DNA from: Desulfofarcimen acetoxidans DSM 771 | Lineage (GTDB): Bacteria; Bacillota; Desulfotomaculia; Desulfotomaculales; Desulfofarciminaceae | Length of the DNA stretch: 64,000 nucleotides | Reading direction: 5' to 3' | Assembly: GCF_000024205.1 (NCBI RefSeq) | Contig: NC_013216.1 | Coordinates: 2,790,001-2,854,000, forward strand | Shown here: positions 1 through 64,000 of the stretch, piece by piece | How the letters are laid out: the number at the start of each line of letters is the position of its first letter | How positions within the stretch are numbered: position 1 is the stretch's first letter | Notes under the pieces: generated by a model | What the model saw: only the letters and a program-made list of their open reading frames with translations | Databases searched by the model: none | What the model was told of the DNA's origin: nothing | Translations under genes and position numbers: made by a program

Positions 1-558
1 GCAGAGAGAAAAAGGCATTAACGCCCAATAAGAACCAAGCGCTAATGGCGTGAACAAATACATTAACGACATCCCTAAATACATTGGATGACGAACTATA
101 GCATAGGGACCACTCGTTATAACCTGTTGATTCTCTTCGACCCTGATGGTAGAATGAGCATAACTATTTTCCCTGAGAGTAAAGAAAATCAAGACATAGC
201 AAAAGAAGACAATGACGTTCGAAATGATGATAATCGGATTAGATATAACCGACCAATGATAACGGAAATCAAAGCCGGAAATCAAGAGACCCACCAAATG
301 TAAGACCAACAGCATGACAACCTTGCGAGTATCTTCTTTATTACCACGCTGCATTCGTTTTGATATAAGCTCAGGTTTTTTCTTTGAAAAATAAGCAATA
401 GTAAAAATCGTTTGCGTAAAAAACCCAACCAAATAAACCCATGCTTCCCAGTACATTAGTGAACCTGCGGAAAGAAATAAGGTAACTCCCATTACAATTA
501 TAAAGATTATGTTACCAAAATAAGCTTTAAACCTAGACTCTCTAGCCTTGCCTTTCAT
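1..558 (-). CDS. Isoprenylcysteine carboxyl methyltransferase (ICMT)-family membrane protein, 3' end outside window
   Basis: Reading leftward from an ATG at 558, preceded by a GGAGGT ribosome site, an open frame of 186 codons runs off the window edge. The product starts MKGKARESRFKAYF and has several hydrophobic segments (about residues 13-33, 36-50, 83-95 and 106-125). The motif GPYAIVRHPMYLGM near residues 155-168 is the SAM-binding signature of the ICMT/phospholipid methyltransferase family. Members are small integral membrane methyltransferases; the substrate here is unknown. It lies downstream of, and co-directional with, the MerR gene at 606-1457, about 48 bases apart, so the two probably form one operon. 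A broken second copy of the central part lies at 4577-4755. Confidence 0.75.
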   Translation of the reverse strand, partial: MKGKARESRFKAYFGNIIFIIVMGVTLFLSAGSLMYWEAWVYLVGFFTQTIFTIAYFSKKKPELISKRMQRGNKEDTRKVVMLLVLHLVGLLISGFDFRYHWSVISNPIIIISNVIVFFCYVLIFFTLRENSYAHSTIRVEENQQVITSGPYAIVRHPMYLGMSLMYLFTPLALGSYWALMPFSLC

Positions 559-605
559 AGGACACACCTCCTGCTTTTTTTGAAACAAGTACTAAAGTAA
601 TTGCA

Positions 606-1457
606 TCACCTGCGTTTTGTCTTCCTCTTACCACCAGTTTGTTGACCAATCTCGGAATTGATATACTGCTCGTAAAGCTGATAATACTTTTTCCGGGCTG
701 GTGGGAGAACATCGATAATCATTTCATTACGTAGGCGCTGAAGAGGTTGGAATAGTCCGAATTGTTGGGTGAGCTCCGCTAACAAAGGTATACTTCCGAT
801 AAATTCAGAAGTTTCTCGGGCGAGGTGTTCAATCTCAGGGTCATCTTCGGACAGTTGGTCTAGCCCGATAATACATGCTCCAAAGTCCAAAGCAATTTGA
901 TACTCCTCGGGGTGTGTATTCCAAAACTCAGCCAGGGCCCGAAAAGCGTCGTGGTAATATTCGCTCCATTGGAAATCATCTATGATACCGTATAATTTTT
1001 GTTGCTGGTTGTAAATTTCCGGACAGGTTCGAGCATAGTTTTCAATCTGATCTGTTCCCAGGATCTTAGCCATCTTTTGAAAAGTAGGGGATTCTAAAGA
1101 GTCCTCATCTAGACATACCATGTCTTCACTTAGCAATCTTTCAATTTTTAACACTCGTTCTTCAAGGCTTTTTTTCTCACTTAGAAGCTCCGCTCGCAAG
1201 GACTGCAAGACTTCCCACAAGGTTCTGTGATTGTGTATATCTCCCATAATTTCTTTGATGCGTTTTAGATCCAGTCCCAGGTATTTTAATCGTTTGATTA
1301 GTCGCATACGAGTTAGCTCCGCCGGACCATATAGGCGGTATCCTCCGGGAGAGCGCTTTGGTTCTTGTAATAAACCAATCTGATGGTAATAGATAATGCT
1401 TTTTAATGTAGTCCCAGTTAATTTAGCAAAATCGCTGATTTTAATTTTATTTTCCAC
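606..1457 (-). CDS. MerR-family transcriptional regulator
   Basis: The 283-residue product begins with a MerR winged-helix domain (residues 5-75): KISDFAKLTGTTLKSIIYYHQ, then PGGYRLYGPAELTRMRLIKR. A coiled-coil dimerisation helix follows at about 80-115. The remaining 160 residues have no family I can name and would be the effector-sensing part. The start is GTG at 1457, chosen because it follows an AAAGGTGG site and matches the usual MerR N-terminus. Upstream is a promoter with the 19-bp spacer typical of MerR-regulated promoters (1484-1514), so autoregulation of this gene and the ICMT-like gene behind it is likely. The ligand cannot be told from the sequence. Confidence 0.88.
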   Translation of the reverse strand: MENKIKISDFAKLTGTTLKSIIYYHQIGLLQEPKRSPGGYRLYGPAELTRMRLIKRLKYLGLDLKRIKEIMGDIHNHRTLWEVLQSLRAELLSEKKSLEERVLKIERLLSEDMVCLDEDSLESPTFQKMAKILGTDQIENYARTCPEIYNQQQKLYGIIDDFQWSEYYHDAFRALAEFWNTHPEEYQIALDFGACIIGLDQLSEDDPEIEHLARETSEFIGSIPLLAELTQQFGLFQPLQRLRNEMIIDVLPPARKKYYQLYEQYINSEIGQQTGGKRKTKRR

Positions 1458-1483
1458 CGCTAACCCACCTTTCCTTATTAAAC

Positions 1484-1514
1484 ATTATAAACCCTGCCCC
1501 AAGGGCAGGGTCAA
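1484..1514 (-). promoter_or_regulatory. MerR-type promoter with 19-bp spacer and perfect dyad
   Basis: On the minus strand TTGACC (1514-1509) and TATAAT (1489-1484) are separated by 19 bases instead of the usual 17. The spacer holds a perfect 9-bp inverted repeat, ACCCTGCCC / GGGCAGGGT, with a 3-base centre (1491-1511). Over-long spacers with a central dyad are the hallmark of promoters twisted open by MerR proteins. It points at the MerR gene starting at 1457. Confidence 0.85.
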
Positions 1515-1664
1515 CTTGATTTTCAAAATGTACCACATGCTGAAACGGGTGATGTGTACGGCTTTAATTCCATGGCGACTGAATTATTATGCGACGATTG
1601 CTGAAATCTCTTCATCTGCTCTACTTTTGATTTTGTTAAATAAGGAATGGTGCTGAGACTCTGT

Positions 1665-1871
1665 TTAATATTGGACCGCCTGTCTGTACAGTACCTCATA
1701 GATGCCACGAATTGCCCAACATAAGGGCAGCAGAAAAGGCAGTTTTTGCAGAAATGAGAAAAAGATAGGCATATGCTGCCTATCGGAGAGGAGAATTCGC
1801 AGTGAGTATTTCACCTTGGCCGCAGTGAAGCTGTCGCTGTCACGCTCCGCAACGATTGAAACCGTTTCCAT
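1665..1871 (-). pseudogene. Possible C-terminal remnant of a nucleotidyltransferase-family gene
   Basis: The 68-residue frame ends in KLPFLLPLCWAIRGIYEVL. This resembles the C-terminal signature (a P-x-LLP-x-x-W-x-x-R pattern) of the large nucleotidyltransferase family often found in peptide-modification loci. No ribosome site or N-terminal domain is present. The match is short and from memory, so it is a weak call. I see nothing coding in 1515-1664. Confidence 0.3.
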
Positions 1872-1886
1872 GAAAACAGTAACTCT

Positions 1887-2081
1887 TTAGCCCTCATTAT
1901 CCGCATCTTTGCCACTATACAATACTCTTCTAACTTTCATTACATCATCAATAGCCACATAATAGACGGTAAAATTATCTATATAGATTCGATAATAAGG
2001 ATACTTTCTTTTTCTCTTTGATTGAAATGATTCAAAAGATAACGAACAATTCAATTTTTCGACTATGGTAGTTTTAACTTT
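1887..2081 (-). pseudogene. RelE/ParE-type toxin, C-terminal remnant
   Basis: An open stretch of 65 codons on the minus strand, bounded upstream by a stop and without a usable start, ends in YYRIYIDNFTVYYVAIDD and VRRVLYSGKDA. This is the typical last-third pattern of RelE/ParE mRNA-interferase toxins. The N-terminal half is missing, so the toxin should be inactive. A small XRE-type gene lies upstream on the same strand (2174-2368) and could be the leftover antitoxin, although the 90-base AT-rich gap argues against an intact pair. Confidence 0.55.
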
Positions 2082-2173
2082 TTACCAAATTAACTGAACT
2101 CACCTAAAATGTGTGTTTTTTTGCAGTGTAATCAGAAAATTACTTTTATTATTATTTAATTTAAAACTATTCG

Positions 2174-2368
2174 CTATTTTGCATCTTTTATTTTCCAAAG
2201 TTTAAAAGGATTAACTTTTAAAATTAAAGCTAAATTAAGTCCAATTATGACATTTGGCTTTTGTTTGCCTCGTTCGATATTTTGATAATATCGGAGAGTT
2301 ATATCCAAAAGCCTTGCCACTTCTTCTTGTGTATAACCTTTTTTTTGCCTGTAATCTTTTATGTCCAA
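2174..2368 (-). CDS. Small XRE-family helix-turn-helix protein
   Basis: The 64-residue product is almost entirely one Cro/C1-type HTH domain: YRQKKGYTQEEVARLLDI as helices 1-2, then TLRYYQNIERGKQKPN as the recognition helix and turn. It ends soon after, so it is a stand-alone DNA-binding protein. It is upstream of the broken RelE/ParE-like fragment and may have been its antitoxin or repressor. Confidence 0.7.
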   Translation of the reverse strand: MDIKDYRQKKGYTQEEVARLLDITLRYYQNIERGKQKPNVIIGLNLALILKVNPFKLWKIKDAK

Positions 2369-2447
2369 TCTTTAATCAGTCCTTTTTCCCTAAAGTTTAA
2401 CATGTTCAATGAAAGAAAAAACGTGATTTATGGTTGGCAAATTATAG

Positions 2448-2476
2448 TTGACGAATGATAATTCGTAATTTAAAAT
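2448..2476 (+). promoter_or_regulatory. Sigma-70-type promoter for riboswitch-MCP transcript
   Basis: TTGACG at 2448-2453 and TAAAAT at 2471-2476 are spaced by exactly 17 bases. The predicted start near 2483 lies just before the c-di-GMP riboswitch, giving a leader of about 290 bases ahead of the chemoreceptor start codon. Confidence 0.65.
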
Positions 2477-2497
2477 GTAGTAAGATGTCTTATAAAT

Positions 2498-2595
2498 ACG
2501 AAAAGTGTCAAGAACAAACCTGTATGAAAGACAGTGACGCAAAGCTATGTGTTTGAGGTAGCAATACCATGGTCGCCAAATCGCAAGTGCTCTGA
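2498..2595 (+). ncRNA. Cyclic di-GMP-I (GEMM-I) riboswitch
   Basis: The leader contains the conserved GEMM-I features in order: AAACCTG, a short P2 hairpin closed by GAAAG (about 2517-2534), the near-invariant GTGACGCAAAGCTA (2534-2547), a variable loop, and ATACCATGGTCGCC (2565-2578). Class I riboswitches bind c-di-GMP through these elements. P2 carries one extra base compared with the usual form. Motility and chemoreceptor genes are common targets, and a chemoreceptor start follows at 2771. A G-rich/C-rich hairpin around 2690-2710 may be the expression platform. The downstream gene is broken, so the switch now controls a truncated product. Confidence 0.88.
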
Positions 2596-2770
2596 TATTT
2601 TACAAGAAGGTTTAGCGGCAATCCTGTTTTTGTTTGAGAGAAAGGTGAAGTACTGGTGAGTCAAAGTGTTGTGGGTGACGAAACAAGAGGGGGCTTTTCA
2701 CCCTGCAAAATTGCATCCTGCCAAATTAAATCTTTCATTTAGCCGAACAGAACTATGGAGGAGTGACATT

Positions 2771-2879
2771 ATGAAATTGAATATCATGGGAAAGATCGTA
2801 TTAGGTTTCGGGCTAGTTTTATTATTGATGCTAGGCACTTGTTTGTACCTTGTTTCAGGAATGAAAGGTATAAATACTA
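2771..2879 (+). pseudogene. Methyl-accepting chemotaxis protein, N-terminal stub cut by IS630
   Basis: ATG at 2771 follows GGAGG and opens MKLNIMGKIVLGFGLVLLLM, a cytoplasmic start plus first membrane helix typical of chemoreceptors. The frame is interrupted at the TA dinucleotide 2878-2879 by the IS630-type element after about 36 codons, and a stop follows inside the element. No sensor, HAMP or signalling domain remains; the rest is not on the far side of the element, which continues into an unrelated Uma2 fragment. The upstream c-di-GMP riboswitch suggests the ancestral receptor was tied to the motile/sessile switch. Confidence 0.75.
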
Positions 2880-4162
2880 GTAGAGCAATTCTTAATTATC
2901 ATTGAACCACAAATCGGCATGGTATATAATTTCCTATAATACATAACAGGTGGGGAGACCAAACTATGCCATTCATAAGTCAAAGAGCAAAATTAGATTT
3001 GACAACAGAAGAAATAAATAGATTAGAAAAAATTATACATTCAAGAACAGAAAGTGTGAGTCATATTGAACGGGCTAAAATGTTTCTCTTGTATCATCAA
3101 GGAGAAACAATAGCTTCAATTGGTAGAATATTAGAGACTAACCGTGCAAAAGTAGAACGACATATAGATAAAATTTTACAATTTGGCTTAGATATAGCAC
3201 TCAATGATCTTCCTCGTTCAGGCAGGCCGGATACAATAACCAAAGAAGATAAAGCGTGGCTTGTTTCTCTTGCTTGCCAAAAACCTAAGGAATTTGGATA
3301 TAGCTATGAATTATGGACAACAGATTTATTAGCCAAACATGCACGAAATCATTGTGTAGAAAATGGCCATCCAACCCTGCAAAATCTAGCAAAAGGTACA
3401 GTATCAAAAATACTTTCAGCAAACAAAGTTAAGCCACATAAAATTAAATATTACTTGGAAAAAAGGGATCTAGAATTTGAACAAAAAATGGCTAACGTGT
3501 TATATGTCTATAAAGAAGTTGAAATGGTATCAAAAAATGATGAACAATCAATGTATGCTTATATATCATATGATGAAAAACCCGGTATTCAAGCTATAGA
3601 AAATATTGCTCCGGATCTTTCTCCTTCTCCTGGAACGTATTCATGTCTTGCTCGTGATTATGAATATGTTCGCCATGGTACACTTAGTCTCATGGCCGGT
3701 ATTGATTTGGTAACAGGTCATATCTTAGCTCAAGTAGAAGACCGCCATCGTAGTATTGAGTTTGTAGAGTTTCTAAAAATGATAAGTGAGTACTACAAAG
3801 ATATAGAGAAAATAGTAATTATATTGGACAACCACTCCGCTCATATTTCAAAAGAAACAAGGGCTTATCTTAGTACTGTCCCAAATCGTTTTGAATTTGT
3901 TTTTACACCAAAACATGGATCCTAGTTGAACTTAATTGAATCATTTTTTGGCAAAATGGCTAAATCAATGCTGAGGGCTATTAGGGTAAAAACTAAAGAA
4001 GAATTAAAAGATAGAATTTACAAATATATAAAAGAAATTAATGATTGTCCTACTGTTTACCGCTGGAAGTACAAAATGGATGATATTGAAATAATTTAAA
4101 TTATTAGTAGAAATTATATTATTTAACTAGCTTATTGATATGTTAATTAGGAATCGTTCTAC
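2880..4162 (+). mobile_element. IS630-family insertion sequence (1283 bp)
   Basis: The ends form imperfect inverted repeats of about 24 bases (22 of 26 matching when the flanking CTA is included): GTAGAGCAATTC on the left against the complement of GAATCGTTCTAC on the right. Each end abuts a TA (2878-2879 and 4163-4164), the target duplicated by IS630/mariner elements. It carries one transposase frame (2966-4099). The left flank is a chemoreceptor and the right flank a Uma2 gene, so the two sides do not come from one interrupted gene. Confidence 0.85.
2966..4099 (+). pseudogene. IS630-family DDE transposase with in-frame amber stop
   Basis: The frame from ATG 2966 (ribosome site GGTGGGG) runs 319 codons to a TAG at 3923 and then stays open in the same frame to TAA at 4097, 377 codons in all. 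An HTH region spans roughly residues 20-110 and a DDE domain follows. The interruption falls in the family motif K-H-G-S-W-L-N-L-I-E: KHGS is followed by TAG and then LNLIESFFGKMAKS. A single change from TGG (Trp) to TAG explains it. The third catalytic acidic residue lies just after the stop, so the truncated protein should be inactive unless the stop is read through. Confidence 0.85.
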
Positions 4163-4164
4163 TA

Positions 4165-4539
4165 GGTAGAGTTATAGTTGCACCAATGGATGTCCTGCTT
4201 TCAAATACCGAAAAGCCGCAGCCGGATATTTTGTTTATCTCAAAAGAACGGATTAACATCATCACTGAAATGAACATCAAAGGTGCTCCGGATTTAGTGG
4301 TTGAAATATTATCACCGTCAACAGCCGCAAATGACCGCACAGATAAAAGTAGGATGTATTACAGACATGGTGTCAGGGAGTATTGGATTGTTGATCCGGA
4401 TATTCAGTGCATAGAAATATATGTATCGGGGGAAACTAACTGGAATCTGTATCAAGCGTTTAATGTCAATGAGGTTTTAACATCACCACTTTTTCCTGGT
4501 TTAGAGATAATAATGAAAGAGGTATTTATCATTGATTGA
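4165..4539 (+). pseudogene. Uma2-family (DUF820) nuclease-like protein, N-terminally truncated
   Basis: From the right edge of the IS630 element the frame reads GRVIVAPMDVLLSNTEKPQPD and continues through GAPDLVVEILSPSTAANDRTDK and YWIVDPD. These are the core motifs of the Uma2 family, which has a PD-(D/E)XK fold with the VVEILSPST strand carrying the acidic residue. The N-terminal 50-60 residues are missing, removed at the IS boundary. An internal ATG at 4186 could start a 117-residue product, but it lacks a clear ribosome site. Confidence 0.75.
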
Positions 4540-4576
4540 AACACCCACGAATGATCGTGAGCATTTCTTTTTTCAC

Positions 4577-4755
4577 TATGGCGTAGGGGCTAGTTGCAAT
4601 CACCTATTGATTTTCCTCGATCTGTACGACAGCGAAAGCATAACTATTTTCTAATAATAAATGCATGCTTCAGAAAAATAAAGGCATTTAGGGCAATCGC
4701 AACCCAAAATGCACCCCATGCCGTAACGAATAGTCTTAGTTTTATTCTATGTCAT
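4577..4755 (-). pseudogene. Decayed second ICMT-like gene
   Basis: Reading leftward, 4651-4577 translates as ENSYAFAVVQIEENQ, stop, VIATSPYAI. This matches ENSYAHSTIRVEENQQVITSGPYAI of the intact gene at 1-558, with Gln converted to an amber stop. Upstream, 4755-4654 is a frame-shifted hydrophobic stretch (WGAFWVAIALNAFIF). The rest of the gene is lost. Confidence 0.6.
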
Positions 4756-4757
4756 TA

Positions 4758-4856
4758 CTAAAACCCATACTCTTTTGCCTCTTCTGCTGTCATATAATAG
4801 TCCCTCTCCATATCACTCTCAATTCTTTTTAGCGGTATCCCCATATTTTTGGCTAT
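4758..4856 (-). pseudogene. ClpP protease C-terminal fragment
   Basis: Immediately after the stop of the PEP-synthase-like gene, the minus strand encodes AKNMGIPLKRIESDMERDYY followed by MTAEEAKEYGF and a stop. This is the characteristic end of ClpP (helix, D-x-x-R-D-Y-F/Y, S/T-A-E-E-A-K-E-Y-G). The catalytic Ser/His/Asp part is absent. It is a scrap left by rearrangement. Confidence 0.65.
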
Positions 4857-7511
4857 CTATTGCCAGAGATAGATTTTTCCTCCATCGCCGTCCACAGTAA
4901 TTTTTTGTCCATCGCGCAGTAATCTCATCACACCCGGAATGTTAATCACCGCCGGAACACCGTATTCACGGGCCACAATGGATCCATGAGATAAAAATCC
5001 CCCTGTCTCCATAACAATAGCAGAGGCTCTTAAAAACAAGGGTGTCCAGGCGGGATCTGTGGACGGGGCCACCAGCACATCACCAGCCTGCAATTTTTCC
5101 CACTCACCGGGATGAAAAATTAGCCTGGCCGTACCGGACGCCCTGCCTGCGGCCACACCCATACCGGTTAAGGCATCACCCGGGCTGGTGGTGACGGGTT
5201 CCATAAAATGAGGAGCCTCATCAACTATTAAATCCGGAGGAGAAAGTGCCTCCATTTCTTTTTTCCTAACCTTTCGCTCGGCCACCAAAGCGGCCAATCC
5301 CCTGCCGTCCCAGTACCCTTTGAGCAAAGAGAAAATTTCTATCAAAGTACAATGATAGATATCAGCCTGACCCCCAATAATTCCCTTTTCAGTCAACCGG
5401 CGTCCTATCTCCTGGTAGAACATACGTCCGGGTTCAAATAACTTAATGTATACAGACTTGGACATCTCTCTTAATTCCGCACCTTTTAAAGCTTGTTTCA
5501 ACAAGGATTTTATCAACAGGCGGCGATGAAACAGCAACTTTTGCTTAATTTCCCGCCAGGCACTGTCCGCTTTTTCTTTTTGACGTGCCTTTATTAAGCC
5601 GGTATCGGCAGTTTCCATGCTACTCTTGATGATATTCAAAAGATACGAAGGGTCTTCCCGCCAGCGAGGGTTAATGATATCAGCTTCATATATGCCTCGG
5701 TGCCCGTATTCTGCTAAAAAGTTTTGAAAGGATTTTTTAAACGGGGAATTATCCGGCAGATCTTTATCCCAACAAAGCGGGTTAAATGATTCGGCGGCAA
5801 AGAATCTTCCGGCGTTCGCATCACTGCGGGCAATCTCGGCTAATTCCACCAGGCGGTAACCGTGCTGAGCACTGGTGATGTCCCCGTTCCCCATCATAAT
5901 GGCATTGGCTATTGCGTTTCCTTGACCCGGAAAAGTTTTTTCCAATGCATTAACCAACATCATATAAGAAACTGCTGCTGAGCTGCTTAAAAAATGAAAC
6001 TTAAGGGCGAATTTTGCAGAAACTCTGGTATTGTCAAATAAAGTATTGATGATATCTTCATTTGCGTAGTGCTTAAAATTTTTTCTTAATAAATCTTCCG
6101 TATAGCCACTAAATTCAACAAAAGATTTCTTAGCCTTTCTCTTGGCCTTTGTCATGGCCAGCATAAACTTTAACAGTCGAAAAACTCTTTTTAATCCTTT
6201 GCCGCCGGCATACGGTTTCTTTTCGTTAATTTTAATTTCCGGAAGGTTTCCTCCCAGACTGTCGTTCGTTTTCCGGGGCGCCAGGCCCAACGCGTCATAC
6301 CAGAGCCACTGCTGAAGTGACAGGTTTATGTACGGCCTGCCCTGATAAAGTCTGACATAACGCAGCCCCGTGGGTATCCGGCAGCCTACTGCTTGAAACG
6401 GTGATTGCAATATTGTTGTGAGGCCGTGTTTCAATAGGCTCCAATTAAGAGTTGACTGGACAAAGGGAATTGCATCCCGAAAATTGGCGTTGGACCATAT
6501 ATCGGGCTGATCCTTAATTTCAGCACAGGTGTACCTGGGTACCGACGTCACCGGCCGGGCCTGGACCAGAATGAAGTCTTTGCCGTCATACACCCATTCA
6601 ACATCCTGATGCTGCTCCCCCCGGCCCAGGGCTTCAAATACCCGCCAGATCTCAAAACCCAATTTTACTATATTTTCATCTGTCAATACCTGACCGGCCA
6701 TTGATCCGGCAGGTTTGACAAATTCCGTTCCCCCTTGTTCTGCCGGAACAATCATCCCGCCTTTGCGGCCGATTGTTTTTTCTTTTATCTCACACATTAG
6801 ATCCAAACGGTATTCATCCGGTTCGATGGCACCGCTGACCACGCTCTCACCCAAACCGAAATTGGCGCTTATCAGCAGAACATCTTCCCGTCCGGTTCCG
6901 GGGTCACAGGAAAAACCCACGCCGGCAGCCTTTGCCTCCACCATTTCCATGATCACCACGGCGGGAATTACCTGTTCATCACTGATATTCATTTTTCGCC
7001 GGTAAGCAACTGCCCGGGGTGTCCATAAAGAGGCATAACACTTTTTGATGCAGGACAAAATATTTTCTATACCCCGGACATTTAAGAATGATTCGTGTAC
7101 CCCGGCAAAGGATGCCTTTGAACTATCCTCAGCAGTGGCTGAAGAACGTACTGCCAGCGGTTTCTCAAGTATTCCGATATTTTTCAGCTTAGAGACCAGT
7201 TCCTCCTGAACAGGTGAAGAAATACGGCCAACTCTGAACTTTTCTCTGATCTGGAAAAGCTTTTCCTCAATCTCCCTTTCTCCGACATTGCCGGCAGTTA
7301 CACTTTGCGCAATATCCTCTATATTTATCAGGCAGCCGTTTTCTTTGACAAAATCAAGGTATGCTCCGGCCGCAAGAACTCCACCCGCGGGGATCTTAAA
7401 CCCATACCGATCAAGCTTGCCCAGGTTCCACCCCTTTCCCCCGGCTGCCTCCGTTCCGGCTTGAAAGGCACCGGGCCAGCTAAGAAAAAATGCTTCATAA
7501 TTGCTTTTCAT
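4857..7511 (-). CDS. PEP synthase / rifampin phosphotransferase-like phosphohistidine enzyme
   Basis: The 884-residue product has an ATP-grasp PEP/pyruvate-binding domain at about 10-330 (GGKGWNLGKLDRYGFKIPAG; AVRSSATAEDSSKASFAGVHE; a DVEWVYDG...QARPVT end). A long middle domain follows, then a C-terminal swivelling phosphohistidine domain (about 795-880) with TGGFLSHGSIVAREYGVPAV, whose His carries the phosphate. The layout, without the TIM-barrel domain of true PEP synthase, is that of the rifampin phosphotransferase branch (about 860-890 residues), which moves the beta-phosphate of ATP to a small molecule. The substrate here is unknown. The start is placed at ATG 7511 because AGGGGGTG lies just before it. 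The divergence-free arrangement behind a TetR gene (7571-8206) fits induction by the compound modified. Confidence 0.75.
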   Translation of the reverse strand: MKSNYEAFFLSWPGAFQAGTEAAGGKGWNLGKLDRYGFKIPAGGVLAAGAYLDFVKENGCLINIEDIAQSVTAGNVGEREIEEKLFQIREKFRVGRISSPVQEELVSKLKNIGILEKPLAVRSSATAEDSSKASFAGVHESFLNVRGIENILSCIKKCYASLWTPRAVAYRRKMNISDEQVIPAVVIMEMVEAKAAGVGFSCDPGTGREDVLLISANFGLGESVVSGAIEPDEYRLDLMCEIKEKTIGRKGGMIVPAEQGGTEFVKPAGSMAGQVLTDENIVKLGFEIWRVFEALGRGEQHQDVEWVYDGKDFILVQARPVTSVPRYTCAEIKDQPDIWSNANFRDAIPFVQSTLNWSLLKHGLTTILQSPFQAVGCRIPTGLRYVRLYQGRPYINLSLQQWLWYDALGLAPRKTNDSLGGNLPEIKINEKKPYAGGKGLKRVFRLLKFMLAMTKAKRKAKKSFVEFSGYTEDLLRKNFKHYANEDIINTLFDNTRVSAKFALKFHFLSSSAAVSYMMLVNALEKTFPGQGNAIANAIMMGNGDITSAQHGYRLVELAEIARSDANAGRFFAAESFNPLCWDKDLPDNSPFKKSFQNFLAEYGHRGIYEADIINPRWREDPSYLLNIIKSSMETADTGLIKARQKEKADSAWREIKQKLLFHRRLLIKSLLKQALKGAELREMSKSVYIKLFEPGRMFYQEIGRRLTEKGIIGGQADIYHCTLIEIFSLLKGYWDGRGLAALVAERKVRKKEMEALSPPDLIVDEAPHFMEPVTTSPGDALTGMGVAAGRASGTARLIFHPGEWEKLQAGDVLVAPSTDPAWTPLFLRASAIVMETGGFLSHGSIVAREYGVPAVINIPGVMRLLRDGQKITVDGDGGKIYLWQ

Positions 7512-7570
7512 AGAAACACCCCCTGTCATGTTTTAGCACTTAACAATTTTCATCATAATGCTCATTTTGT

Positions 7571-8206
7571 TCATTTGCTTGTTTTATCTATTGCTCCCTG
7601 AAGAAAAAGATCTACGCTTTCGGCGATATAGTCTTGAACAGAAAATTGTTCCGGGTCTGTATACCACCTTATGCCAACCGATACACGAATATTGTCCGCC
7701 TGGGAAAGCAGCACATCAAACGAAAGGTCCTGCCTGATTTCTCCTGCTTCCTGTCCCAGCTTGATAATCTGGGCCAAATAATTTTGTGCACCGGTCCTTT
7801 GAATTTCATCAACGGAAGAAGTTAATAATTTTTGCATCTGGTAAGAAAGGTATATATTAAAAACATCTTTCGGGACTTTTTCTGATATCAACCAATCAGT
7901 TACCCTGTTCAGTACAGCCACCAGACGTGAGCGGGTGTCTGTATGCTCCTGTATTAAGCTGTATATCTCCGGCACCCGTTCTCGCACAAACCTCTGTAAG
8001 TATTCGATGATAATAGCTTCTTTAAAGGAAAAATGATTGTAAAGGGTTTTGCGGGCAATGTCGGCTTCTTCTGCAATTTGCTCCATTGTGGTTGCATCAA
8101 ACCCTTGTCTGTTGAAAAGATTGATTGCAGCATTGATTATTTTTTGCCTGGTTTCTTCCTTTCTTCTCTCATATCTGTTGCCATCCGACGAATCATTTGA
8201 CTGCAT
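7571..8206 (-). CDS. TetR/AcrR-family regulator
   Basis: The 211-residue protein has the N-terminal TetR HTH at about 15-62: RQKIINAAINLFNRQGFDAT, TMEQIAEEADIARKTLYNHF. The C-terminal domain is helical and presumably binds a ligand. It is 60 bases upstream of, and co-directional with, the phosphotransferase-like gene, so both probably share one promoter that it represses. The start ATG at 8206 follows AGAGGTG. A TATACAT/ATGTATA inverted repeat upstream (8251-8282) is a candidate operator. Confidence 0.88.
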   Translation of the reverse strand: MQSNDSSDGNRYERRKEETRQKIINAAINLFNRQGFDATTMEQIAEEADIARKTLYNHFSFKEAIIIEYLQRFVRERVPEIYSLIQEHTDTRSRLVAVLNRVTDWLISEKVPKDVFNIYLSYQMQKLLTSSVDEIQRTGAQNYLAQIIKLGQEAGEIRQDLSFDVLLSQADNIRVSVGIRWYTDPEQFSVQDYIAESVDLFLQGAIDKTSK

Positions 8207-8250
8207 AGGACACCTCTGTTTCCTTAATACATTATAAGTTAATTATATAT

Positions 8251-8282
8251 TATACATTAGAGCAATATTACTCATATGTATA
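8251..8282. promoter_or_regulatory. Candidate TetR operator / promoter region
   Basis: TATACAT (8251-8257) and ATGTATA (8276-8282) are exact reverse complements separated by 18 bases in a very AT-rich stretch 45 bases upstream of the TetR start. Extended AT symmetry surrounds both arms. This is suggestive of an autoregulatory operator, but AT-rich DNA makes chance symmetry common. Confidence 0.35.
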
Positions 8283-8376
8283 TTATAATACAATATTTCA
8301 CGGTTAACAAGTGAAGAACGCAGCAAAATAGCACAAATATCAAAAACATGAGTTATACACTTACAGTAAATTAGTG

Positions 8377-8411
8377 TAAAAAAAATAAGGACAGGGTTAG
8401 TTGCCCTGTCC
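8377..8411 (-). terminator. Rho-independent terminator after the DUF4829 gene
   Basis: GGACAGGG (8389-8396) pairs with CCCTGTCC (8404-8411) around a 7-base loop. On the minus strand the stem is followed by TTATTTTTTTT. It lies 83 bases past the stop of the gene at 8494-9846. Confidence 0.85.
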
Positions 8412-8493
8412 TGTGAGTGGTGGTGTCGCCAATATTGTTAATCGCGATGCCGGATTGAGACAGCGATGAAACAATCATTTCTACTGCTAACCT

Positions 8494-9846
8494 CTAATGC
8501 CCAAATCCTTCTATTTTCCATCCCGTCTGAAAAGATTCATAAACCATACTGCAATCCCAGTACTGCTTTCCGTTGCTGACGCTCACCTCCTTGTTGTATC
8601 GAAGGTCCACCGTTACCCTGAATTTTTTCGTGTTCTTATTAGGCTCATCAAGCAATTCAATTTTTAACAACTTTGCGGACTTAAGGTTATTAAAATTTTG
8701 ATCAGTTAAAAGCAAGTCGATCGCATCGTTATGTAACTTCTCGTTTCGCATATTTGTTGTCAACTCACCCAGCAGAGTTTTTTTCGAAATACAGCATTCC
8801 GCAGTCTCAGCGTCTTTTTTATTCAGAGCTGTGAAATATTCTTCAATAATCTGCTCCGGCTCCAGCCGGGACAGCCTTTCTTCGTTAGTGTCCGCTTTAA
8901 CTTTGTCCGCAAGCCAATCGTTAAACGTCTTGCCGGTCACTTCGTCAAAACTGCCCCCTTTCAAGCTGCAGGCATTAAACGTATTGTGCCGTCCGGCACT
9001 GATGAATGCGCCGATGATTTTACCGCCGCTTTTTACGACAATACCTCTGCAATTTTGTATTGGATAAAACTCTTGCGGCATGCTTTCATGAATTCTATAA
9101 ATTTTAACGTCAAGATCGGCGGCGTTAGAGTATGTGCTCATGTCAAGACCGATATCCTTTGAAAGCTCGTTGTTATACGCGAAATAATATGTATTTGGAT
9201 TAAAAGCAGACAAAGTGCTGATGTTGTTTAGCTTGTTTTTCATCTCGCTGATCTGATAATCAAGCGTCCATCCATATTCCTTAAACAGCGCCTCATCAGA
9301 TTTATCTACACTGAAGGTGATATTTGTGTATTCAAAAAGTGAATCAATATAGCGTGCAAAATCTGTTCCTATATCGAAAAGACCACCGTCCTTTATGATG
9401 TAGGCTTTATCGTAGAGTGTGTCATAGTAAAGCCCACAGCTATATCCGCCGATCTCATTTGACAATTTAATCGTATACTGATCTGTACGATTGTTTTCCA
9501 GATCATCTTTCTGCTTGGAGGGCATGCTTGTTCTTATCGTTGAGTCAATGTATGCCACTGCTTGGGAATCAGTTGCTTCAAAGGTATTTGACGAATTAAA
9601 TCCTTTGTTTTCGGAGAGATATGAAATTTTTACACTATCATATTCCGTGGTATACGCCGCTTCCGATGTCCTTAAAGGAGCGAATGATGACACATTACCT
9701 TGATTCGAGGGATTCGCAGGCATCCCTTCCGTTTGCTTACTAACGATAAGAGAAAGGCTGACCACAGCGACAATTACAATTGCCATAACGCTTACCCAAA
9801 ATGCATTTTTTTTATAATTCAACACATTTTTCATCCCTTCATTCAC
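8494..9846 (-). CDS. DUF4829 membrane-anchored protein, resembling the C-terminal part of a BlaR1/M56 sensor
   Basis: The product from GTG 9846 (450 residues) opens NEGMKNVLNYKKNAFWVS and a membrane helix at about 13-35. That is how many clostridial M56 (BlaR1-like) peptidase sensors look just before their last helix. The frame is open further upstream (LGPLAFGETG) to a stop near 9888, again matching the M56 consensus, so the peptidase half has probably been lost. The extracellular part ends with a DUF4829 domain (about 325-450: EQIIEEYFTALNKKDAETAE ... GWKIEGFGH). GAAGGG before an internal ATG (residue 5) could serve as ribosome site. Function unknown. Confidence 0.6.
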   Translation of the reverse strand: MNEGMKNVLNYKKNAFWVSVMAIVIVAVVSLSLIVSKQTEGMPANPSNQGNVSSFAPLRTSEAAYTTEYDSVKISYLSENKGFNSSNTFEATDSQAVAYIDSTIRTSMPSKQKDDLENNRTDQYTIKLSNEIGGYSCGLYYDTLYDKAYIIKDGGLFDIGTDFARYIDSLFEYTNITFSVDKSDEALFKEYGWTLDYQISEMKNKLNNISTLSAFNPNTYYFAYNNELSKDIGLDMSTYSNAADLDVKIYRIHESMPQEFYPIQNCRGIVVKSGGKIIGAFISAGRHNTFNACSLKGGSFDEVTGKTFNDWLADKVKADTNEERLSRLEPEQIIEEYFTALNKKDAETAECCISKKTLLGELTTNMRNEKLHNDAIDLLLTDQNFNNLKSAKLLKIELLDEPNKNTKKFRVTVDLRYNKEVSVSNGKQYWDCSMVYESFQTGWKIEGFGH

Positions 9847-9949
9847 TCCCGTTTCACCAAATGCGAGGGGGCCGAGAAGCCAGAGGCTTTATCAGGTAAT
9901 CGTGTGTTCCATGGAATCAGTGGTCGGTTCCGGTGGAATCTTGTTAATA

Positions 9950-10255
9950 TTATTTTTCACATTCTGTCTTTCCCTGTTTTTCCTTTTCCATGTCAACCTG
10001 TGGTTCATTGTTTTTAGGTTCAATTACTTTTTTTGAATTTAGTTCACTTTGTGACATTATTATACCAGGAAATATTACCTTTTTACTATTGTTTAATGAC
10101 TTAGCTATTGCGATTAATTGCTCTAAACTTGTTCAATATTATTATATCCTGATTCTGATTCAACAGCAAATGCTGAAATACCATCAATATCTGTTAGGCT
10201 TGGAAGCTTGTCAGCGTGATTGATGCCTGAATTACCCATCCCATATCTCAATGGC
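9950..10255 (-). pseudogene. Unidentified decayed gene with a frameshift
   Basis: Two overlapping minus-strand frames look like one broken protein. The first reads YGMGNSGINHADKLPSLTDI and stops after GYNNIEQV near 10135. A second frame continues SLEQLIAIAKSLNNSKKVI and ends in a highly charged tail (stop at 9950-9952). Joining needs one frameshift near 10130. I do not recognise the family. Apart from this, 9889-10332 shows nothing. Confidence 0.35.
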
Positions 10256-10332
10256 AAAAAAAAGTCATTGACAAATAGCCAATGAAACGAAATTAACCGG
10301 CTTTAGGAGCAGGTACTACGGTTATACAAAAA

Positions 10333-11805
10333 TCACACAATTCCCAACATACAATCAACAGCCAATGGATAGCTGTCTGCATGCAGACAAAAATCCTTAA
10401 AGAGCATGCCTTTTTGCAAATATACGATCCGTGTGCATACTTTTTGCACCAGTTCATGGTCGTGGGTGATAATCAAAACAGCCTTTCCAGAAGCGGCCTG
10501 CGCCTTAACGCATTGTACAACCCGTTCGAGATTCCGTCCATCAAGCCCCGAGGTAGGCTCGTCTAAAATCAATACCGGTGTTTGCTGCATCAGGGCAACC
10601 GCTAGGGTGAGCCGCTGCTTTTGTCCGCCGGAAAGGGAGGCCGGATGTCTTTCACGATACTCCCATAAATCAAGCTCATTTAAAATTTCCTCAGCTTTCT
10701 CCAGGAGTGTGGACTCCAATTTTTTGCCCAGGGTCATTTCGCCTAAAACACTTTCGGAAAATAACTGACTGTCGGTGTCCTGCATGACGAACCAGGCATG
10801 GCGGCAGCGTCTGGATGCCTTTACACCGGTACCGTTATACAGTATTTTTCCGCTTTTCTCTTTTACCAGCCCGCAAAGAACCCTGGCCAGTGTTGTTTTT
10901 CCAACACCGTTGGGGCCGGTAAGAGCTAATATTTCACCGGGTTTTATGCAAAAAGAAACATCAAGCAGTAAAAGCCCGCTGCTTTTTCCCGCTTTTACGG
11001 CCAGGTTTTGAACCCTCAGCACCGGTTCTTCACCCGTCAGACCGGTGATTATTTTATTCACGTCCCAGCTAAGTGTTGTTGTCCTCAGTCCCATCTCCGA
11101 CAGGCGATCCTTTGACAATGATTTCATTTGCCGTGAAGTATATGAACATTCAATTTTTCCATTTTTCATATAAACCACGCGGTCGGCAAGCTCCATCAGG
11201 TAATAAAGGCGGTGTTCGGCTATTATGACAGTGCTGCCGGCCGCTTTCAGTTTTTTTAATACCTCCATAAGCTCCTTTGTGGCAGCCATATCGAGGTTCG
11301 CGGAGGGTTCATCCATGACATAAATAGTTGGTTTTGCCGCCTGAACCGAAGCCACCGCCACCTTTTGCTTTTCCCCGCTGGAAAGAGTCAGCAAATGTCT
11401 TGCCAGAAGAGGCTCAATTTGCAGCGCGCGTGCCGCTTCTTTCATCCTAATCTGTATTTCATTTGACAGTATTCCATAATTTTCACAGCCAAAGGCTATT
11501 TCGTCCTTCACCACAGCAGCAAAAAACTGACTTCTGGGATCTTGAAACACGCTGCCCACAAGTTTGCCAAATTCCCATGGTTGTAAATCCGCCGCGTTTT
11601 TTCCACCCACATAAACCTCTCCGGATAACGTTCCTTCATAAAAATGGGGAATCAGACCGTTGAAAAGACGTGTCAATGTGGTTTTCCCACAACCGCTGGG
11701 ACCGGTCAGCACAACAAATTCTCCCTGCCGGACAGTCAAGGATATGCCGGACAATTGCTCTCGCTCATAGTTATAGCGAAAGCTGACATTTTTAATCTCA
11801 ATCAC
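10333..11805 (-). CDS. ECF transporter energy-coupling ATPase, two ABC domains fused
   Basis: The 490-residue protein holds two complete ABC ATPase domains. The first (about 1-235) has Walker A GPSGCGKTTL, signature LSSGEKQKVAV and Walker B IYVMDEPSA. The second (about 260-485) has GPNGVGKTTLA, LSGGQKQRLTL and LILDEPTSG. Such tandem EcfA-type subunits power energy-coupling-factor uptake transporters by pairing with a T component. The T component is encoded just upstream (11819-12514, 13-base gap) and the S component at 16094-16726. It is the last gene of the Fur-box-preceded operon beginning at 17787, so it probably energises uptake of a metal complex. Confidence 0.88.
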   Translation of the reverse strand: MIEIKNVSFRYNYEREQLSGISLTVRQGEFVVLTGPSGCGKTTLTRLFNGLIPHFYEGTLSGEVYVGGKNAADLQPWEFGKLVGSVFQDPRSQFFAAVVKDEIAFGCENYGILSNEIQIRMKEAARALQIEPLLARHLLTLSSGEKQKVAVASVQAAKPTIYVMDEPSANLDMAATKELMEVLKKLKAAGSTVIIAEHRLYYLMELADRVVYMKNGKIECSYTSRQMKSLSKDRLSEMGLRTTTLSWDVNKIITGLTGEEPVLRVQNLAVKAGKSSGLLLLDVSFCIKPGEILALTGPNGVGKTTLARVLCGLVKEKSGKILYNGTGVKASRRCRHAWFVMQDTDSQLFSESVLGEMTLGKKLESTLLEKAEEILNELDLWEYRERHPASLSGGQKQRLTLAVALMQQTPVLILDEPTSGLDGRNLERVVQCVKAQAASGKAVLIITHDHELVQKVCTRIVYLQKGMLFKDFCLHADSYPLAVDCMLGIV

Positions 11806-11818
11806 TTTATTCCCCCGC

Positions 11819-12514
11819 CTATGTAAAAAATATCATCGCGACAGCGCACACCACAAAAAACACGGCCATAACAACTCCGTCAGCAAGGCTTAACTGAATG
11901 CGCCGCAGGCATGTCCTGACGCCGGGATTGTCGATTCCCCTGGCAGAGGCGGAAGCCGCCAGTTCATCGGAGATTTTCAGGCTTCGCATCAGCAGGGGAA
12001 CAAAAGCACACTCAATGGTCATAGTTGGATTTCTTATACATTTTGCCGAAGCAAAGGAAATGCCCCGCAGGCGCATAGCATCGCGTATGGCCGAAAACTC
12101 CCTGGCAATACAGGGCATGAAGCGAAACCCCACGGCCAGGGGAATAACGACTGTTTTCGGCATCCGCAGCTTCTGCAGCGCGGCAATCAATTCACCGGGA
12201 GGCAACGCGGACAAGGCGGAAGCCGCCATGGTTACGGGGATAAAACGCGCCGCGAAAAACGCCATAAACCCGAATATGACAGCGGCCCCCGGCACATAAG
12301 CGTGAATAATATACTGCACACCATACAAAATGCCGAAAGCCAGCAGGTATTGCAGCGCTTTTTTGATCATCCCCTGGATCAGAAGATAAACCGTCATGGC
12401 ACCGATCAAAACAAACAGTCCCGCGTCACCAATTATAAAAGCAAGTATTCCGCATAAAATCAAAACAAACAGTTTTGTACGGGGATCCAAATGAAACATC
12501 ACCTTCGCGCTCAT
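11819..12514 (-). CDS. ECF transporter T component (EcfT/CbiQ family)
   Basis: The 231-residue integral membrane protein opens MSAKVMFHLDPRTKLFVLIL, typical of EcfT (the conserved DPRTK before helix 1), with about five to six hydrophobic helices. The cytoplasmic coupling region contains AIRDAMRLRGISFA and SDELAASASARGID, the two Ala-Arg-Gly-type motifs that contact the ATPases. I place the start at ATG 12514, which overlaps the stop of the upstream ABC gene by four bases (ATGA). A longer in-frame start at 12559 would overlap that gene by 49 bases. Confidence 0.85.
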   Translation of the reverse strand: MSAKVMFHLDPRTKLFVLILCGILAFIIGDAGLFVLIGAMTVYLLIQGMIKKALQYLLAFGILYGVQYIIHAYVPGAAVIFGFMAFFAARFIPVTMAASALSALPPGELIAALQKLRMPKTVVIPLAVGFRFMPCIAREFSAIRDAMRLRGISFASAKCIRNPTMTIECAFVPLLMRSLKISDELAASASARGIDNPGVRTCLRRIQLSLADGVVMAVFFVVCAVAMIFFT

Positions 12515-14256
12515 GATGCTTTCATGCTCCAGCCCGCCGAATGCTGCTGCAGGCTCCACAGGCGGTGATACAACCCTTTCTTCGCCAGCAGCTCTTCATG
12601 CACCCCTTGCTCCGCTACCTTTCCGTCCTCTAAAACGATTATTTTGTCCGCTTCTCTTATGGTTTTCAGGCGGTGGGCAATGATAACAACGGTCTTGTTG
12701 CTGACCAGAGCGCTAATAGCGTGCTGGACCTGGGTTTCATTTTCCGGGTCAAGAGACGCGGTGGCCTCATCAAGAAGCACGATGGGCGCGTCCTTTAAAA
12801 GCGCTCTGGCAATGGATACACGCTGCTTTTCCCCGCCGGAAAGGGTGCAGCCGCCTTCGCCGACAGGCGTATCATAACCCTGAGGCAGCTTCATGATAAA
12901 GTCATGGCAGCAGGCCTGCTTGGCCGCCCATTCAATTTCCTCCTGGGAGGCGTTTATTTTTCCAACCCTGATGTTGTCACGGATGGTATCCTTGAAAAGA
13001 TACACATCCTGAAAGACCATGGAAACGCGGGCCAGCAACTTTTCCGGGTCAACAGCTTTAATATCTTTACTGTCAATCAGCACCCTGCCGCCCTGCACAT
13101 CCCAGAACCTTGCGATAAGACGCGTTATGGTGCTCTTGCCGCTGCCGGAGGGTCCGACCAGGGCCGTAACGCTTTTCGGAGTTATGGAAAAGGACACATC
13201 TTTAAGCACGTCGGTGTTCTCATAAGCAAAGGTGACATTCTGAAACTCAATGCTGTTTCCGGCAGGAGCATTCTTTTCGCCCGGCAGGGGTTTTTCATGG
13301 CGGATTTGCATGATGCGCTCCGCGCTTAAAACAAAATAGCGGATTTCGGCATAGTTTACAAGCACCAAGGTCAGCGGCTCAAATACACGATTACCTAGCA
13401 GTAAAAATAAAAGGAAAACCGGAAGGGTAAGTTCCCCGCCCGCAAGAAGAAAAGTGCCGGTGAAAACCATCAGGGTAAGCCCGGAGCGCATAATGACAAT
13501 GGCCACCATCATAACAGGTCCCATAATGCCCTCCAGCCGGATGGATTCCCTCATTAGACGCACAAAAGCCTCCTGAAGCCGATGAAAACGCTCGCCGCTC
13601 ATATTATGTGATTTAATCTCCCGCATGCCGAGCAGGTATTCCTGCAAGCGGCTGGCACTGTCCACCTTTGCCTGCACATGTTTTTTGCCAAGACGCATTT
13701 GCAAGCCGGTGGAAAGCCATACGATTAAAAAAGATAACGGCAGTGCAATGAACATGGCCAAAGCCATTTTCCAGTCGATAAACAACAATGAAATAAAGGC
13801 TATGACAGGAAAAGCCACTGCGCTGACCAATTGCGGCAGATGGTGTGAAATGGTGGTTTCCACAGCGGTGTAATCACCCAGCATCATGGTTGTCAGGTCA
13901 CCCGGATCACGGCTTCCCAAAAAGCCCAGGGAGAGCTTGCGCAAATGCTCCGCAAGCGTGATGCGCCCGCTCGCCGACGCGTCATATGCGGTAGTAAAGG
14001 TTTTGCTGTAAGCAAAGCCGGAGGCGATGTACTGTACAATCATCCAGCCCGCGAGTATGGCGCATACCGTCCAAAGTCTCGCGGTATTGAGGGGTGTTTC
14101 AGGATTTGCAAAAGACAAATAAATGGTATTGAATACATCAAAGATAAGCGCCGCCGGCAATATTTTGCAGATGCCATCTAAAAAAGAAGCGAAGCAGGGC
14201 ATAAAAAGTGTCCTGGGATTGCCGCTTGATATATTGTAAAAGAAGTTTTTCATCAT
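12511..14256 (-). CDS. ABC transporter, fused permease-ATPase, YbtQ/YbtP-like
   Basis: The 581-residue half-transporter has six membrane helices in the exporter fold (about 15-310) and an ABC domain (about 330-575) with GPSGSGKSTITRL, signature LSGGEKQRVSI and Walker B IVLLDEATASLDPENE. It is paired with the next upstream gene through a four-base ATGA overlap, as expected for a heterodimer. Exporter-fold pairs of this kind (YbtP/YbtQ, IrtA/IrtB) are known to import metal-siderophore complexes. The neighbouring ECF genes and the Fur box favour import rather than drug export. That assignment is inference from context. Confidence 0.82.
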   Translation of the reverse strand: MMKNFFYNISSGNPRTLFMPCFASFLDGICKILPAALIFDVFNTIYLSFANPETPLNTARLWTVCAILAGWMIVQYIASGFAYSKTFTTAYDASASGRITLAEHLRKLSLGFLGSRDPGDLTTMMLGDYTAVETTISHHLPQLVSAVAFPVIAFISLLFIDWKMALAMFIALPLSFLIVWLSTGLQMRLGKKHVQAKVDSASRLQEYLLGMREIKSHNMSGERFHRLQEAFVRLMRESIRLEGIMGPVMMVAIVIMRSGLTLMVFTGTFLLAGGELTLPVFLLFLLLGNRVFEPLTLVLVNYAEIRYFVLSAERIMQIRHEKPLPGEKNAPAGNSIEFQNVTFAYENTDVLKDVSFSITPKSVTALVGPSGSGKSTITRLIARFWDVQGGRVLIDSKDIKAVDPEKLLARVSMVFQDVYLFKDTIRDNIRVGKINASQEEIEWAAKQACCHDFIMKLPQGYDTPVGEGGCTLSGGEKQRVSIARALLKDAPIVLLDEATASLDPENETQVQHAISALVSNKTVVIIAHRLKTIREADKIIVLEDGKVAEQGVHEELLAKKGLYHRLWSLQQHSAGWSMKAS

Positions 14257-16097
14257 ATATTCACCGCCTTCGTTTTTTTATCTTTAGAGAGTGCCCACGC
14301 CCCCGCATCCATATGAGCCGCCCACATGCGGTGGTACAATCCATTCTGTTCGATTAGTTCACCATGTCTGCCCAATTCCACAATTTTCCCCTCACTAACC
14401 ACGAGGATTTGGTCCGCCTCACGGATTGTGGAAAGCCTGTGAGCAATAATAATTACCGTCTTTCCTCTAATAAGTGTGCTTAGCCCTTCTTGTATTTTTG
14501 CTTCGTTTTCCGGGTCGGCAAAAGCTGTTGCCTCATCCAGCACCAGTATAGGAGAGTTTTTCAATATGGCTCTGGCAATGGCTATACGCTGTGCTTCTCC
14601 GCCGGAAAGATAGGTGCCTCCTTCTCCGATTTTGGTCTGATAACCCTGAGGGAGGCGCTCAATAAATTCGTGGCAGCAAGCCGCCTTTGCCGCCTCAATG
14701 ACTTGGGCGCCGGCAGCGTTCGCATGGCCCATGCGGATATTTTCCTCTATGGTGTCATAGAACATGTGCACATCCTGAAACACAAAAGACACGGCATTCA
14801 TGAGGTTTTCGGTTCCCATTTCCCGAATTTCCACGCCGCCTATACGGATGCTGCCCGAGGTTGCGTCCCAAAAGCGGGAAATCAAATTAGCTATGGTGGT
14901 TTTCCCGCTGCCGGAGGGTCCGACCAAGGCAGTTATTTCCTTCTCTTTCGCGGTGAAGGATACACCGGACAGTGCTTCGGTACGGGTTGCGGCATCCTTG
15001 TTGTCATAGGAAAAGCTGACGTTGTCAAATTCTATGGTATAATCCCCGGGCAATTTCGGTTTCATTGGTTCGGCAACAGGCTTTTGGGAGAAAATATCGT
15101 CAATTCGCTCCACACCTTCCGAAATTATCCTCATGTTCCCGCCTAAATTTATCAGTTTCAATATGGGAACCGACAATCCGGGGGCCAGAACAAGGAAAAG
15201 TATTAGGGTTAAAGCAAGCGCCTGGTTATCCGGCTGACCGCTGAGAATCAAAATACCCGCAGGAAGAATAAAGGTCATGATGGATGCCAGTATGGTCAAA
15301 AATACGGTGTAAGGGCGTTTGTAAACCCTGGTGATCTTTACCGCCCAATCACGATAATCCTTAATAGAATTATGAAAACGCAAGAAGGTGCTTACCGTAA
15401 GCCCAAACACCTTGACCGCGGGCATCCCCCGCACATATTCAACACCTGCGGCATTCATCTGCTCCAGTGCGTTATGGTAGCCCTTTGCGTAAAACTTTCC
15501 TTTCTCACCATAAAAAGCGGTGAATTGCGCCCCAAAGGCCCCCATGATTGGAACAGCACAGACGAGCGCCAGGCGCCAATCAAGGATAAACATCGCCATC
15601 AGCATGATCACGGGCAGCGCCACAGCCCCAACAAAATCAGGAAGCTGGTGGGCAATAAAGCCCTCGATTTTCTCCACGCTCATTTCCAGTGTTTTCTTTA
15701 TTGCCCCTGACGACTGTCGTGTATGATAGCCCATGGGGAGCTTTGCCAGATGCTCGGCCAAACGTATTCTAAGGCTGTAAAGGATACGGAAGGCCGATAT
15801 GTGCGAGGCCATGGTGCTGCCGTAAAAAAATATAAGAGATACCAAAAAGGAGAAGAGAGCCCATAACCCCCACTGGCGAATGGCAGCCATATCGCTTAAA
15901 GCCGGATCGGCGGCGTTTTTTAAAAGCTCCTCCACTATAAAGTATATAGCTACAAACGGAATAAACATCAGCATGGTGCTTATTATTGACAATATGCCCG
16001 AAAGGACGAGCAGCCCCCGTTTTTCACCCGCAATCTCCAACAAACGGGGAATGCCGTTTTTTTTCTTTACTCCAGCACTATTATTCATTATTTTCAC
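14253..16097 (-). CDS. ABC transporter, fused permease-ATPase, YbtP/YbtQ-like partner
   Basis: The 614-residue half-transporter has exporter-type membrane helices at about 35-330 and an ABC domain at about 350-600 with Walker A GPSGSGKTTIANL, signature YLSGGEAQRIAIA and Walker B ILVLDEATAFADPENE. The D-loop differs from the usual SLDPE, reading AFADPE, which may mark a degenerate site in the heterodimer. It overlaps both neighbours by ATGA, so its translation is coupled to the S component upstream and to the second half-transporter downstream. A metal-siderophore substrate is inferred from the operon. Confidence 0.82.
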   Translation of the reverse strand: MKIMNNSAGVKKKNGIPRLLEIAGEKRGLLVLSGILSIISTMLMFIPFVAIYFIVEELLKNAADPALSDMAAIRQWGLWALFSFLVSLIFFYGSTMASHISAFRILYSLRIRLAEHLAKLPMGYHTRQSSGAIKKTLEMSVEKIEGFIAHQLPDFVGAVALPVIMLMAMFILDWRLALVCAVPIMGAFGAQFTAFYGEKGKFYAKGYHNALEQMNAAGVEYVRGMPAVKVFGLTVSTFLRFHNSIKDYRDWAVKITRVYKRPYTVFLTILASIMTFILPAGILILSGQPDNQALALTLILFLVLAPGLSVPILKLINLGGNMRIISEGVERIDDIFSQKPVAEPMKPKLPGDYTIEFDNVSFSYDNKDAATRTEALSGVSFTAKEKEITALVGPSGSGKTTIANLISRFWDATSGSIRIGGVEIREMGTENLMNAVSFVFQDVHMFYDTIEENIRMGHANAAGAQVIEAAKAACCHEFIERLPQGYQTKIGEGGTYLSGGEAQRIAIARAILKNSPILVLDEATAFADPENEAKIQEGLSTLIRGKTVIIIAHRLSTIREADQILVVSEGKIVELGRHGELIEQNGLYHRMWAAHMDAGAWALSKDKKTKAVNI

Positions 16098-16726
16098 TTC
16101 GCCTCCACAATTTCTGAGCCCTGTATCAGACCCGATTTGATGAAGTGCCTCTTCAGCATGCTCCAGCCCAGGAGGCAGCCCAGCGCACCGCAGCCGGCGC
16201 CCAAAGCTGCGATGGCCGCCAAAATAAGAGGATCAAAGTAATACAGATTCATCAAAACAAGCTGCTCTGCCGAAAACATGTTGCTAAAGTGCTCGGAAAA
16301 ATACTGCCCCCCGAATATCCAGAGGAGAATTGGACCGAGCAGTCCATTACCGGCGTTAAATACCGACCATGCGACGGTATTGCGTTTGATACTTTGATAA
16401 GAGGATGCCGGTATCATAATAAGCTCTCCGATAATACCCAGAGGCAACATGATAATAAGCAGATGGGGTAAACCCATCAGTGTATAGAACAATCCTCGTA
16501 AAACCGAATGCAGCAGCATTACTCCCCGCTTGCCGACTTTAAAGGCAAGCAGCAGGTAAATGGGTGCGGTAACCATCCCTGTTAAAGGTGCTCCGGCTAT
16601 TAAGGCAAATCCCATAAACGGCATAGTAAGCACTCCGACAGCCATACCAACAACCGTTAACAGTGTTGTCAGTATGCCTATTAAAACCAAATCCTTAACG
16701 GTAAGTTTTATAGCTTTTTCTTTCAT
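16094..16726 (-). CDS. MptD-family ECF transporter S (substrate-binding) component
   Basis: The protein (210 residues from ATG 16726) opens MKEKAIKLTVKDLVLIGILT and has about six hydrophobic helices with the glycine-rich FMGFALIAGAPLTGMVTAPI segment typical of MptD/Trep_Strep-type S components. The start is chosen because GGAGGT lies six bases ahead; a longer reading frame adds 13 residues without a ribosome site. S components bind the substrate in the membrane and dock on the T/A module, here encoded in the same operon. MptD-type components are found with exporter-fold ABC pairs in Firmicutes, as here. Confidence 0.8.
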   Translation of the reverse strand: MKEKAIKLTVKDLVLIGILTTLLTVVGMAVGVLTMPFMGFALIAGAPLTGMVTAPIYLLLAFKVGKRGVMLLHSVLRGLFYTLMGLPHLLIIMLPLGIIGELIMIPASSYQSIKRNTVAWSVFNAGNGLLGPILLWIFGGQYFSEHFSNMFSAEQLVLMNLYYFDPLILAAIAALGAGCGALGCLLGWSMLKRHFIKSGLIQGSEIVEAK

Positions 16727-16770
16727 ACCAATACCTCCGTATGTATTAAAACGGATTTTGTACAAAACGT

Positions 16771-17787
16771 TTACTTACGGCCAACTTCCATATCTATTGG
16801 TCCCATGGCCATATCCAGGGTAGTGCCGCGCACCGACCTGAAACCCGCCCGAAGCATGGCATCAGCTATAAAGCCCTGTTCAAACGCCACGTCCCACCCC
16901 AGCATGGCCACCGGCAGCCATCCCAGCACCATAATTTCAGGTCTGGTCATTTCATGAGTCAAGCCATCGGTAACCACAACACATACTCCACCCGGATTAA
17001 GCGCATCATATATTTTCTTCATTACGGGGTCGATATTCTCTTTGGCAACATTCAGAGTCGCCATGGCCAGAACCAGATCATAGTTCTCCCCGATGGAGTC
17101 GGTTAAATAGTTTCCTCCCATAACCTCCATCCTGTCTCCCATCTCATACTCCTTGATGTAGGTTTGACTCACCTTAACCACCTCCGACTGATCAAAAACA
17201 ACCCCTTTCATGGAAGGATGCCTGTCTACAATGGCCATGCCAATCAGCCCCGGCCCCCCGCCCAGGTCGAGCATTTTCCGAAAACCCTCGAATTCCGGCA
17301 ACTGGGAGATAAGCTCAGCAAAATATTGCGCTATTCCCGCCCTTTCGTAGTTGGCATTGTATAACGCTGACCGCGCCCACATCTCTTCGGAGCCCAAATC
17401 ACCCCGAGAAGATGGCGGCGGAGGTCCCTCTTTTATAAGCCCGGTCAATTCTTGAAATTGTCCGAACCGGTGGAAGTTATTCATGAAAAACTCTCCCAGA
17501 TAGGTATCACGGCCTTCCACAAGAAAAACTTCAGCTTCATTACTATTTTTATACAAGCCGTTCTTCTTCTCCAAAAGCCCGCACGCCGCCAATCCGTCCA
17601 GGAAAAAACGCGTGTTGCCCGGATCTCCGCCGATAAGCCTGGCTACCTCATTGGCCGGTTTTGCTTCAGCCAGGCAACTAAAAACTTTTAGCTCAATAGC
17701 TGTTAACAGCAGCTTTGACCGCACCTGTCCCATTAAAATGTTATACAGGTTCTTATAACTGATGTCTACCTTAGGAAAGTTTTTCAT
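16771..17787 (-). CDS. SAM-dependent methyltransferase (O-methyltransferase family, dimerisation domain)
   Basis: The 338-residue protein has an N-terminal winged-helix dimerisation region (about 1-100; GQVRSKLLLTAIELKVFSCL) and a Rossmann methyltransferase domain with motif I MLDLGGGPGLIGMAI near residues 168-182 and GGNYLTDSIGENYDLVLAM. This is the architecture of plant-type and antibiotic O-methyltransferases. It is the first gene of the putative metal-complex uptake operon, directly behind a Fur box at 17835-17849, and 45 bases ahead of the S component start. It could tailor or release an imported siderophore, but no substrate can be read from the sequence. Confidence 0.8.
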   Translation of the reverse strand: MKNFPKVDISYKNLYNILMGQVRSKLLLTAIELKVFSCLAEAKPANEVARLIGGDPGNTRFFLDGLAACGLLEKKNGLYKNSNEAEVFLVEGRDTYLGEFFMNNFHRFGQFQELTGLIKEGPPPPSSRGDLGSEEMWARSALYNANYERAGIAQYFAELISQLPEFEGFRKMLDLGGGPGLIGMAIVDRHPSMKGVVFDQSEVVKVSQTYIKEYEMGDRMEVMGGNYLTDSIGENYDLVLAMATLNVAKENIDPVMKKIYDALNPGGVCVVVTDGLTHEMTRPEIMVLGWLPVAMLGWDVAFEQGFIADAMLRAGFRSVRGTTLDMAMGPIDMEVGRK

Positions 17788-17834
17788 CCAAATACCTCCT
17801 TGAATTTTATACTTGTTTATAACTTATGCGAGAA

Positions 17835-17849
17835 TGATTTTCATTATCA
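17835..17849 (-). promoter_or_regulatory. Fur box before the methyltransferase-ECF-ABC operon
   Basis: TGATTTTCATTATCA fits the 7-1-7 Fur consensus (TGATAAT-n-ATTATCA) at 12 of 14 arm positions. It lies 48 bases upstream of the operon's first start codon, where a promoter would be. It is nearly identical to the box before the thioesterase operon (50961-50975), implying co-regulation of uptake and synthesis. Confidence 0.7.
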
Positions 17850-17855
17850 ACTATT

Positions 17856-18247
17856 TTATTCCTGAATATAATTTACGATATCACCTAACTGATTAATACT
17901 TTCGATATCCTCAATCTTAATTTGAAAAAGTATAATATTTTTATTCTTCAGTTCTCGATAATAAGAAGCTTCCGCATAAAGAAATCTATCTGGATCTTTC
18001 TCTACCTCATTCTTATGTTCCTCATTAAAATATCTAATCTTTAAACTTATATTTTCAAAGTTCTTATTTTTTAAAGCTCTTATAATTGAGTAAAGCCTAT
18101 CTAACTGGCTTTCGGATAAGTTGTTGTTTTCACAATCGACAAAAAGCCCACAACTAATACTAAGAGAAATTTTGTTTTTATATAAATCTACTGCTTCATC
18201 AATACTTAACGTCTTACCTACTACTGATGGACAGAGTGTGAAAGTCA
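17856..18247 (-). pseudogene. C-terminal remnant of the 276-residue membrane-anchored protein family
   Basis: From about 18217 leftward this frame (CPSVVGKTLSIDEAVDLYKN ... INQLGDIVNYIQE) is a paralogue of the last 120 residues of the protein at 18645-19475 (KGKTIDLSEAKKLFKN ... NTPDEINNYIDNN). Its N-terminal membrane anchor and domain are missing. The frame stays open to an ATG at 18311, but those extra codons lie in a repeated sequence (18245-18404) that belongs to a neighbouring decayed gene. Part of the frame is inside a perfect inverted repeat (18218-18245). Confidence 0.6.
18218..18245 (+). repeat. 28-bp perfect inverted repeat, left arm
   Basis: The 28 bases from 18218 (CTACTACTGATGG...) are the exact reverse complement of 19547-19574. 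The two arms bracket about 1.3 kb containing the intact gene at 18645-19475 and a lipase-like remnant. The left arm lies inside coding sequence of the truncated paralogue. Confidence 0.85.
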
Positions 18248-18404
18248 TAAAATAACTAGTTATCATGGGGTTATATGTATAAAACCAGCATTTGAATACT
18301 GTAAATGGCATGTGTTATCCGTGGTTTGAGCATTCTCTAAATAAACTGCATTACCCAATTACTTACCATAATTTACTGCAAAATCCTAAACATCATAATA
18401 ATCT
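18245..18404 (-). repeat. 160-bp direct repeat, copy A (decayed coding tail)
   Basis: This copy and 19580-19739 are the same length and about 90 percent identical by eye. On the minus strand both encode ENAQTTDNTC and QYSNAGFIHI, ending in P and a stop, so they look like the C-terminal end of one gene. This copy has two or three internal stops (after YYDV and NYGK), so it is decayed. Confidence 0.75.
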
Positions 18405-18418
18405 TGAACAGGCAGTAA

Positions 18419-18586
18419 TTAACCTGTAAAGCTAACATTATTGTCTCTAACTGCCTGCAATAATGGGCCTGTCCCAAGTGCAGTAATGTAAATGCACAAC
18501 CTGCGAAGTGTTTTACCATTGAAACCATCTATATCAGTATAAGATAATTTACTTAGTATCATATATTGCGTATCTGTAACTGCCAT
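18419..18586 (-). pseudogene. N-terminal fragment of a lipase-like (DUF2974-type) gene
   Basis: An ATG at 18586 opens MAVTDTQYMILSKLSYTDID and stops after 55 residues. This start resembles that of Firmicutes lipase/Mbeg1-like hydrolases, many of which are secreted antibacterial lipases; the resemblance is from memory and short. The repeat at 18245-18404 directly downstream would be its decayed C-terminal end. The catalytic centre is absent. No AGGAGG ribosome site is evident. With the membrane-anchored paralogues on either side, it suggests a lost lipase/immunity pair. Confidence 0.4.
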
Positions 18587-18644
18587 AGTTTTATACCTAA
18601 GTTTAACTAATATCAGTCAAAATAATATAATCATTATTAAAACC

Positions 18645-19475
18645 CTAGTTATTATCGATATAGTTGTTAATTTCGTCAGGCGTATTAACATTGTTTATGT
18701 TTGTTATCCTGTATTCAATTTTAATTGCACCTTGTACTTTCATCTTCCGGTATGTAGGATCAGCACTATTCATATAATTTTTGAAATCTTTTTCAACACT
18801 TTGCTCATAAGACTTATCAAAAAAAACTGCTCTCAATGATATTTCATGAAAATCATCATCTTTACACGATTTTACAATTGCAAATACCTGCTCAAGTCTC
18901 GATTGCCCTGAACCTTTTTGACCACTATCAAACAACGCACACTGTATTTCTAAAGAAAGTTTATTCTTAAATAGTTTTTTTGCTTCTGATAAATCAATTG
19001 TTTTTCCCTTGAGTACCGACTCAATATCTTCATGTGGAAGTATTACCACTACATCAAACATGTTACTATTAATAAAACCTTTTATTGGCTTTTCAGCTTG
19101 TTTAGCCCATAGAAGCCATAAGTACCTTTCATTATATGGCACATATACATATCTCGATTTCCACACATGACCGTCTGCGAATTTTCTTATGTCAAATTTG
19201 AACTCTTTATCATCTTTGGGATGCACAATACCTTTTATCTCTTTTGGTGCTCCAAGATATTCGTGATAATAGCCCATTCTTTCAATCACAAACTCTTTCC
19301 CATACTTTTCTTTTAGATATTGTTCCATTCTGTCTTTTTCTCCCATTAGTACAACCATTACATATAGTCTGTACGCAATAAAAACTATCACTAATGCAAG
19401 AAAAATTTTCATAGGCCATACAACGCAGCCTATACTTCTTTTCTTTTTTACCCCTTTCTCAAACCATGCTATCAT
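18645..19475 (-). CDS. Membrane-anchored extracytoplasmic protein, possible immunity protein
   Basis: The 276-residue protein has a basic N-terminus (KGVKKKRSIG), one membrane helix at about 19-45 (WPMKIFLALVIVFIAYRLYV) and a mixed alpha/beta extracellular region. I recognise no named domain. Its C-terminal 120 residues recur in two truncated copies on either side (17856-18247 and 19768-19898), so the locus is a tandem array in which only this copy is whole. Single-helix anchored proteins duplicated next to lipase-like genes are a common arrangement for immunity to antibacterial lipases, but this is inference. Confidence 0.6.
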   Translation of the reverse strand: MIAWFEKGVKKKRSIGCVVWPMKIFLALVIVFIAYRLYVMVVLMGEKDRMEQYLKEKYGKEFVIERMGYYHEYLGAPKEIKGIVHPKDDKEFKFDIRKFADGHVWKSRYVYVPYNERYLWLLWAKQAEKPIKGFINSNMFDVVVILPHEDIESVLKGKTIDLSEAKKLFKNKLSLEIQCALFDSGQKGSGQSRLEQVFAIVKSCKDDDFHEISLRAVFFDKSYEQSVEKDFKNYMNSADPTYRKMKVQGAIKIEYRITNINNVNTPDEINNYIDNN

Positions 19476-19546
19476 CCAATTTATCTACCCCTTGCACTTT
19501 AAAATTATCTTCGGTAATACGCCGGAAATCTATTAAGTAGTTTATA

Positions 19547-19574
19547 ACTTTCACACTCTGTCCATCAGTAGTAG
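19547..19574 (-). repeat. 28-bp perfect inverted repeat, right arm
   Basis: Exact reverse complement of 18218-18245. It lies upstream of the intact paralogue and just before copy B of the 160-bp repeat, with five unrelated bases between them. In copy A the same 28 bases abut the repeat in the opposite orientation. Confidence 0.85.
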
Positions 19575-19579
19575 CTAAG

Positions 19580-19739
19580 TCATAAAATAATTAGTTATCA
19601 TGGGATTATATGTATAAAACCAGCATTTGAATACTGTAAATAGCATGTGTTATCCGTGGTTTGAGCATTCTCTAAATAAACTGTATTACCCAACCGCTCA
19701 CCATAATTTCCTGCAAAATCCTAAACATCATAATAATCT
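19580..19739 (-). repeat. 160-bp direct repeat, copy B (coding tail of lipase-like gene)
   Basis: Second copy of 18245-18404. The minus strand reads DFAGNYGERLGNTVYLENAQ followed by TTDNTCYLQYSNAGFIHIIP and a stop, with fewer stops than copy A. The N-terminal part of the gene is missing here. Confidence 0.7.
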
Positions 19740-19767
19740 GCAACTCCATGTTAAGAATATTTATCAA

Positions 19768-19898
19768 TTAATTCTCAATGTATTTTTTAATATCATTAGG
19801 CTGATTTATGTTTTCAATTAATATTTTATACAGTATTATTCTTTCGTTCTTTAATACCAAAATTTCTTTGCCCGGATTATTGTTCCACCTAAGATTGT
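19768..19898 (-). pseudogene. Third C-terminal remnant of the membrane-anchored family
   Basis: The minus strand between the pilD stop and 19768 encodes WNNNPGKEILVLKNERIILY followed by KILIENINQPNDIKKYIEN and a stop. This aligns with the ends of the paralogues at 17856 and 18645. Only about 43 codons remain, starting directly after the prepilin peptidase gene. Confidence 0.55.
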
Positions 19899-20651
19899 TC
19901 AAAACAGTGTCATATACCAATTAATCAACCTGTCTGCCGCAAAGATCCCCGTCACACCTCCCAGGGCCAGATAAGGACCGAAAGGGACGTGGTCCTTTCT
20001 TTTTTTCCGTCCGCTGCATAACAGTACAATTCCCACCAGCCCGCCGGATAAAAAAGCTAAAAACAACCCCGCCAGCACATTGGGCCAGCCAAGGTATAAA
20101 CCGATAACAGCGCTCAGTTTAACATCCCCGCCACCCATCCCCCCCGGGGCAAGCAGGGCTATGACCAGCATAATAATACCCGCAGCGGCAAATCCGGTCA
20201 GTCCGCTGATGAGTTTGTACGGGGATGCCAAAAATAAAACCGGCACTCCCAGGACAAGGGCTGCAACCACAACTTGATCAGGTATAATACCGTGTTCCAA
20301 ATCAATAAAAGCAGCAACAACCAGAGCCGATAAAAATATCCACACGGCAACAGTATAATAACACGCCCCCCAGGAGTGATAAGAGGCCAGGAACAAAACG
20401 GCGGTCAACAATTCCACCAGGGGATACCTTGGATTGATGGCGGCCCTGCAGTTGCGGCACCTTCCCTTTAATAAAACGTAGCCCAAAACAGGCGACAGAT
20501 CCACCCCTCTAATACCGCTGCCGCAGTTGGGACAACCCGACAGGCCGAAAACCACAGACAGTCCCCGGGGTATGCGGTAAATGCACACATTCAGAAAACT
20601 GCCCAGACACAACCCTAATAAAAAAACCAGTATATTATTTAACATAATCAA
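19899..20651 (-). CDS. pilD: Prepilin peptidase (leader peptidase / N-methyltransferase)
   Basis: The 250-residue membrane protein is an A24 aspartic protease. Its N-terminal domain has the zinc-binding CPNCGSGIRGVD and CRNCRAAINPRYPLVELL. The two catalytic aspartates are in FIDLEHGIIPDQV and GMGGGDVKLSA. About eight hydrophobic helices are visible. It cleaves the leader of the two prepilins of this cluster just after the G before FTLLE or FSLVE, and methylates the new N-terminus. It is the last gene of the pilus operon, 75 bases after pilC. Confidence 0.93.
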   Translation of the reverse strand: MIMLNNILVFLLGLCLGSFLNVCIYRIPRGLSVVFGLSGCPNCGSGIRGVDLSPVLGYVLLKGRCRNCRAAINPRYPLVELLTAVLFLASYHSWGACYYTVAVWIFLSALVVAAFIDLEHGIIPDQVVVAALVLGVPVLFLASPYKLISGLTGFAAAGIIMLVIALLAPGGMGGGDVKLSAVIGLYLGWPNVLAGLFLAFLSGGLVGIVLLCSGRKKRKDHVPFGPYLALGGVTGIFAADRLINWYMTLF

Positions 20652-20726
20652 ACCTTATCTTTTAATAATATTATTTTCAGCCGATAGACCGGATTACCAT
20701 GAACAGGCCGGAACTTTCGTCATAGT

Positions 20727-21971
20727 CTACTGGACATTGCCGTAACCGGCTACCATGGCACCGACCAGCGCCGCGGCGATAAATCCCACAATCCCGCCCA
20801 GCACCACGATGAGAATGGGTTCCATGAGACTGATCATTTTATCTATTTTTGCCTGCAGCAGCTTTCCGTAAATATCGGCCACCATCAAAAGGGAAGAGTC
20901 CACACTGCCCGTTTCTTCCCCCACTTTGACCATGTTGCCCACCATCGGGGGAAAGTAATTTCCGGCTCTCAACAGCGGGTCAGAAAGATTTTCCCCGCGC
21001 AGCACCCGGTCGACCATCCGTTCGATGACTTTTTTCACCGCTGTGTTGCTGATGGTTTCACGGGTAGCCTTTAACGCCTCCAATACAGACACCCCGCTGC
21101 TAACCAGCAAAGCAAGGGTCTTGGCAAAGTGGACTACAACGGTGTATTGGAAAATTGGCCCCATCAGCGGGATGCGCGTTTTATACCGGTCGATAAAATA
21201 CCTGCCGGCCGGTAAATAATAAACCACAGCCATAACAACCACCAAACAACCCAGGCCGATCCCCAGTTTGCCCAGATTCGCCGAGGCGTTGCCGGCTATA
21301 TCAATAAGAAGCCTGGTATTCCAGGGCATTTCCCCGCCCATGGATTCCAGAAAGGGAGCTAACTTGGGAAGCACATAACTCACCATAAATATAATTACCC
21401 CTAAAGACACTAACAGAACGATTGCCGGGTAAAGAGAACTGGAGATAACTTTCCGCATAAGCTCCAGCCTTTCTTCCCAGTATTTAGCGACCCTCTCCAT
21501 TGCCGTGTCCAGCAAACCGGTGGTTTCTCCCGTTTTTAATATGCTCGTTACCATTATGGGGAATGTCCCGGGGAACTGTATCATCGCGTCGCTTAAAGCT
21601 TTTCCGGCTTCCACGTCGCGCCGGACAGAGGACAATATGAACTTCAGCCGCCTGTTCCGGGACTGCTGTTCCAGGACAACAAGGGAAGCCACGATGGAAA
21701 CGCCGGCCGTGATTAGGGCGGCCAGCTGCCAGAGCAAAATAACCACGTCGGACTGTTTTACCCGGCTCAGCCTTATTAATAAATCGTTCAGATTGACGGA
21801 AGGTACGGACGCAGTTTTCGCAGCCGCCTGCCCTTCCTGTTCTTTAATGCTGGTGATGGCCAGACCCTGACCTCTAAGCGCTGAAACGGCCTCCGAAAGG
21901 CTGCCGGCCGAAAATGTTCCCCTGGCCGTTTTCCCGTCACGGCCGACAACCTGGTAACTGTACTGGGGCAT
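20727..21971 (-). CDS. pilC: Type IV pilus inner-membrane platform protein
   Basis: The 414-residue GspF/PilC protein opens MPQYSYQVVGRDGKTARGTF and has two repeats of the T2SF domain (about 75-195 and 275-400), each with a cytoplasmic helical bundle and membrane helices, ending with EPILIVVLGGIVGFIAAALV. The length is normal for the family. It sits at the base of the pilus and couples the PilB and PilT motors to pilin insertion and removal. It lies between pilB and pilD. Confidence 0.93.
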   Translation of the reverse strand: MPQYSYQVVGRDGKTARGTFSAGSLSEAVSALRGQGLAITSIKEQEGQAAAKTASVPSVNLNDLLIRLSRVKQSDVVILLWQLAALITAGVSIVASLVVLEQQSRNRRLKFILSSVRRDVEAGKALSDAMIQFPGTFPIMVTSILKTGETTGLLDTAMERVAKYWEERLELMRKVISSSLYPAIVLLVSLGVIIFMVSYVLPKLAPFLESMGGEMPWNTRLLIDIAGNASANLGKLGIGLGCLVVVMAVVYYLPAGRYFIDRYKTRIPLMGPIFQYTVVVHFAKTLALLVSSGVSVLEALKATRETISNTAVKKVIERMVDRVLRGENLSDPLLRAGNYFPPMVGNMVKVGEETGSVDSSLLMVADIYGKLLQAKIDKMISLMEPILIVVLGGIVGFIAAALVGAMVAGYGNVQ

Positions 21972-22046
21972 TAAATCTTACACCTGCCTCTTGAAGCAGC
22001 CTTAAGCGCATGACGCCTGTAGGAACTCACTTCAACTCTTTTTAGC

Positions 22047-23684
22047 CTACCATTCTCTGGCGGCCTTTAAAATTTCAGGAACACTGGACACTCCCCTGCG
22101 CAGCTTGATGATGCCGTCCTCACGCAGGGTGCGCATTTTGTCCCTGGACTGTTCTTTGATGGCTACCGTATCGGCACCGCCGCTGATTAGTTTTTGCATT
22201 TCTTGATCGAGCGACAGCAGTTCAAAAATCCCTATTCTTCCCCGGTAGCCGGTTCCCTGGCAATAAGTGCAGCCCCGGCCGCTATAGAACTCCTCACCGT
22301 GCCCGGGATCCAACCCCAGGGCCGACAATTCATCGGAGGTTGCCGCATATTTCCGGCGGCATTTGGGGCAAATGACGCGCACCAGGCGCTGAGCCAGCAC
22401 TGCCCGCAGGGAGGAATTCACCAGGTAACGCTCACAGCCCATGTCCACAAGCCGCTCCACCGCGCTTGCCGCATCATTAGTGTGCAGGGTGGAGAGCACC
22501 AGGTGGCCGGTGAGGGCCGCCTGCAGGGCCAGACCGGCGGTCTCCCCGTCTCTGATTTCGCCCACCATGATGATATCGGGGTCCTGCCTTAAAATAGCCC
22601 GCAAGGCGCTGCTGAAGGTCAGTTTTTTGGACGAATAATCCGCCTGGGTTTGGGTAATGCCTTCCATCTGAAGTTCAATGGGATCTTCAATGGTGGTAAC
22701 ATTCACGCCGTCACTGCGCAGGTATTTAAGCGCGGCATAAAGTGTGTTGGTTTTGCCGCTTCCCGTGGGTCCGGTAACCAGGATCAACCCGTGGGGCAGA
22801 TCCAGCAGGCTGCGAAAGGACTCCTGCGCGTCTTCTTCCATCCCCAGGTCTTCGATTCCCAGCAGACGGTCCTGGGAGGGCAAAAACCTTAAAACAGCCT
22901 TTTCCCCTTTAGCGCAGGGCAGGGTGGAAACCCTTACATTTATAGAATCGCCGCTTCCGTTTTGACTGAATACAAACCCTCCGTCCTGGGGACTGCGCTT
23001 ATCGGCGATGTTCATATTGCACAGTACTTTGGTCCTTGAAATAATCAGCGGCGCCACGGAGGCCGGCATCCGGTCCACGGTCTTGAGCATCCCGTCAACC
23101 CGCATACGGACGCGCAAACCGTCGCTCAACGGCTCCAAATGCAGATCGGAAGCACGCTGGGCAACCGCTTTAATAATCAATCCTTCTAAAAGCTTGATGG
23201 CGTCGTCCGTTCCCGTGACGGCAGTTTCCTCATCCGCCGTCACCGCATCCCCGGTATCTTCGGAATAAGCCTGCCGTAAAACCCCGGCAAGCCCGGAGGA
23301 ACTCATGAGGACGAGATGCAGCCTTTTGCCTGTGAGCCGGCGCAAGTTCTCCAGAATTACGCTGTTGGCCGGCTCGGAGCAAGCGATAAACAGGTCGTTT
23401 TCTTTTAGAGCCACCGGAATAATATTGTGCTTCAGCGCCACCGGCCTGGGCACCGTGGCCAGGACCTCGGGAGCAAACCGGACCTCGTCCGCCGGAAAGA
23501 CCGGCATATCAAAAAACTCACCCAGCAAAGGGGTTAGCTGGGCTTCCTGCAGGTATCCCTGGTCGACAAGCAACTCCTCCAGCTTTTTCTTTGAACCGCG
23601 CTGGGCTCTCAAAGCGGCAGCCAGTTCCTCCCGGCCCAGAACACCCCTGTCGACGAGAAATTCTCCTAAATTTTTTTTTGTCAT
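22047..23684 (-). CDS. pilB: Type IV pilus assembly ATPase
   Basis: The 545-residue GspE/PilB ATPase has an N-terminal MshEN domain (about 1-150; LGEFLVDRGVLGREELAAAL) and an ATPase domain with Walker A GPTGSGKTNTLYAAL, the Asp box, Walker B DPDIIMVGEIRDGETAGLAL and His box TGHLVLSTLHTNDA. A tetracysteine zinc site is formed by CPKCRRKY and CTYCQGTGYRG. MshEN domains of some members bind c-di-GMP, which is notable given the c-di-GMP riboswitch at 2.5 kb, though I cannot confirm binding residues. It powers pilus extension. Confidence 0.93.
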   Translation of the reverse strand: MTKKNLGEFLVDRGVLGREELAAALRAQRGSKKKLEELLVDQGYLQEAQLTPLLGEFFDMPVFPADEVRFAPEVLATVPRPVALKHNIIPVALKENDLFIACSEPANSVILENLRRLTGKRLHLVLMSSSGLAGVLRQAYSEDTGDAVTADEETAVTGTDDAIKLLEGLIIKAVAQRASDLHLEPLSDGLRVRMRVDGMLKTVDRMPASVAPLIISRTKVLCNMNIADKRSPQDGGFVFSQNGSGDSINVRVSTLPCAKGEKAVLRFLPSQDRLLGIEDLGMEEDAQESFRSLLDLPHGLILVTGPTGSGKTNTLYAALKYLRSDGVNVTTIEDPIELQMEGITQTQADYSSKKLTFSSALRAILRQDPDIIMVGEIRDGETAGLALQAALTGHLVLSTLHTNDAASAVERLVDMGCERYLVNSSLRAVLAQRLVRVICPKCRRKYAATSDELSALGLDPGHGEEFYSGRGCTYCQGTGYRGRIGIFELLSLDQEMQKLISGGADTVAIKEQSRDKMRTLREDGIIKLRRGVSSVPEILKAAREW

Positions 23685-23698
23685 CCTATTCCATCCCG

Positions 23699-24805
23699 TT
23701 ATTTATGTTCCAATTTTTCTTTTAGCAGCGAAGGGTTGCGGGCGGCCTTCAGCGCAGTGAAATGGTCGATTGCACCTGCCCTGGCCAGTTTCTCCAGAGA
23801 CTGCTCCATGGTCTGCATACCCAATTTTGTCCCGGTATCCAGAGCCATGTGGATGTGCTCCTGCTTTCCCAGTCGTATAAGGTTGCTGATGGCCGGTGTC
23901 ACCACCATCACTTCCGCAGCCAAAGCCCTTCCCTTGCCGCCGGCGCAGGACAGCAACTGCTGGGAGATTACAGCCTTCAACGATACGGAAAGCTGCTGCC
24001 TGATCTGCGCCTGCTCCTCCGGGGGAAAAACACCGATCATTCTGCTGACTGAAGAAACGGCATCCCTGGAGTGCAGGGTGGAAAAGACCAGGTGCCCTGT
24101 TTCCGCCGCCATAATGGCCGTCCGGATGGTCTCCAGGTCGCGCATCTCACCCACCAGGATAACGTCGGGATCGGACCGCAGGGATGAGCGGAGAGCATCG
24201 GCAAAAGATTCCACGTCTGTATGCAGTTCCCTCTGGTTAATAATGCTCTGGCGGTTGAAATAGATATATTCAATGGGGTCCTCGATAGTAATTATATTGT
24301 GCCGGTACTTTTCGTTGATCCGATCAATTACGGCCGCCAGCGTGGTTGATTTACCGCTGCCGGTAGCGCCGGTAACCAGCACCAGCCCGTTGGGCAAGTC
24401 GCACAGGGCGTAAACGGACTCCGGCAGGCCGAGGTTTTCCAAAAGAGGAATGTCATCGGCCAGCCGGCGCATGACACAGGTGATGGCGCCTCTTTGAAAG
24501 TAGGCGTTAACCCGGAACCGCCCGATTCCGGCAAAACCGATGGCCAGATCCACCGACAGTTTTTGCTCCAGCACCTCAACCTGCCGCGGACTCAATACCT
24601 GGTATACAAGGCGCTTAATGTCCTCCGGAGTCAGCGGCCTGTAATTGTCCAGGACCTTCAACCCCCCGGACATCCGGAGCACCGGCGGTGTGTTTGACGT
24701 CAGGTGCAGGTCTGAGGCATCTCTCTCTTTAGAATCTTTAAGCAACTGATTGACATGAAAGACCGATTCACTTCCGGTACCTTCAACAAAAGGCTGACTC
24801 ATCAT
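23699..24805 (-). CDS. pilT: Type IV pilus retraction ATPase
   Basis: The 368-residue protein has LLKDSKERDASDLHLTSNTP at the start, Walker A GATGSGKSTTLAAVI, Walker B DPDVILVGEMRDLETIRTAI, His box TGHLVFSTLHSRDA and the retraction-motor motif AISNLIRLGKQEHIHMAL (the AIRNLIRE-like signature that separates PilT from PilB). It drives pilus disassembly and so twitching or DNA uptake. It lies 14 bases upstream of pilB, in the order pilT-pilB-pilC-pilD. Confidence 0.93.
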   Translation of the reverse strand: MMSQPFVEGTGSESVFHVNQLLKDSKERDASDLHLTSNTPPVLRMSGGLKVLDNYRPLTPEDIKRLVYQVLSPRQVEVLEQKLSVDLAIGFAGIGRFRVNAYFQRGAITCVMRRLADDIPLLENLGLPESVYALCDLPNGLVLVTGATGSGKSTTLAAVIDRINEKYRHNIITIEDPIEYIYFNRQSIINQRELHTDVESFADALRSSLRSDPDVILVGEMRDLETIRTAIMAAETGHLVFSTLHSRDAVSSVSRMIGVFPPEEQAQIRQQLSVSLKAVISQQLLSCAGGKGRALAAEVMVVTPAISNLIRLGKQEHIHMALDTGTKLGMQTMEQSLEKLARAGAIDHFTALKAARNPSLLKEKLEHK

Positions 24806-24817
24806 ATCACCCTTCCT

Positions 24818-25480
24818 TTATATAAGCAGTTCTATGGTAATCCTGGGTCCGGAGGGTTTAGCCGCATCCTTGCCGGCGCCTTTGCCGTCTTTCGCATCCC
24901 CGTAATCGATCTTCACGTTTTTGATCAGCACCAGATAACTCGCTTTCATCTTTCCCTCAATAAAACGGATCAGGTTGACGGAATCTCCCTCAAAAATCAC
25001 TTGGTATTCGTGCCAGTCGAAATTATCTACGCCGTTCACCAGCATGGCAGCAGTTTTCTCCTCCTGGCCACCGGACTGTGCAGATTTAGCGGACACGGCC
25101 TTTTTTTCATCCAGCGCGGACTTGGAATCCAAATTGATCACATCCATCCCGCAATCCAGGGCCAGTTGGCCGGTTTCAGCCAGCGCCTCGGTAACCTCCC
25201 GCTCTGACTGGGCTTTCCTCAAGGCTGTCTGGCTGCTTAAACTATTCTCCAGCTCCGCTATTTCCTTATTCCCTTCTCTTATTTTTTCTTCCAGGATCCT
25301 CGCTTCGGCCGCCATGTTCCGGCCCGGCACTTCTCCGCGCAAAGAAACCAATTCCTGGCTTACTTTCTGATATTCCTTCATTACAGGATCATAAACCTTG
25401 TTCAGGTAAAAATAAAAACCTCCAACAAGAGCCACAATCAGTATTAATATTTTCTGTACTTTGGTTAACTGCAACTTCAC
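24818..25480 (-). CDS. pilO: PilO-like pilus alignment protein
   Basis: The 220-residue protein has one membrane helix at about 9-27 (ILILIVALVGGFYFYL), a coiled coil at about 35-90 (YQKVSQELVSLRGEV ... AELENSLSS) and a C-terminal ferredoxin-like domain ending in a beta strand (GPRITIELLI). This is the PilO layout. A low-complexity Lys/Gly/Ala insert (DAKDGKGAGKDAAKPSG) precedes the last strand. It probably pairs with the PilN part of the next upstream protein to link the cytoplasmic PilM ring to the cell surface. Confidence 0.75.
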   Translation of the reverse strand: MKLQLTKVQKILILIVALVGGFYFYLNKVYDPVMKEYQKVSQELVSLRGEVPGRNMAAEARILEEKIREGNKEIAELENSLSSQTALRKAQSEREVTEALAETGQLALDCGMDVINLDSKSALDEKKAVSAKSAQSGGQEEKTAAMLVNGVDNFDWHEYQVIFEGDSVNLIRFIEGKMKASYLVLIKNVKIDYGDAKDGKGAGKDAAKPSGPRITIELLI

Positions 25481-25511
25481 TTTTTGCGGGCTCCCTTATC
25501 TTCGTAATGAT

Positions 25512-27020
25512 TTATGATGATGGCACGCTCAACTCTGCTTCAGGGTCCACCGAAACCTTAATGGTGAAATTATAGACTGTCTCCTTCAGTTCCAGTTCTT
25601 CCGGTGCGTCCATTTTATTAAGAACTATTTTTTCGGTTTTTTCCACCCGGCCGATGCTCTCTATTGCCGCGTGCTTGCACCAGACCTCTTTCTGCAGGGT
25701 CAGCGCCAATTCGTTAACATTTGCCGGACTTAGGGCTTCCCCCTGCAGCAAAACCAGGTCGTCAGGAAGATACTGGACATTCATGCGAGATAATTCCCCC
25801 AGCCCGCTGCAGCGCACCGTCACAGAAAGCAGCAGTTGAAAAACTTTTTCCTTATCCAGGGCATGCCCCTGTATAAACTCCGCCTTTTGCTTCAAAGCTG
25901 ATCTCTGTTTTTCCATCTCGGAGGACGAGTTTTGCAACCTGGTACCCTCTTCCTTTTGTACTTTCAAGTCGCCGGCCTCCATGCTGAATTGTCTGAGCTG
26001 GTACTTCAGGTAAAAATAGTGGCTGAGAAAAATCGCCACAATGACCAGCACGGCTACCATAGGCAGGACCTGCACCCTTTGCCGGATAAGCAAGCCCAGT
26101 TCCACGTCGTCATTAATGCCTACCTTTTTCCAACTAACCCCAAAGTGGAGCTGGCGCATACCCGCGCCGGCCACGGCGGCAAATTCAGGTGTGCAATTCC
26201 CGCTCCCCCTCAGTTCTAAGGCGGCGGCTTCAAAACCCATCTTTTCCCTGAAGAATTCAACAATGTCAGCGTCAAGCCCGCCGGGGCCGGTAAGTATGAC
26301 TCTGCGGCCGGCAATCTCCCAGGCATTAAAAACCTCCTTGAGCGACGGCTCCAGTTCGGAAGAGGACAGGCCGTCCAGGTGGGCTCGGGTTGCCGCCAGA
26401 TCGGCGGGGAGTGTTCTGAAAGCTGTTATATCACCATCCTCTATTAAAGCAGCCCTCATGGTCTGCTGTCCCAAGTCGATAACCACCTTGTCTTTTCTTT
26501 TGCAGGCCAGCATGGCCGCCACGGGAAAACAGACATCCGGGGGGTAGACTCTCCTGAGCTTGAGCCCGCCACCGGCGAAGGTTTCTTTCAGGCTCCGGTA
26601 ATCCTCCTCCGGCAGCGTGGACACCCAGATCCACACATGCCCATCCCCGGTTTCCAGGCCCAGTTCGTAACCCACCAGGCTCTCCGCGGCGGGAACGGTC
26701 ATGTACGGCTCGGCTTCCCAGCGCAGCGCCTCCTTCAACTGGTACGGTCTCATCTTGCGCAGCCTTTTTTTGTCCATGGCTACCTCGATCACTGCCGCCA
26801 GAGGGCTTACCACCACGACATTCTTCGGGCATCTGGCGATCCGGGAGGTGATCATGGACAACTCCTCCGCCGTTATCAGTTCACTTTCTTCCGTGCGATC
26901 AATCTTTAGGCAATCACCGACCATAAAACCCTTAAGGTTTCTCCTGATTACGGCGGCCCTCAGGGTCATACCGTCAATTTCAACGGCCAAAACGGAGAAC
27001 AAAAGGCTCCACCTCTCCAA
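25512..27020 (-). CDS. PilM-PilN fusion protein
   Basis: Residues 1-285 resemble PilM, the actin-like ATPase of the pilus alignment complex, including VVIDLGQQTMRAALIEDGDI (phosphate-binding strand pair) and a late RRVILTGPGGLDADIVEFF. A membrane helix follows at about 313-335 (VLPMVAVLVIVAIFLSHYFY), then a coiled coil and a PilN-like extracytoplasmic domain to residue 502. In Gram-negative bacteria PilM and PilN are separate proteins that bind tightly; a fusion makes the link covalent. The gene precedes pilO. Confidence 0.75.
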   Translation of the reverse strand: MERWSLLFSVLAVEIDGMTLRAAVIRRNLKGFMVGDCLKIDRTEESELITAEELSMITSRIARCPKNVVVVSPLAAVIEVAMDKKRLRKMRPYQLKEALRWEAEPYMTVPAAESLVGYELGLETGDGHVWIWVSTLPEEDYRSLKETFAGGGLKLRRVYPPDVCFPVAAMLACKRKDKVVIDLGQQTMRAALIEDGDITAFRTLPADLAATRAHLDGLSSSELEPSLKEVFNAWEIAGRRVILTGPGGLDADIVEFFREKMGFEAAALELRGSGNCTPEFAAVAGAGMRQLHFGVSWKKVGINDDVELGLLIRQRVQVLPMVAVLVIVAIFLSHYFYLKYQLRQFSMEAGDLKVQKEEGTRLQNSSSEMEKQRSALKQKAEFIQGHALDKEKVFQLLLSVTVRCSGLGELSRMNVQYLPDDLVLLQGEALSPANVNELALTLQKEVWCKHAAIESIGRVEKTEKIVLNKMDAPEELELKETVYNFTIKVSVDPEAELSVPSS

Positions 27021-27206
27021 TCACTAGTACAGTGATTCCAAAATAACTATAGAATACACTAATGCAAAAACCTTGTGTTTATTAGGGATAGCAAACACTA
27101 TAACCTTATTTTTATTTTTTTATTTGGGAATCATTCTACCAGTCAACGGCAAAAACAAGCTTTTCTCACACCGGCAACTGGGCTGCCCACCTCGGGGCGC
27201 GTAAGC

Positions 27207-28910
27207 TTACGGGCTTTCACCAGGAGGGTTTTTAACAAAAATTAACAGTTTCTCCTCCACCGGCGACTGGGTCCCCCACGCCCCGATAATCAGAGATGAA
27301 ATCGCAGGACCTGCCAAATCGCCTGCTGTTACGTCTACTTCCAGCCGCCGCGTGCCCGCACAGATGTATTCTGTGGTGGCAGGCAAGGTAAAGGGAACGC
27401 TTTCTCCCGCCGGTACTTCCACTGTCACTGGAACTGATGCTTCCGGCGAATCTTCTCCGGGGCGGTGATACAGTTTTAGAGTAACTATCGCGTCACCCGG
27501 CTGCTCCTGTGCCTGCACCCAGTTACCCGAACCTGGAGGATCCTCTTCATATACCTTAGGCGTAACATTTCTCACGCTGCCCTTGACCTGCATCCCCTGA
27601 ATCAGCCACTGGTTCGAAGTGATTTCTGTTTCAATGTTGTCACCTCCGGTGTCAGGATCTTTATCCCGGCCGGAGCTGGTGATGGTAAGTTTTATCGCCA
27701 GTTGAGGGTCGTCAAGATCATCATATTCAAATTCAAACTTAACAGGCTCACCCCAGGCGTCCCTTAAGACCTCGTCTTCTCCGGTCCCCCAGGGTTTCAA
27801 CATGTAAGGTCCCCTCCATCCAAAACCGGGATCAAAGGGGCCGGGTTCCGAAATCCACAGGCTCCGGGGCTGGCCCTCGTCACCGGAAGAAATTGCCCAC
27901 TCAGAATCAGAAGCATTCCATTCCCAGAGCGCGGGCCATTGGCCCATGTCCCCGATGTAGCCCCCGACAATGCGCCGGCCCGAGGGGTCGAAGGCATCCG
28001 GCGGGCCGATCAAGGCAGTGCGGATTTTCTCCAGAATCTCCCGGGTTTGTTTGTTCTGTGCGTCCAGGTTGGATTTATACCACTCGTCCGGTGCTATTTC
28101 CAGCACGATATTGTCCTGGTTTTCTATTTCGTTTTTATCGTAGCATGACGACGGTGCCGCCGTCCTGTCCAGCGGGCCCGGCGGGGAACTTGGATCCGGC
28201 AGCTTCACCATGCCATCCGGGCCGGCGCTGATGACCAGCAGATAGATGCTGTTAGGATCACCGGCATTATCCTGCTCCTTGACAAAAAACAGCGCCCGGC
28301 CCCAGGCGTCGGACAGAACCCCTTCGGTTTTCCATAAAGGACTGAAGCCCTCTCTGTACCGGTTGTCGAAAACAGCCTTGGGATAGTCCAAGTAAGGCCC
28401 CTTCCAGAGGACTCCCAGATCTTCCCCATCGGCGGGTTGTTTTTCCCACAGACCACGGGGTTGGCCGATATATGGATGTTCAGGATCAGTTTCCACATCA
28501 CCGCCGTTATAAACTTCATCAGCCACCGAATTCCAGCGGTTGTTCGCTTCATCCCAGTTGAACCTATACAGTTTGGGCAGTGCATCCATATCCCCGGCAT
28601 AACCCCGGACCACCCGCAGCCCCCGCTCGTCGTAAGTGTTTTGCGGGCCAACGATGGCGGCGCGGACGGCTTCCAGCTTCTCCCGGGTGAGTTTGGCGTG
28701 CTGGATTCCGACAAAGGAGCCAGCCGCCGGCACCACCATGGCAGCCAGTATGCCCAAAATGGTAATAACCACGACCAGTTCCAGCAAGGTGAAGCCGGCC
28801 GAGCCGTATTTCTCACTCAGGACCGCCCTTTCTCCTGCCGGCGGCGCTTCACCCCCGGGCCTTTTCCACGGCGCCGGGCGCCTACCCTTTCCACTATAAA
28901 CTCCAGCCAT
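27207..28910 (-). CDS. Large prepilin-like protein with duplicated internal module
   Basis: The start is placed at ATG 28910, preceded by GGGAGGAG. A 37-residue leader ends SAG, followed by FTLLELVVVITILGILAAMV, the type III prepilin cleavage site and hydrophobic helix. After cleavage the protein is about 530 residues, far longer than an ordinary pilin. It holds two copies of one module: KLEAVRAAIVGPQNTYDERG ... GDMDALPKLYRFN ... GQPRGLW, and KIRTALIGPPDAFDPSGRRI ... GDMGQWPALWEWN ... GQPRSLW. A beta-rich C-terminal domain (about 430-567) follows. A minor or tip pilin, possibly adhesive, is plausible. The gene lies between the major pilin gene and pilM-pilN. Confidence 0.75.
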   Translation of the reverse strand: MAGVYSGKGRRPAPWKRPGGEAPPAGERAVLSEKYGSAGFTLLELVVVITILGILAAMVVPAAGSFVGIQHAKLTREKLEAVRAAIVGPQNTYDERGLRVVRGYAGDMDALPKLYRFNWDEANNRWNSVADEVYNGGDVETDPEHPYIGQPRGLWEKQPADGEDLGVLWKGPYLDYPKAVFDNRYREGFSPLWKTEGVLSDAWGRALFFVKEQDNAGDPNSIYLLVISAGPDGMVKLPDPSSPPGPLDRTAAPSSCYDKNEIENQDNIVLEIAPDEWYKSNLDAQNKQTREILEKIRTALIGPPDAFDPSGRRIVGGYIGDMGQWPALWEWNASDSEWAISSGDEGQPRSLWISEPGPFDPGFGWRGPYMLKPWGTGEDEVLRDAWGEPVKFEFEYDDLDDPQLAIKLTITSSGRDKDPDTGGDNIETEITSNQWLIQGMQVKGSVRNVTPKVYEEDPPGSGNWVQAQEQPGDAIVTLKLYHRPGEDSPEASVPVTVEVPAGESVPFTLPATTEYICAGTRRLEVDVTAGDLAGPAISSLIIGAWGTQSPVEEKLLIFVKNPPGESP

Positions 28911-28930
28911 GCAAACTCCTCCCAGGAAGG

Positions 28931-28965
28931 GTTTCAAGGGCGGTTTTCACCGCCCTTGGGGAAAC
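28931..28965 (-). other. Intercistronic hairpin between the two pilin genes
   Basis: AAGGGCGG (28936-28943) pairs with CCGCCCTT (28950-28957) around TTTTCA; outer GTTTC/GAAAC can extend the stem past a short bulge. No T-run follows, so it is more likely an RNA stabiliser or partial terminator that keeps pilin mRNA above the downstream genes than a full stop. It lies 36 bases after the major pilin stop. Confidence 0.5.
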
Positions 28966-29000
28966 CAGATTAAAATATTAAGACAGAAGTTGCCACACAC

Positions 29001-29972
29001 TTAATCTTCTACGGTTCCGAATCCGGCAGCTTCCTTGTATTTAAATATCAAGTGATTATCTTTAGTCAGCTTGCTGCCATTCGGAGAGATCAGGGCAAGC
29101 TGCTGTAAGTTATAGGGCGATGGCAGACCGGTGCCAGTACCATAGGCCCCCAGTTGGCTAGGCATCGTAAAATCCAGTGTCATTGGCTTGCCGTCAGTAC
29201 CATCTGCATTGACTTCCGTAAATGTTATACTATTAGTTGGCTTCACATTGTTAATCCTGGCCACAGTACTTACCAGGCGAGGCAGCAATATGCAATAGTT
29301 TTTGAAGACGCATTCATCACCATCTTCATCTAAGACGTCCGGGGCGACAGGGGCTTTATCGATAGACTTCACCTTGGCATATTCGCATTCCGGCCCTATA
29401 CCCATCACAATGCGGTACATGTACTCGGGGTTGTTAAATACGGAACCTGCTTCAATACCAGCATTATGGTCAAATTTTTCGGTGGTACTACCTGCGCCCA
29501 CCATGAGCACACGAGTGTTTGTCCCCACCGCGACTCTCGCAGCGGTGCTGCTCGTATCTATCAGGTTGTATACATATTCGATACCCATATTCTTAAGTTC
29601 TGCCACTTCTTTAGCGTTCAGTTGGTACGATACAAGATTATTGTTTTTGACAAAGTCTGGGCTTAAGACCGTTTGTCCGTTTAATTCTGTAGGAAGTGCT
29701 GAGTAAGCAGTTCCGCTATATTGTGCCAGGTTGGTTAAGCCGTCCAGCAGTCTACCTGCATGACTCATGTGAGTGGTTATAACGGATTCAAGCTTCTGCG
29801 CGTTGGCATCAGCGCTGGTCGCCTTGGCTTGATCGGTTAAACCGAGTATTCTGGGCGCGATCATAGCCACCAGAAATCCCATAATGGCAATCACCACAAC
29901 AAGTTCCACCAGGGAAAAACCGCCGTTGTCCCTTAAAAGCTTTTTAATTCTTTGTCTCACGAAACTTTTCAC
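29001..29972 (-). CDS. Type IV prepilin, probable major pilin
   Basis: The 323-residue product has a basic 18-residue leader ending in GG, then FSLVELVVVIAIMGFLVAMI, the class III signal and N-terminal helix with Glu at position 5 of the mature protein. The helix continues to about residue 75. The globular part is large for a pilin and contains two cysteines (CEYAK, CVFKNYC region) that could form a disulfide. It is the first structural gene of the operon, so it is probably the main subunit or a large pilin. Confidence 0.8.
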   Translation of the reverse strand: MKSFVRQRIKKLLRDNGGFSLVELVVVIAIMGFLVAMIAPRILGLTDQAKATSADANAQKLESVITTHMSHAGRLLDGLTNLAQYSGTAYSALPTELNGQTVLSPDFVKNNNLVSYQLNAKEVAELKNMGIEYVYNLIDTSSTAARVAVGTNTRVLMVGAGSTTEKFDHNAGIEAGSVFNNPEYMYRIVMGIGPECEYAKVKSIDKAPVAPDVLDEDGDECVFKNYCILLPRLVSTVARINNVKPTNSITFTEVNADGTDGKPMTLDFTMPSQLGAYGTGTGLPSPYNLQQLALISPNGSKLTKDNHLIFKYKEAAGFGTVED

Positions 29973-30170
29973 TCCTATGCGGAAGGGTTCACCCGCAGAA
30001 CCGCCTTCCCGTTAATATTTTTATGATTCCAGAATTATTCGGGCACCGCGCCCGCAAAAGCGCACCGGGCGGCCGGCTGTCTTCAGGCCGCCGCACCCGT
30101 CATCACCCCCCTTCATAAACTTATTGACACCACCTCGCTTTCTACCCGGACAAATCCCCGGGGACCGGCA

Positions 30171-30419
30171 TCAGTGAGACTCACGGCGGGGAAACTCAAG
30201 GACATCACTTTTCCCCGGCTCGGGTTTTTCCGGTCGCCTGTCGGGATAGTCCAGCACGTAGCGGTACTGTTTGCCGCAGTGGATGATGACCTCTTTCTGG
30301 CCTTTTTTCAGAAAGCGCATCTCCAACCGCATCTCCCCGTATCCGCTGTGTTGATAAATATCATCAAAAAGCTCGCTGATTTTTTTCAAGACCATTTCCA
30401 CGGTGTGCTTCTCACTCAT
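30171..30419 (-). CDS. Small hypothetical protein heading the pilus region
   Basis: The 82-residue product (MSEKHTVEMVLKKISELFDD ... GKSDVLEFPRRESH) is charged and soluble with a helix, then beta strands (MRLEMRFLKKGQKEVIIHCG), then a proline-rich tail. I do not recognise the family. ATG 30419 lies behind GGGGGGT. Its upstream region carries two Fur-like boxes and is a diverged copy of the promoter of the siderophore thioesterase operon. The pilin genes follow 199 bases downstream; that gap contains a GC-rich inverted repeat near 30066-30096 that may end or attenuate transcription. A regulator or an iron-responsive accessory is possible. Confidence 0.6.
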   Translation of the reverse strand: MSEKHTVEMVLKKISELFDDIYQHSGYGEMRLEMRFLKKGQKEVIIHCGKQYRYVLDYPDRRPEKPEPGKSDVLEFPRRESH

Positions 30420-30471
30420 ATTTACCCCCCGCCCGGCAATTTTCTCACAATGTCATTCTCCTTATTGACTT

Positions 30472-30486
30472 TGATTATCATTATCA
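30472..30486 (-). promoter_or_regulatory. Fur box upstream of the small gene and pilus operon
   Basis: TGATTATCATTATCA matches the 7-1-7 Fur consensus at 13 of 14 arm positions. It is 53 bases upstream of the start at 30419. The surrounding bases (TTATTGAC before, ATAATAGCTT after) match those around the box at 50961-50975. Confidence 0.72.
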
Positions 30487-30546
30487 CTTAACTGATAAAA
30501 TAATAGCTTGTGCCATCTCTTTTTTCCCAGATCCAGATATTGATAT

Positions 30547-30561
30547 TGATTCTCATAATCA
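30547..30561 (-). promoter_or_regulatory. Second Fur-like box in the same intergenic region
   Basis: TGATTCTCATAATCA matches the Fur consensus at 11 of 14 arm positions, 60 bases upstream of the stronger box. Two boxes in tandem suggest cooperative binding. The intergenic stretch 30420-30717 otherwise holds only the terminator repeat. Confidence 0.5.
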
Positions 30562-30625
30562 TGCTGCAAGAAGATAATACCCCATTTTCATCTCTTTCTT
30601 CTACGCCAAAAAGGAGCATTTTTAT

Positions 30626-30686
30626 GCCAAAAAGTATTTTAGGAACAGAGAAGTCATTTTTTCACTGTTCCTAATATTAATATTGC
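30626..30686 (-). terminator. Terminator repeat after the siderophore operon (copy 1 of 2)
   Basis: TTAGGAACAG (30639-30648) pairs with CTGTTCCTAA (30665-30674). On the minus strand the stem is followed by AATACTTTTTGGC. It lies 44 bases after the thiazolinyl imide reductase stop. The whole 61-bp block recurs at 51030-51090 with only a few differences. Confidence 0.7.
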
Positions 30687-30717
30687 AATTAAACTTCACT
30701 AAATGGCTGGATTGATT

Positions 30718-31791
30718 TTATAAATCCGATAAGGTTATAGGCTTCAGTTGATTTCCGCTGATTATCTGTACCGGTCCAAGTTGGTTGCTTATATCCTGCC
30801 AAACTTGGCATGCAGTCAGCATATACTGAGATAAACTGCTGTTATTTTTCCCGGACATTATTATATTTCGAAAGCGCTGCAGTGTACGCTTCATAGCGGA
30901 AGGCCATACTTCAGTAAAAATGGATTGAAACGTCTTGTTTTTTAATGACACTACCTCTTCCATTACGGGCAGACTCAAAAAGGAACTTGTACCGTATATA
31001 TCAAGTACACCGTCTTCCGTTCTCGGTACATACATATTAGGACACCACAAAACAATTCCGTGTGAATCCGTCATAATTAAATTACCGCTGTCAGTTCCGA
31101 TAACTATACGATGCAACAAATGAGTATTGTTATCCGGATCTGCAGGATTAATTTGATTTTGTATTCTCAAGGTTACGGGCAAGTCTTTGATTTGTCCGAT
31201 TACCGTACTGAAGGGATCCTCCGCCGTGCTTTTCGATACCGATGCAAATGACCAGGGTCTGAAGCCTCCAAGCACTTTTCCTAAAATGTCTACAAGCGGA
31301 AAGAGTACTTGAAGGCTGCATGAAGCTTCAATGTAATTCAGTTTGCTGTTCTTTAAAACCTTAAGCGCTGTTTCAATAAAACTATATACAGTCACCAAAT
31401 CGGGATAAAAACTATTAAGATAATAGCAGCATGAGTGCTGCCGCGCATTGCGAAAGCATTCCGCTAAATCGTCATAGTGGATCGGATGCTCCTGCAGCAC
31501 ATGCACCCCTTTCATCAGCAGGTTATTGGCCAAATAGCTGCCCTGACCGCCTACCACTGTTGATCTGACAACAACGCAGGCTGCATCCGTCTCCTCTTTT
31601 GTAAGCCGGTTGACGTCGGTATACAAAGGAATGCCATATTCCTGCGCGCACCTGCCTGCCTGTTCACTGCCACGGGCAACAATTCCAACCAATTTGTATT
31701 CCTTCGATAACTGCTTGATTGCATCTAAATAAATTCTTCCGAAAGTAGTGCCGCACACAACTACCCGTAAAGGCCTTTCCATATTAATCAC
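30718..31791 (-). CDS. Thiazolinyl imide reductase (YbtU/Irp3/PchG type)
   Basis: The 357-residue Gfo/Idh-like oxidoreductase opens with a Rossmann motif, RVVVCGTTFGRIYLDAIKQL, the form found in PchG/YbtU/Irp3. It also has GVHVLQEHPIHYDDLAECF in the dihydronicotinamide region. These enzymes use NADPH to reduce one thiazoline ring to thiazolidine while the chain is on the NRPS. It is the last gene of the operon starting at 48308 and overlaps the gene upstream by ATGA. A single reductase of this kind implies that one of the three predicted rings is a thiazolidine. Confidence 0.88.
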   Translation of the reverse strand: MINMERPLRVVVCGTTFGRIYLDAIKQLSKEYKLVGIVARGSEQAGRCAQEYGIPLYTDVNRLTKEETDAACVVVRSTVVGGQGSYLANNLLMKGVHVLQEHPIHYDDLAECFRNARQHSCCYYLNSFYPDLVTVYSFIETALKVLKNSKLNYIEASCSLQVLFPLVDILGKVLGGFRPWSFASVSKSTAEDPFSTVIGQIKDLPVTLRIQNQINPADPDNNTHLLHRIVIGTDSGNLIMTDSHGIVLWCPNMYVPRTEDGVLDIYGTSSFLSLPVMEEVVSLKNKTFQSIFTEVWPSAMKRTLQRFRNIIMSGKNNSSLSQYMLTACQVWQDISNQLGPVQIISGNQLKPITLSDL

Positions 31792-32921
31792 AACCTCCCT
31801 TCTTCTATTTGACTATGCCTATCATTCTCCCTTACAGGCGGAATATCTACTACATCTATGCTTGCGGCAGCCTTTGTCGAGACAAGCCTTTCCACTGTTT
31901 CAACCGGATCTAAAACTTCAAAAGCCCAATATATTCCTTTTTTAGTTTTATGCTTTATTACAGTTTCCACTGCTGCTGCAGCGACCACTCCACTTAATTC
32001 ATAGCTGCTTTTACTGCGTAAAATACAGCGCTTGCGTATAAGCCTCCCTCTTTTTTCCCCCTGCAGCTCAGTTGTCATAACATACCATGGATTTTTCCCC
32101 CACAAAGCCATATCGGCTGCGGCACAAAGCTCGTCTATAGCTTCACGCAGCACATTGTCACTCCGGTCCATAGACAATTTGGCATAGGATTTTAAAATAG
32201 CGTCATTTACCGCTTTGTCAACAATAATGTTATACCAGTATGCTTCCTTTAGTTGAAGCAGCTTGTATAATTTGATTGTCTCATCGTTTAAAAATTTCTG
32301 CTTATAAACTTCCTCTTTTAAAAATGGAATATATACTTTTTCGCTGATGTTATCCAAAGCCCGAACTACTGAGCCGTTTTTCATAAACGCACCGGAAATC
32401 CCGTAATTTGATACAGAGCTTAACAAAAGATCCAGGCCTGCGCAAGTTGAGCAATGCTCTCTGCCCCCGGCAAAGGAAAGCATAGAGAAGATACTTTCAA
32501 ATTCCTGCTCCGCCAGCCAGCGCGGAAGAATCCCGGAAAGACCCGGGAAGCTTCCTGCCGATATTACAAACACACCTTCTTTATCCAAACCTTTTTTCAA
32601 TAACGAATTTTCTAATGGACCGGCACCAAAAGTATCAATATAAATTGCGTTTGCCTTTGCGGCCGCCAACGCGACACGGTCTCCCACCAGATAGGACGGC
32701 CCTGCACAATTAAGTATTACATCACAGCCTTTGCAAAACTCATATAATTCTTCTTCATTATATAAATCCGTTTTTACCCATTGAAAATTGCTGTCAGCTT
32801 CCATGCCTTCCGGCCGCCTTCGCTGTCCCCCCCTGATTTTACAGTTTCGTTTCAAAACATTGCAGGCAATATAACCCAAAGCTCCTCCACAGCCCAACAC
32901 TCCTATTAACGGTATTTTCAT
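31788..32921 (-). CDS. Saccharopine dehydrogenase-like NAD(P)-binding protein
   Basis: The 377-residue protein opens KIPLIGVLGCGGALGYIACN, a Rossmann GxGGxxG motif, then CDVILNCAGPSYLVGDRVAL and AGSFPGLSGILPRWLAEQEF, typical of the saccharopine dehydrogenase/trans-acting enoyl reductase group. It overlaps the NRPS upstream and the imide reductase downstream by ATGA, so it belongs to the pathway. Pyochelin and yersiniabactin have no obvious counterpart in their minimal pathways. A second ring or terminal reduction is a reasonable guess; the role is not known. Confidence 0.7.
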   Translation of the reverse strand: MKIPLIGVLGCGGALGYIACNVLKRNCKIRGGQRRRPEGMEADSNFQWVKTDLYNEEELYEFCKGCDVILNCAGPSYLVGDRVALAAAKANAIYIDTFGAGPLENSLLKKGLDKEGVFVISAGSFPGLSGILPRWLAEQEFESIFSMLSFAGGREHCSTCAGLDLLLSSVSNYGISGAFMKNGSVVRALDNISEKVYIPFLKEEVYKQKFLNDETIKLYKLLQLKEAYWYNIIVDKAVNDAILKSYAKLSMDRSDNVLREAIDELCAAADMALWGKNPWYVMTTELQGEKRGRLIRKRCILRSKSSYELSGVVAAAAVETVIKHKTKKGIYWAFEVLDPVETVERLVSTKAAASIDVVDIPPVRENDRHSQIEEGRL

Positions 32922-35900
32922 TTTCCACCCCCGTTTATCAAAAATTTAGCCGTTGAATTAATATGCGGCTCTTGTAAGCAGGTCATGTGGGCACCTTTTA
33001 TATACTCAAATTGCAAATCACCCAGTGCAACACTTTTCCAGCTTTCTTCAACTTCTGAAAAAACAATAGGAAAGAAATGCTTTGTTTCTTCAGCAACCCT
33101 CATTGCGTAAACATCACCTGCAAACAGCTGCGGTTCATACTCCGCCACACCCTTAAAGCTGTGGCAAAATACCTTATACAATATTTGAAGCATATTTGCC
33201 TGATAATCTAAAACCATTCCATTTGTTTTTTCTATGGCGGCATATATTTCCGCCATACGCTGTGACTGAGGTTTTGCCGCCAATTTTTTATAGCATTCTG
33301 AAACTGCTTCATAAGAACCGTTTAACGAACACAATGCTTCCCCGGTAATATTTCCTCCATTGACAGGCGCTAATTCGCTTATTGCCTTTTTTAATAATTC
33401 ATCATCAACATTATGTCCGGCTTTGCTAACCTCTGCGCCAACTACACGGCAAAAAGCCCTTTCCATCAAAAGGTCATTATTAAGACTTGTTCTTATTGTG
33501 TTTAATAACACCTCATCCTCCGCTCCATTGCTATTTCTCCGTTTGCAAAAGCTGGTACTTATTGTCGTAACCGGTTCTACCCTGGCCCCCGCTTCCATTA
33601 AAACTCTTGCGGTCTCCAAGGCAATCAAGCCTCCAATACAATAACCTATAAGCTTATAGCCGGATGCTTCCTGCTGTAAAAGCAAATCACCATACTTTTG
33701 CCCTAAGCTTTCTATTGTTTTATCATATGGGTTGGACAGATATTCCTTTTCATCTCCAAATGTGAAACCTACAATTTTCTCTGTACGGTTTGGATCGTTG
33801 ATTAAATATGGCAGCAAACTGTTATAAGCTGTAAGTGTTCCGGTACCATTGTGGAAAAGAACCTTTACCGGCCCGTGAGGCTGTTTTCCTTCCGCCAAAA
33901 CAACAAGGGGAGATACGGGATTTAATGAATCCTTATTCGAATCGGCGGATGAAACCTGAGACTTCAGCCTTAATTTCTTGGCTATATCTGCGACTGTCGG
34001 TGTTTGAAGCATTTCTCGCATAAGACGCTCCCACTCCCAGCTTCCGGCCTCCTCCAGTTTTTCCCTCATATTAGCTATAACCTGGGCCACCACTAAAGAG
34101 TCTCCTCCCGCAATATAAAAATTTTCATCCCGTCCGATGGTGTCCCGGTTTAAAGCCGCTGCCCATATGCCGGCAATACGCGCTTCCAAATCATCCTGTG
34201 GTGCTTCTTCTGGAACCCCATTGCAGTAAATCGTAATTTCCATACGCTTCTTTAAAGAAGCCCTGTCGACTTTACCATTGCCGGAAAGCGGAATTTTTGG
34301 CAATACTTCTATATGGCCGGGAACCATATACTCAGGCAAATGCTGCTGTAAATATTCTTTGATTTCTTCTTTATAGACCATTGAACTCTCAGCGGGAAAT
34401 CCACAGATAAAAATTGTTTGTCCTGCTAAAGCCAGGGGATCCTCTTCTTTCGGATAGGCACAAATAACACCCGCGTTTGCGCTGTCAAATACTTCCTTCC
34501 ATTTTTTAAAGTCTATGAAGGTCCGATCGGTACTTGCTCTAAAATCGGTGAAACCTGTCAACCCATCTTTAAATTCCATGGAAGTTAAAAGCGTATACGC
34601 CTCTTTCGTTGCCTCTATCACGATTAATTTTCCACCGGGTACTGCAAGCTCTTTTAATGTTTCTATAATCACATTCACATTCCGCGCGTTATGCAAAACG
34701 TTGGCGCAGACAATTACATCATAAGCGGAAGCTTCTAATCCTTGCAGCCAGTAATCTTTGTTGATGTCATACAATCCATAACTAACCCATGAATATTTTC
34801 CAAACCTGCTTTTAGCTTCATTTAAGAAAAATGTTGAGATATCAGTAAAATGATATTCTACGTTATAATCCACTAAAGCCGGAATCAAATCAATGCTTGT
34901 ACCACCTACTCCGGCACCTACCTCCAATATCCGCAACGGTCTCTTGCCGCCAGAACGCATACGTTCCTCCGCCAGATGGACAACGCATTCTTTTGCTACG
35001 CAGTTTAAGGCAAGGTTAACCAAATTATCATGGTAAGCAGCCAATGCTGTATCTAATTTTCCTTGCGGGAAAAACAAATCAAGCGCATTCACATCTCCTC
35101 GCAGCAGTTCAGGAAGATGTTTGCTGGATTCCCGAAGGTAATGCACCAATTTAACCCCATAGTTAACCTCTGCCTCAATTTCAATCAAGCGTTCCCAGCA
35201 CCTGTCCGCAGCATCCTCCGGCGGTACATTCAGAAGGCTGTACTTACCTGTAATCTCATCCTTCTGCATAAACTTTTCCGCGCACAACACATTCAGCCAG
35301 CGCCTTAGCAGCCTATGCAGCTTGGGAACGGCCTGCACGGCATCCTGTATTTCTTCATTACTGTGGCTGGCAGTACAATCCTGAAATAGCCCGGCGTCCC
35401 GGAAGGTTTTAATGATATCCAGCAGGGTCGTCTGATCAGCCACTTCTATCCACTTTGCAAACAAAGAACGGTCAACGGAAGCAGTTGCCTTTTCTCCCGC
35501 GTTAAAGCAAACATCATGCAAAACACCGGTATCTTCAGCAGCGGTATCGGATTCTTTCAGACGGCTTGCTTCAATAAAAGCATTTATCCGGTATTCTTGC
35601 GGCGTATTGCCGCTTACCATTGCTACTGCCGAGGCTATGGACGGATGGTTCTGCAATACGCTTTCAATCTCACTTAATTCTATTCTGTGACCACGAATTT
35701 TTACTTGTGTATCTTCACGTCCCAAAAATTCAATCACACCATCAGGGCGATACCTGCCGAGGTCTCCTGTATAATATAACCGTTCATTGGTTTCCGGGTG
35801 AATGATAAAGCGTTCATTGGCAGTCTTTGCATCGTCCAAGTAACCTAATGCCAGTCCTTCGCCTCCGATATACAAGTCTCCCGCAGTCCAGTCGGGGCAT

Positions 35901-38506
35901 AACTGCAATTGCTTATTCATTACATAAAAGCGTTGATTCAAAAGAGGTGTGCCGTAGGGAACACTTTTCGCTCCCTCCGGGACTTCCTTTATTGGATAGT
36001 AAATCGACCAAATAGCGGCTTCGGTTGCGCCACCAAGACTGATAACCTCGATACCCGGACATTGTTTTGACAAAATGCCCGGCAAATTAACCGGAATCCA
36101 GTCACCGGATAACAATGCCAGACGAAGAGATGATCTTCCCTCATCCTTTCCGCTTTGCATACATGTCATAAGCATTTGCATTTGAGCCGGAACCGAGTTC
36201 CATACTGTAACCTTCTCTTTTATGATTAGTTCAGCCCAATAATCAGGATTGTTTTTCTGCTTTGGATCAGGCAATACCAGTGTTCCTCCGGCAGTTAATA
36301 TTCCAAAAATATCATACACCGAAAGGTCAAAGGCAAGACTGGCTATACCGATAATCCGGTCGGCGGAATTTACGTGAAACCTCTCATTAATATCAATAAT
36401 GGTATTCAATGCTCCACGATGGTTCATGACAACACCCTTCGGCGTCCCGGTAGTCCCTGACGTATGAATTATATACGCCGGCTGCAAAGGATCCACAACT
36501 GCCGGACTTAAACCGCTGTTTTCCATTGGCTCCAACACATCAACCTCAATAATTTCAAGCTGTGCATTCTCTTCCGGCTCAAAGCCTTCTCTGCCAGTCA
36601 GCACAAACCTGGTCCCTGAATTTTTTATGATTGTATTTTGTCTGGCTTTTGGCTGTGAAGTATCAACAGGCAAGTAAACACCGCCTGCAAGCAGGGTCCC
36701 GAGGACGGAAGCGATTTGCCATATCCCCTTTTCCAATATCACGGCTGCAAAATCACCCTTACCGAAGCCTTTATTGAGCAGTGCTTTTTGAACTGCCGCT
36801 GCAAAATTTGCCAGCTCCCGGTAGGAATAATATCTGCCTTCATAAAACACAGCGGCAGCCTCCGGGTGATTCTTTACATTACTGCAAAATCCATCGTGTA
36901 AAAGTCCATCCGGGAGCGGAGCATTTGTATTATTAACTGTTTCTCTGACTTTCTTTACGCGGGGAGGTAATTGGAGCGGAAGCCGGTTTTCCCAAATCTG
37001 ATTGCCGGCAGCTAAATCACACAACAATTGTTTGAAGGCTTCGAAAGCGTCTTCAATCATTCCTTCCGGGAATATTCCTTTTCTTACATCCCAGTTAATT
37101 AGCAATCCTCCGCCTTGTTCCGCAACCTGGCAATCAAGCCATACCTGCGGTGTTTGACTTATTTTGTAAGTCAAACGGGCGTTTCTCATGAAATCTCCGC
37201 TTTCATTATTATCCGCAATTCCGATTGTGCTTGTATAAACAACCGGAATTATGACATTTTTATTGTTCCGGCGACTCATTTCACGCAGCACCTCAATTCC
37301 TGAAAAGCTATTGTGCTCCAGGTCTTGCCATAAGCGGCGCTGTATATTTTCCGTCCTGTCTAAAAATGTATTGCCCTCCTTCAAATCCACCTGTAAAATG
37401 TTAATAGCTGTAAAGTCGCCTATGATATCATTAATTTGCGTATGTAACGCAGGGCGATTCAACAATGTAATATTGATGCAGAATTCAGGACGCTTGGCCC
37501 ATAAGCCAATCACTTCCGCAAATGCAGAAAGAACCGCACTGGAAGGAGTTATTCTTTTCTGCTTGACTGATCTACAAATAGCCTGCCATTCATTTTTATC
37601 CAGGAAAAATATCTGCTGCTCAAAAACTACTTTATCTTCCTTATTGTTATTTTCAGCTTGGTTATTTTCAGCAACAGGCAATTCCGGCGCTGCAGCCATC
37701 TTTTCGATTTTATCCATCCAATACTTGCGAGCGCACTCTATTCCGGCCCTTTCTGACGGCTGTTGCTGCTTTTCCCGCTGGAACAGCAGCAAATCCCTGA
37801 ATGTCACTTCAAGCTTTGGCAATGTTTTTTCCGGCTCATAATAAAAATGATCAAGCTCTCTTAGTATTATATTTGCACTTACAAAATCTCCGATAAGCAT
37901 ATCTATGGAAAAATGTAAAATGCTGCAATCCTCTGTTATTGTCAGATAAATTTCACAAAGAGGCCATTGTTCCGGACTATACTGCTTTTCCGATAGATCT
38001 TTTCTTACTTTTTTAATCGCTTCCCCGGCCTCTGCCGGACTCAGACCCCGCAAATTCTGTGACTGTACCGGCGGAAGTTCAACCTCTTTGCGCACCTGCT
38101 GAAATCCCTTTGTAAGTATTACCGCACGAAGCATATCATGGCGCTCAATAACACTATGCCACGCCTTTTCCAAGCGTTCCCTGTCTAAAATTTCAGATAT
38201 GGTCAATTCGATATAACCGTGGCACCCAACTCCGCCAAGCTCGTAAATATTTTCCCTGCCTACCAGGTATGCGGTCTGTATATCGGTAAGCGGAAAATGT
38301 GCGTAACGATTTTGTAAATCACCGGTTGCAGCAGAATGATTCATATCTCTTAAATATCCAATTATTGCTTCTTTATTATGACGAAGCTCTTCTATTGCTT
38401 CTTCATCTATAACTCCGGATGGAGCCCGAAAACGAATTTGCCCGTCTTCTTCCCAAAGCTCTGCTCCCTTTGCTTCATACTTGCTTATTACTTCACTAAC
38501 CGTCAT
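32918..38506 (-). CDS. Siderophore NRPS: TubC docking-Cy-A(MT)-PCP-TE
   Basis: The 1862-residue synthetase has a TubC-type docking domain (1-55), a cyclisation domain (about 70-500, DxxxxD as SIDMLIGDFVS near 200), and an adenylation domain starting near 530. The code region LAFDLSVYD ... WNSVP ... LLSGDW ... AAIW fits the DLYNLSLIW cysteine code. A methyltransferase is inserted between A8 and A9 (about 1030-1370, SAM motif ILEVGAGVGGTS near 1190). A PCP (GGDSLV near 1470) and a thioesterase (about 1560-1862) follow. This is the PchF layout plus a docking domain, so it should add, cyclise and N-methylate the last cysteine and release the product. The TE elbow reads GYCIGG, with Cys1623 where Ser is usual. 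It overlaps the NRPS upstream by ATGA. Confidence 0.9.
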   Translation of the reverse strand: MTVSEVISKYEAKGAELWEEDGQIRFRAPSGVIDEEAIEELRHNKEAIIGYLRDMNHSAATGDLQNRYAHFPLTDIQTAYLVGRENIYELGGVGCHGYIELTISEILDRERLEKAWHSVIERHDMLRAVILTKGFQQVRKEVELPPVQSQNLRGLSPAEAGEAIKKVRKDLSEKQYSPEQWPLCEIYLTITEDCSILHFSIDMLIGDFVSANIILRELDHFYYEPEKTLPKLEVTFRDLLLFQREKQQQPSERAGIECARKYWMDKIEKMAAAPELPVAENNQAENNNKEDKVVFEQQIFFLDKNEWQAICRSVKQKRITPSSAVLSAFAEVIGLWAKRPEFCINITLLNRPALHTQINDIIGDFTAINILQVDLKEGNTFLDRTENIQRRLWQDLEHNSFSGIEVLREMSRRNNKNVIIPVVYTSTIGIADNNESGDFMRNARLTYKISQTPQVWLDCQVAEQGGGLLINWDVRKGIFPEGMIEDAFEAFKQLLCDLAAGNQIWENRLPLQLPPRVKKVRETVNNTNAPLPDGLLHDGFCSNVKNHPEAAAVFYEGRYYSYRELANFAAAVQKALLNKGFGKGDFAAVILEKGIWQIASVLGTLLAGGVYLPVDTSQPKARQNTIIKNSGTRFVLTGREGFEPEENAQLEIIEVDVLEPMENSGLSPAVVDPLQPAYIIHTSGTTGTPKGVVMNHRGALNTIIDINERFHVNSADRIIGIASLAFDLSVYDIFGILTAGGTLVLPDPKQKNNPDYWAELIIKEKVTVWNSVPAQMQMLMTCMQSGKDEGRSSLRLALLSGDWIPVNLPGILSKQCPGIEVISLGGATEAAIWSIYYPIKEVPEGAKSVPYGTPLLNQRFYVMNKQLQLCPDWTAGDLYIGGEGLALGYLDDAKTANERFIIHPETNERLYYTGDLGRYRPDGVIEFLGREDTQVKIRGHRIELSEIESVLQNHPSIASAVAMVSGNTPQEYRINAFIEASRLKESDTAAEDTGVLHDVCFNAGEKATASVDRSLFAKWIEVADQTTLLDIIKTFRDAGLFQDCTASHSNEEIQDAVQAVPKLHRLLRRWLNVLCAEKFMQKDEITGKYSLLNVPPEDAADRCWERLIEIEAEVNYGVKLVHYLRESSKHLPELLRGDVNALDLFFPQGKLDTALAAYHDNLVNLALNCVAKECVVHLAEERMRSGGKRPLRILEVGAGVGGTSIDLIPALVDYNVEYHFTDISTFFLNEAKSRFGKYSWVSYGLYDINKDYWLQGLEASAYDVIVCANVLHNARNVNVIIETLKELAVPGGKLIVIEATKEAYTLLTSMEFKDGLTGFTDFRASTDRTFIDFKKWKEVFDSANAGVICAYPKEEDPLALAGQTIFICGFPAESSMVYKEEIKEYLQQHLPEYMVPGHIEVLPKIPLSGNGKVDRASLKKRMEITIYCNGVPEEAPQDDLEARIAGIWAAALNRDTIGRDENFYIAGGDSLVVAQVIANMREKLEEAGSWEWERLMREMLQTPTVADIAKKLRLKSQVSSADSNKDSLNPVSPLVVLAEGKQPHGPVKVLFHNGTGTLTAYNSLLPYLINDPNRTEKIVGFTFGDEKEYLSNPYDKTIESLGQKYGDLLLQQEASGYKLIGYCIGGLIALETARVLMEAGARVEPVTTISTSFCKRRNSNGAEDEVLLNTIRTSLNNDLLMERAFCRVVGAEVSKAGHNVDDELLKKAISELAPVNGGNITGEALCSLNGSYEAVSECYKKLAAKPQSQRMAEIYAAIEKTNGMVLDYQANMLQILYKVFCHSFKGVAEYEPQLFAGDVYAMRVAEETKHFFPIVFSEVEESWKSVALGDLQFEYIKGAHMTCLQEPHINSTAKFLINGGGK

Positions 38507-41500
38507 AATATCCCCTCCGCATAATTATTAGGCTCAGCAATATCTAAATTGCGAATTTTTTCCGCCAACGATGCAATTGTTGATGCTTCGAATAAAGTTT
38601 GCAGCGATATTCTCGCAGGAGAAATTTTTCGCGTTTGTAATTGGCCGCTTATACGCACTGCTTTCAGGCTATCACCACCCAATAGGAAAAAGTCATCGTT
38701 CCTTGAAATCTTTTGTACTTCCAATACTTCCGACCAGACACCGGCTATTCTGTGTTCCAATTCATCCCGCGGTCCTTCAAAGGTACTCGTTTCTTCTGCC
38801 TTTTTAGTTTTTACAATATTCCCGACTGCCTTTCTATCAACCTTTCCATTGTCACTTAAAGGCAGGGACTCTAAAATTGCTATTTTACCCGGAATACAGT
38901 AGCTGGGAAGCTTTTTTGAAAGATCTGTATATATTTCATATTCGAGGTTATTATCCGGGCTGTATTCATAAGGCACGACAGCTGCACAGAGAGCAGAGTG
39001 GTCATTCTCTATCACAACTACCGCTTCCTTTACCCTCTCATAAGATCTTATTGCTGCCTCCACTTCACCTAATTCAATTCGATATCCCTTAATTTTTACC
39101 TGAAAATCTTCTCTTCCTAAAAACTCTATATTTCCGTCAGGCCAATAGCGTCCAAAATCTCCTGTATTATACAAACGTTCTCCGGTATGTGGATGTATGA
39201 TAAACTTTTCCTTCGTCTTTTCCTCATCGTTCAAGTATCCTCTGGCAACACCAAGGCCGCCGATATAAAGCTTTCCGGGAACCCATACAGGGCAATCCCG
39301 CAGAAACTCACTTAGGACATAATAGCGTTGATTTGTCAGCGGCTTACCGTACGGGATACTTTTCCATGCAGCTTCGATTTGATCGATCGGATATAAGTTA
39401 GACCAGATAGAAGCTTCCGTAGCCCCACCAAGGCTGACAATCTGTGTATTTTTAAAGTAATGCCTTATTTTATCCGGCAAATCCAGCGGTATCCAGTCCC
39501 CACTTAACAGTACCAATCTTAGTGATTGCAATTCTTCTGTTTTTACATCCCTGACAGACATATATTCCAAAAGCATTTGCATAAACGCCGGCACCGTATT
39601 CCAGACTGTGATTTTCTCCTTAATGATAAGTTCAAGCCAGTGAGCCGGTTCCTTTACTTTCCCCGCATCAGGCATAACTATGGACGCTCCTTCGGCAAGC
39701 ATGCCAAAAACATCATATACAGAAAGATCGAAATTCATATTTGACAAAGCGAGTACTTTATCTTCCGGTCCGATTGAAAATCTTTTATTAATATCTAAAA
39801 TAGTGTTAACCGCACCCTGATGTTGTATCATGACACCCTTTGGAAAACCCGTTGATCCGGAAGTATACATGACATAGGCCAAATCACCAGGCAAAGCTTC
39901 CTTTAGCTGAACATGTACCGGTCCCTCTGCCAACGAATGCTCGTCGACAGTCAAAATTGAAATATCCTCCGGCCAAGTAAATTTTTTTGCAAGCCATGAC
40001 TGTGTTAATACGACACTGGCATCAGCGTCTTTCAGCAGCTTCCAAATTCTTTCCTCCGGATTGCCGGAATCAATAGGCACATAGGCAGCTCCGCATTTTA
40101 AAATTCCAAGAGCAGCGGCAACCTGTTCCCATCCTTTTTCCATAACAATTGCAACCGGCGAAGCTTTCGTTATATTCTTTTGACTTAGTAATTCAGAAAC
40201 TATGAATGAACGGTTAGACAGCTCTTCATAGGTTAATTCACTGTCCGAGGTTATCACTGCCTTATACTCCATACGTCTGACAACCTGTTTTTCGAAAAGA
40301 CTGATTAGCGTTTCATTGGAGACCGGCCCATCTGTCTCATTTGCCTTTAATCTATTTGCCAATCCCGGAACCGGCACAAGATTGGGTATTGCTTCATGCC
40401 ATACCGTTTCAGCTGCTGACAGGCTTTGCAGCAAGCTGCAATAGGCCTTGAACGTATCTTCCGTTAATCCTTCCGGGAACAGCCCTTCTACTATATCCCA
40501 ATTAAAAAGCAGCTCTCCTTCCTGCTCCTGAACCTGATGATCGAGCCATACCTGCGGTGTTTGAGTTATGCTATACACCAATTTTCCCAGCCACTCAGTA
40601 TTATCTTGCTTCATAACTCCTAATGTACTCGTGAAAACAACCGGCATAGCTGCATACTGGTGTTTACCCGGCATTTTAGCCAATTTTCGCTGTACCTCCA
40701 CTCCGTCAAAATACGAGCAGCTTAAATCATTTGTAAGCCTTCTCTGTATATTCAGACACCGTTGGGCGAAGGTTTGACCGGCTGTATTATCCACTTCCAG
40801 TAAAACTAAGGAAGTAAAGTCGCCTATAACATTATTTATTTGCTTGTGCAAAGGCAATCTGTTAAATAAGGTAACGTTAATGGTGAACTTTGGATTCTTG
40901 CACCAAAGGCATAAGGCCTCAGCAAATGCTGACATCAAAACGGAAGATGGAGTAATTCCCAGCTTTTTTGCCCTATCCTTTAACTGAGTCCATGTTTCAC
41001 AATTAAGCTTTGCCTGCAGCCGTCTGAAGCGTTGTTTGGCAATAGACTCCGGATTTTTTGCCAGAGGAAGCTCCGGTGCGGATGGAAGAGTCTCTAAACG
41101 ACCGAGCCAATATTCAGCTGACCTCTTGTATAATTCTGTTTCTTTCATCTTTTCCCAGGCTATAACATAATCACGGAAAGACAAATTAACAGCAGGAAGA
41201 GATATTTCCGGGTATTTATAAATTTTTGCCCATTCACCCAAAAGATGAAATATACTCCATCCATCAAGTATGATATTGTCCAGGCTGATATGAAGCCTTA
41301 CACGGTTTTCCCCGAAAATGGAAGCCTTGATTTCAAACAATGGCCACTCATCTGCAGATAAAACCTGATGGGACATTTCACTTTTTATAGCTTCAAGAGC
41401 GGCAGCAACATATTCATCATTTTCGTTTCTCAAATCACAAACTTCAATATAATAAAACGGTACCTTTTCTAATATTTTTTGTTGTTGTCCATCAGACATA

Positions 41501-44500
41501 ATTACTGCTCTAAGCATGTCATGATGATCAACTAAGCGCTGCCATGCCCTGTTTACCCGTCCGACATCCAAACCTGTTTCCTCAATCTCAAAGTAACAGT
41601 GCGAAGACACATTGCCCAATGTATACGCACCGCTGCGTCCAACCCAATAAGCAAGCTGAATATTCGTCAAGGGAAAAGGTTCATTCCGATTTGCAGGCTC
41701 CGGAATAATAGCCGGCAATTGTGTGCCGGAAAAAATCGCATTTTCCTTTTCATCCATAAGTTCCTGTATATACTCCGCAAGTTCGGCAATAGTTGTCTTT
41801 TCAAACAATCCTGTCAATAACAGCTCAACACCTAATTCATTGTGCACCTCGGCACATATTTTGGTTCCAAGGAGGGAGTCTCCTCCTAAATTAAAATAAT
41901 TATCGGTTACCCCTATTTTTTCCAAAGCAAATGCTTTACTCCAAATTTCCACAAGACACTGTTCCACCTTTGTTTCCGCATGAATAAACTCTTTCCGGGA
42001 CCGATTCATATTGCCGGGCATAGGCAATGCCTTTCTTTCAACCTTTCCGCTGGCTGAAACCGGCAGCTTATCAAGTATTAAGAATACAGATGGAACCATA
42101 TACTCCGGCAGCTTCTTCTTTAAATAATCCGACAAATGTTCTTCTTTTAAATCCTCGTTATTTTTGTACTCAGGAACAATATAGCCTACAAGCTGCCTGC
42201 TTGCTTTATCGGTTTGAACCGCCGCAATTACTGCTTCTTTTACACCGGGATGCTTCTTTAAAACTGTTTCTATCTCACCAAGCTCTATTCTATGGCCCCT
42301 GATTTTCACCTGAAAATCCTTACGCCCCAAAAATTCAATATTATTGTCCGGCCAAAACCTTCCCATGTCGCCGGTCTTATACCATCGCATACCATTCCAA
42401 TCCACAAAGCGTTCTTTCGTAAGGGATTCGTCTCCGCAATAGCCTTTTGCCACACCGGCTCCGCCAATCCACAATTCTCCCACAGCCCAGTCAGGAGTAT
42501 CATTTCCTTTCGCATCCACAATCCGGTAAGTTTGATTACTTAACGGGCGTCCATAGGGAATAGAAACCCATTCTTTTGGCAATGGAAGGGTCACAGAAAA
42601 GCTGTTTGACCAGATGGATGCTTCAGTAGCTCCTCCTAAAGCTAATAAAGTACAATTTGTTTCTACATTTTTAAGTCTTACAGGGATATCCAAGCCTATC
42701 CAATCACCTGAAAGCATTGCCACACGCAGATGCAATTGATTTATTTTCTTACTTTCCGCAGCTACTAACAACATATCGAGCAAAACCGGCGCTGAATTCC
42801 ACATAGTAATCTGATATTTCATAATAGCTTTCAACCAATATGCCGCATCTCTGCAGCTGTCTTCCATAAGTGTCACAATGGTACCGCCCGCGCTTAACAG
42901 GCCGAATATGTCGTACACAGAAAGGTCAAAATCCAAGGATGACACTGCTAAAATTCTATCACCGCCAGTTACCCTGCAGCGCTTGTTAATGTCTGAAATG
43001 GTATTCCATGCTCCATAATGAGTGATTTCAACACCTTTTGGTTCTCCTGTTGAGCCTGAAGTGAATATAATATATGCCAAATCCTCTGCCGAAGTTTTCT
43101 CTATCTGTTCCAGGCACCCATATTCCGCCGCGGCAGCAGTATTCAGCACGATAGTATTTTCCGGCCATTTCACGGCGTCCTGCCTTTTGTTATCAGTCAA
43201 AACGCATTCTATATTTGCTTTTTTGTGAATAAACGCCCGTCTTGCGTCCGGCTGGCTGACGCTGACAGGAACATAGCAGGCTCCGGCCGCCAATACTCCA
43301 AAGACTGCCTCTATCTGCCCGGCCCCGCGGGGAAGTGTAATGGCAACCGTATCGCCTTTTTTGACTCCCTTTTCTTTCAGCATGGAAGCAATTTTAAGAG
43401 CATTTACAGAAAGCTCTCCATAAGAAAGTTTCATGTCTGAACTACTGTCTATAACTGCAACAGATTCGGGATATTTTGTTGCATATTCAAAAAATGACGT
43501 ATGTATACACTGTTCTACAACCGGCAATGATAATGCAGCCTCTTTTTTTCTTCTCTGCTGCTGGGCAGCCGGAAGAACATCCGGTATCTCCTTCCAAGCT
43601 TGTTCACTGTCCGCTAGTTGTTTTATTAATTGCACGTAGGAACCGAACATATCGTCAATCAAATATTCCGGGAACAACTGTTCAACAGCATCCCAGGCTA
43701 ACAATAAACCGCCGTCACTTTCATATAATTGAAAATCAAGCCACACCTGGGGTGTCTGTGAAATCATATATGTAAGACTGCCAAAACTCTGACGGCATTC
43801 ATTATTAAGAAGAGGTGTTCCCAAATTGCACGCAAAAACAACCGGTGCGAAATTACTTTCTCCGGGGTAAATACGTGCCATGTCGCGCTGTATCTGTACG
43901 CCGGAATATGACGCATTTGCCACAGCCTCGTGGAATTTTGCCTGGATTGCCTGTGCGAGTTCCAGAAATGATTGCGGCTCCGCACAGTCAACCGGCAGTA
44001 ATAACAGACTGGTAAAATCAGCAACAACATCGTCCACACCATTTTCTCCTATTTGGCGGTCAAACAGAGGCAAATTAAGAAGAAACCTTGAATTCGCACT
44101 CCATCTGTCAATTACCGCCGCATAAACAGTTAAGAGTACCATGGCCGGTGTTATTCTGTGTGCGGATGCATGTTTTTGTAAAAAACTCCATTGCCCTTTC
44201 CCGATAAAATACGTTCTTCGCCTGAACACCGGATTTTTTATTGTTTCCGGCTTTTTAGCCAGGGGTAATTCAGGCGCCTTGGGCATATGTTCTAATTGAT
44301 CCTTCCAGTATTGTGCCGCCATTTCTTTTTCTTTGGCACGACGCTTTCCCTCACCTTTTAAATATTGAGCAAAGCTCCAATTTTTTGGTGCCGGCGGCTT
44401 AACCCCACGGGCGTAAAGTGCGGCCAAATCTCTTAAAATAATATGCAGGCTTTGTACATCGGCCACAAGTAAATCAATATCAAAATGAATACGCGTATTA

Positions 44501-45195
44501 CCCCCCGGCAGTAAACTGAGCTCAATGCCGGCTACTTCTCCCTCCTCCACGGCTAAAAGGCGATGCGATAACCGATCCCGTATACGGCTTAGTTCCAGTA
44601 CAAGTCCGTCCTCCGGATAAAGACGCAAGTCATGTACCGATAGTGCTTTTGTAAAAGGAGCATTCAGCACTTCTTGCTGCCCATCCGCCAGGAATCTTGC
44701 CCGAAGCAGGGAATGATGCTCCAATAATTGTCCCCAGGCTGATTCCAAGCGTTGAGGCTCAACATCCCTGCCGTCTATCTCCAAATAGGCATGACATCCG
44801 ACTCCGCCGAGAGGCTGATCATCACGTCGCCCAACCCAGTATGCATATTGAACATCAGTAAGCGGAAAAGGCCTATTCACGTCACCATGCCCTTCAATCA
44901 CTTTTGCTTGCTCATTCTCTGCTGAAAATGCGTTGTTTTTTTGCAACAAAGACCACCAGTCACTCAGGCGGGGCGCGGCAATCAACTCAGCAAACGCAAC
45001 TGCCGCTCCGGCCCGTCGCCAATTGTTTACCAACCTCATAATTTTTAGTGAATTCAAGCCGAGTTCGATTAAGTTATGATCATCATCAAACTCTACAGGA
45101 GCGGGCAGCATGGCTTTAATCTGCATCCGCACTTCTTCATAGCTCAATGGAGATATATTAATTGAAAATTTTTTACTATTCGGCTGATTTTTCAT
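38503..45195 (-). CDS. Siderophore NRPS: ArCP-Cy-A-PCP-Cy-A-PCP
   Basis: From ATG 45195 (behind GGAAGGG; a longer frame to 45348 overlaps the previous gene and lacks support) the product is 2230 residues. An aryl carrier (about 12-85, LGLNSLKIMRL) takes salicylate. Cy1 (from about 105, FPLTDVQYAYWVG; DIDLLVADVQS near 240) and A1 (560-1060) follow, then PCP1 (GGDSLL near 1105). Cy2 (from 1170; SLDNIILDGWS near 1305) and A2 (1630-2120) lead to PCP2 (GGDSLKAV near 2172). Both A domains show DLSVYD, WN, LLSGDW or MLSGDW, and ASIW, the DLYNLSLIW cysteine code. Neither A domain has the epimerase-like insert of PchE, so no inversion is expected. It builds salicyl-bis-thiazoline on the carrier. Confidence 0.92.
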   Translation of the reverse strand: MKNQPNSKKFSINISPLSYEEVRMQIKAMLPAPVEFDDDHNLIELGLNSLKIMRLVNNWRRAGAAVAFAELIAAPRLSDWWSLLQKNNAFSAENEQAKVIEGHGDVNRPFPLTDVQYAYWVGRRDDQPLGGVGCHAYLEIDGRDVEPQRLESAWGQLLEHHSLLRARFLADGQQEVLNAPFTKALSVHDLRLYPEDGLVLELSRIRDRLSHRLLAVEEGEVAGIELSLLPGGNTRIHFDIDLLVADVQSLHIILRDLAALYARGVKPPAPKNWSFAQYLKGEGKRRAKEKEMAAQYWKDQLEHMPKAPELPLAKKPETIKNPVFRRRTYFIGKGQWSFLQKHASAHRITPAMVLLTVYAAVIDRWSANSRFLLNLPLFDRQIGENGVDDVVADFTSLLLLPVDCAEPQSFLELAQAIQAKFHEAVANASYSGVQIQRDMARIYPGESNFAPVVFACNLGTPLLNNECRQSFGSLTYMISQTPQVWLDFQLYESDGGLLLAWDAVEQLFPEYLIDDMFGSYVQLIKQLADSEQAWKEIPDVLPAAQQQRRKKEAALSLPVVEQCIHTSFFEYATKYPESVAVIDSSSDMKLSYGELSVNALKIASMLKEKGVKKGDTVAITLPRGAGQIEAVFGVLAAGACYVPVSVSQPDARRAFIHKKANIECVLTDNKRQDAVKWPENTIVLNTAAAAEYGCLEQIEKTSAEDLAYIIFTSGSTGEPKGVEITHYGAWNTISDINKRCRVTGGDRILAVSSLDFDLSVYDIFGLLSAGGTIVTLMEDSCRDAAYWLKAIMKYQITMWNSAPVLLDMLLVAAESKKINQLHLRVAMLSGDWIGLDIPVRLKNVETNCTLLALGGATEASIWSNSFSVTLPLPKEWVSIPYGRPLSNQTYRIVDAKGNDTPDWAVGELWIGGAGVAKGYCGDESLTKERFVDWNGMRWYKTGDMGRFWPDNNIEFLGRKDFQVKIRGHRIELGEIETVLKKHPGVKEAVIAAVQTDKASRQLVGYIVPEYKNNEDLKEEHLSDYLKKKLPEYMVPSVFLILDKLPVSASGKVERKALPMPGNMNRSRKEFIHAETKVEQCLVEIWSKAFALEKIGVTDNYFNLGGDSLLGTKICAEVHNELGVELLLTGLFEKTTIAELAEYIQELMDEKENAIFSGTQLPAIIPEPANRNEPFPLTNIQLAYWVGRSGAYTLGNVSSHCYFEIEETGLDVGRVNRAWQRLVDHHDMLRAVIMSDGQQQKILEKVPFYYIEVCDLRNENDEYVAAALEAIKSEMSHQVLSADEWPLFEIKASIFGENRVRLHISLDNIILDGWSIFHLLGEWAKIYKYPEISLPAVNLSFRDYVIAWEKMKETELYKRSAEYWLGRLETLPSAPELPLAKNPESIAKQRFRRLQAKLNCETWTQLKDRAKKLGITPSSVLMSAFAEALCLWCKNPKFTINVTLFNRLPLHKQINNVIGDFTSLVLLEVDNTAGQTFAQRCLNIQRRLTNDLSCSYFDGVEVQRKLAKMPGKHQYAAMPVVFTSTLGVMKQDNTEWLGKLVYSITQTPQVWLDHQVQEQEGELLFNWDIVEGLFPEGLTEDTFKAYCSLLQSLSAAETVWHEAIPNLVPVPGLANRLKANETDGPVSNETLISLFEKQVVRRMEYKAVITSDSELTYEELSNRSFIVSELLSQKNITKASPVAIVMEKGWEQVAAALGILKCGAAYVPIDSGNPEERIWKLLKDADASVVLTQSWLAKKFTWPEDISILTVDEHSLAEGPVHVQLKEALPGDLAYVMYTSGSTGFPKGVMIQHQGAVNTILDINKRFSIGPEDKVLALSNMNFDLSVYDVFGMLAEGASIVMPDAGKVKEPAHWLELIIKEKITVWNTVPAFMQMLLEYMSVRDVKTEELQSLRLVLLSGDWIPLDLPDKIRHYFKNTQIVSLGGATEASIWSNLYPIDQIEAAWKSIPYGKPLTNQRYYVLSEFLRDCPVWVPGKLYIGGLGVARGYLNDEEKTKEKFIIHPHTGERLYNTGDFGRYWPDGNIEFLGREDFQVKIKGYRIELGEVEAAIRSYERVKEAVVVIENDHSALCAAVVPYEYSPDNNLEYEIYTDLSKKLPSYCIPGKIAILESLPLSDNGKVDRKAVGNIVKTKKAEETSTFEGPRDELEHRIAGVWSEVLEVQKISRNDDFFLLGGDSLKAVRISGQLQTRKISPARISLQTLFEASTIASLAEKIRNLDIAEPNNYAEGIL

Positions 45196-45332
45196 CACTA
45201 TACACCCTTCCCGGACTTTAGACTCAATCACTGGCATTGGCTTGTCTTTGCATCCGGCTGAAGCCAAAGATATCAGCCAGTTCCAAAGCCATAGACACCG
45301 GCAAGGTTTGCCGGATTGATAACAGGAGATGT

Positions 45333-48308
45333 TTACGGCTGGGGACACACCAACTGCCCGGTAAAACTCTCCAATTTTTCACACGTCTCTTTCAGTTCCC
45401 TGGACGGTACGGACATCTCAACTATGCCTGCTCCGGCATGCAGCCATGCGCTCTTATTTTTCTGAAAAATAGTCCGCAAAACAAGAGCGGCGTCCATTTC
45501 GCCGTCGCTGTCATAAGTCAGTACGCAGCCGCTGTAGAGATTTCTGGGCTGGAACTCGAATCTTCCTATGGCATCAATTGACTCTTTTTTAGGGATACCC
45601 GAAGCCGTTACAGCAGGGAAAAGGGCATTGAACGCATGCCATGAGTTATAGCCGGGTTTAATTTTTCCTTTTAATCTTGAAGCAATATGCTGAACAGTCC
45701 CCCTATTTACAACCGACATGAAATCACTCACTGCAACGGTTTCAGCATCACAAACGGCTGTCAGCTCTTCAAACGCCAGCTTTACGGAAATCGCATGCTC
45801 TGCAATCTCTTTTGAATCATTCAACAACTCATCTCTGAGCTTGTTCTCCTCTTCCCCTCCCCATCCCCTTGCGCGTGTTCCCGCAAGCGGATGAGTGCTT
45901 ACCCAGCCCAGACAATCGACTTCGACAACCGTTTCGGGGCTAAATCCGACGGCATTCAAGCCATCAAGGCTAAGAAGAAACGCTCTTTCGGGAGAGTTGA
46001 CCTTTCTTCCCGCAATATAACTGGCAACCATGTCGAGTTCCCGGTTGAGTGGGATTTTTCTGGACAAAATCACTTTTTGATATTTTCGCTCTCGAATTTC
46101 CTTCACAGCATCCGCCACTATCTCCATATATTTTTCAGAGTCATGCGTGTTTATCTCCGCAACCTCCAGTTTTTGACTTTCAACTCTTTCGGCAAGACCA
46201 TTTTCAATGCTCCGGTTATGGACAATATCCGATATCTTCCCTACCAGTTTTTTTAACTTTTCAAATCTATCCTCTCCCAGGGCCCTCAGCAAGATTGAAC
46301 CTTTTGTACTGAAACGCACTTCAACTTCAGGAATAAATAGCTTCAGAAGGCATTCATCTTCAGACAGAAGCTGCATTTTGTGATTATAACGAGACAGTCC
46401 GAAATTGGCAATTCCGTATGCACGCCAATTTTTGAGCAGAACTGACGAGAAGGCCCTGTCAATGGTTTCACTTAATGTCTCATTTTTAAACTGCAGCGTT
46501 TTATTTTCGGTTATTAGCGTTGTATATTCAGAATCAACGGATAAGATGGCGTGAATTCCCATGCCCAGGGACAACTCTTCTTTTTTTTCGTAAAGAAGAT
46601 AGTTTTCAAAAAAACCGGACTCCACAATTTGCGAGGCCGCAAATTGAGCATCTCCCTCAAAATCTATTGTTTCTTCAATGTAGAATGTTGGGTAATCTTC
46701 TGCCGCGCGGTCAACTCCTGCCGCCATCTCTTTAAGTTTTTGCTTATCTACTTTGCCGATGCTGGTAAGCGGCCAGAAATCAATGAATTCGATTTGATCA
46801 GGCATTTTATAGCGCGCAACTCCCACATCATTAAAAAATTTATCAATATCAGCAAGACTTATTTCCCTATTGTCGGTCATTAAATATGCGCAGCTTCTCT
46901 CTCCAAGGTTTTCGTCGGGAAGACCAACCAGAGCGGCTTCTTTTATATCCGGATGCAAGCATAGATAGAACTCTACTTCAGCCGGCATTATCTTTTCACC
47001 TGCCCGGTTGATTTGCTCTTTTACACGCCCGCCGGTTTGTATATTCCCATCCGGTGTGATTCTGACCTTGTCCCCGGAACGATAAAAACCATCGGGAGTA
47101 AAATCATTGCGATTCTGTTCGGGCGCCCTGTAGTAACCGCCTATTGTATAGGGTCCTCTCACAATAAGTTCTCCGTACTCTCCTTCCGCCACATCGTTTC
47201 CGTCCCCGTCAACAATTCTTATTTCATCATCATCTGAGAGCGGGCGTCCCTGGCAGCTGTGGATGACATGATCGGGATCATCAATGGAGGTGCAGCAAAT
47301 AAGGCCTTCCGCCATGCCGTAGACCTGCTGAAGCCTGCATTTCATTTCCGGCATTATACGCCTTGCAACATTTTCATCCAGTATAGAACCACCCACCTGG
47401 AGGATTTCAAGGCTTGAAATGTCACTTGCAGTATCCCACTCCAGCACCTCAAGCCATAGATTTACTACGGCGGGAACAAGAGCGGTTATTGTCACCCGCT
47501 CTTTCTCAATAAGCGGGAAAGCTTCATCGCAGCTTGTGGTTTTGCACAAAACCACCTTGCCGCCGGCTGACAGGGTCCCAAGAATTCCGGGGCAGCAGAG
47601 GGGAAAGTTATGGGCAATCGGCAAAACTGCAAGATAGACGCTTTGCGGGTTCAGCTTGCAGCGCATTGCGGCAGCCTTCGCATTATATGCGTAATCAGTG
47701 TGGGTTCTTGGAATAAGCTTGGGTGTACCGGTGGTTCCGCCGGATAAGAGCAAAAGAGCGGCATCTCTGTAGAAAGGTGACAATAGGTCCACCGGAGGTA
47801 TGCTGATACCGGCGAGGCTGATGCCGTTTTCACTTTCACCGTCTGTTATAACGAATTTGACAGAAGGATGTTTTTTAACCAGTTGATTAGCCATTTTTTT
47901 ATAGTCAAAACCAAGAAACGCAACCGGAATGATATACGCAACCGGTTTTGCGAGACTGAAGATTCCGTCCAGCTCGGTCTCCCTGTGGGCGGGCAGGGCA
48001 AGAACCGGCAGTGCCCCAATGCGGAACAGGGCAAAGCAAGTGATAACAAAAGAGATGCTGTTCGGAAGCTGCACAACCACATTGTCACCTTTCTTTATTC
48101 CCATACTGAGAAAGCCGGAAGCAAGTTCATCCGCCCGGCGGTCAAGTTCAATAAAGGTGAGTCTGATGTCATCTTCAACAAGCGCAACTCTGTCCTGATA
48201 TCTTTCAGCCCATAATCTTAATTGTTGTCCGAGAGTCAGCGGTTCCCAATAGCCGAGTTGTTCGTATTTTGCAGCAGCATTATCAAGCCATTCCCTGTAT
48301 GCTTTCAT
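45333..48308 (-). CDS. Fused salicyl-AMP ligase and salicylate synthase
   Basis: Residues 1-545 form an aryl-AMP ligase of the YbtE/PchD/EntE family: WEPLTLGQQLRLWAERYQDR at the start, LLLSGGTTGTPKLIPRTH, QQVYGMAEGLICCTS, YRSGDKVRITPDGN and GKVDKQKLKEMA. Residues 560-985 form a chorismate-utilising enzyme with KYQKVILSRKIPLNRELD, FLLSLDGLNAVGFSPET, THPLAGTRARG, NRGTVQHIASRLKG and NALFPAVTASGIPKKESI. The VQHIAS and TASGIPK forms are those of salicylate synthases (MbtI, Irp9/YbtS) rather than simple isochorismate synthases. So one chain should make salicylate from chorismate and adenylate it for the ArCP of the next protein. In the known pathways these are separate proteins. It is the first gene of the operon, 58 bases from a strong Fur box. 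Confidence 0.9.
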   Translation of the reverse strand: MKAYREWLDNAAAKYEQLGYWEPLTLGQQLRLWAERYQDRVALVEDDIRLTFIELDRRADELASGFLSMGIKKGDNVVVQLPNSISFVITCFALFRIGALPVLALPAHRETELDGIFSLAKPVAYIIPVAFLGFDYKKMANQLVKKHPSVKFVITDGESENGISLAGISIPPVDLLSPFYRDAALLLLSGGTTGTPKLIPRTHTDYAYNAKAAAMRCKLNPQSVYLAVLPIAHNFPLCCPGILGTLSAGGKVVLCKTTSCDEAFPLIEKERVTITALVPAVVNLWLEVLEWDTASDISSLEILQVGGSILDENVARRIMPEMKCRLQQVYGMAEGLICCTSIDDPDHVIHSCQGRPLSDDDEIRIVDGDGNDVAEGEYGELIVRGPYTIGGYYRAPEQNRNDFTPDGFYRSGDKVRITPDGNIQTGGRVKEQINRAGEKIMPAEVEFYLCLHPDIKEAALVGLPDENLGERSCAYLMTDNREISLADIDKFFNDVGVARYKMPDQIEFIDFWPLTSIGKVDKQKLKEMAAGVDRAAEDYPTFYIEETIDFEGDAQFAASQIVESGFFENYLLYEKKEELSLGMGIHAILSVDSEYTTLITENKTLQFKNETLSETIDRAFSSVLLKNWRAYGIANFGLSRYNHKMQLLSEDECLLKLFIPEVEVRFSTKGSILLRALGEDRFEKLKKLVGKISDIVHNRSIENGLAERVESQKLEVAEINTHDSEKYMEIVADAVKEIRERKYQKVILSRKIPLNRELDMVASYIAGRKVNSPERAFLLSLDGLNAVGFSPETVVEVDCLGWVSTHPLAGTRARGWGGEEENKLRDELLNDSKEIAEHAISVKLAFEELTAVCDAETVAVSDFMSVVNRGTVQHIASRLKGKIKPGYNSWHAFNALFPAVTASGIPKKESIDAIGRFEFQPRNLYSGCVLTYDSDGEMDAALVLRTIFQKNKSAWLHAGAGIVEMSVPSRELKETCEKLESFTGQLVCPQP

Positions 48309-48365
48309 TTTATCTCCTCCTTGTAAAAAGAATGCTCTCCGAGCTTTACAGGAATATAGTAATAA

Positions 48366-48380
48366 CGATAATCATTATCA
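48366..48380 (-). promoter_or_regulatory. Fur box before the salicylate/NRPS operon
   Basis: CGATAATCATTATCA matches the Fur consensus at 13 of 14 arm positions, and an overlapping copy follows (ATCAATGATTATCG to 48390), giving an extended 6-1-6-type array. It lies 58 bases upstream of the ligase-synthase start at 48308 and between it and the PPTase stop. Confidence 0.78.
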
Positions 48381-48427
48381 ATGATTATCGGGAGCCGTAT
48401 TATTAAAATTTTGGCAGCAAATCGGAG

Positions 48428-49156
48428 TTAAGTTTCGAACGCAACGGCGCCGGCATAACCATGGGCGGGTCTGAATGACAGAAGGTTCCAATTCGCAGTT
48501 CTGATCCCGTATCCGTCCACGCTGATAATTCCGCCTTCCTTTTCACTGCCTATAGAAACGAAAAAAGAATCAAGGGGCCGGCACAATCCCTCCCCTGTCG
48601 CTTTGACAAAAGCCTCCTTTCGTGTCCAGCAATCAAAAAAAGCCTTCTTCCTTTTGTCTAAAGGAAAGCTTTGAAGCGCCGCTATTTCATTTGGATGAAA
48701 ATAGTTATCCGCTATTTCATGGAGGTCCGGCATGTGCCGAATATGCTCCACATCAACACCGAGACTGCGAAATTTCGAGAATGCAAAAACTACCAGATTG
48801 TGAGAATGTGAAAGACTGAAGGAAAAGGATTCCGGATCGAAGTGTCCACGCAGTTCAGGCTTTCCGTTAGGACTGCTCCGGAAATCAACCAGGTTGGGAG
48901 AAATGTTCAGGTATCGCCCGATAATTATTCTTAATATCCCATGTGCTACGACAAAACGCGTCCTGTCTTTTGGAAAATAAAACCGCTCAAACCGACCGGC
49001 TTCCTCTCTGGAAAGGAGCGCTTCCAACTCCTTGCCCCGAGATTCGAATGTTCGCGTAAAGGCCCGCCAGAGATGAACTTCACCTTCCGATAGCAACAGG
49101 GGAGAGGATGAATCAAATTGTGATGCATCAAATTCTGTTATTTGTATTTGCGGCAA
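48428..49156 (-). CDS. Sfp-type 4'-phosphopantetheinyl transferase
   Basis: The 242-residue protein has the family's two core motifs, LGVDVEHIR (magnesium-binding Asp and Glu) and FDCWTRKEAFVKATGEGL (W-x-x-K-E-A), plus the N-terminal RTRFVVAHGILRIIIGRYL and GKPELRG. It arms the ArCP and PCP domains of the two NRPS proteins with phosphopantetheine. The likely start is TTG 49156, nine bases after GGAGG inside the end of the cysteine synthase gene, overlapping it by 19 bases. Third and last gene of the thioesterase-cysteine synthase-PPTase operon. Confidence 0.92.
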   Translation of the reverse strand: MPQIQITEFDASQFDSSSPLLLSEGEVHLWRAFTRTFESRGKELEALLSREEAGRFERFYFPKDRTRFVVAHGILRIIIGRYLNISPNLVDFRSSPNGKPELRGHFDPESFSFSLSHSHNLVVFAFSKFRSLGVDVEHIRHMPDLHEIADNYFHPNEIAALQSFPLDKRKKAFFDCWTRKEAFVKATGEGLCRPLDSFFVSIGSEKEGGIISVDGYGIRTANWNLLSFRPAHGYAGAVAFET

Positions 49157-50094
49157 AATCTGTCTGCCTCCATCCGTCCTAATTTTCCATCACCTGCCTC
49201 AGACTTGAAGAGATCCGTGCTTAAATATTTTTCTCCACGATCAGGAAAAATAGTAACAATTACACCTGAAGAAAGCTTGCGGGCAATTTTAACCGCTCCT
49301 AACATGGACGCACCACTGCTCATGCCGACAAAGATCCCTTCCTTGCGGACAATCTGACGGGCCATCTCGAAGGCTTCCTCAGTTTCGATCATAATAATTT
49401 CATCCAGTTCAGCTTCATTATAAATGCCCGGAACAATCGCTTCCTGAAGATTTTTCAGACCCTGAATATAATGCCCGGCAACCGGTTCCGCACTGATGAT
49501 TTTTATTTTAGGATTGTACTTTTTCAGGCCGGCACCAACCCCCATCAAGGTTCCCGATGTTCCCAACCCTGAAACGAAATAATCAACTCTGCCATTCGTT
49601 TGGAACCAGATCTCTTCGGCAGTAATTTCACTATGGGCGAGTTTATTGTACTTATTCGTGAACTGATCTGTGCAGAAATAGCGATCCGGATATTGCTCCA
49701 GCAACTTGCGTACTTTAAGAATAGCACCGTCCGTTCCAAATTCCGGATCGGTCAGGATGACCTTCGCGCCGAATGCCTGTATCATCTTGCGCCTTTCGAT
49801 CGATACGGCTTCACTCATAACAATTTCCACCTTGTAGTCCTTGACCGCTCCGATCATCGCCAGCGCAATGCCTGTATTGCCAGAAGTTGCCTCTATGATG
49901 GTTTTTTTCCTGTTAAGTACACCTTCGGCCTCGGCCTGCTCGATCATCTTAAGCGCAATCCGATCTTTTATGCTTCCTCCGGGATTTGTGCCTTCAAATT
50001 TTGCATAGATCTCCACATTTGGGTTTGGATTCAGCCGATTAATTCTGATCATCGGCGTATTGCATATGGTCTTGAGTATATTATCGCAAATCAT
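49138..50094 (-). CDS. Cysteine synthase-family PLP enzyme
   Basis: The protein (318 residues from ATG 50094, which overlaps the upstream stop as ATGA) is a fold-type II PLP enzyme. It has TPMIRINRL, the lysine motif PGGSIKDRIALKM, the substrate loop EATSGNTGIALAM and the phosphate loop GLGTSGTLMGVG. It is closest in appearance to O-acetylserine or O-phosphoserine sulfhydrylases. Inside a siderophore operon whose NRPS uses three cysteines per molecule, a dedicated cysteine supply is the simplest role. SbnA-type enzymes, which use the same fold to make a different precursor, are an alternative. Confidence 0.82.
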   Translation of the reverse strand: MICDNILKTICNTPMIRINRLNPNPNVEIYAKFEGTNPGGSIKDRIALKMIEQAEAEGVLNRKKTIIEATSGNTGIALAMIGAVKDYKVEIVMSEAVSIERRKMIQAFGAKVILTDPEFGTDGAILKVRKLLEQYPDRYFCTDQFTNKYNKLAHSEITAEEIWFQTNGRVDYFVSGLGTSGTLMGVGAGLKKYNPKIKIISAEPVAGHYIQGLKNLQEAIVPGIYNEAELDEIIMIETEEAFEMARQIVRKEGIFVGMSSGASMLGAVKIARKLSSGVIVTIFPDRGEKYLSTDLFKSEAGDGKLGRMEADRFCRKYK

Positions 50095-50876
50095 GATTGA
50101 CAACCCTTTTCTTTATAGCTTAATTTCAAGTGTTTGTATACAATTCGCAAGACAGATTGCAAAAGAAATTCCCTTCTTTTCTGCAGGAAAAAATGATCCC
50201 CCTCGATCATTTCAAGGGTAAAATCACAGCTTGTATGGCAAGCCCATGCTTCAATCTCTGCCCGATTCGCTTCCATATCCTCCGTACCGCCGTATGCCGA
50301 AATGGGGCAATCAAGCGGTACATCCTCCGCATAGACATATGTTTCGTTAACAGCAAAGTCCGCGCGCAGAATCGGGATAAACACTTCCATGAGTTCTCTG
50401 CTTTGCAAAATTACCTCGGGTGTACCTGAAAAACGACGCAGTTCCTTTACAAATTCATCATCCGGCAGATGACGAAGGGGTTTTGGTTCCGGCAAGTGTG
50501 GGGCGCGGCTTCCTGAAACAATCAGGCGGCAAGGCTGGTTCTTCCATTTTCTTCGCAGGTTTCGTGCAAGTTCGAACGCGATGCGCGCTCCTATGCTGTG
50601 GCCAAAAAAGATAAACGGACACCGCAAGTACGGAACAATTGCTTCGGAGATCGCATCCACCAGTTCCATCATTTCAAAAAACGGTGGTTCCGCTATCCTG
50701 TTTTCCCTTCCTGGAAGCTGTATTGGGTATACGCCTACATCATCGGGGAAAGCATTTATCCATCCCCTGTAAATAGAGGCTCCTCCGCCTGCATAGGACA
50801 TGCAGAAAAGGCGAATTTTATCTTTAGCTTCGGGACAGGCAAGCAGCCACGGAGTGACTGTTCTTTGAGGTTCCAT
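50091..50876 (-). CDS. Type II thioesterase (YbtT/PchC type)
   Basis: The 261-residue alpha/beta hydrolase has FCMSYAGGGASIYRGW near the start, the nucleophile elbow FFGHSIGARIAFELAR with catalytic Ser, an Asp in CPISAYGGTED and His in EGDHFFLQKRREFL. Enzymes of this type clear wrongly loaded NRPS carriers. First gene of a three-gene operon behind the Fur box at 50961-50975. ATG 50876 is the only sensible start; the ribosome site is weak (GGGGAG). Confidence 0.9.
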   Translation of the reverse strand: MEPQRTVTPWLLACPEAKDKIRLFCMSYAGGGASIYRGWINAFPDDVGVYPIQLPGRENRIAEPPFFEMMELVDAISEAIVPYLRCPFIFFGHSIGARIAFELARNLRRKWKNQPCRLIVSGSRAPHLPEPKPLRHLPDDEFVKELRRFSGTPEVILQSRELMEVFIPILRADFAVNETYVYAEDVPLDCPISAYGGTEDMEANRAEIEAWACHTSCDFTLEMIEGDHFFLQKRREFLLQSVLRIVYKHLKLSYKEKGCQS

Positions 50877-50960
50877 TATAAACTCCCCAGTTCTTTATAT
50901 AAATGGCGCTTTTTCATCAATCATCCCTGCCTCAAACACATGAACAATCATTATTGACAT

Positions 50961-50975
50961 TGATTTTCATTATCA
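50961..50975 (-). promoter_or_regulatory. Fur box before the thioesterase operon
   Basis: TGATTTTCATTATCA, 12 of 14 consensus arm positions, 85 bases upstream of the start at 50876. On the minus strand it overlaps TTGATA and, 17 bases on, TAATGA, a plausible promoter. The neighbourhood is shared with 30460-30520. Confidence 0.7.
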
Positions 50976-51029
50976 ATATAATAGCTTATTTCCACTTATT
51001 CTCGCAACGCTAAAAAGGATCTCTATTAG

Positions 51030-51090
51030 GCCAAAAAGTATTTTAGGAACAGAAAAGTCATTTCTTCACTGTTCCTAAGATTAATAGTGC
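51030..51090 (-). terminator. Terminator repeat after the AraC gene (copy 2 of 2)
   Basis: TTAGGAACAG (51043-51052) and CTGTTCCTAA (51069-51078) form a 10-bp stem, followed on the minus strand by AATACTTTTTGGCC. It begins directly after the AraC stop at 51093. Nearly identical to 30626-30686. Confidence 0.7.
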
Positions 51091-51092
51091 CG

Positions 51093-52082
51093 CTACAAAC
51101 TTTTAGTGTATTCCGATGGATTGAAACCATACTTTTTCCTAAATTTCTCAGCAAAGTGGCTGGCGTCATTATAGCCTACGTGCAATACCGCCTCAGTAAC
51201 ACCCAGCTTTTTATACTCCAACAAAAACCGTGCCATCTCCAACCTTTTATCAATGACATAGGCATGAACAGGCATGCCAAACAACCCCTTAAAGCCGTTT
51301 TTAAGCTTATATTCATTAAGGCATACCAGCCTGGCAAGCTCTCCTATCGTTGGCGGAGATATAATATTTTCATCAAGAACCCTTCTGGCTTTATGAAGCG
51401 CCTCCATATCAGATGAAGAAAGCTTGACTGAGGAATGCCGTGATCCTTTTTCAAAGATTAGTTCATCCATATAAACGCCAATCAATTCCAGTATTTTCCC
51501 TTCAAGATATATCCTTTTTATATTATCCCGATAAGGGCAATGGCTTATATCATTTAGAATCCGCTTGATGTTGTATGAAAATTTTCTTTTATAAAAAATA
51601 CTGCTTCCAAGTAATCCGGTGCAAGAGTGCTCTTTTTCCATATAATGAATAAGACTTTTTATCACTTCAGAGTCTAACTGTATGCTTACCCCCCAAAACC
51701 GCTGACCTGGATTGAAGCTGCATATACTTTTTACCTGATTTCCGCTGAATATATAGTTTTCTCCGCATTCTATTTCATATTCCTCTTTATTCCCTTCCAG
51801 CCTCCACCGGAATTGATCTCCCAGGCAAAAAGCAAAACAATACTGGGGATTGCCCTGTCCTCCCACCATTGTCATACGTTCAAAAAAAGTCACATCGGAT
51901 ATATTTATTTCCATTGAGGGTTTGACAATAATTCTCTGGTAATAACCCTTTCCAAATTGTTTTGGTATTTCCGTCTCTATCTGAAACGAATCCGATCTGT
52001 AAATGCTGTTAAGCACGGCACATACAGTGCAATTTTCGTTTTTCGGATTAAAAACCTTATATTTTGGAGCCATATTTTCCAT
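51093..52082 (-). CDS. AraC-family regulator of the YbtA/PchR kind
   Basis: The protein (329 residues from ATG 52082, behind GGTGGA; a TTG at 52094 adds four residues) has a C-terminal AraC domain (about 230-329): PTIGELARLVCLNEYKLKNGFKGLFG and VTEAVLHVGYNDASHFAEKFRKKYGFNPSEY. The N-terminal 200 residues are a beta-rich sensor resembling PchR and YbtA, which activate siderophore genes when they bind the ferric siderophore. It faces the same way as the biosynthesis genes and ends at the terminator repeat before the Fur box of the thioesterase operon. No Fur-like box is obvious in front of it (52083-52215). Confidence 0.88.
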   Translation of the reverse strand: MENMAPKYKVFNPKNENCTVCAVLNSIYRSDSFQIETEIPKQFGKGYYQRIIVKPSMEINISDVTFFERMTMVGGQGNPQYCFAFCLGDQFRWRLEGNKEEYEIECGENYIFSGNQVKSICSFNPGQRFWGVSIQLDSEVIKSLIHYMEKEHSCTGLLGSSIFYKRKFSYNIKRILNDISHCPYRDNIKRIYLEGKILELIGVYMDELIFEKGSRHSSVKLSSSDMEALHKARRVLDENIISPPTIGELARLVCLNEYKLKNGFKGLFGMPVHAYVIDKRLEMARFLLEYKKLGVTEAVLHVGYNDASHFAEKFRKKYGFNPSEYTKSL

Positions 52083-52215
52083 AATATCCACCAATCTTTC
52101 AATAATAATAACCGATATCTACATATTGTAAAAAGAGTCCTCCTTTCAACCAACTAGCCAGGAAAGTGTTGCAAAACTCTTTTTCCTTCGGCGAATCAAA
52201 TATTTATAACATTGT

Positions 52216-52248
52216 AAAAGAGTCCCGCCGTAAGAACGGGGCTCTTTT
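52216..52248. terminator. Bidirectional terminator after the SLH protein gene
   Basis: AAAAGAGTCCCG (52216-52227) pairs with CGGGGCTCTTTT (52237-52248) with one T-G pair and a 9-base loop. A/T tracts lie on both sides, so it can stop transcription from either direction. It follows the stop at 52254 by six bases. Confidence 0.8.
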
Positions 52249-52253
52249 ATTAT

Positions 52254-55200
52254 TTATTTACCCATATTTTCCATCATCCTGGCCACCATTGCCGCCGCTT
52301 CGGCGCGGGTGGCGCTGTCACCGGGCGCAAAGAGGTTGCCCGGTTTTCCTTTGATAATACCCTGCTCCACGGCTTCGGCCACATAGCCCCTGGCCCAATC
52401 CGCGACGGCGCCGGCATCGCTGAAGGTCAACGCCTCCGGTCGCAACGTATCGATTTGCTTACCCATGGCTCGCACGATTATTACCGCTATCTCGGCGCGG
52501 TTGATCAGCCGGTCGGCCTGGAAGGTGCCGTCTTCGTAGCCACTTAAAGCACCATTCTCCACTGCGGCGGCAATACTGCCCCCGGCCCAGGGAGGGATAA
52601 CGCCGGAATCTGCGAAATCAAGTCCGGTGGACGAAGGCTGCCATCCCATGGCTTTTACCAGCAACACTGTGAATTCAGCCCTGGTGATATTGTTTTCCGG
52701 CTTAAAGCTGCCATCCGGGTACCCCTTCATAATGCCTTCCCGGTAGAGTTTTGCAATGTCACCGGCAGCCCAGTGCCCCGCAGGCACATCGGGATACGGC
52801 ATCTTCGGGTGGTCGGCTTCCTCCACAGGAACGGACTGTTTACCGGTGGTAAAGCTCCATTGGATTTCTCTGTTGTAGTAGGCAGAGGAACTGGATCCCT
52901 GGCGCTTCACCGCCCCGGAGGGGATATTGACCATGTAATTCACCCCGGGGTCAAAGGCGTCATGAGACAGGCTCAGTTTCTTACCGCTCAAGGTGGCTTT
53001 CACGCCGCCCACTTTGTTTCCGGCGGCGTCTTTGAGGGTAATGCCATCCAGAGAAGTATCGGAAACTGCTTCCACCGTCACGTCGAAGGTTACACTTACC
53101 TCGACGTCCGGAGCAATATCTGCGGCATCCTTCGCCGGAACATACACGTCAACCTCCGGTCGTGAGGAAGAGCTGCCGCCACCGCCGCCTCCTCCCGAGC
53201 CTGTCTCGCTTACCAACAGGCAGGTCAGGATTTTATCTGCCGTTTGCCAGCGCAGCTTCTCTTCCACCTGGCTTCTCAGGCTCTGAAATCCCTGTTTTTC
53301 TTCAGCGGTGGCAGTACCGTTTACCACCTTGGCCTTTAAACTGAAGAAGTCTTCAGGAAAGACCTCCGGCCCAGGCTTGATAACTATGGACCGGCCCGTA
53401 GATTTGTTTGTCACCCTGTAAGTATAAAGATCAGGAGTTGTATAAATGGAATCATTAATTGTTTCGTCAAAAGAATAATTCCCCACACCGGCAATCATTT
53501 TCAGTGTATATTCCGTGCCATCGGAAGGATTATAGGCAATTACTTTGATATACTCCTGCCGGGGAACTTCGTTTGCCCACAATTGATCAAAGGCAACCTG
53601 CATCGCCCGGAAGGCAAAGGATCCGCAGACACAAACCTTTCCGTCTTCTTCTATGCCGACGTCTGAATACGAAATCGAGAGCAGATTGTCACCCTGTTTA
53701 ACCTGAAGGGAACCCAGCACAGCATCATTGGCGCGGGCTGAAATTAAGTGAGAAATATTGTTGTGCGGCAATAAAGAACGCTGCCCTGCCGTGGGATATA
53801 TATATTCTAAACCAGCCAGTACCGACGGGATCTTATTGCTGGTAAGAGTGCCTTCAGAAAGCATAACCGGCATGACAATTAGTGAAGCACCGGGGTGAGC
53901 TGTTTGCCGGTCTTCTACCACTGCCCGTAGTCCTGGTTCACCTACGGCGGCAAAACCATAGTCCACATCTAAAAAACCATGTTTTTCTTTAAGTTTTTGA
54001 CCCAGCGAAGTCAGGTTATGCTTCCAGACTGCCAGTTCCTCAGTTGACGATGTTCCGTGCGCGGCTAACACCACCACTTCCTGAGCGGCTTGCTGACTAA
54101 CTGAAGCGATGCGATCGTTCAGAATGCCAGCCACCAGAATATGATCATCCAGCGCAGGGGTCAATTCAATGACGGCGCTGTGCTGAATCGGCTCCAAACC
54201 CTCCGCGACTGCCTCCTCAGGGGTGATGGAACTGGGTAACCCCAGCATATACTTAATTTCCTCTATATGACCTGAGGCTGAAGCAACGAAAATTGGTACG
54301 GCAATGATGCGTTCCACACCCTGTGCCTCCAGTTTTCGAATAGCTGTAGGAATATCCTTACCCGGAACAGATTCCAGGAAACCGGCTTCTACCGGGAAAG
54401 GGCTTTTTACGTTCTGAACCGCGTCAATGACAGGCTGGTTCCAACTGTCCTGGCCTGAACCATGGGCCAAAACCAGGATACCGGTACTGCCTGACTGAAC
54501 CGTTTCCAGGGTGAACAGCTGCTCCAGGCTATCCCAGCGCAGCTTTTCCACCAACTGGACACGCTTGGCTTGAAACTCTTGCTTTTCCTCCGAAATGGCT
54601 GTTCCCTCTTTGACTTTTTTCTTCAGTTCAAAGAAGTTCTCCGGATATACTTCCGGTTTGACAGTGATGTTGACGGCTTTTCGGTTGAGCTTATCCGTTA
54701 CCTTAAAATTATAGAAACCTGTATTCTGTTCCCGATCCTCCAAACTGAAGTGGCCGCTGCCCGTAATTCTTTCCAGCGCGGCTTCCACTCCGTCGGAATA
54801 AGGACCTTGAACATAGATCCTATCTTGCTCAGGTATTTCACCGGGCCAAAGCTCAGCTAGAGCTGCCTGCATCGCTCGAAAAGCAAAGGATCCACAAACA
54901 CAAAATTTACCGTCCTCCTCCAGCGCCACATCGGTATAGTTGACCGGAGAAAGATCGCCTTCCTTTTTAATCTCCAAGGGCGGCAGAACCACGTCATTCA
55001 CCCTTAACTCAATAAAGCGGGCAATATTTGAATGAGGCATTAAAGCTCTGTTACCGGCATCCGGATAGCGGTAATCTAAGTCAGTCAATAGTGTATGTGG
55101 GATTACCGTGTCGGTAAAGTACCCTTCACTCAACATCACCGGCACCACCAGCACATCCCCCTGGTAAACGGCTTTGTAAACCGAATCACGAACGGAGGGC

Positions 55201-55880
55201 TCGCCCATAAGCGCAAAACCATAGCCGGCATCCTTTAAATTGAGTAAAGCTTTTAGACGGCCGGCCAGAGATTCAAAGGTTTCCTGCCACTTTTGCCGGC
55301 CTTCCCCGGTATCCGGACCGTGCCCCACCAGCACGGCTATTTCCTCGCTTGGATTCTGACTGATGGTCTTCAACCGGTCGGCCAGGATTCCCGCCACCAT
55401 CACATGGTCATCCAGGGCCGGGGTTAGCACAATCTCAGCCCCGGTATCCACCGGCGTCAGATCCTCTTCTTCGATGCCATCCCCGCCTCCGCCGGGGTGC
55501 CCTCCGGCAGGTTCCTCCGCTTCCGGAAGATCAGGTCTCAAGCCCAACACATATTTAATCTCTTCGATATGGTTGGAATAAGAAGAAATAAACAGGGGCA
55601 CGGCAATGATTTTATCAACACCCCTCGCTTCCAAAGCTTCTACCGCGGCATGAATATCCGGCTCGGTAAATTCCAAGAAACCCAACTCCACAGGATAAGG
55701 CAGAGCGATCTCTGCTACCGCCTGCTGAACCGTAGCGTTCCATGAGGCTTCATCGGAGCCGTGGGCCACCACCAGAACACCTATATTTTCTTCCGCGGCC
55801 CCGCAAAACGGGACAACGTAAAACATATCCAAAAGCAGCAGTAAAATCACAGCAAGCCCTTTAATACCGGACCTAAACAT
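52254..55880 (-). CDS. S-layer-anchored protein with two CbiX-like and two FmdE-like units
   Basis: The 1208-residue protein has a signal peptide (1-28, cleavage near CGA-AEE). Two long repeats follow (about 30-450 and 485-900). Each has two CbiX/sirohydrochlorin-cobaltochelatase-like halves (VLVVAHGSDEASWN, IAVPLFISSYSNHIEEIKYV, VLVGHGPD; second copy LVLAHGSGQDSWN, VLAAHGTSS) with the metal-binding His of the HG motif. Each then has an FmdE-like stretch (EEDGKFCVCGSFAFRAMQAA; EEDGKVCVCGSFAFRAMQVA) with paired cysteines. A Gly/Ser linker leads to an Ig-like SbsA domain (about 925-1025) and three SLH domains (1035-1208) that bind cell-wall polymers. Chelatases are normally cytoplasmic, so a surface role in metal or tetrapyrrole binding is inferred. 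It follows the siderophore locus and has a weak Fur box upstream. Confidence 0.8.
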   Translation of the reverse strand: MFRSGIKGLAVILLLLLDMFYVVPFCGAAEENIGVLVVAHGSDEASWNATVQQAVAEIALPYPVELGFLEFTEPDIHAAVEALEARGVDKIIAVPLFISSYSNHIEEIKYVLGLRPDLPEAEEPAGGHPGGGGDGIEEEDLTPVDTGAEIVLTPALDDHVMVAGILADRLKTISQNPSEEIAVLVGHGPDTGEGRQKWQETFESLAGRLKALLNLKDAGYGFALMGEPSVRDSVYKAVYQGDVLVVPVMLSEGYFTDTVIPHTLLTDLDYRYPDAGNRALMPHSNIARFIELRVNDVVLPPLEIKKEGDLSPVNYTDVALEEDGKFCVCGSFAFRAMQAALAELWPGEIPEQDRIYVQGPYSDGVEAALERITGSGHFSLEDREQNTGFYNFKVTDKLNRKAVNITVKPEVYPENFFELKKKVKEGTAISEEKQEFQAKRVQLVEKLRWDSLEQLFTLETVQSGSTGILVLAHGSGQDSWNQPVIDAVQNVKSPFPVEAGFLESVPGKDIPTAIRKLEAQGVERIIAVPIFVASASGHIEEIKYMLGLPSSITPEEAVAEGLEPIQHSAVIELTPALDDHILVAGILNDRIASVSQQAAQEVVVLAAHGTSSTEELAVWKHNLTSLGQKLKEKHGFLDVDYGFAAVGEPGLRAVVEDRQTAHPGASLIVMPVMLSEGTLTSNKIPSVLAGLEYIYPTAGQRSLLPHNNISHLISARANDAVLGSLQVKQGDNLLSISYSDVGIEEDGKVCVCGSFAFRAMQVAFDQLWANEVPRQEYIKVIAYNPSDGTEYTLKMIAGVGNYSFDETINDSIYTTPDLYTYRVTNKSTGRSIVIKPGPEVFPEDFFSLKAKVVNGTATAEEKQGFQSLRSQVEEKLRWQTADKILTCLLVSETGSGGGGGGGSSSSRPEVDVYVPAKDAADIAPDVEVSVTFDVTVEAVSDTSLDGITLKDAAGNKVGGVKATLSGKKLSLSHDAFDPGVNYMVNIPSGAVKRQGSSSSAYYNREIQWSFTTGKQSVPVEEADHPKMPYPDVPAGHWAAGDIAKLYREGIMKGYPDGSFKPENNITRAEFTVLLVKAMGWQPSSTGLDFADSGVIPPWAGGSIAAAVENGALSGYEDGTFQADRLINRAEIAVIIVRAMGKQIDTLRPEALTFSDAGAVADWARGYVAEAVEQGIIKGKPGNLFAPGDSATRAEAAAMVARMMENMGK

Positions 55881-55986
55881 TTCATTCCTCCTCCTAAGTT
55901 AATTAATAATCAAAGCGCTTTAGGCTTGATAAAAAAAACTCCCATTAACGACAGTCCATAAGGGGAAAATGAAAGATCAATACTTA

Positions 55987-56079
55987 TCAACTATCCAAAG
56001 GTTCATCCTGGCCATCATCATGTTCGATTCTTTCCAGGCCAACATCTTTCAAAATTTCGTTTATTAGATCAATTGTCAT
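55987..56079 (-). CDS. 30-residue acidic small ORF upstream of the SLH protein
   Basis: ATG 56079 stands behind a strong AAAGGAGGTG ribosome site and encodes MTIDLINEILKDVGLERIEH and ten more residues, with a very acidic tail. It is 107 bases upstream of the SLH protein start on the same strand. The length and charge suit a small regulatory or leader peptide. I know no family. The ribosome site is the main reason to believe it is translated. Confidence 0.5.
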   Translation of the reverse strand: MTIDLINEILKDVGLERIEHDDGQDEPLDS

Positions 56080-56147
56080 CGTAACACCTCCTTTCTGGAT
56101 CCATAACTCGGATTCCAACTTTGTCTTTTCCTTTCCCTCAGCGCTAA

Positions 56148-56162
56148 TGACTCTCATTCTCA
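56148..56162 (-). promoter_or_regulatory. Weak Fur-like box before the small ORF/SLH gene
   Basis: TGACTCTCATTCTCA matches the Fur consensus at 10 of 14 arm positions and is 69 bases upstream of the small ORF. It is weaker than the other boxes and might be fortuitous. Confidence 0.35.
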
Positions 56163-56263
56163 TTGGCTAGTCATAAAAAATCATTCTAATTAGTGGCTTT
56201 AATTAAATCCATGCTTTTCCACTTAGCAACAGTGGCCCTTTATGCGCCGGGAGTTGCAAGTGC

Positions 56264-56500
56264 GCTCGCACAGATGAAACTGTTATTCAGGTTCTTAAAG
56301 AAGAGGGAAAGAGGCCATCCCCAGAATCAAGAATGTGGGTATACTGTTCAGGCAATACCGGAACTGCGCCGGTGGTGCTGTTTGAATATCAGCCTACACG
56401 GTCAGGTGAGCACGCGAGGCGGCTTCTGGAAGGTTTTCACGGTTTTCTTCAAACCGATGGCTATATCGGGTATGATAAAGTATCGAATGTGATGATTTAA
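56264..56500 (+). pseudogene. IS66-family transposase (TnpC) fragment
   Basis: The frame reads TDETVIQVLKEEGKRPSPES, MWVYCSGNTGTAPVVLFEYQ, PTRSGEHARRLLEGFHGFLQ and TDGYIGYDKV, a continuous piece of the IS66 DDE domain including two catalytic-Asp motifs (ADET and TDGY). Both ends of the gene are missing. Confidence 0.8.
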
Positions 56501-56513
56501 TCCATAACAAAAT

Positions 56514-56554
56514 AGCAGTAAAATGATAATTAAAATCATTATCATTTTACTGCT
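56514..56554. repeat. 16-bp perfect dyad with Fur-like core
   Basis: AGCAGTAAAATGATAA (56514-56529) and its exact complement TTATCATTTTACTGCT (56539-56554) flank a 9-base loop. It could be a terminator-like hairpin; the TGATAA/TTATCA arms also resemble Fur half sites. It sits just after the IS66 remnant and 138 bases before the next gene. Confidence 0.6.
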
Positions 56555-56691
56555 ATCATTATAGACAATCATTTTCTCCTTTGTCAATAGATTAATTGGC
56601 AATAATAACAAAAAAATCTGTTGAATTATATATTATTTTCTTCGATAATTCTTAATTTCACCAATAATACTAATACTGTTATCCCGTAAAT

Positions 56692-57006
56692 ATGGAAATT
56701 TATTTAGAGAATACTCAGGATAAGGATTTATGCAATCTAATTAAATGGGGCCTTGATGAAATAGTCTTTCCATCAACAACTAAACTGGAGCAATTCCTTA
56801 AAAACGAAGGTTTAACAATTCCACCAAGACCTACAAACCGATTAAATCAACTTATACCAGGCCAAGTTAGTAAAATAAGAGCAAGTGATGATGAAGTAAT
56901 AAGTGCTTTTGTATTAGCAATAGAAGCAGCGGTTAATGTTCATGTACGTGGTCTTGTAGTCTCCTTAGTAATTGTACGCCAATATCTGAACCGTGTGGGT
57001 TATTAA
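56692..57006 (+). CDS. DUF3231-like protein, probably truncated
   Basis: The 104-residue product has DKDLCNLIKWGLDEIVFPST, LEQFLKNEGLTIPPRPTNRL and a hydrophobic end. The spacing of the helix and the G-L/I-x-I/L-P-P motif recalls the first half of DUF3231 (spore-coat-related) proteins, which are usually longer and repeated. There is no strong ribosome site, and transposase scraps follow directly, so it is probably an incomplete gene. Family call is tentative. Confidence 0.4.
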   Translation: MEIYLENTQDKDLCNLIKWGLDEIVFPSTTKLEQFLKNEGLTIPPRPTNRLNQLIPGQVSKIRASDDEVISAFVLAIEAAVNVHVRGLVVSLVIVRQYLNRVGY

Positions 57007-57054
57007 TTCGCAACTTTAGCTGCCCTTTTTTCATAAACTGGTGAATTACGCAGG

Positions 57055-57141
57055 ATGCTGGAGTATAAGTTAAAGCTTCATGGCATTAAGCTGATATCAG
57101 TGGATGAACGCGTTACTTCGGGTACTTGTCCAGCTTGTGTA
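57055..57141 (+). pseudogene. IS605-type TnpB C-terminal fragment
   Basis: MLEYKLKLHGIKLISVDERV, TSGTCPAC is the RuvC-III/zinc-finger approach of TnpB (usually VDERYTSGTCPACG). The first Cys pair is present, the second half is lost, and unrelated sequence follows. Confidence 0.65.
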
Positions 57142-57244
57142 GAGTATACCAAGCAAACAGTCTTCTTTAAACTCTTTTTCATAAACTCGCATCTGGATTA
57201 CTCTTCTTGTTATTAGTAAGTATTTCCATTATTACGAGTTTATT

Positions 57245-57451
57245 GACTCCACTAAAAATGATAATACCTTAGAATACCGGGAAGTTCAACGTTTACGTAG
57301 AATTTGGTGTGAAGGTACATTTGGAACATTAAAGCAGCAGCATAACCTTAAAATGACATTTAAGAGGGGTATTGATAATATTCGAGAACAATGCCTCTTA
57401 TCGGCATTGGCAATTAACATAAAAAGAATTATAAAGTCAACAGCCCCTTAA
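57245..57451 (+). pseudogene. IS1182-type transposase C-terminal fragment
   Basis: The frame reads RRIWCEGTFGTLKQQHNLKM, TFKRGIDNIREQCLLSALAI, NIKRIIK and a stop. This is the last catalytic helix (Y/R-x-x-x-EG-x-FG-x-LK) and tail of IS1182-like DDE transposases. The rest is missing. Confidence 0.75.
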
Positions 57452-57463
57452 CGCTAGCGAGTT
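57450..57463 (+). repeat. 14-bp direct repeat flanking the AAA/nuclease pair, left copy
   Basis: AACGCTAGCGAGTT recurs exactly at 59420-59433. The two copies enclose the AAA ATPase and nuclease genes with little else. The left copy overlaps the stop of the IS1182-type fragment. Confidence 0.7.
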
Positions 57464-57485
57464 TGTTTTCCGGTGCTGAAAAGGT

Positions 57486-58085
57486 TTACTTTATTATGCT
57501 AGCAGTGTAATAGTTATTGTGATGACTTTCAATATTTTCAACAATAATATTACAATTAAGCCAAGAGAGTTTCTCTTTTATTTTTCTACCCAAAGTGGTC
57601 AAAATCAGCTTTTGCGGCATTTTTTTTGAGGCAAAGTCTCCCTCCAAAAACAAAACAATTTTTATTTTGTTTTTCTCTGAAGATATATTGTTCGACCTGA
57701 TAAAATTAAAATACTTCTTCAATACGTTGCTATGTGTTTGAAATTGTGGCTGAGAATGTGCACCACACAAACATGCTAATGTCATTGCTACTTTTTTTGG
57801 TATTTCAATATCAAGGCTGTCCCGGTCATCGGTGTCAACCATTGTTGCGGTTGTATCACGTTTGCTATTATTAGCAAAAATTCTCCATCTATTGTCGCTC
57901 TCGTATCCGGCACAATTTTTGACTTCTATTAGCATAAGAGTATCATCCGAATTTAGAATGAAATCTACTCCCTTGCCTCCAGTTAATTTCTTAAAGTAAT
58001 TTTGGTAATATCCAGTATCATCAAATTTATCTACAGTAAGTTTATCGTTAAATTCAAAGACGATGCCACTTTCATCGATCCTCAT
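57486..58085 (-). CDS. Putative PD-(D/E)XK nuclease, partner of the AAA ATPase
   Basis: From ATG 58085 (behind AGAGG; a longer frame to 58139 overlaps the previous gene by 68 bases) the product is 199 residues. It contains KGVDFILNSDDTLMLIEVKN: an Asp, about ten residues, then Glu-x-Lys on a beta strand, the catalytic core of PD-(D/E)XK nucleases. A C-terminal alpha/beta region follows. Its start overlaps the end of the AAA gene by 14 bases, so the two are co-translated. ATPase plus nuclease pairs of this size are typical of phage-defence modules, and the location among transposase scraps agrees. I do not recognise a named system. Confidence 0.6.
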   Translation of the reverse strand: MRIDESGIVFEFNDKLTVDKFDDTGYYQNYFKKLTGGKGVDFILNSDDTLMLIEVKNCAGYESDNRWRIFANNSKRDTTATMVDTDDRDSLDIEIPKKVAMTLACLCGAHSQPQFQTHSNVLKKYFNFIRSNNISSEKNKIKIVLFLEGDFASKKMPQKLILTTLGRKIKEKLSWLNCNIIVENIESHHNNYYTASIIK

Positions 58086-59106
58086 AGAATAACCTCTGTT
58101 CTCTATCATAAAGGTGATCAAATTCTTGCATAATAGCATTATGCTGTAAATCTAACAATGTAGGGCCGGATTCAAAAAAGATACTATCATCTTCCTTATA
58201 AAGGCAAATGAATTTAACATCAATATTATCCAGAGTAAGCTGTTTATACTCGGAAATCATGGAAAAACTCTGCTGTACAAAGTAGTCATGTGTCGCAATA
58301 AAAATTTGGACTCCCATGGTTGCTAGTACTACTAAAGCTTGTACTATCGGTTCTATCATTTTAGGATTCATATTTGTCTCCGGCTCATCCCAAAATAGAA
58401 TTGAGTTATTATTTAAACTTCCAGAAAGGATTAAATATATAATAGTTGAAAGTTTTCGATATCCTTCGGAAAGCAAACCCATCTCAAACTCACCTTGTCC
58501 ATCCACTTTAAGGTAAAACTTCTTACCCCTTTGAATTATGTTTCCATTTATTATTCTATTAAAGCTTTCCAATATTTTATTTTGCTTAGCAGTATTTGCT
58601 CCACGCTTTAACGGCTTATCAAGTAAAAGAGCCAAATCATAATAAGTTTCTTCAAAAGCAATATGGTATTCTTTGTATAATGAAGTAAAATTCTCTGTAG
58701 CCGAGATTATTTCTTTAGGTGGAAAATATATTGGCTCAACTGCTTTTACGAATCTTCTTAAGGTTTGCCCGATATTCACATGCTTTTCTTTATTTGTACT
58801 AAAACTAAATTCAAGTTTAGAATTACTATTTACTGTTATAACTATATCAGAACGATTTCTTCCCTGAATGCGTGTAACTAAACGTCCAATTTTATCATCA
58901 TCAGGTCTAAAAACGCCTTGAAGCTTTGAAACTAAAAGATTTTCATTCTGTTCTTTTGTTAACTCTGACTTGGCTTTGTTAGCCTCACTTATTGATTTGG
59001 TTACCGAATACAACAGTTTTAAAATAGCCGTCTTACCAGTGCTGTTTTCTCCGCTAATAATATTGATATTCTTGGAAAAATCAATATTAAGGGAATTAAA
59101 AAGCAT
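58072..59106 (-). CDS. AAA ATPase (OLD/AAA_21-like, SMC-type)
   Basis: The 344-residue protein opens with a Walker A, NIISGENSTGKTAILKLLYS (residues about 14-33). It has an ABC/SMC-like signature region (GLLSEGYRKLSTIIYLI), Walker B NSILFWDEPETNMNPKMI and a His switch, FIATHDYFVQQSF. This is the ATPase part of OLD-type proteins without the TOPRIM nuclease. The nuclease activity may be supplied by the next gene. ATG 59106 is behind AAGGA. The upstream region to 59400 is AT-rich with no gene. Confidence 0.8.
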   Translation of the reverse strand: MLFNSLNIDFSKNINIISGENSTGKTAILKLLYSVTKSISEANKAKSELTKEQNENLLVSKLQGVFRPDDDKIGRLVTRIQGRNRSDIVITVNSNSKLEFSFSTNKEKHVNIGQTLRRFVKAVEPIYFPPKEIISATENFTSLYKEYHIAFEETYYDLALLLDKPLKRGANTAKQNKILESFNRIINGNIIQRGKKFYLKVDGQGEFEMGLLSEGYRKLSTIIYLILSGSLNNNSILFWDEPETNMNPKMIEPIVQALVVLATMGVQIFIATHDYFVQQSFSMISEYKQLTLDNIDVKFICLYKEDDSIFFESGPTLLDLQHNAIMQEFDHLYDREQRLFYEDR

Positions 59107-59400
59107 AAAATCCTTAAGAAATAATTTGCTAATATAAATTATCTACACCTCTTTCTTGCTAATCAATTATTCCCTAATTGATTATGACACAATCAATTTA
59201 TCCCGTAGTCAAGTCGGAATATCAATAGTATGAATATGGCATTTATCATTTCATCATAGAAGGAAATTATACCTCATTATTTTGTATTCATTTTACATTA
59301 TTAGGTGGAATCTATCAATAGATATTTATTATGTATTCCAAGAGAAATTTATAATAAAAGCAAAACTTATCAAATAAATGTATGTTTTATTATGATATAT

Positions 59401-59436
59401 AAGAACTCGCTAGCTACTAAACGCTAGCGAGTTCTT
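59401..59436. repeat. 14-bp perfect hairpin containing the right copy of the flanking repeat
   Basis: AAGAACTCGCTAGC (59401-59414) pairs exactly with GCTAGCGAGTTCTT (59423-59436) around an 8-base loop. The right arm contains AACGCTAGCGAGTT (59420-59433), identical to 57450-57463. It may be a mobile-element end or a terminator (ATTTTAT follows). The stretch 59437-59736 shows no gene I can support. Confidence 0.65.
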
Positions 59437-59736
59437 ATTTTATCCCTACATATTCCATGTCACACCCGCCTAACTCACAACTAATTACCTAAGTGTAACC
59501 CCCACGGGGGACATTTCTTCGAAATATATTGATTAAAGTTAAGTTTAGCAACAATGCTACAATAAAGAGTCAATAGATGAATATTCGCATTGCCTCTTTG
59601 TATAGTTGGGGACATTGTCAATAAATAAACATATGTTGGGAGTGCCCTATGCATATACCTGTTTGGCGGAGCCACTGTTCCAGTAAGCAGTGAAGCACTT
59701 CAAAAGGTGGTTCTATCTCAGAATATTATTCACAAT

Positions 59737-60030
59737 TTAATAAACTACACTTTTCTTTGCCGCTGGGTAGCGAAAACCTAAGTATTGATGATGCACAGTA
59801 TCAGGCCGATGAGTCATAGCAACCCGTTCTAAAAAGTTTTTAATTTCATCCGGTTTGACACTACAAATCTGAAATTTATTAGTACCACGCCTTTCAGCCA
59901 GATCATTTGCCCAGCGCATACAGGCATCTTTGTAGTCATCAAACATCTTGGCACCGGTAATAGAAGCAACCATCTTTCCTTGAACCTTAAGTTCCGATTT
60001 TTTCTTACCAAATCTTTTACTCATTCCCAA
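59737..60030 (-). pseudogene. Possible tyrosine-recombinase N-terminal fragment
   Basis: The 97-residue frame reads FDDYKDACMRWANDLAERRG ... VKPDEIKNFLERVAMT, a helical pattern like the SAM-like core-binding domain of tyrosine recombinases. It ends without a catalytic domain. Short, from memory, and could be another small phage or plasmid protein. Confidence 0.35.
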
Positions 60031-60222
60031 TAGCCCATATATAAGCTTTCAGGTTTTTGATTGATTACACCAGCGGATTCAGTGCAGCCTTCGCTTACGC
60101 CACGGAAAGCAATAAATTTAATCTTCAATTAACTACCTTGCCATATAAAGTTATTCTTGTAATGTCAAACAAAATAGTTATAAAATGAATTGAAGATTTA
60201 TTGATTAATAGAAGGTGAGCCT

Positions 60223-60406
60223 ATGAATACTTTTTGGGTAAACCCCGGGGGAAATGTTATTGAATTCCTTTTAGCTTGTTTTTTTTGGATCATTATCATT
60301 TTTTACCGGATATAAATTGCGAAAATTAATTCCGCGGGAGCAAAGATTTACAGTTGGTTTTTTTGGAATGGTAATAATTGATTCCCTGTTTTTAGCTTAC
60401 GTTATG
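60223..60406 (+). pseudogene. Small membrane-protein gene, frameshifted and interrupted by IS605
   Basis: ATG 60223 follows GAAGGTG and encodes MNTFWVNPGGNVIEFLLACF, then stops at 60315. In the +1 frame the sequence continues GSLSFFTGYKLRKLIPREQR, FTVGFFGMVIIDSLFLAYVM up to the IS605 edge at 60406. A shift in the run of eight T near 60279-60286 would join them. Beyond the element, 62130-62141 (GTT AAA GAT TAA) restores an end, giving a protein of about 64 residues with two membrane helices. Function unknown. Confidence 0.55.
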
Positions 60407-60573
60407 GTGAACTACCCCCGCCTACGTTCCACTAAGAAGCGGGGGCTTCCAAAGGAACATCAACGAGCGTTTCCTGATTCATCAGCCACGGCCTACCGTT
60501 ACAAAGAGCAATAGGTCTTACACGGCCTCCAGCAGGCATGATTTCGGGCGGTCCCCGCCCTACAACTATATAT
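60407..60573 (-). ncRNA. Presumed omega (reRNA) guide region of TnpB
   Basis: In TnpB systems the guide RNA is read through the 3' end of tnpB and the right end of the element, with the guide itself copied from flanking DNA. Here that would be the minus strand from inside tnpB to about 60407, ending in the CCCCCGC/GCGGGGG hairpin, with the guide taken from bases just below 60407. Placement is from family knowledge, not from a motif search. Confidence 0.4.
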
Positions 60574-61674
60574 CTAAGCCACTAGCATTTCTAAGCCACG
60601 ACGTTCTATCAATATGGCTGACACCAAATCCCTGGGCATAACCATTCCACAAGCAGGACACCGGTGCACTCTGACACTCAAATCCTTTGGCACATTGGCA
60701 CCACAAAGACATGTCTGGGAAGTGCCATGAGGAGGGACAGGAAGAAATATCTTACCATATCTGTGACATTTATACTCAACAAGGTTTCTGAATGTACCCC
60801 ATGAAGCATCATGTATGCTTTTAGCTAGACGGTGGTTTTTGACCATATTTTTGATTCGCAGATCTTCCATGATAATAATGTCATGGCTTTGAGCTATCTC
60901 AAAGCTTGTCTTATGCAAAAAGTCTTTTCGTTGATTAGTTATCTTGGCATGAAGTTTGGCAACCTTAGTTTTGGCTTTCCCTCGGTTGTTAGAACCTTTC
61001 TTTTTGCGGGAGAGTCTGCGCTGTTGTTTAGCTAACTTCTTTTCCGATTTAAGATAGTACTTTGGGGTTTCTATCTCTGTACTGTCAGACAGTACGGCAA
61101 AATGCTCAAGACCCATGTCTATTCCGGTGGATTTGGTTCTGTCAGTAAGATTTTCGGCTACTTCCACTTCGGCTGTCAAATTAGCGTACCACTTACCACC
61201 GTAATACTTTATGTTAACCCTGGATATTTGACTGGCATCAAATTCCCGGTAAGTTGTCATTTTTACGAAACCTATTTTAGAAAGATAAATTTTACCCGGC
61301 TTAGAGAAAGTTTTATTTACAGCATCCACCTGGGGATAGGTAAATGATGTGTAATGGTCACGGTTTTTGAACCGGGGGTATCCGGCTTCTTTGGCAAAAA
61401 ACCGCTGATAGGCAAAGTCTACCCGGCGCAAAGTATCCTGCATTACCTGACTGTGAACTTGCTTGTATTCCAGATGTTCTTTTGTATAGCCCGGCAGCAT
61501 ATTCTGCTGTTTATTATATGTCAACCCTTGGCCGGTTTCTTTATACACACGCTGACGCTCAGATAAAGACCAGTTATAGAGTTTCCGGCAAAGTTTTAGT
61601 GTGTGAAACATTTTTTTCTGTTGCTCTTTGGTCGGACGCATTTCAAACCGGTAGACAATTTGCAAACGATTCAC
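60574..61674 (-). CDS. tnpB: TnpB, RNA-guided nuclease of IS605
   Basis: The 366-residue protein has the N-terminal HTH-like region (YRFEMRPTKEQQKKMFHTLK), RuvC-I GIDMGLEHFAVLSD, RuvC-II HDIIIMEDLRIKNMV, a four-cysteine zinc finger (TCLCGANVP ... CPACGM) and RuvC-III PRDLVSAILI. The three catalytic acids (D, E, D) are all present. The RuvC-III stretch differs from the usual LDRDVNAA in MPRDLVSA but keeps RD. Length is normal (about 360-400). It should be an active guide-RNA-dependent DNA nuclease if expressed. TnpA of the same element is broken. Confidence 0.88.
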   Translation of the reverse strand: MNRLQIVYRFEMRPTKEQQKKMFHTLKLCRKLYNWSLSERQRVYKETGQGLTYNKQQNMLPGYTKEHLEYKQVHSQVMQDTLRRVDFAYQRFFAKEAGYPRFKNRDHYTSFTYPQVDAVNKTFSKPGKIYLSKIGFVKMTTYREFDASQISRVNIKYYGGKWYANLTAEVEVAENLTDRTKSTGIDMGLEHFAVLSDSTEIETPKYYLKSEKKLAKQQRRLSRKKKGSNNRGKAKTKVAKLHAKITNQRKDFLHKTSFEIAQSHDIIIMEDLRIKNMVKNHRLAKSIHDASWGTFRNLVEYKCHRYGKIFLPVPPHGTSQTCLCGANVPKDLSVRVHRCPACGMVMPRDLVSAILIERRGLEMLVA

Positions 61675-61990
61675 CTCTTTTCACCCTGGGTTTCAATGTA
61701 CTTCTTAATTACTTCAATGGGTGTACCACCTGTAGTTAGAAGACAAAAACTTTGCGACCAAAAATATTCTTTCCATAATTAGGGTGAGCCTTGAATAATA
61801 TGTGTGTGTGATCTTTGTCATGGTTGTATTCAAGGAAACTAATATTATATTTTGGTGCAATATACTCACCAATTTCTTTGATACGGTTTGCTATTGTGTC
61901 GTTTATAACTTTTCTGCGGTATTTTACTACCAAAATCAGATGATATGTGAGTAAGAAGACCGAGTGGCTATTTGTATCAAGTTTGCTCAA
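61675..61990 (-). pseudogene. tnpA: TnpA (Y1 HUH transposase) with internal deletion and frameshift
   Basis: The frame from 61990 gives the normal N-terminal half with the HUH motif (HDKDHTHILFKAHPN) but then reads GKNIFGRKVFVF and stops at 61736. The real C-terminus continues in another frame: WKEYFWSQSFCLLTTGGTPI, EVIKKYIETQGEKR and a stop. About 30 residues between HPN and the W are missing. The catalytic Tyr (in KKYIE) lies after the break, so this copy should not transpose by itself. Confidence 0.85.
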
Positions 61991-62165
61991 TAATAATCAG
62001 CCTTTCGTTATTGCATCTGATTATATTTTGCCACATCATAGAGGCTTTGGCAAACATTTTATTAGTACACAAAACAAGGCCGCCATTCATCCCACCACCT
62101 TAGAGGTGGGGGAATTCTGGCGGGGTTTGGTTAAAGATTAATCGCAGCTAACCAAAAATAAAAAT

Positions 62166-62200
62166 CCGTTACACAGAGTGTAACGGGTTTTTATTTTTTA
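62166..62200. terminator. Bidirectional terminator
   Basis: CCGTTACAC (62166-62174) pairs with GTGTAACGG (62178-62186) around AGA, with AAAAAT before and TTTTTATTTTTTAT after. It separates the plus-strand small-gene remnant from the minus-strand CoA-disulfide reductase gene and can serve both. Confidence 0.85.
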
Positions 62201-62227
62201 TTTTTACCGAGAAAGTTTTCTCAAATA

Positions 62228-63916
62228 TTAATCATAATCATAAGGCCAGCCCTCAAAGCCTGTCTCCAGATATTTAACATCATTATAACCCGCACCTTTA
62301 AGAGTGCAGGCAGCTTCATAGCTACGGCCACCCATAGCACAAAGGACCACAATTTCCTTATCCTTAGGTATCTCGGAGAGCCTGTATCTCAGTTCATGCA
62401 AAGGTATCAACATGCCTCTCTTGTCTTCAATATGACGAGACTGGTAGCCCTGCTGTGTCCGAACATCCAGAAGCACAAAATCATCACCGCGTTCAAGCTT
62501 CTCTTTGAGTTCCCTGGCAGAAACAGAGGCAGTCAACCCATCGATTTTATTACGTACTGTGTTAGCTGTATGAGCCGCCATATCGATAGGAGTTGAGAAG
62601 GGAGGCGCATAGCCCAGGTCAATGTTATAAAAGTCCTCCAGAGTGGCGCCAAAAGTAATTGCTGCAGCCAAAACATCAATGCGTTTGATTACATCACCTT
62701 TGCCTAAACCCTGTGCTCCTAAAAGGCGCCCGGTTTTTGCATCACTTATAATCTTCAGAATCATTTGGCCATGCTTGTTATGATAATGGGTTCTGTCATG
62801 ATTGGCATTGGCGGCTGTGGCTATCTCAAAACCAGCATCCAGCGCTTGCTGTTCGCTTAAACCGGTTCGACCTATATTAATACCGCCTATTTCCAAAACG
62901 GCAGTACCTAAAATGCCTTTAAACCTGGACTTTTTGCCTGCAATATTGTCCGCCACTATTCTGCCCTGCTTATTGGCTGTTGAAGCCAGCGGCACAAATA
63001 CTTTACGACCGGTTATAATATTGGTGTTTTCCACACAGTCACCGGCAGAATAGATATCCGGGTCACTGGTCTGCATAAATTCATTGACAGCTATGGCACC
63101 TGTCTCACCGATGGTAAGACCTGCCTTACGGGCCAGTTCTACATTGGGTCTAACTCCCACAGCCACAAGCACCATGTCGGCGTCAATGGTTCCCTTGTCG
63201 GTCACTATACCTGTTACATTGCCATCTTCATCGCCCTCTAACTTCTGTACAGTGTGTTCCAAGGCAAACTCCATACCCATATCTTCCAACTTAGTCTTCA
63301 GTGAAGCAGCCATTTCAGGATCAAGGATGCCCGGCAAAAGTTGCTCCCTGAGTTCTACAACTGTCGGGAAGAGTTTTTTTCCTACCAGCGCATCCGCAGT
63401 TTCCATGCCAATTAAGCCAGAACCGATGATTACCGGCATCTCCACATCCGCGTTTTCTAAAAATTCTTTTAGAGCCACGGCATCGTCAGGGTGGTATAAC
63501 TTAAATACTTTTTTTAGATTTAAACCTTCAATAGGTGGATTAATCGGTGTTGATCCGGTAGCCAGTACCAGTTGATCATATTCAATATAGGATTCCACCC
63601 CGGTGGCAAGATCCTTCATTAATACTTTTTTATTCTCACGGTCTATGGACAAGGCTTCTGTTCCGGTAAGTACTTTAACTCCTTTTTCATTTAAAAAAAA
63701 GTCTTTATTGCGAATGGCCCCGTAAGAGGTGGAAACTAACTCGTCCAGTTTTCTCACATGTCCGGATACATATAAGGGCATGCCGCAACCGGCATAAGAT
63801 ATTATATTACTTTTCTCTATAACGGTAATTTCCGCATCAGGCATAACCCTGCGGGCACGGGCAGCAACTTTAGGACCTGCCGCAACCCCGCCCACAATAA
63901 CTATTTTTTTTGACAA
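62228..63916 (-). CDS. CoA-disulfide reductase / NADH:polysulfide reductase with rhodanese domain
   Basis: The 562-residue flavoprotein has an FAD-binding start (KIVIVGGVAAGPKVAARARR), the redox Cys in NIISYAGCGMPLYVSG, an NADH-binding GxGxxG (VIIGSGLIGMETADAL), FAD motif DIYSAGDCVE and a dimerisation domain. A C-terminal rhodanese domain (about 465-562) has the active Cys loop CAMGGRSYEAA. The single-Cys active site fits the CoADR/Npsr group, which reduce CoA disulfide or CoA-bound polysulfide; the rhodanese domain would pass sulfane sulfur. It acts in the cytoplasm in redox balance or sulfur use, consistent with an anaerobic sulfur-metabolising host. The family's length is normal. Confidence 0.92.
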   Translation of the reverse strand: MSKKIVIVGGVAAGPKVAARARRVMPDAEITVIEKSNIISYAGCGMPLYVSGHVRKLDELVSTSYGAIRNKDFFLNEKGVKVLTGTEALSIDRENKKVLMKDLATGVESYIEYDQLVLATGSTPINPPIEGLNLKKVFKLYHPDDAVALKEFLENADVEMPVIIGSGLIGMETADALVGKKLFPTVVELREQLLPGILDPEMAASLKTKLEDMGMEFALEHTVQKLEGDEDGNVTGIVTDKGTIDADMVLVAVGVRPNVELARKAGLTIGETGAIAVNEFMQTSDPDIYSAGDCVENTNIITGRKVFVPLASTANKQGRIVADNIAGKKSRFKGILGTAVLEIGGINIGRTGLSEQQALDAGFEIATAANANHDRTHYHNKHGQMILKIISDAKTGRLLGAQGLGKGDVIKRIDVLAAAITFGATLEDFYNIDLGYAPPFSTPIDMAAHTANTVRNKIDGLTASVSARELKEKLERGDDFVLLDVRTQQGYQSRHIEDKRGMLIPLHELRYRLSEIPKDKEIVVLCAMGGRSYEAACTLKGAGYNDVKYLETGFEGWPYDYD

Positions 63917-64000
63917 AATGCCCCCGCCTTTCTTTTTAAGTTTTGCAATATTATTGTACCAAAAACACCTTTAATTATGAAATTTATTCCTAAACCTAAC

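Follow-up and report, generated by a model that had tools for sequence, protein, structure and literature searches.

A candidate wall-anchored, iron-regulated class II chelatase-fold protein in Desulfofarcimen acetoxidans, and its possible role in releasing tetrapyrrole-bound iron

Results

A predicted surface protein with two chelatase-type units

The chelatase fold normally works inside the cell, where it puts metals into haem- and vitamin-B12-like rings. What, then, might this fold do in a protein with a signal peptide and wall-anchoring domains, encoded next to siderophore genes? We examined this question in a stretch of 64,000 nucleotides from D. acetoxidans DSM 771 (hereafter, the window), to which all coordinates refer. 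The gene, with an ATG start codon and a GGAGG ribosome site, encodes an exported protein of 1208 amino acids, P0001, with the following layout:

52254..55880, minus strand: P0001, with signal peptide, two CbiX plus FmdE units, one Big_5 and three SLH domains (ORF, translation, Pfam)
54996..55787, minus strand: CbiX domain of unit 1 (residues 32-295), with H40, E70, H104 and H187 (Pfam, alignment, AF2 model)
54507..54974, minus strand: FmdE domain of unit 1 (residues 303-458), with CVCG at 327-330 (Pfam, hhalign, model with fold match to 2glz)
53727..54488, minus strand: CbiX domain of unit 2 (residues 465-718), with H473 and H538 (Pfam, residues, tree)
53220..53702, minus strand: FmdE domain of unit 2, with CVCG at 750-753 (alignment with unit 1 and family members)
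52845..53165, minus strand: Big_5 Ig-like domain (residues 906-1012), with a glycine/serine linker before it (Pfam, 35.5 bits)
52293..52799, minus strand: three SLH domains, cell-wall anchoring (PF00395 at 52671-52799, 52485-52616 and 52293-52427)

The Pfam matches to CbiX (157.8 bits), SLH (three domains, 135.7 bits) and Big_5 all score above the curated cut-offs, and the CbiX match falls into four stretches, with both chelatase halves present in each unit. The signal peptide, judged by eye, is MFRSGIKGLAVILLLLLDMFYVVPFCGAA. This architecture is the one proposed in a preliminary description made from the sequence alone, as is the retention of the HG histidines (H40, H187 and H473) and of both CVCG motifs. 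From its domain content, P0001 appears to be displayed on the cell wall. The Pfam scan of P0001 retrieved neither a NEAT domain nor a CobN match.

FmdE was not detected in the whole-protein Pfam scan. Nevertheless, the unit 1 domain scanned alone scores 27.1 bits against a cut-off of 22.9 (PF02663), seven of nine family members have the match, profile-profile comparison with true FmdE gives E=1e-12 (hhalign), and the domain model matches the fold of 2glz, an FmdE-like protein of Desulfitobacterium, with probability 1.00 and TM 0.62. The single-domain score, the profile-profile comparison and the fold match rule out a false resemblance, and the FmdE unit is genuine. The 2glz protein stands alone, whereas in P0001 the domain is fused, in a protein bearing an export signal, and has CxC where the canonical metal motif is HxC; HxC-like motifs occur only in some archaeal members.

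A chelatase fold with conserved metal-ligand residues

The confident AF2 model of the unit 1 CbiX domain (pLDDT 89) has the two-lobed chelatase fold and matches SirB (E 1.6e-9, TM 0.75 of the target), FetB/IhtB of Porphyromonas gingivalis (PDB 9b86; E 2.5e-6), the periplasmic CbiK of Desulfovibrio vulgaris (PDB 2xvx) and CfbA. The metal ligands of SirB include His10 and Glu43 (PMC11301274), whose equivalents, H40 and E70, are aligned and invariant. Far from being lost, the metal-type residues H40, E70, H104 and H187 are invariant in the alignment of 23 units, which includes bacterial and archaeal sequences. However, H104 lies one residue farther from the conserved proline than His76 of SirB or His75 of CfbA, so we dropped the idea that all three SirB ligands are kept: the chelatase-type histidine pair noticed earlier is real, but its second member deviates by one residue from where it canonically lies.

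Two of these structural relatives share with P0001 an exported class II chelatase fold, export of P0001 being predicted from its signal peptide and SLH domains. FetB/IhtB is linked to iron/haem acquisition as a putative reverse ferrochelatase (PMC13227078); unlike P0001, it is a single, outer-membrane associated domain with no FmdE, SLH or tandem units, and our family sequence profile did not find it, the match being by fold only. The CbiK of D. vulgaris, likewise from a sulfate reducer, belongs to the CbiK family and has neither FmdE nor SLH. SirB, CbiX and CfbA share the fold and two metal-ligand positions with P0001, but they are cytoplasmic and biosynthetic, whereas P0001 has a signal peptide and SLH domains, and its family is predicted to be exported and has the shifted histidine and uptake genes, often feo, as neighbours.

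In a tree, the two units of P0001 form two old lineages, with unit 2 closest to Methanosarcina homologues, which rules out a recent tandem duplication. The family occurs in Desulfotomaculum-type sulfate reducers, related thermophilic anaerobes and Methanosarcinales. Short, signal-less homologues of about 260 amino acids (family f40; genome G134 and others), which adjoin a YerC-like regulator and a diacylglycerol-kinase-like gene, were treated as an outgroup.

Fur-type boxes and an upstream micro-protein

Upstream of P0001 we found the following features:

55987..56079, minus strand: ORF for an acidic micro-protein of 30 amino acids, from a dispersed family
56143..56161, minus strand: Fur-type box GAGAATGAGAGTCATTAGC, weak, lying 63 nt ahead of the start codon of the micro-protein
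56512..56556, no strand assigned: perfect inverted repeat (arms of 19 nt) that contains a Fur-type box with one mismatch (56525-56543)

The preliminary description had pointed out the first two, and both are conserved in two related genera. The micro-protein ORF has a good Shine-Dalgarno and occupies the same place in loci L001 and L023, where it is conserved with its Shine-Dalgarno; the box is weak, but it sits where these two loci have near-perfect Fur-type boxes. Micro-proteins of this family were found in 60 of 113 genomes of the class (0 of 113 with a reversed-peptide control), in front of unrelated genes, and a role as dedicated partner of the chelatase was rejected.

Fur-type boxes are enriched in the window, with GATAATGANNTTCATTATC as the candidate Fur-binding sequence. 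Exact sites lie at the chelatase-gene locus in genomes G017 and G023, the same box flanks feoB, and the best Fur-type palindromes of two relatives lie at the chelatase gene. The chelatase-like gene thus appears, from these sequence patterns, to be under iron-type control.

Gene neighbourhoods point to metal uptake

Three regions of the window are relevant to the context of P0001:

51093..52094, minus strand: AraC-family regulator, downstream of the chelatase gene (Pfam, blastp)
30718..50876, minus strand: salicylate/thiazoline-type siderophore genes, namely a fused salicylate-AMP ligase and salicylate synthase, two NRPS genes, a thiazolinyl imine reductase, a PPTase, a thioesterase and a CysM-like gene; Fur-type boxes at 48361 and 50956
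10333..17787, minus strand: operon for an O-methyltransferase, a Trep_Strep-type membrane protein, a YbtPQ-like ABC pair, CbiQ and an ABC ATPase; Fur-type box at 17830

Homologues of the AraC gene, 70-73% identical in blastp, are next to the chelatase gene in G023 and share its cluster in L001. Relatives of the YbtPQ-like pair lie near the chelatase gene in other genomes.

Among 38 host genomes, 13 have feoB within about 8 kb of the chelatase gene. In the 36 mapped genomes, feoB lies within 10 kb in 11 cases against 0.5 expected, although hosts are not independent samples. Other recurrent neighbours are FeoA, YbtPQ-like or FecBCD ABC genes, ZnuA-type genes, iron-dependent repressors (DtxR/Fur-type) and small methyltransferases; in Syntrophaceticus, CobN-type (class I chelatase) genes share the locus. 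The homologues sit near metal-uptake genes, a point that the preliminary description had proposed to check, and are not consistently tied to other pathways. Neither of the two closest bacterial relatives has feoB linked to the gene, and many archaeal loci, several of which lie on short contigs, lack the linkage too; in D. acetoxidans the nearest feoB is ca. 1.1 Mb from the chelatase gene.

Discussion

A proposed function for P0001

The preliminary reading is borne out in part, namely for surface display, chelatase and FmdE domains, metal-type residues, an iron-type regulatory context and homologues near metal-uptake genes, whereas its tie to the siderophore locus is not supported. As judged from sequence, P0001 is a class II chelatase-fold protein that appears to be anchored in the wall and regulated by iron; it very probably serves iron acquisition, and its ligand is somewhat more probably a tetrapyrrole than not. 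Catalytic dechelation, in the reverse ferrochelatase direction, is a tentative proposal with slightly less than even odds. Our overall reading, to which we give a probability of about 45%, is that P0001 might be an iron-regulated, wall-anchored device for capturing and releasing iron bound in tetrapyrroles, such as haem or sedimentary metalloporphyrins. The frequent position of homologues beside ferrous-iron importers suggests that iron could be extracted from ring compounds outside the cell.

Under iron limitation, a Fur-type repressor would leave the upstream palindromes, and P0001 would be exported, its SLH domains fixing it in the wall. Each CbiX domain might then take a metallo-tetrapyrrole into its cleft, as fold and conserved residues suggest; with the metal held by H40, E70 and H104, the ring would be protonated by H187 or by acidic residues, and Fe2+ would leave. 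The cysteine-bearing FmdE domain may receive or relay the metal, which is the weakest step. Gene neighbourhoods suggest entry of Fe2+ via FeoB, or of the complex via FecBCD- or YbtPQ-type transporters. Against this reading count the third metal ligand shifted by one residue, the distant feoB in D. acetoxidans, the gaps in feoB linkage among the relatives and the lack of any visible source of electrons or energy at the cell surface.

In a different reading, P0001 would be a non-catalytic, haemophore-like surface receptor passing haem or metallo-tetrapyrrole intact to FecBCD/YbtPQ-like importers, with iron freed inside. SLH-anchored haem-capture proteins with NEAT, an Ig-like fold, exist in Bacillus (BslK type) and share the capture logic, even though P0001 has no NEAT domain. 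The altered third ligand and the FecBCD or YbtPQ-like genes adjoining several members fit such a receptor, but the invariance of metal-ligand residues across bacteria and archaea, and the linkage to feoB, carrier of free Fe2+, argue against it, and we consider it unlikely.

Outside the cell, scavenged porphyrins might also have metals such as Mn, Co, Zn or Ni inserted or exchanged. This has been proposed for FetB with MnPPIX (reported in PMC13402209), and class II chelatases use several metals (PMC11301274); for P0001 it seems improbable, given that the iron-type boxes, like the linkage to feoB, indicate a shortage of iron and not porphyrin metalation.

We give equally little credit to the idea that P0001 serves the salicylate-thiazoline siderophore encoded next to it, either as its receptor or as a release factor. 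The genes are adjacent, on the same strand, and share Fur-type boxes and the AraC gene in D. acetoxidans, but in Desulfotruncus (L001, L064) and G023, which have both the chelatase protein and the AraC gene, the sequence read around them (about 33 kb and 19 kb) holds no NRPS genes. This makes a siderophore-specific role less likely. The Methanosarcina loci contain no such cluster. The siderophore link is mostly local; what recurs across genomes is the uptake of ferrous iron and of metals.

Alternatively, P0001 might do no more at the surface than bind metal or act as a scaffold, its chelatase and FmdE domains holding metal ions without a tetrapyrrole. Such a role would suit the feoB linkage and the metal-binding type of FmdE (2glz family), but is improbable in view of the tetrapyrrole-type two-lobed cleft and the pocket residues kept across two domains of life.

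Relation to known dechelatases

For the capture-and-release reading, a close parallel is HmuS/BtuS (CobN-like) with FeoAB in Bacteroides, whose proposed logic of extracytoplasmic metal removal followed by FeoB would be shared (PMC12583661, PMC6460266). HmuS is a proven dechelatase that supplies Fe(II) (PMC12583661), and B. fragilis requires FeoAB and CobN-like proteins (PMC6460266). By analogy, Fe2+ would probably be freed outside the cell and then handed to FeoB. Unlike P0001, HmuS/BtuS belong to another protein family, as class I chelatases, and are bound to the membrane and dependent on NADH; the FeoB partnership of the P0001 family is a genomic linkage only, seen in 13 loci and not in D. 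acetoxidans.

More tentatively still, Gram-positive anaerobes and Methanosarcina-type archaea might have in common, through horizontal exchange, a family of surface class II dechelatases fused to FmdE metal-binding domains, which would remove iron from environmental tetrapyrroles extracellularly and feed FeoB. If true, this would be a second, independent solution to the problem solved by HmuS in Bacteroidota, with a chelatase fold repurposed as a cell-surface part. Direct evidence of how anaerobes obtain iron from haem came only in 2025, for Bacteroidota (HmuS, PMC12583661), and a 2021 survey concluded that, for methanogens, there was still no description of how iron is imported or haem used (PMC8351635); literature searches pairing CbiX with S-layer or FeoB returned no description of the P0001 architecture. 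The family provides candidates for haem-iron use in all its host groups.

A CbiK-type lipoprotein, encoded beside cobI/btuFCD-like genes, is also present at a separate locus of the same genome.

Domain architecture and active site of P0001

The predicted surface protein P0001 is encoded in the source genome, a single contig of 4,545,624 bases, at window positions:

52254-55880, - strand, P0001 ORF, 1208 aa (translation)

Pfam placed CbiX in four stretches of P0001, making up two long chelatase domains, together with Big_5 and three SLH domains, all exceeding the cut-off; this domain search agrees with the two CbiX-FmdE-like repeats, Ig-like domain and three SLH domains of the preliminary description, and the signal peptide proposed there is evident by eye at the N-terminus. 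FmdE follows each CbiX domain: scanned alone, the FmdE domain of unit 1 (the first CbiX plus FmdE pair) scored 27.1 bits (cut-off 22.9), Pfam matched FmdE in seven of nine family members, profile-profile comparison with true FmdE gave E=1e-12, and the fold match was 2glz. The CVCG cysteines noticed in the repeats occur in both units, the second Cys of each pair being nearly invariant across the family.

Structural prediction of one repeat, unit 1, using 23 homologues as input, gave a model with pLDDT 89, whose nearest solved structures were SirB, P. gingivalis FetB, periplasmic CbiK and CfbA. Residues H40, E70, H104 and H187 are invariant in an alignment of 23 units. The claim that metal-type residues are retained stood for H40 and E70, equivalent to His10/Glu43 of SirB and His9/Glu42 of CfbA (PMC11301274), but H104 is shifted one residue past the canonical second His, as seen against both CfbA and the source genome's own CbiX. 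The domain is pseudo-symmetric internally, which would put H187 where SirB has Arg134; the His of the SirB R134H variant was proposed as base catalyst (PMC11301274). This combination of matching, shifted and replaced residues indicates, at the sequence level, that the CbiX active site of P0001 is retained though altered.

Association with iron and metal uptake genes

The expectation that homologues would sit near metal-uptake genes was borne out. We found feoB in 13 homologous loci (L002, L004, L005, L006, L007, L008, L021, L029, L031, L040, L048, L052 and L056), often directly upstream of the CbiX-FmdE gene. Among 36 host genomes with mapped FeoB_C sites, 11 had such a site ≤10 kb away, versus 0.5 expected (probability about 1e-12 assuming independent genomes, which these are not; near and not-near entries were assigned by hand, and some distances are approximate). 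FecB/FecCD/FecE-type genes (L001, L005) or a FecB-type gene (L007) lie downstream of the homologue, a ZnuA-type set adjoins it in L033 and L037, and a YbtPQ-like ABC pair adjoins it in L002, L024 and L048 and lies ~9 kb away in genome G017. The window has its own pair:

12511-16097, YbtPQ-like ABC pair

Recurrent neighbours also include iron-dependent repressors, DUF2325 and SAM methyltransferases. CobN-type genes occur on both sides of the homologue in Syntrophaceticus and near it in three other genomes (G065, G634, G536). In genome G243 (L066, 100-4432), NifH and two nitrogenase-component-1-like genes with FecCD lie upstream, followed downstream by AraC, YbtPQ-like and CbiX surface protein genes; some nitrogenase-like enzymes are tetrapyrrole reductases.

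The 35.7-kb contig of Syntrophaceticus schinkii (L004, NZ_CDRZ01000273) carries four CobN-type matches around FeoAB and the CbiX-FmdE protein, and is one locus with both chelatase classes. In the source genome, at about 572.9 kb (L059, 7753-8700, - strand), a CbiK-like lipoprotein gene adjoins FecCD/FecE/FecB-type and cobI-like genes; the lipoprotein probably corresponds to the periplasmic CbiK of Desulfovibrio. The window also holds the genes of a siderophore system, equibactin/yersiniabactin-like and belonging to a strict anaerobe (10333-17787 and 30718-50876; compare PMC3672683); among them are an O-methyltransferase gene, the YbtPQ-like pair and CbiQ-type ABC genes.

Fur-type boxes

With up to three mismatches (≤3), TGATAATNATTATCA occurs 26 times in the window versus 5.2 expected, a number reached in 0 of 100 shuffles. 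Exact sites of the 19-mer GATAATGANNTTCATTATC are found in G017 only at the homologue locus (three sites) and in G023 in two places, one preceding the homologue gene; Fur-type boxes also flank feoB in G017, G023 and the source genome. The weak Fur-like box previously noticed upstream of P0001 was recovered:

56143-56161, weak Fur-type box adjoining the P0001 gene

A stronger box lies 0.38 kb farther from the gene, inside an inverted repeat whose 19-nt arms match perfectly. Judging from their sequence, these boxes would be bound by Fur.

Possible mechanism

Domains, conservation, neighbourhood and boxes are established, and we infer iron regulation, a tetrapyrrole ligand, reverse chelation and hand-over to FeoB: the CbiX domains would run chelation in reverse on a tetrapyrrole, under iron regulation, and the released iron would be passed to FeoB. 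The strongest rival explanation is that P0001 is a haemophore-like binder. As for reverse chelation, HmuS is a chelatase able to run in reverse, freeing Fe(II) for FeoB (PMC12583661), haem-iron use by Bacteroides fragilis requires FeoAB and CobN-like proteins (PMC6460266), and reverse ferrochelatase activity is putatively assigned to IhtB/FetB (PMC13227078; PMC13402209). By analogy, the P0001 family may work like these systems, although it is a member of neither, being CbiX-type, FmdE-fused and wall-anchored. Exported class II chelatases are already known (FetB, periplasmic CbiK); in the open-licence literature searched, we found no description of the CbiX-FmdE fusion, its SLH anchoring, its Gram-positive and Methanosarcinales spread or its feoB linkage.

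Distribution and origin of the family

One contig scan retrieved relatives from Desulfotruncus, Syntrophaceticus, Ammonifex, Moorella, Desulfofundulus, further MAG loci and Methanosarcina spelaei. Whole-genome searches found homologues in 8/113 genomes of the class, 9/398 of a phylum sample (six of the nine of a short, signal-less type) and 30/186 of the order of M. spelaei. The two units plus SLH of the window contrast with two units and another C-terminus in L001 and L023 (by eye, a copper-amine-oxidase N-type domain), one CbiX, two FmdE and SLH in, e.g., L003 and L005-L008, and large archaeal surface proteins holding one to four CbiX. In the tree, a branch with support 100/98 unites window unit 2 with Methanosarcina, and unit 1 is placed elsewhere, which indicates that P0001 is a joining of two old lineages and that the family was probably transferred between bacteria and archaea.

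A very large archaeal open frame of 4229 aa (G647:C1, about 4281600-4295600; L030, L048) contains three full CbiX domains, GLUG-like repeats and another CbiX fragment that includes a stop. In L056, an FmdE-like protein that is exported and stand-alone (5451-6227, - strand) adjoins a CbiX-FmdE protein. CbiX-type proteins of ~260 aa without signal (family f40, L025-L028) have the same shifted His, next to a YerC-like regulator and a diacylglycerol-kinase-like gene.

A dispersed micro-protein family

The short ORF reported upstream of P0001 is real:

55987-56079, - strand, 30-aa ORF

In relatives it keeps its place; its ribosome site is good, and the window copy is 73% identical to the L001-type query (63% for the G023 copy). 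The family, with members of about 23-45 aa built around M-T-[KE]-E-L-I-N-E-I-L-E-S-[IV]-G-L-E-[RK]-I-E plus an acidic tail, was found in 60/113 class genomes, a reversed-peptide control matching 0/113. The source genome has six copies, the others being at:

G000:C1 2583925, micro-protein copy
G000:C1 3578839, micro-protein copy
G000:C1 2897127, micro-protein copy
G000:C1 900902, micro-protein copy
G000:C1 3897564, micro-protein copy

Copies have good Shine-Dalgarno sites where inspected. Because the family is dispersed and precedes unrelated genes, we rejected the micro-protein as a dedicated chelatase partner.

Upstream of the P0001 locus, at 57486-61674, a DUF6661 gene overlaps an AAA_21 (AbiEii-type) ATPase gene, and there is also an IS605 OrfB/TnpB gene.
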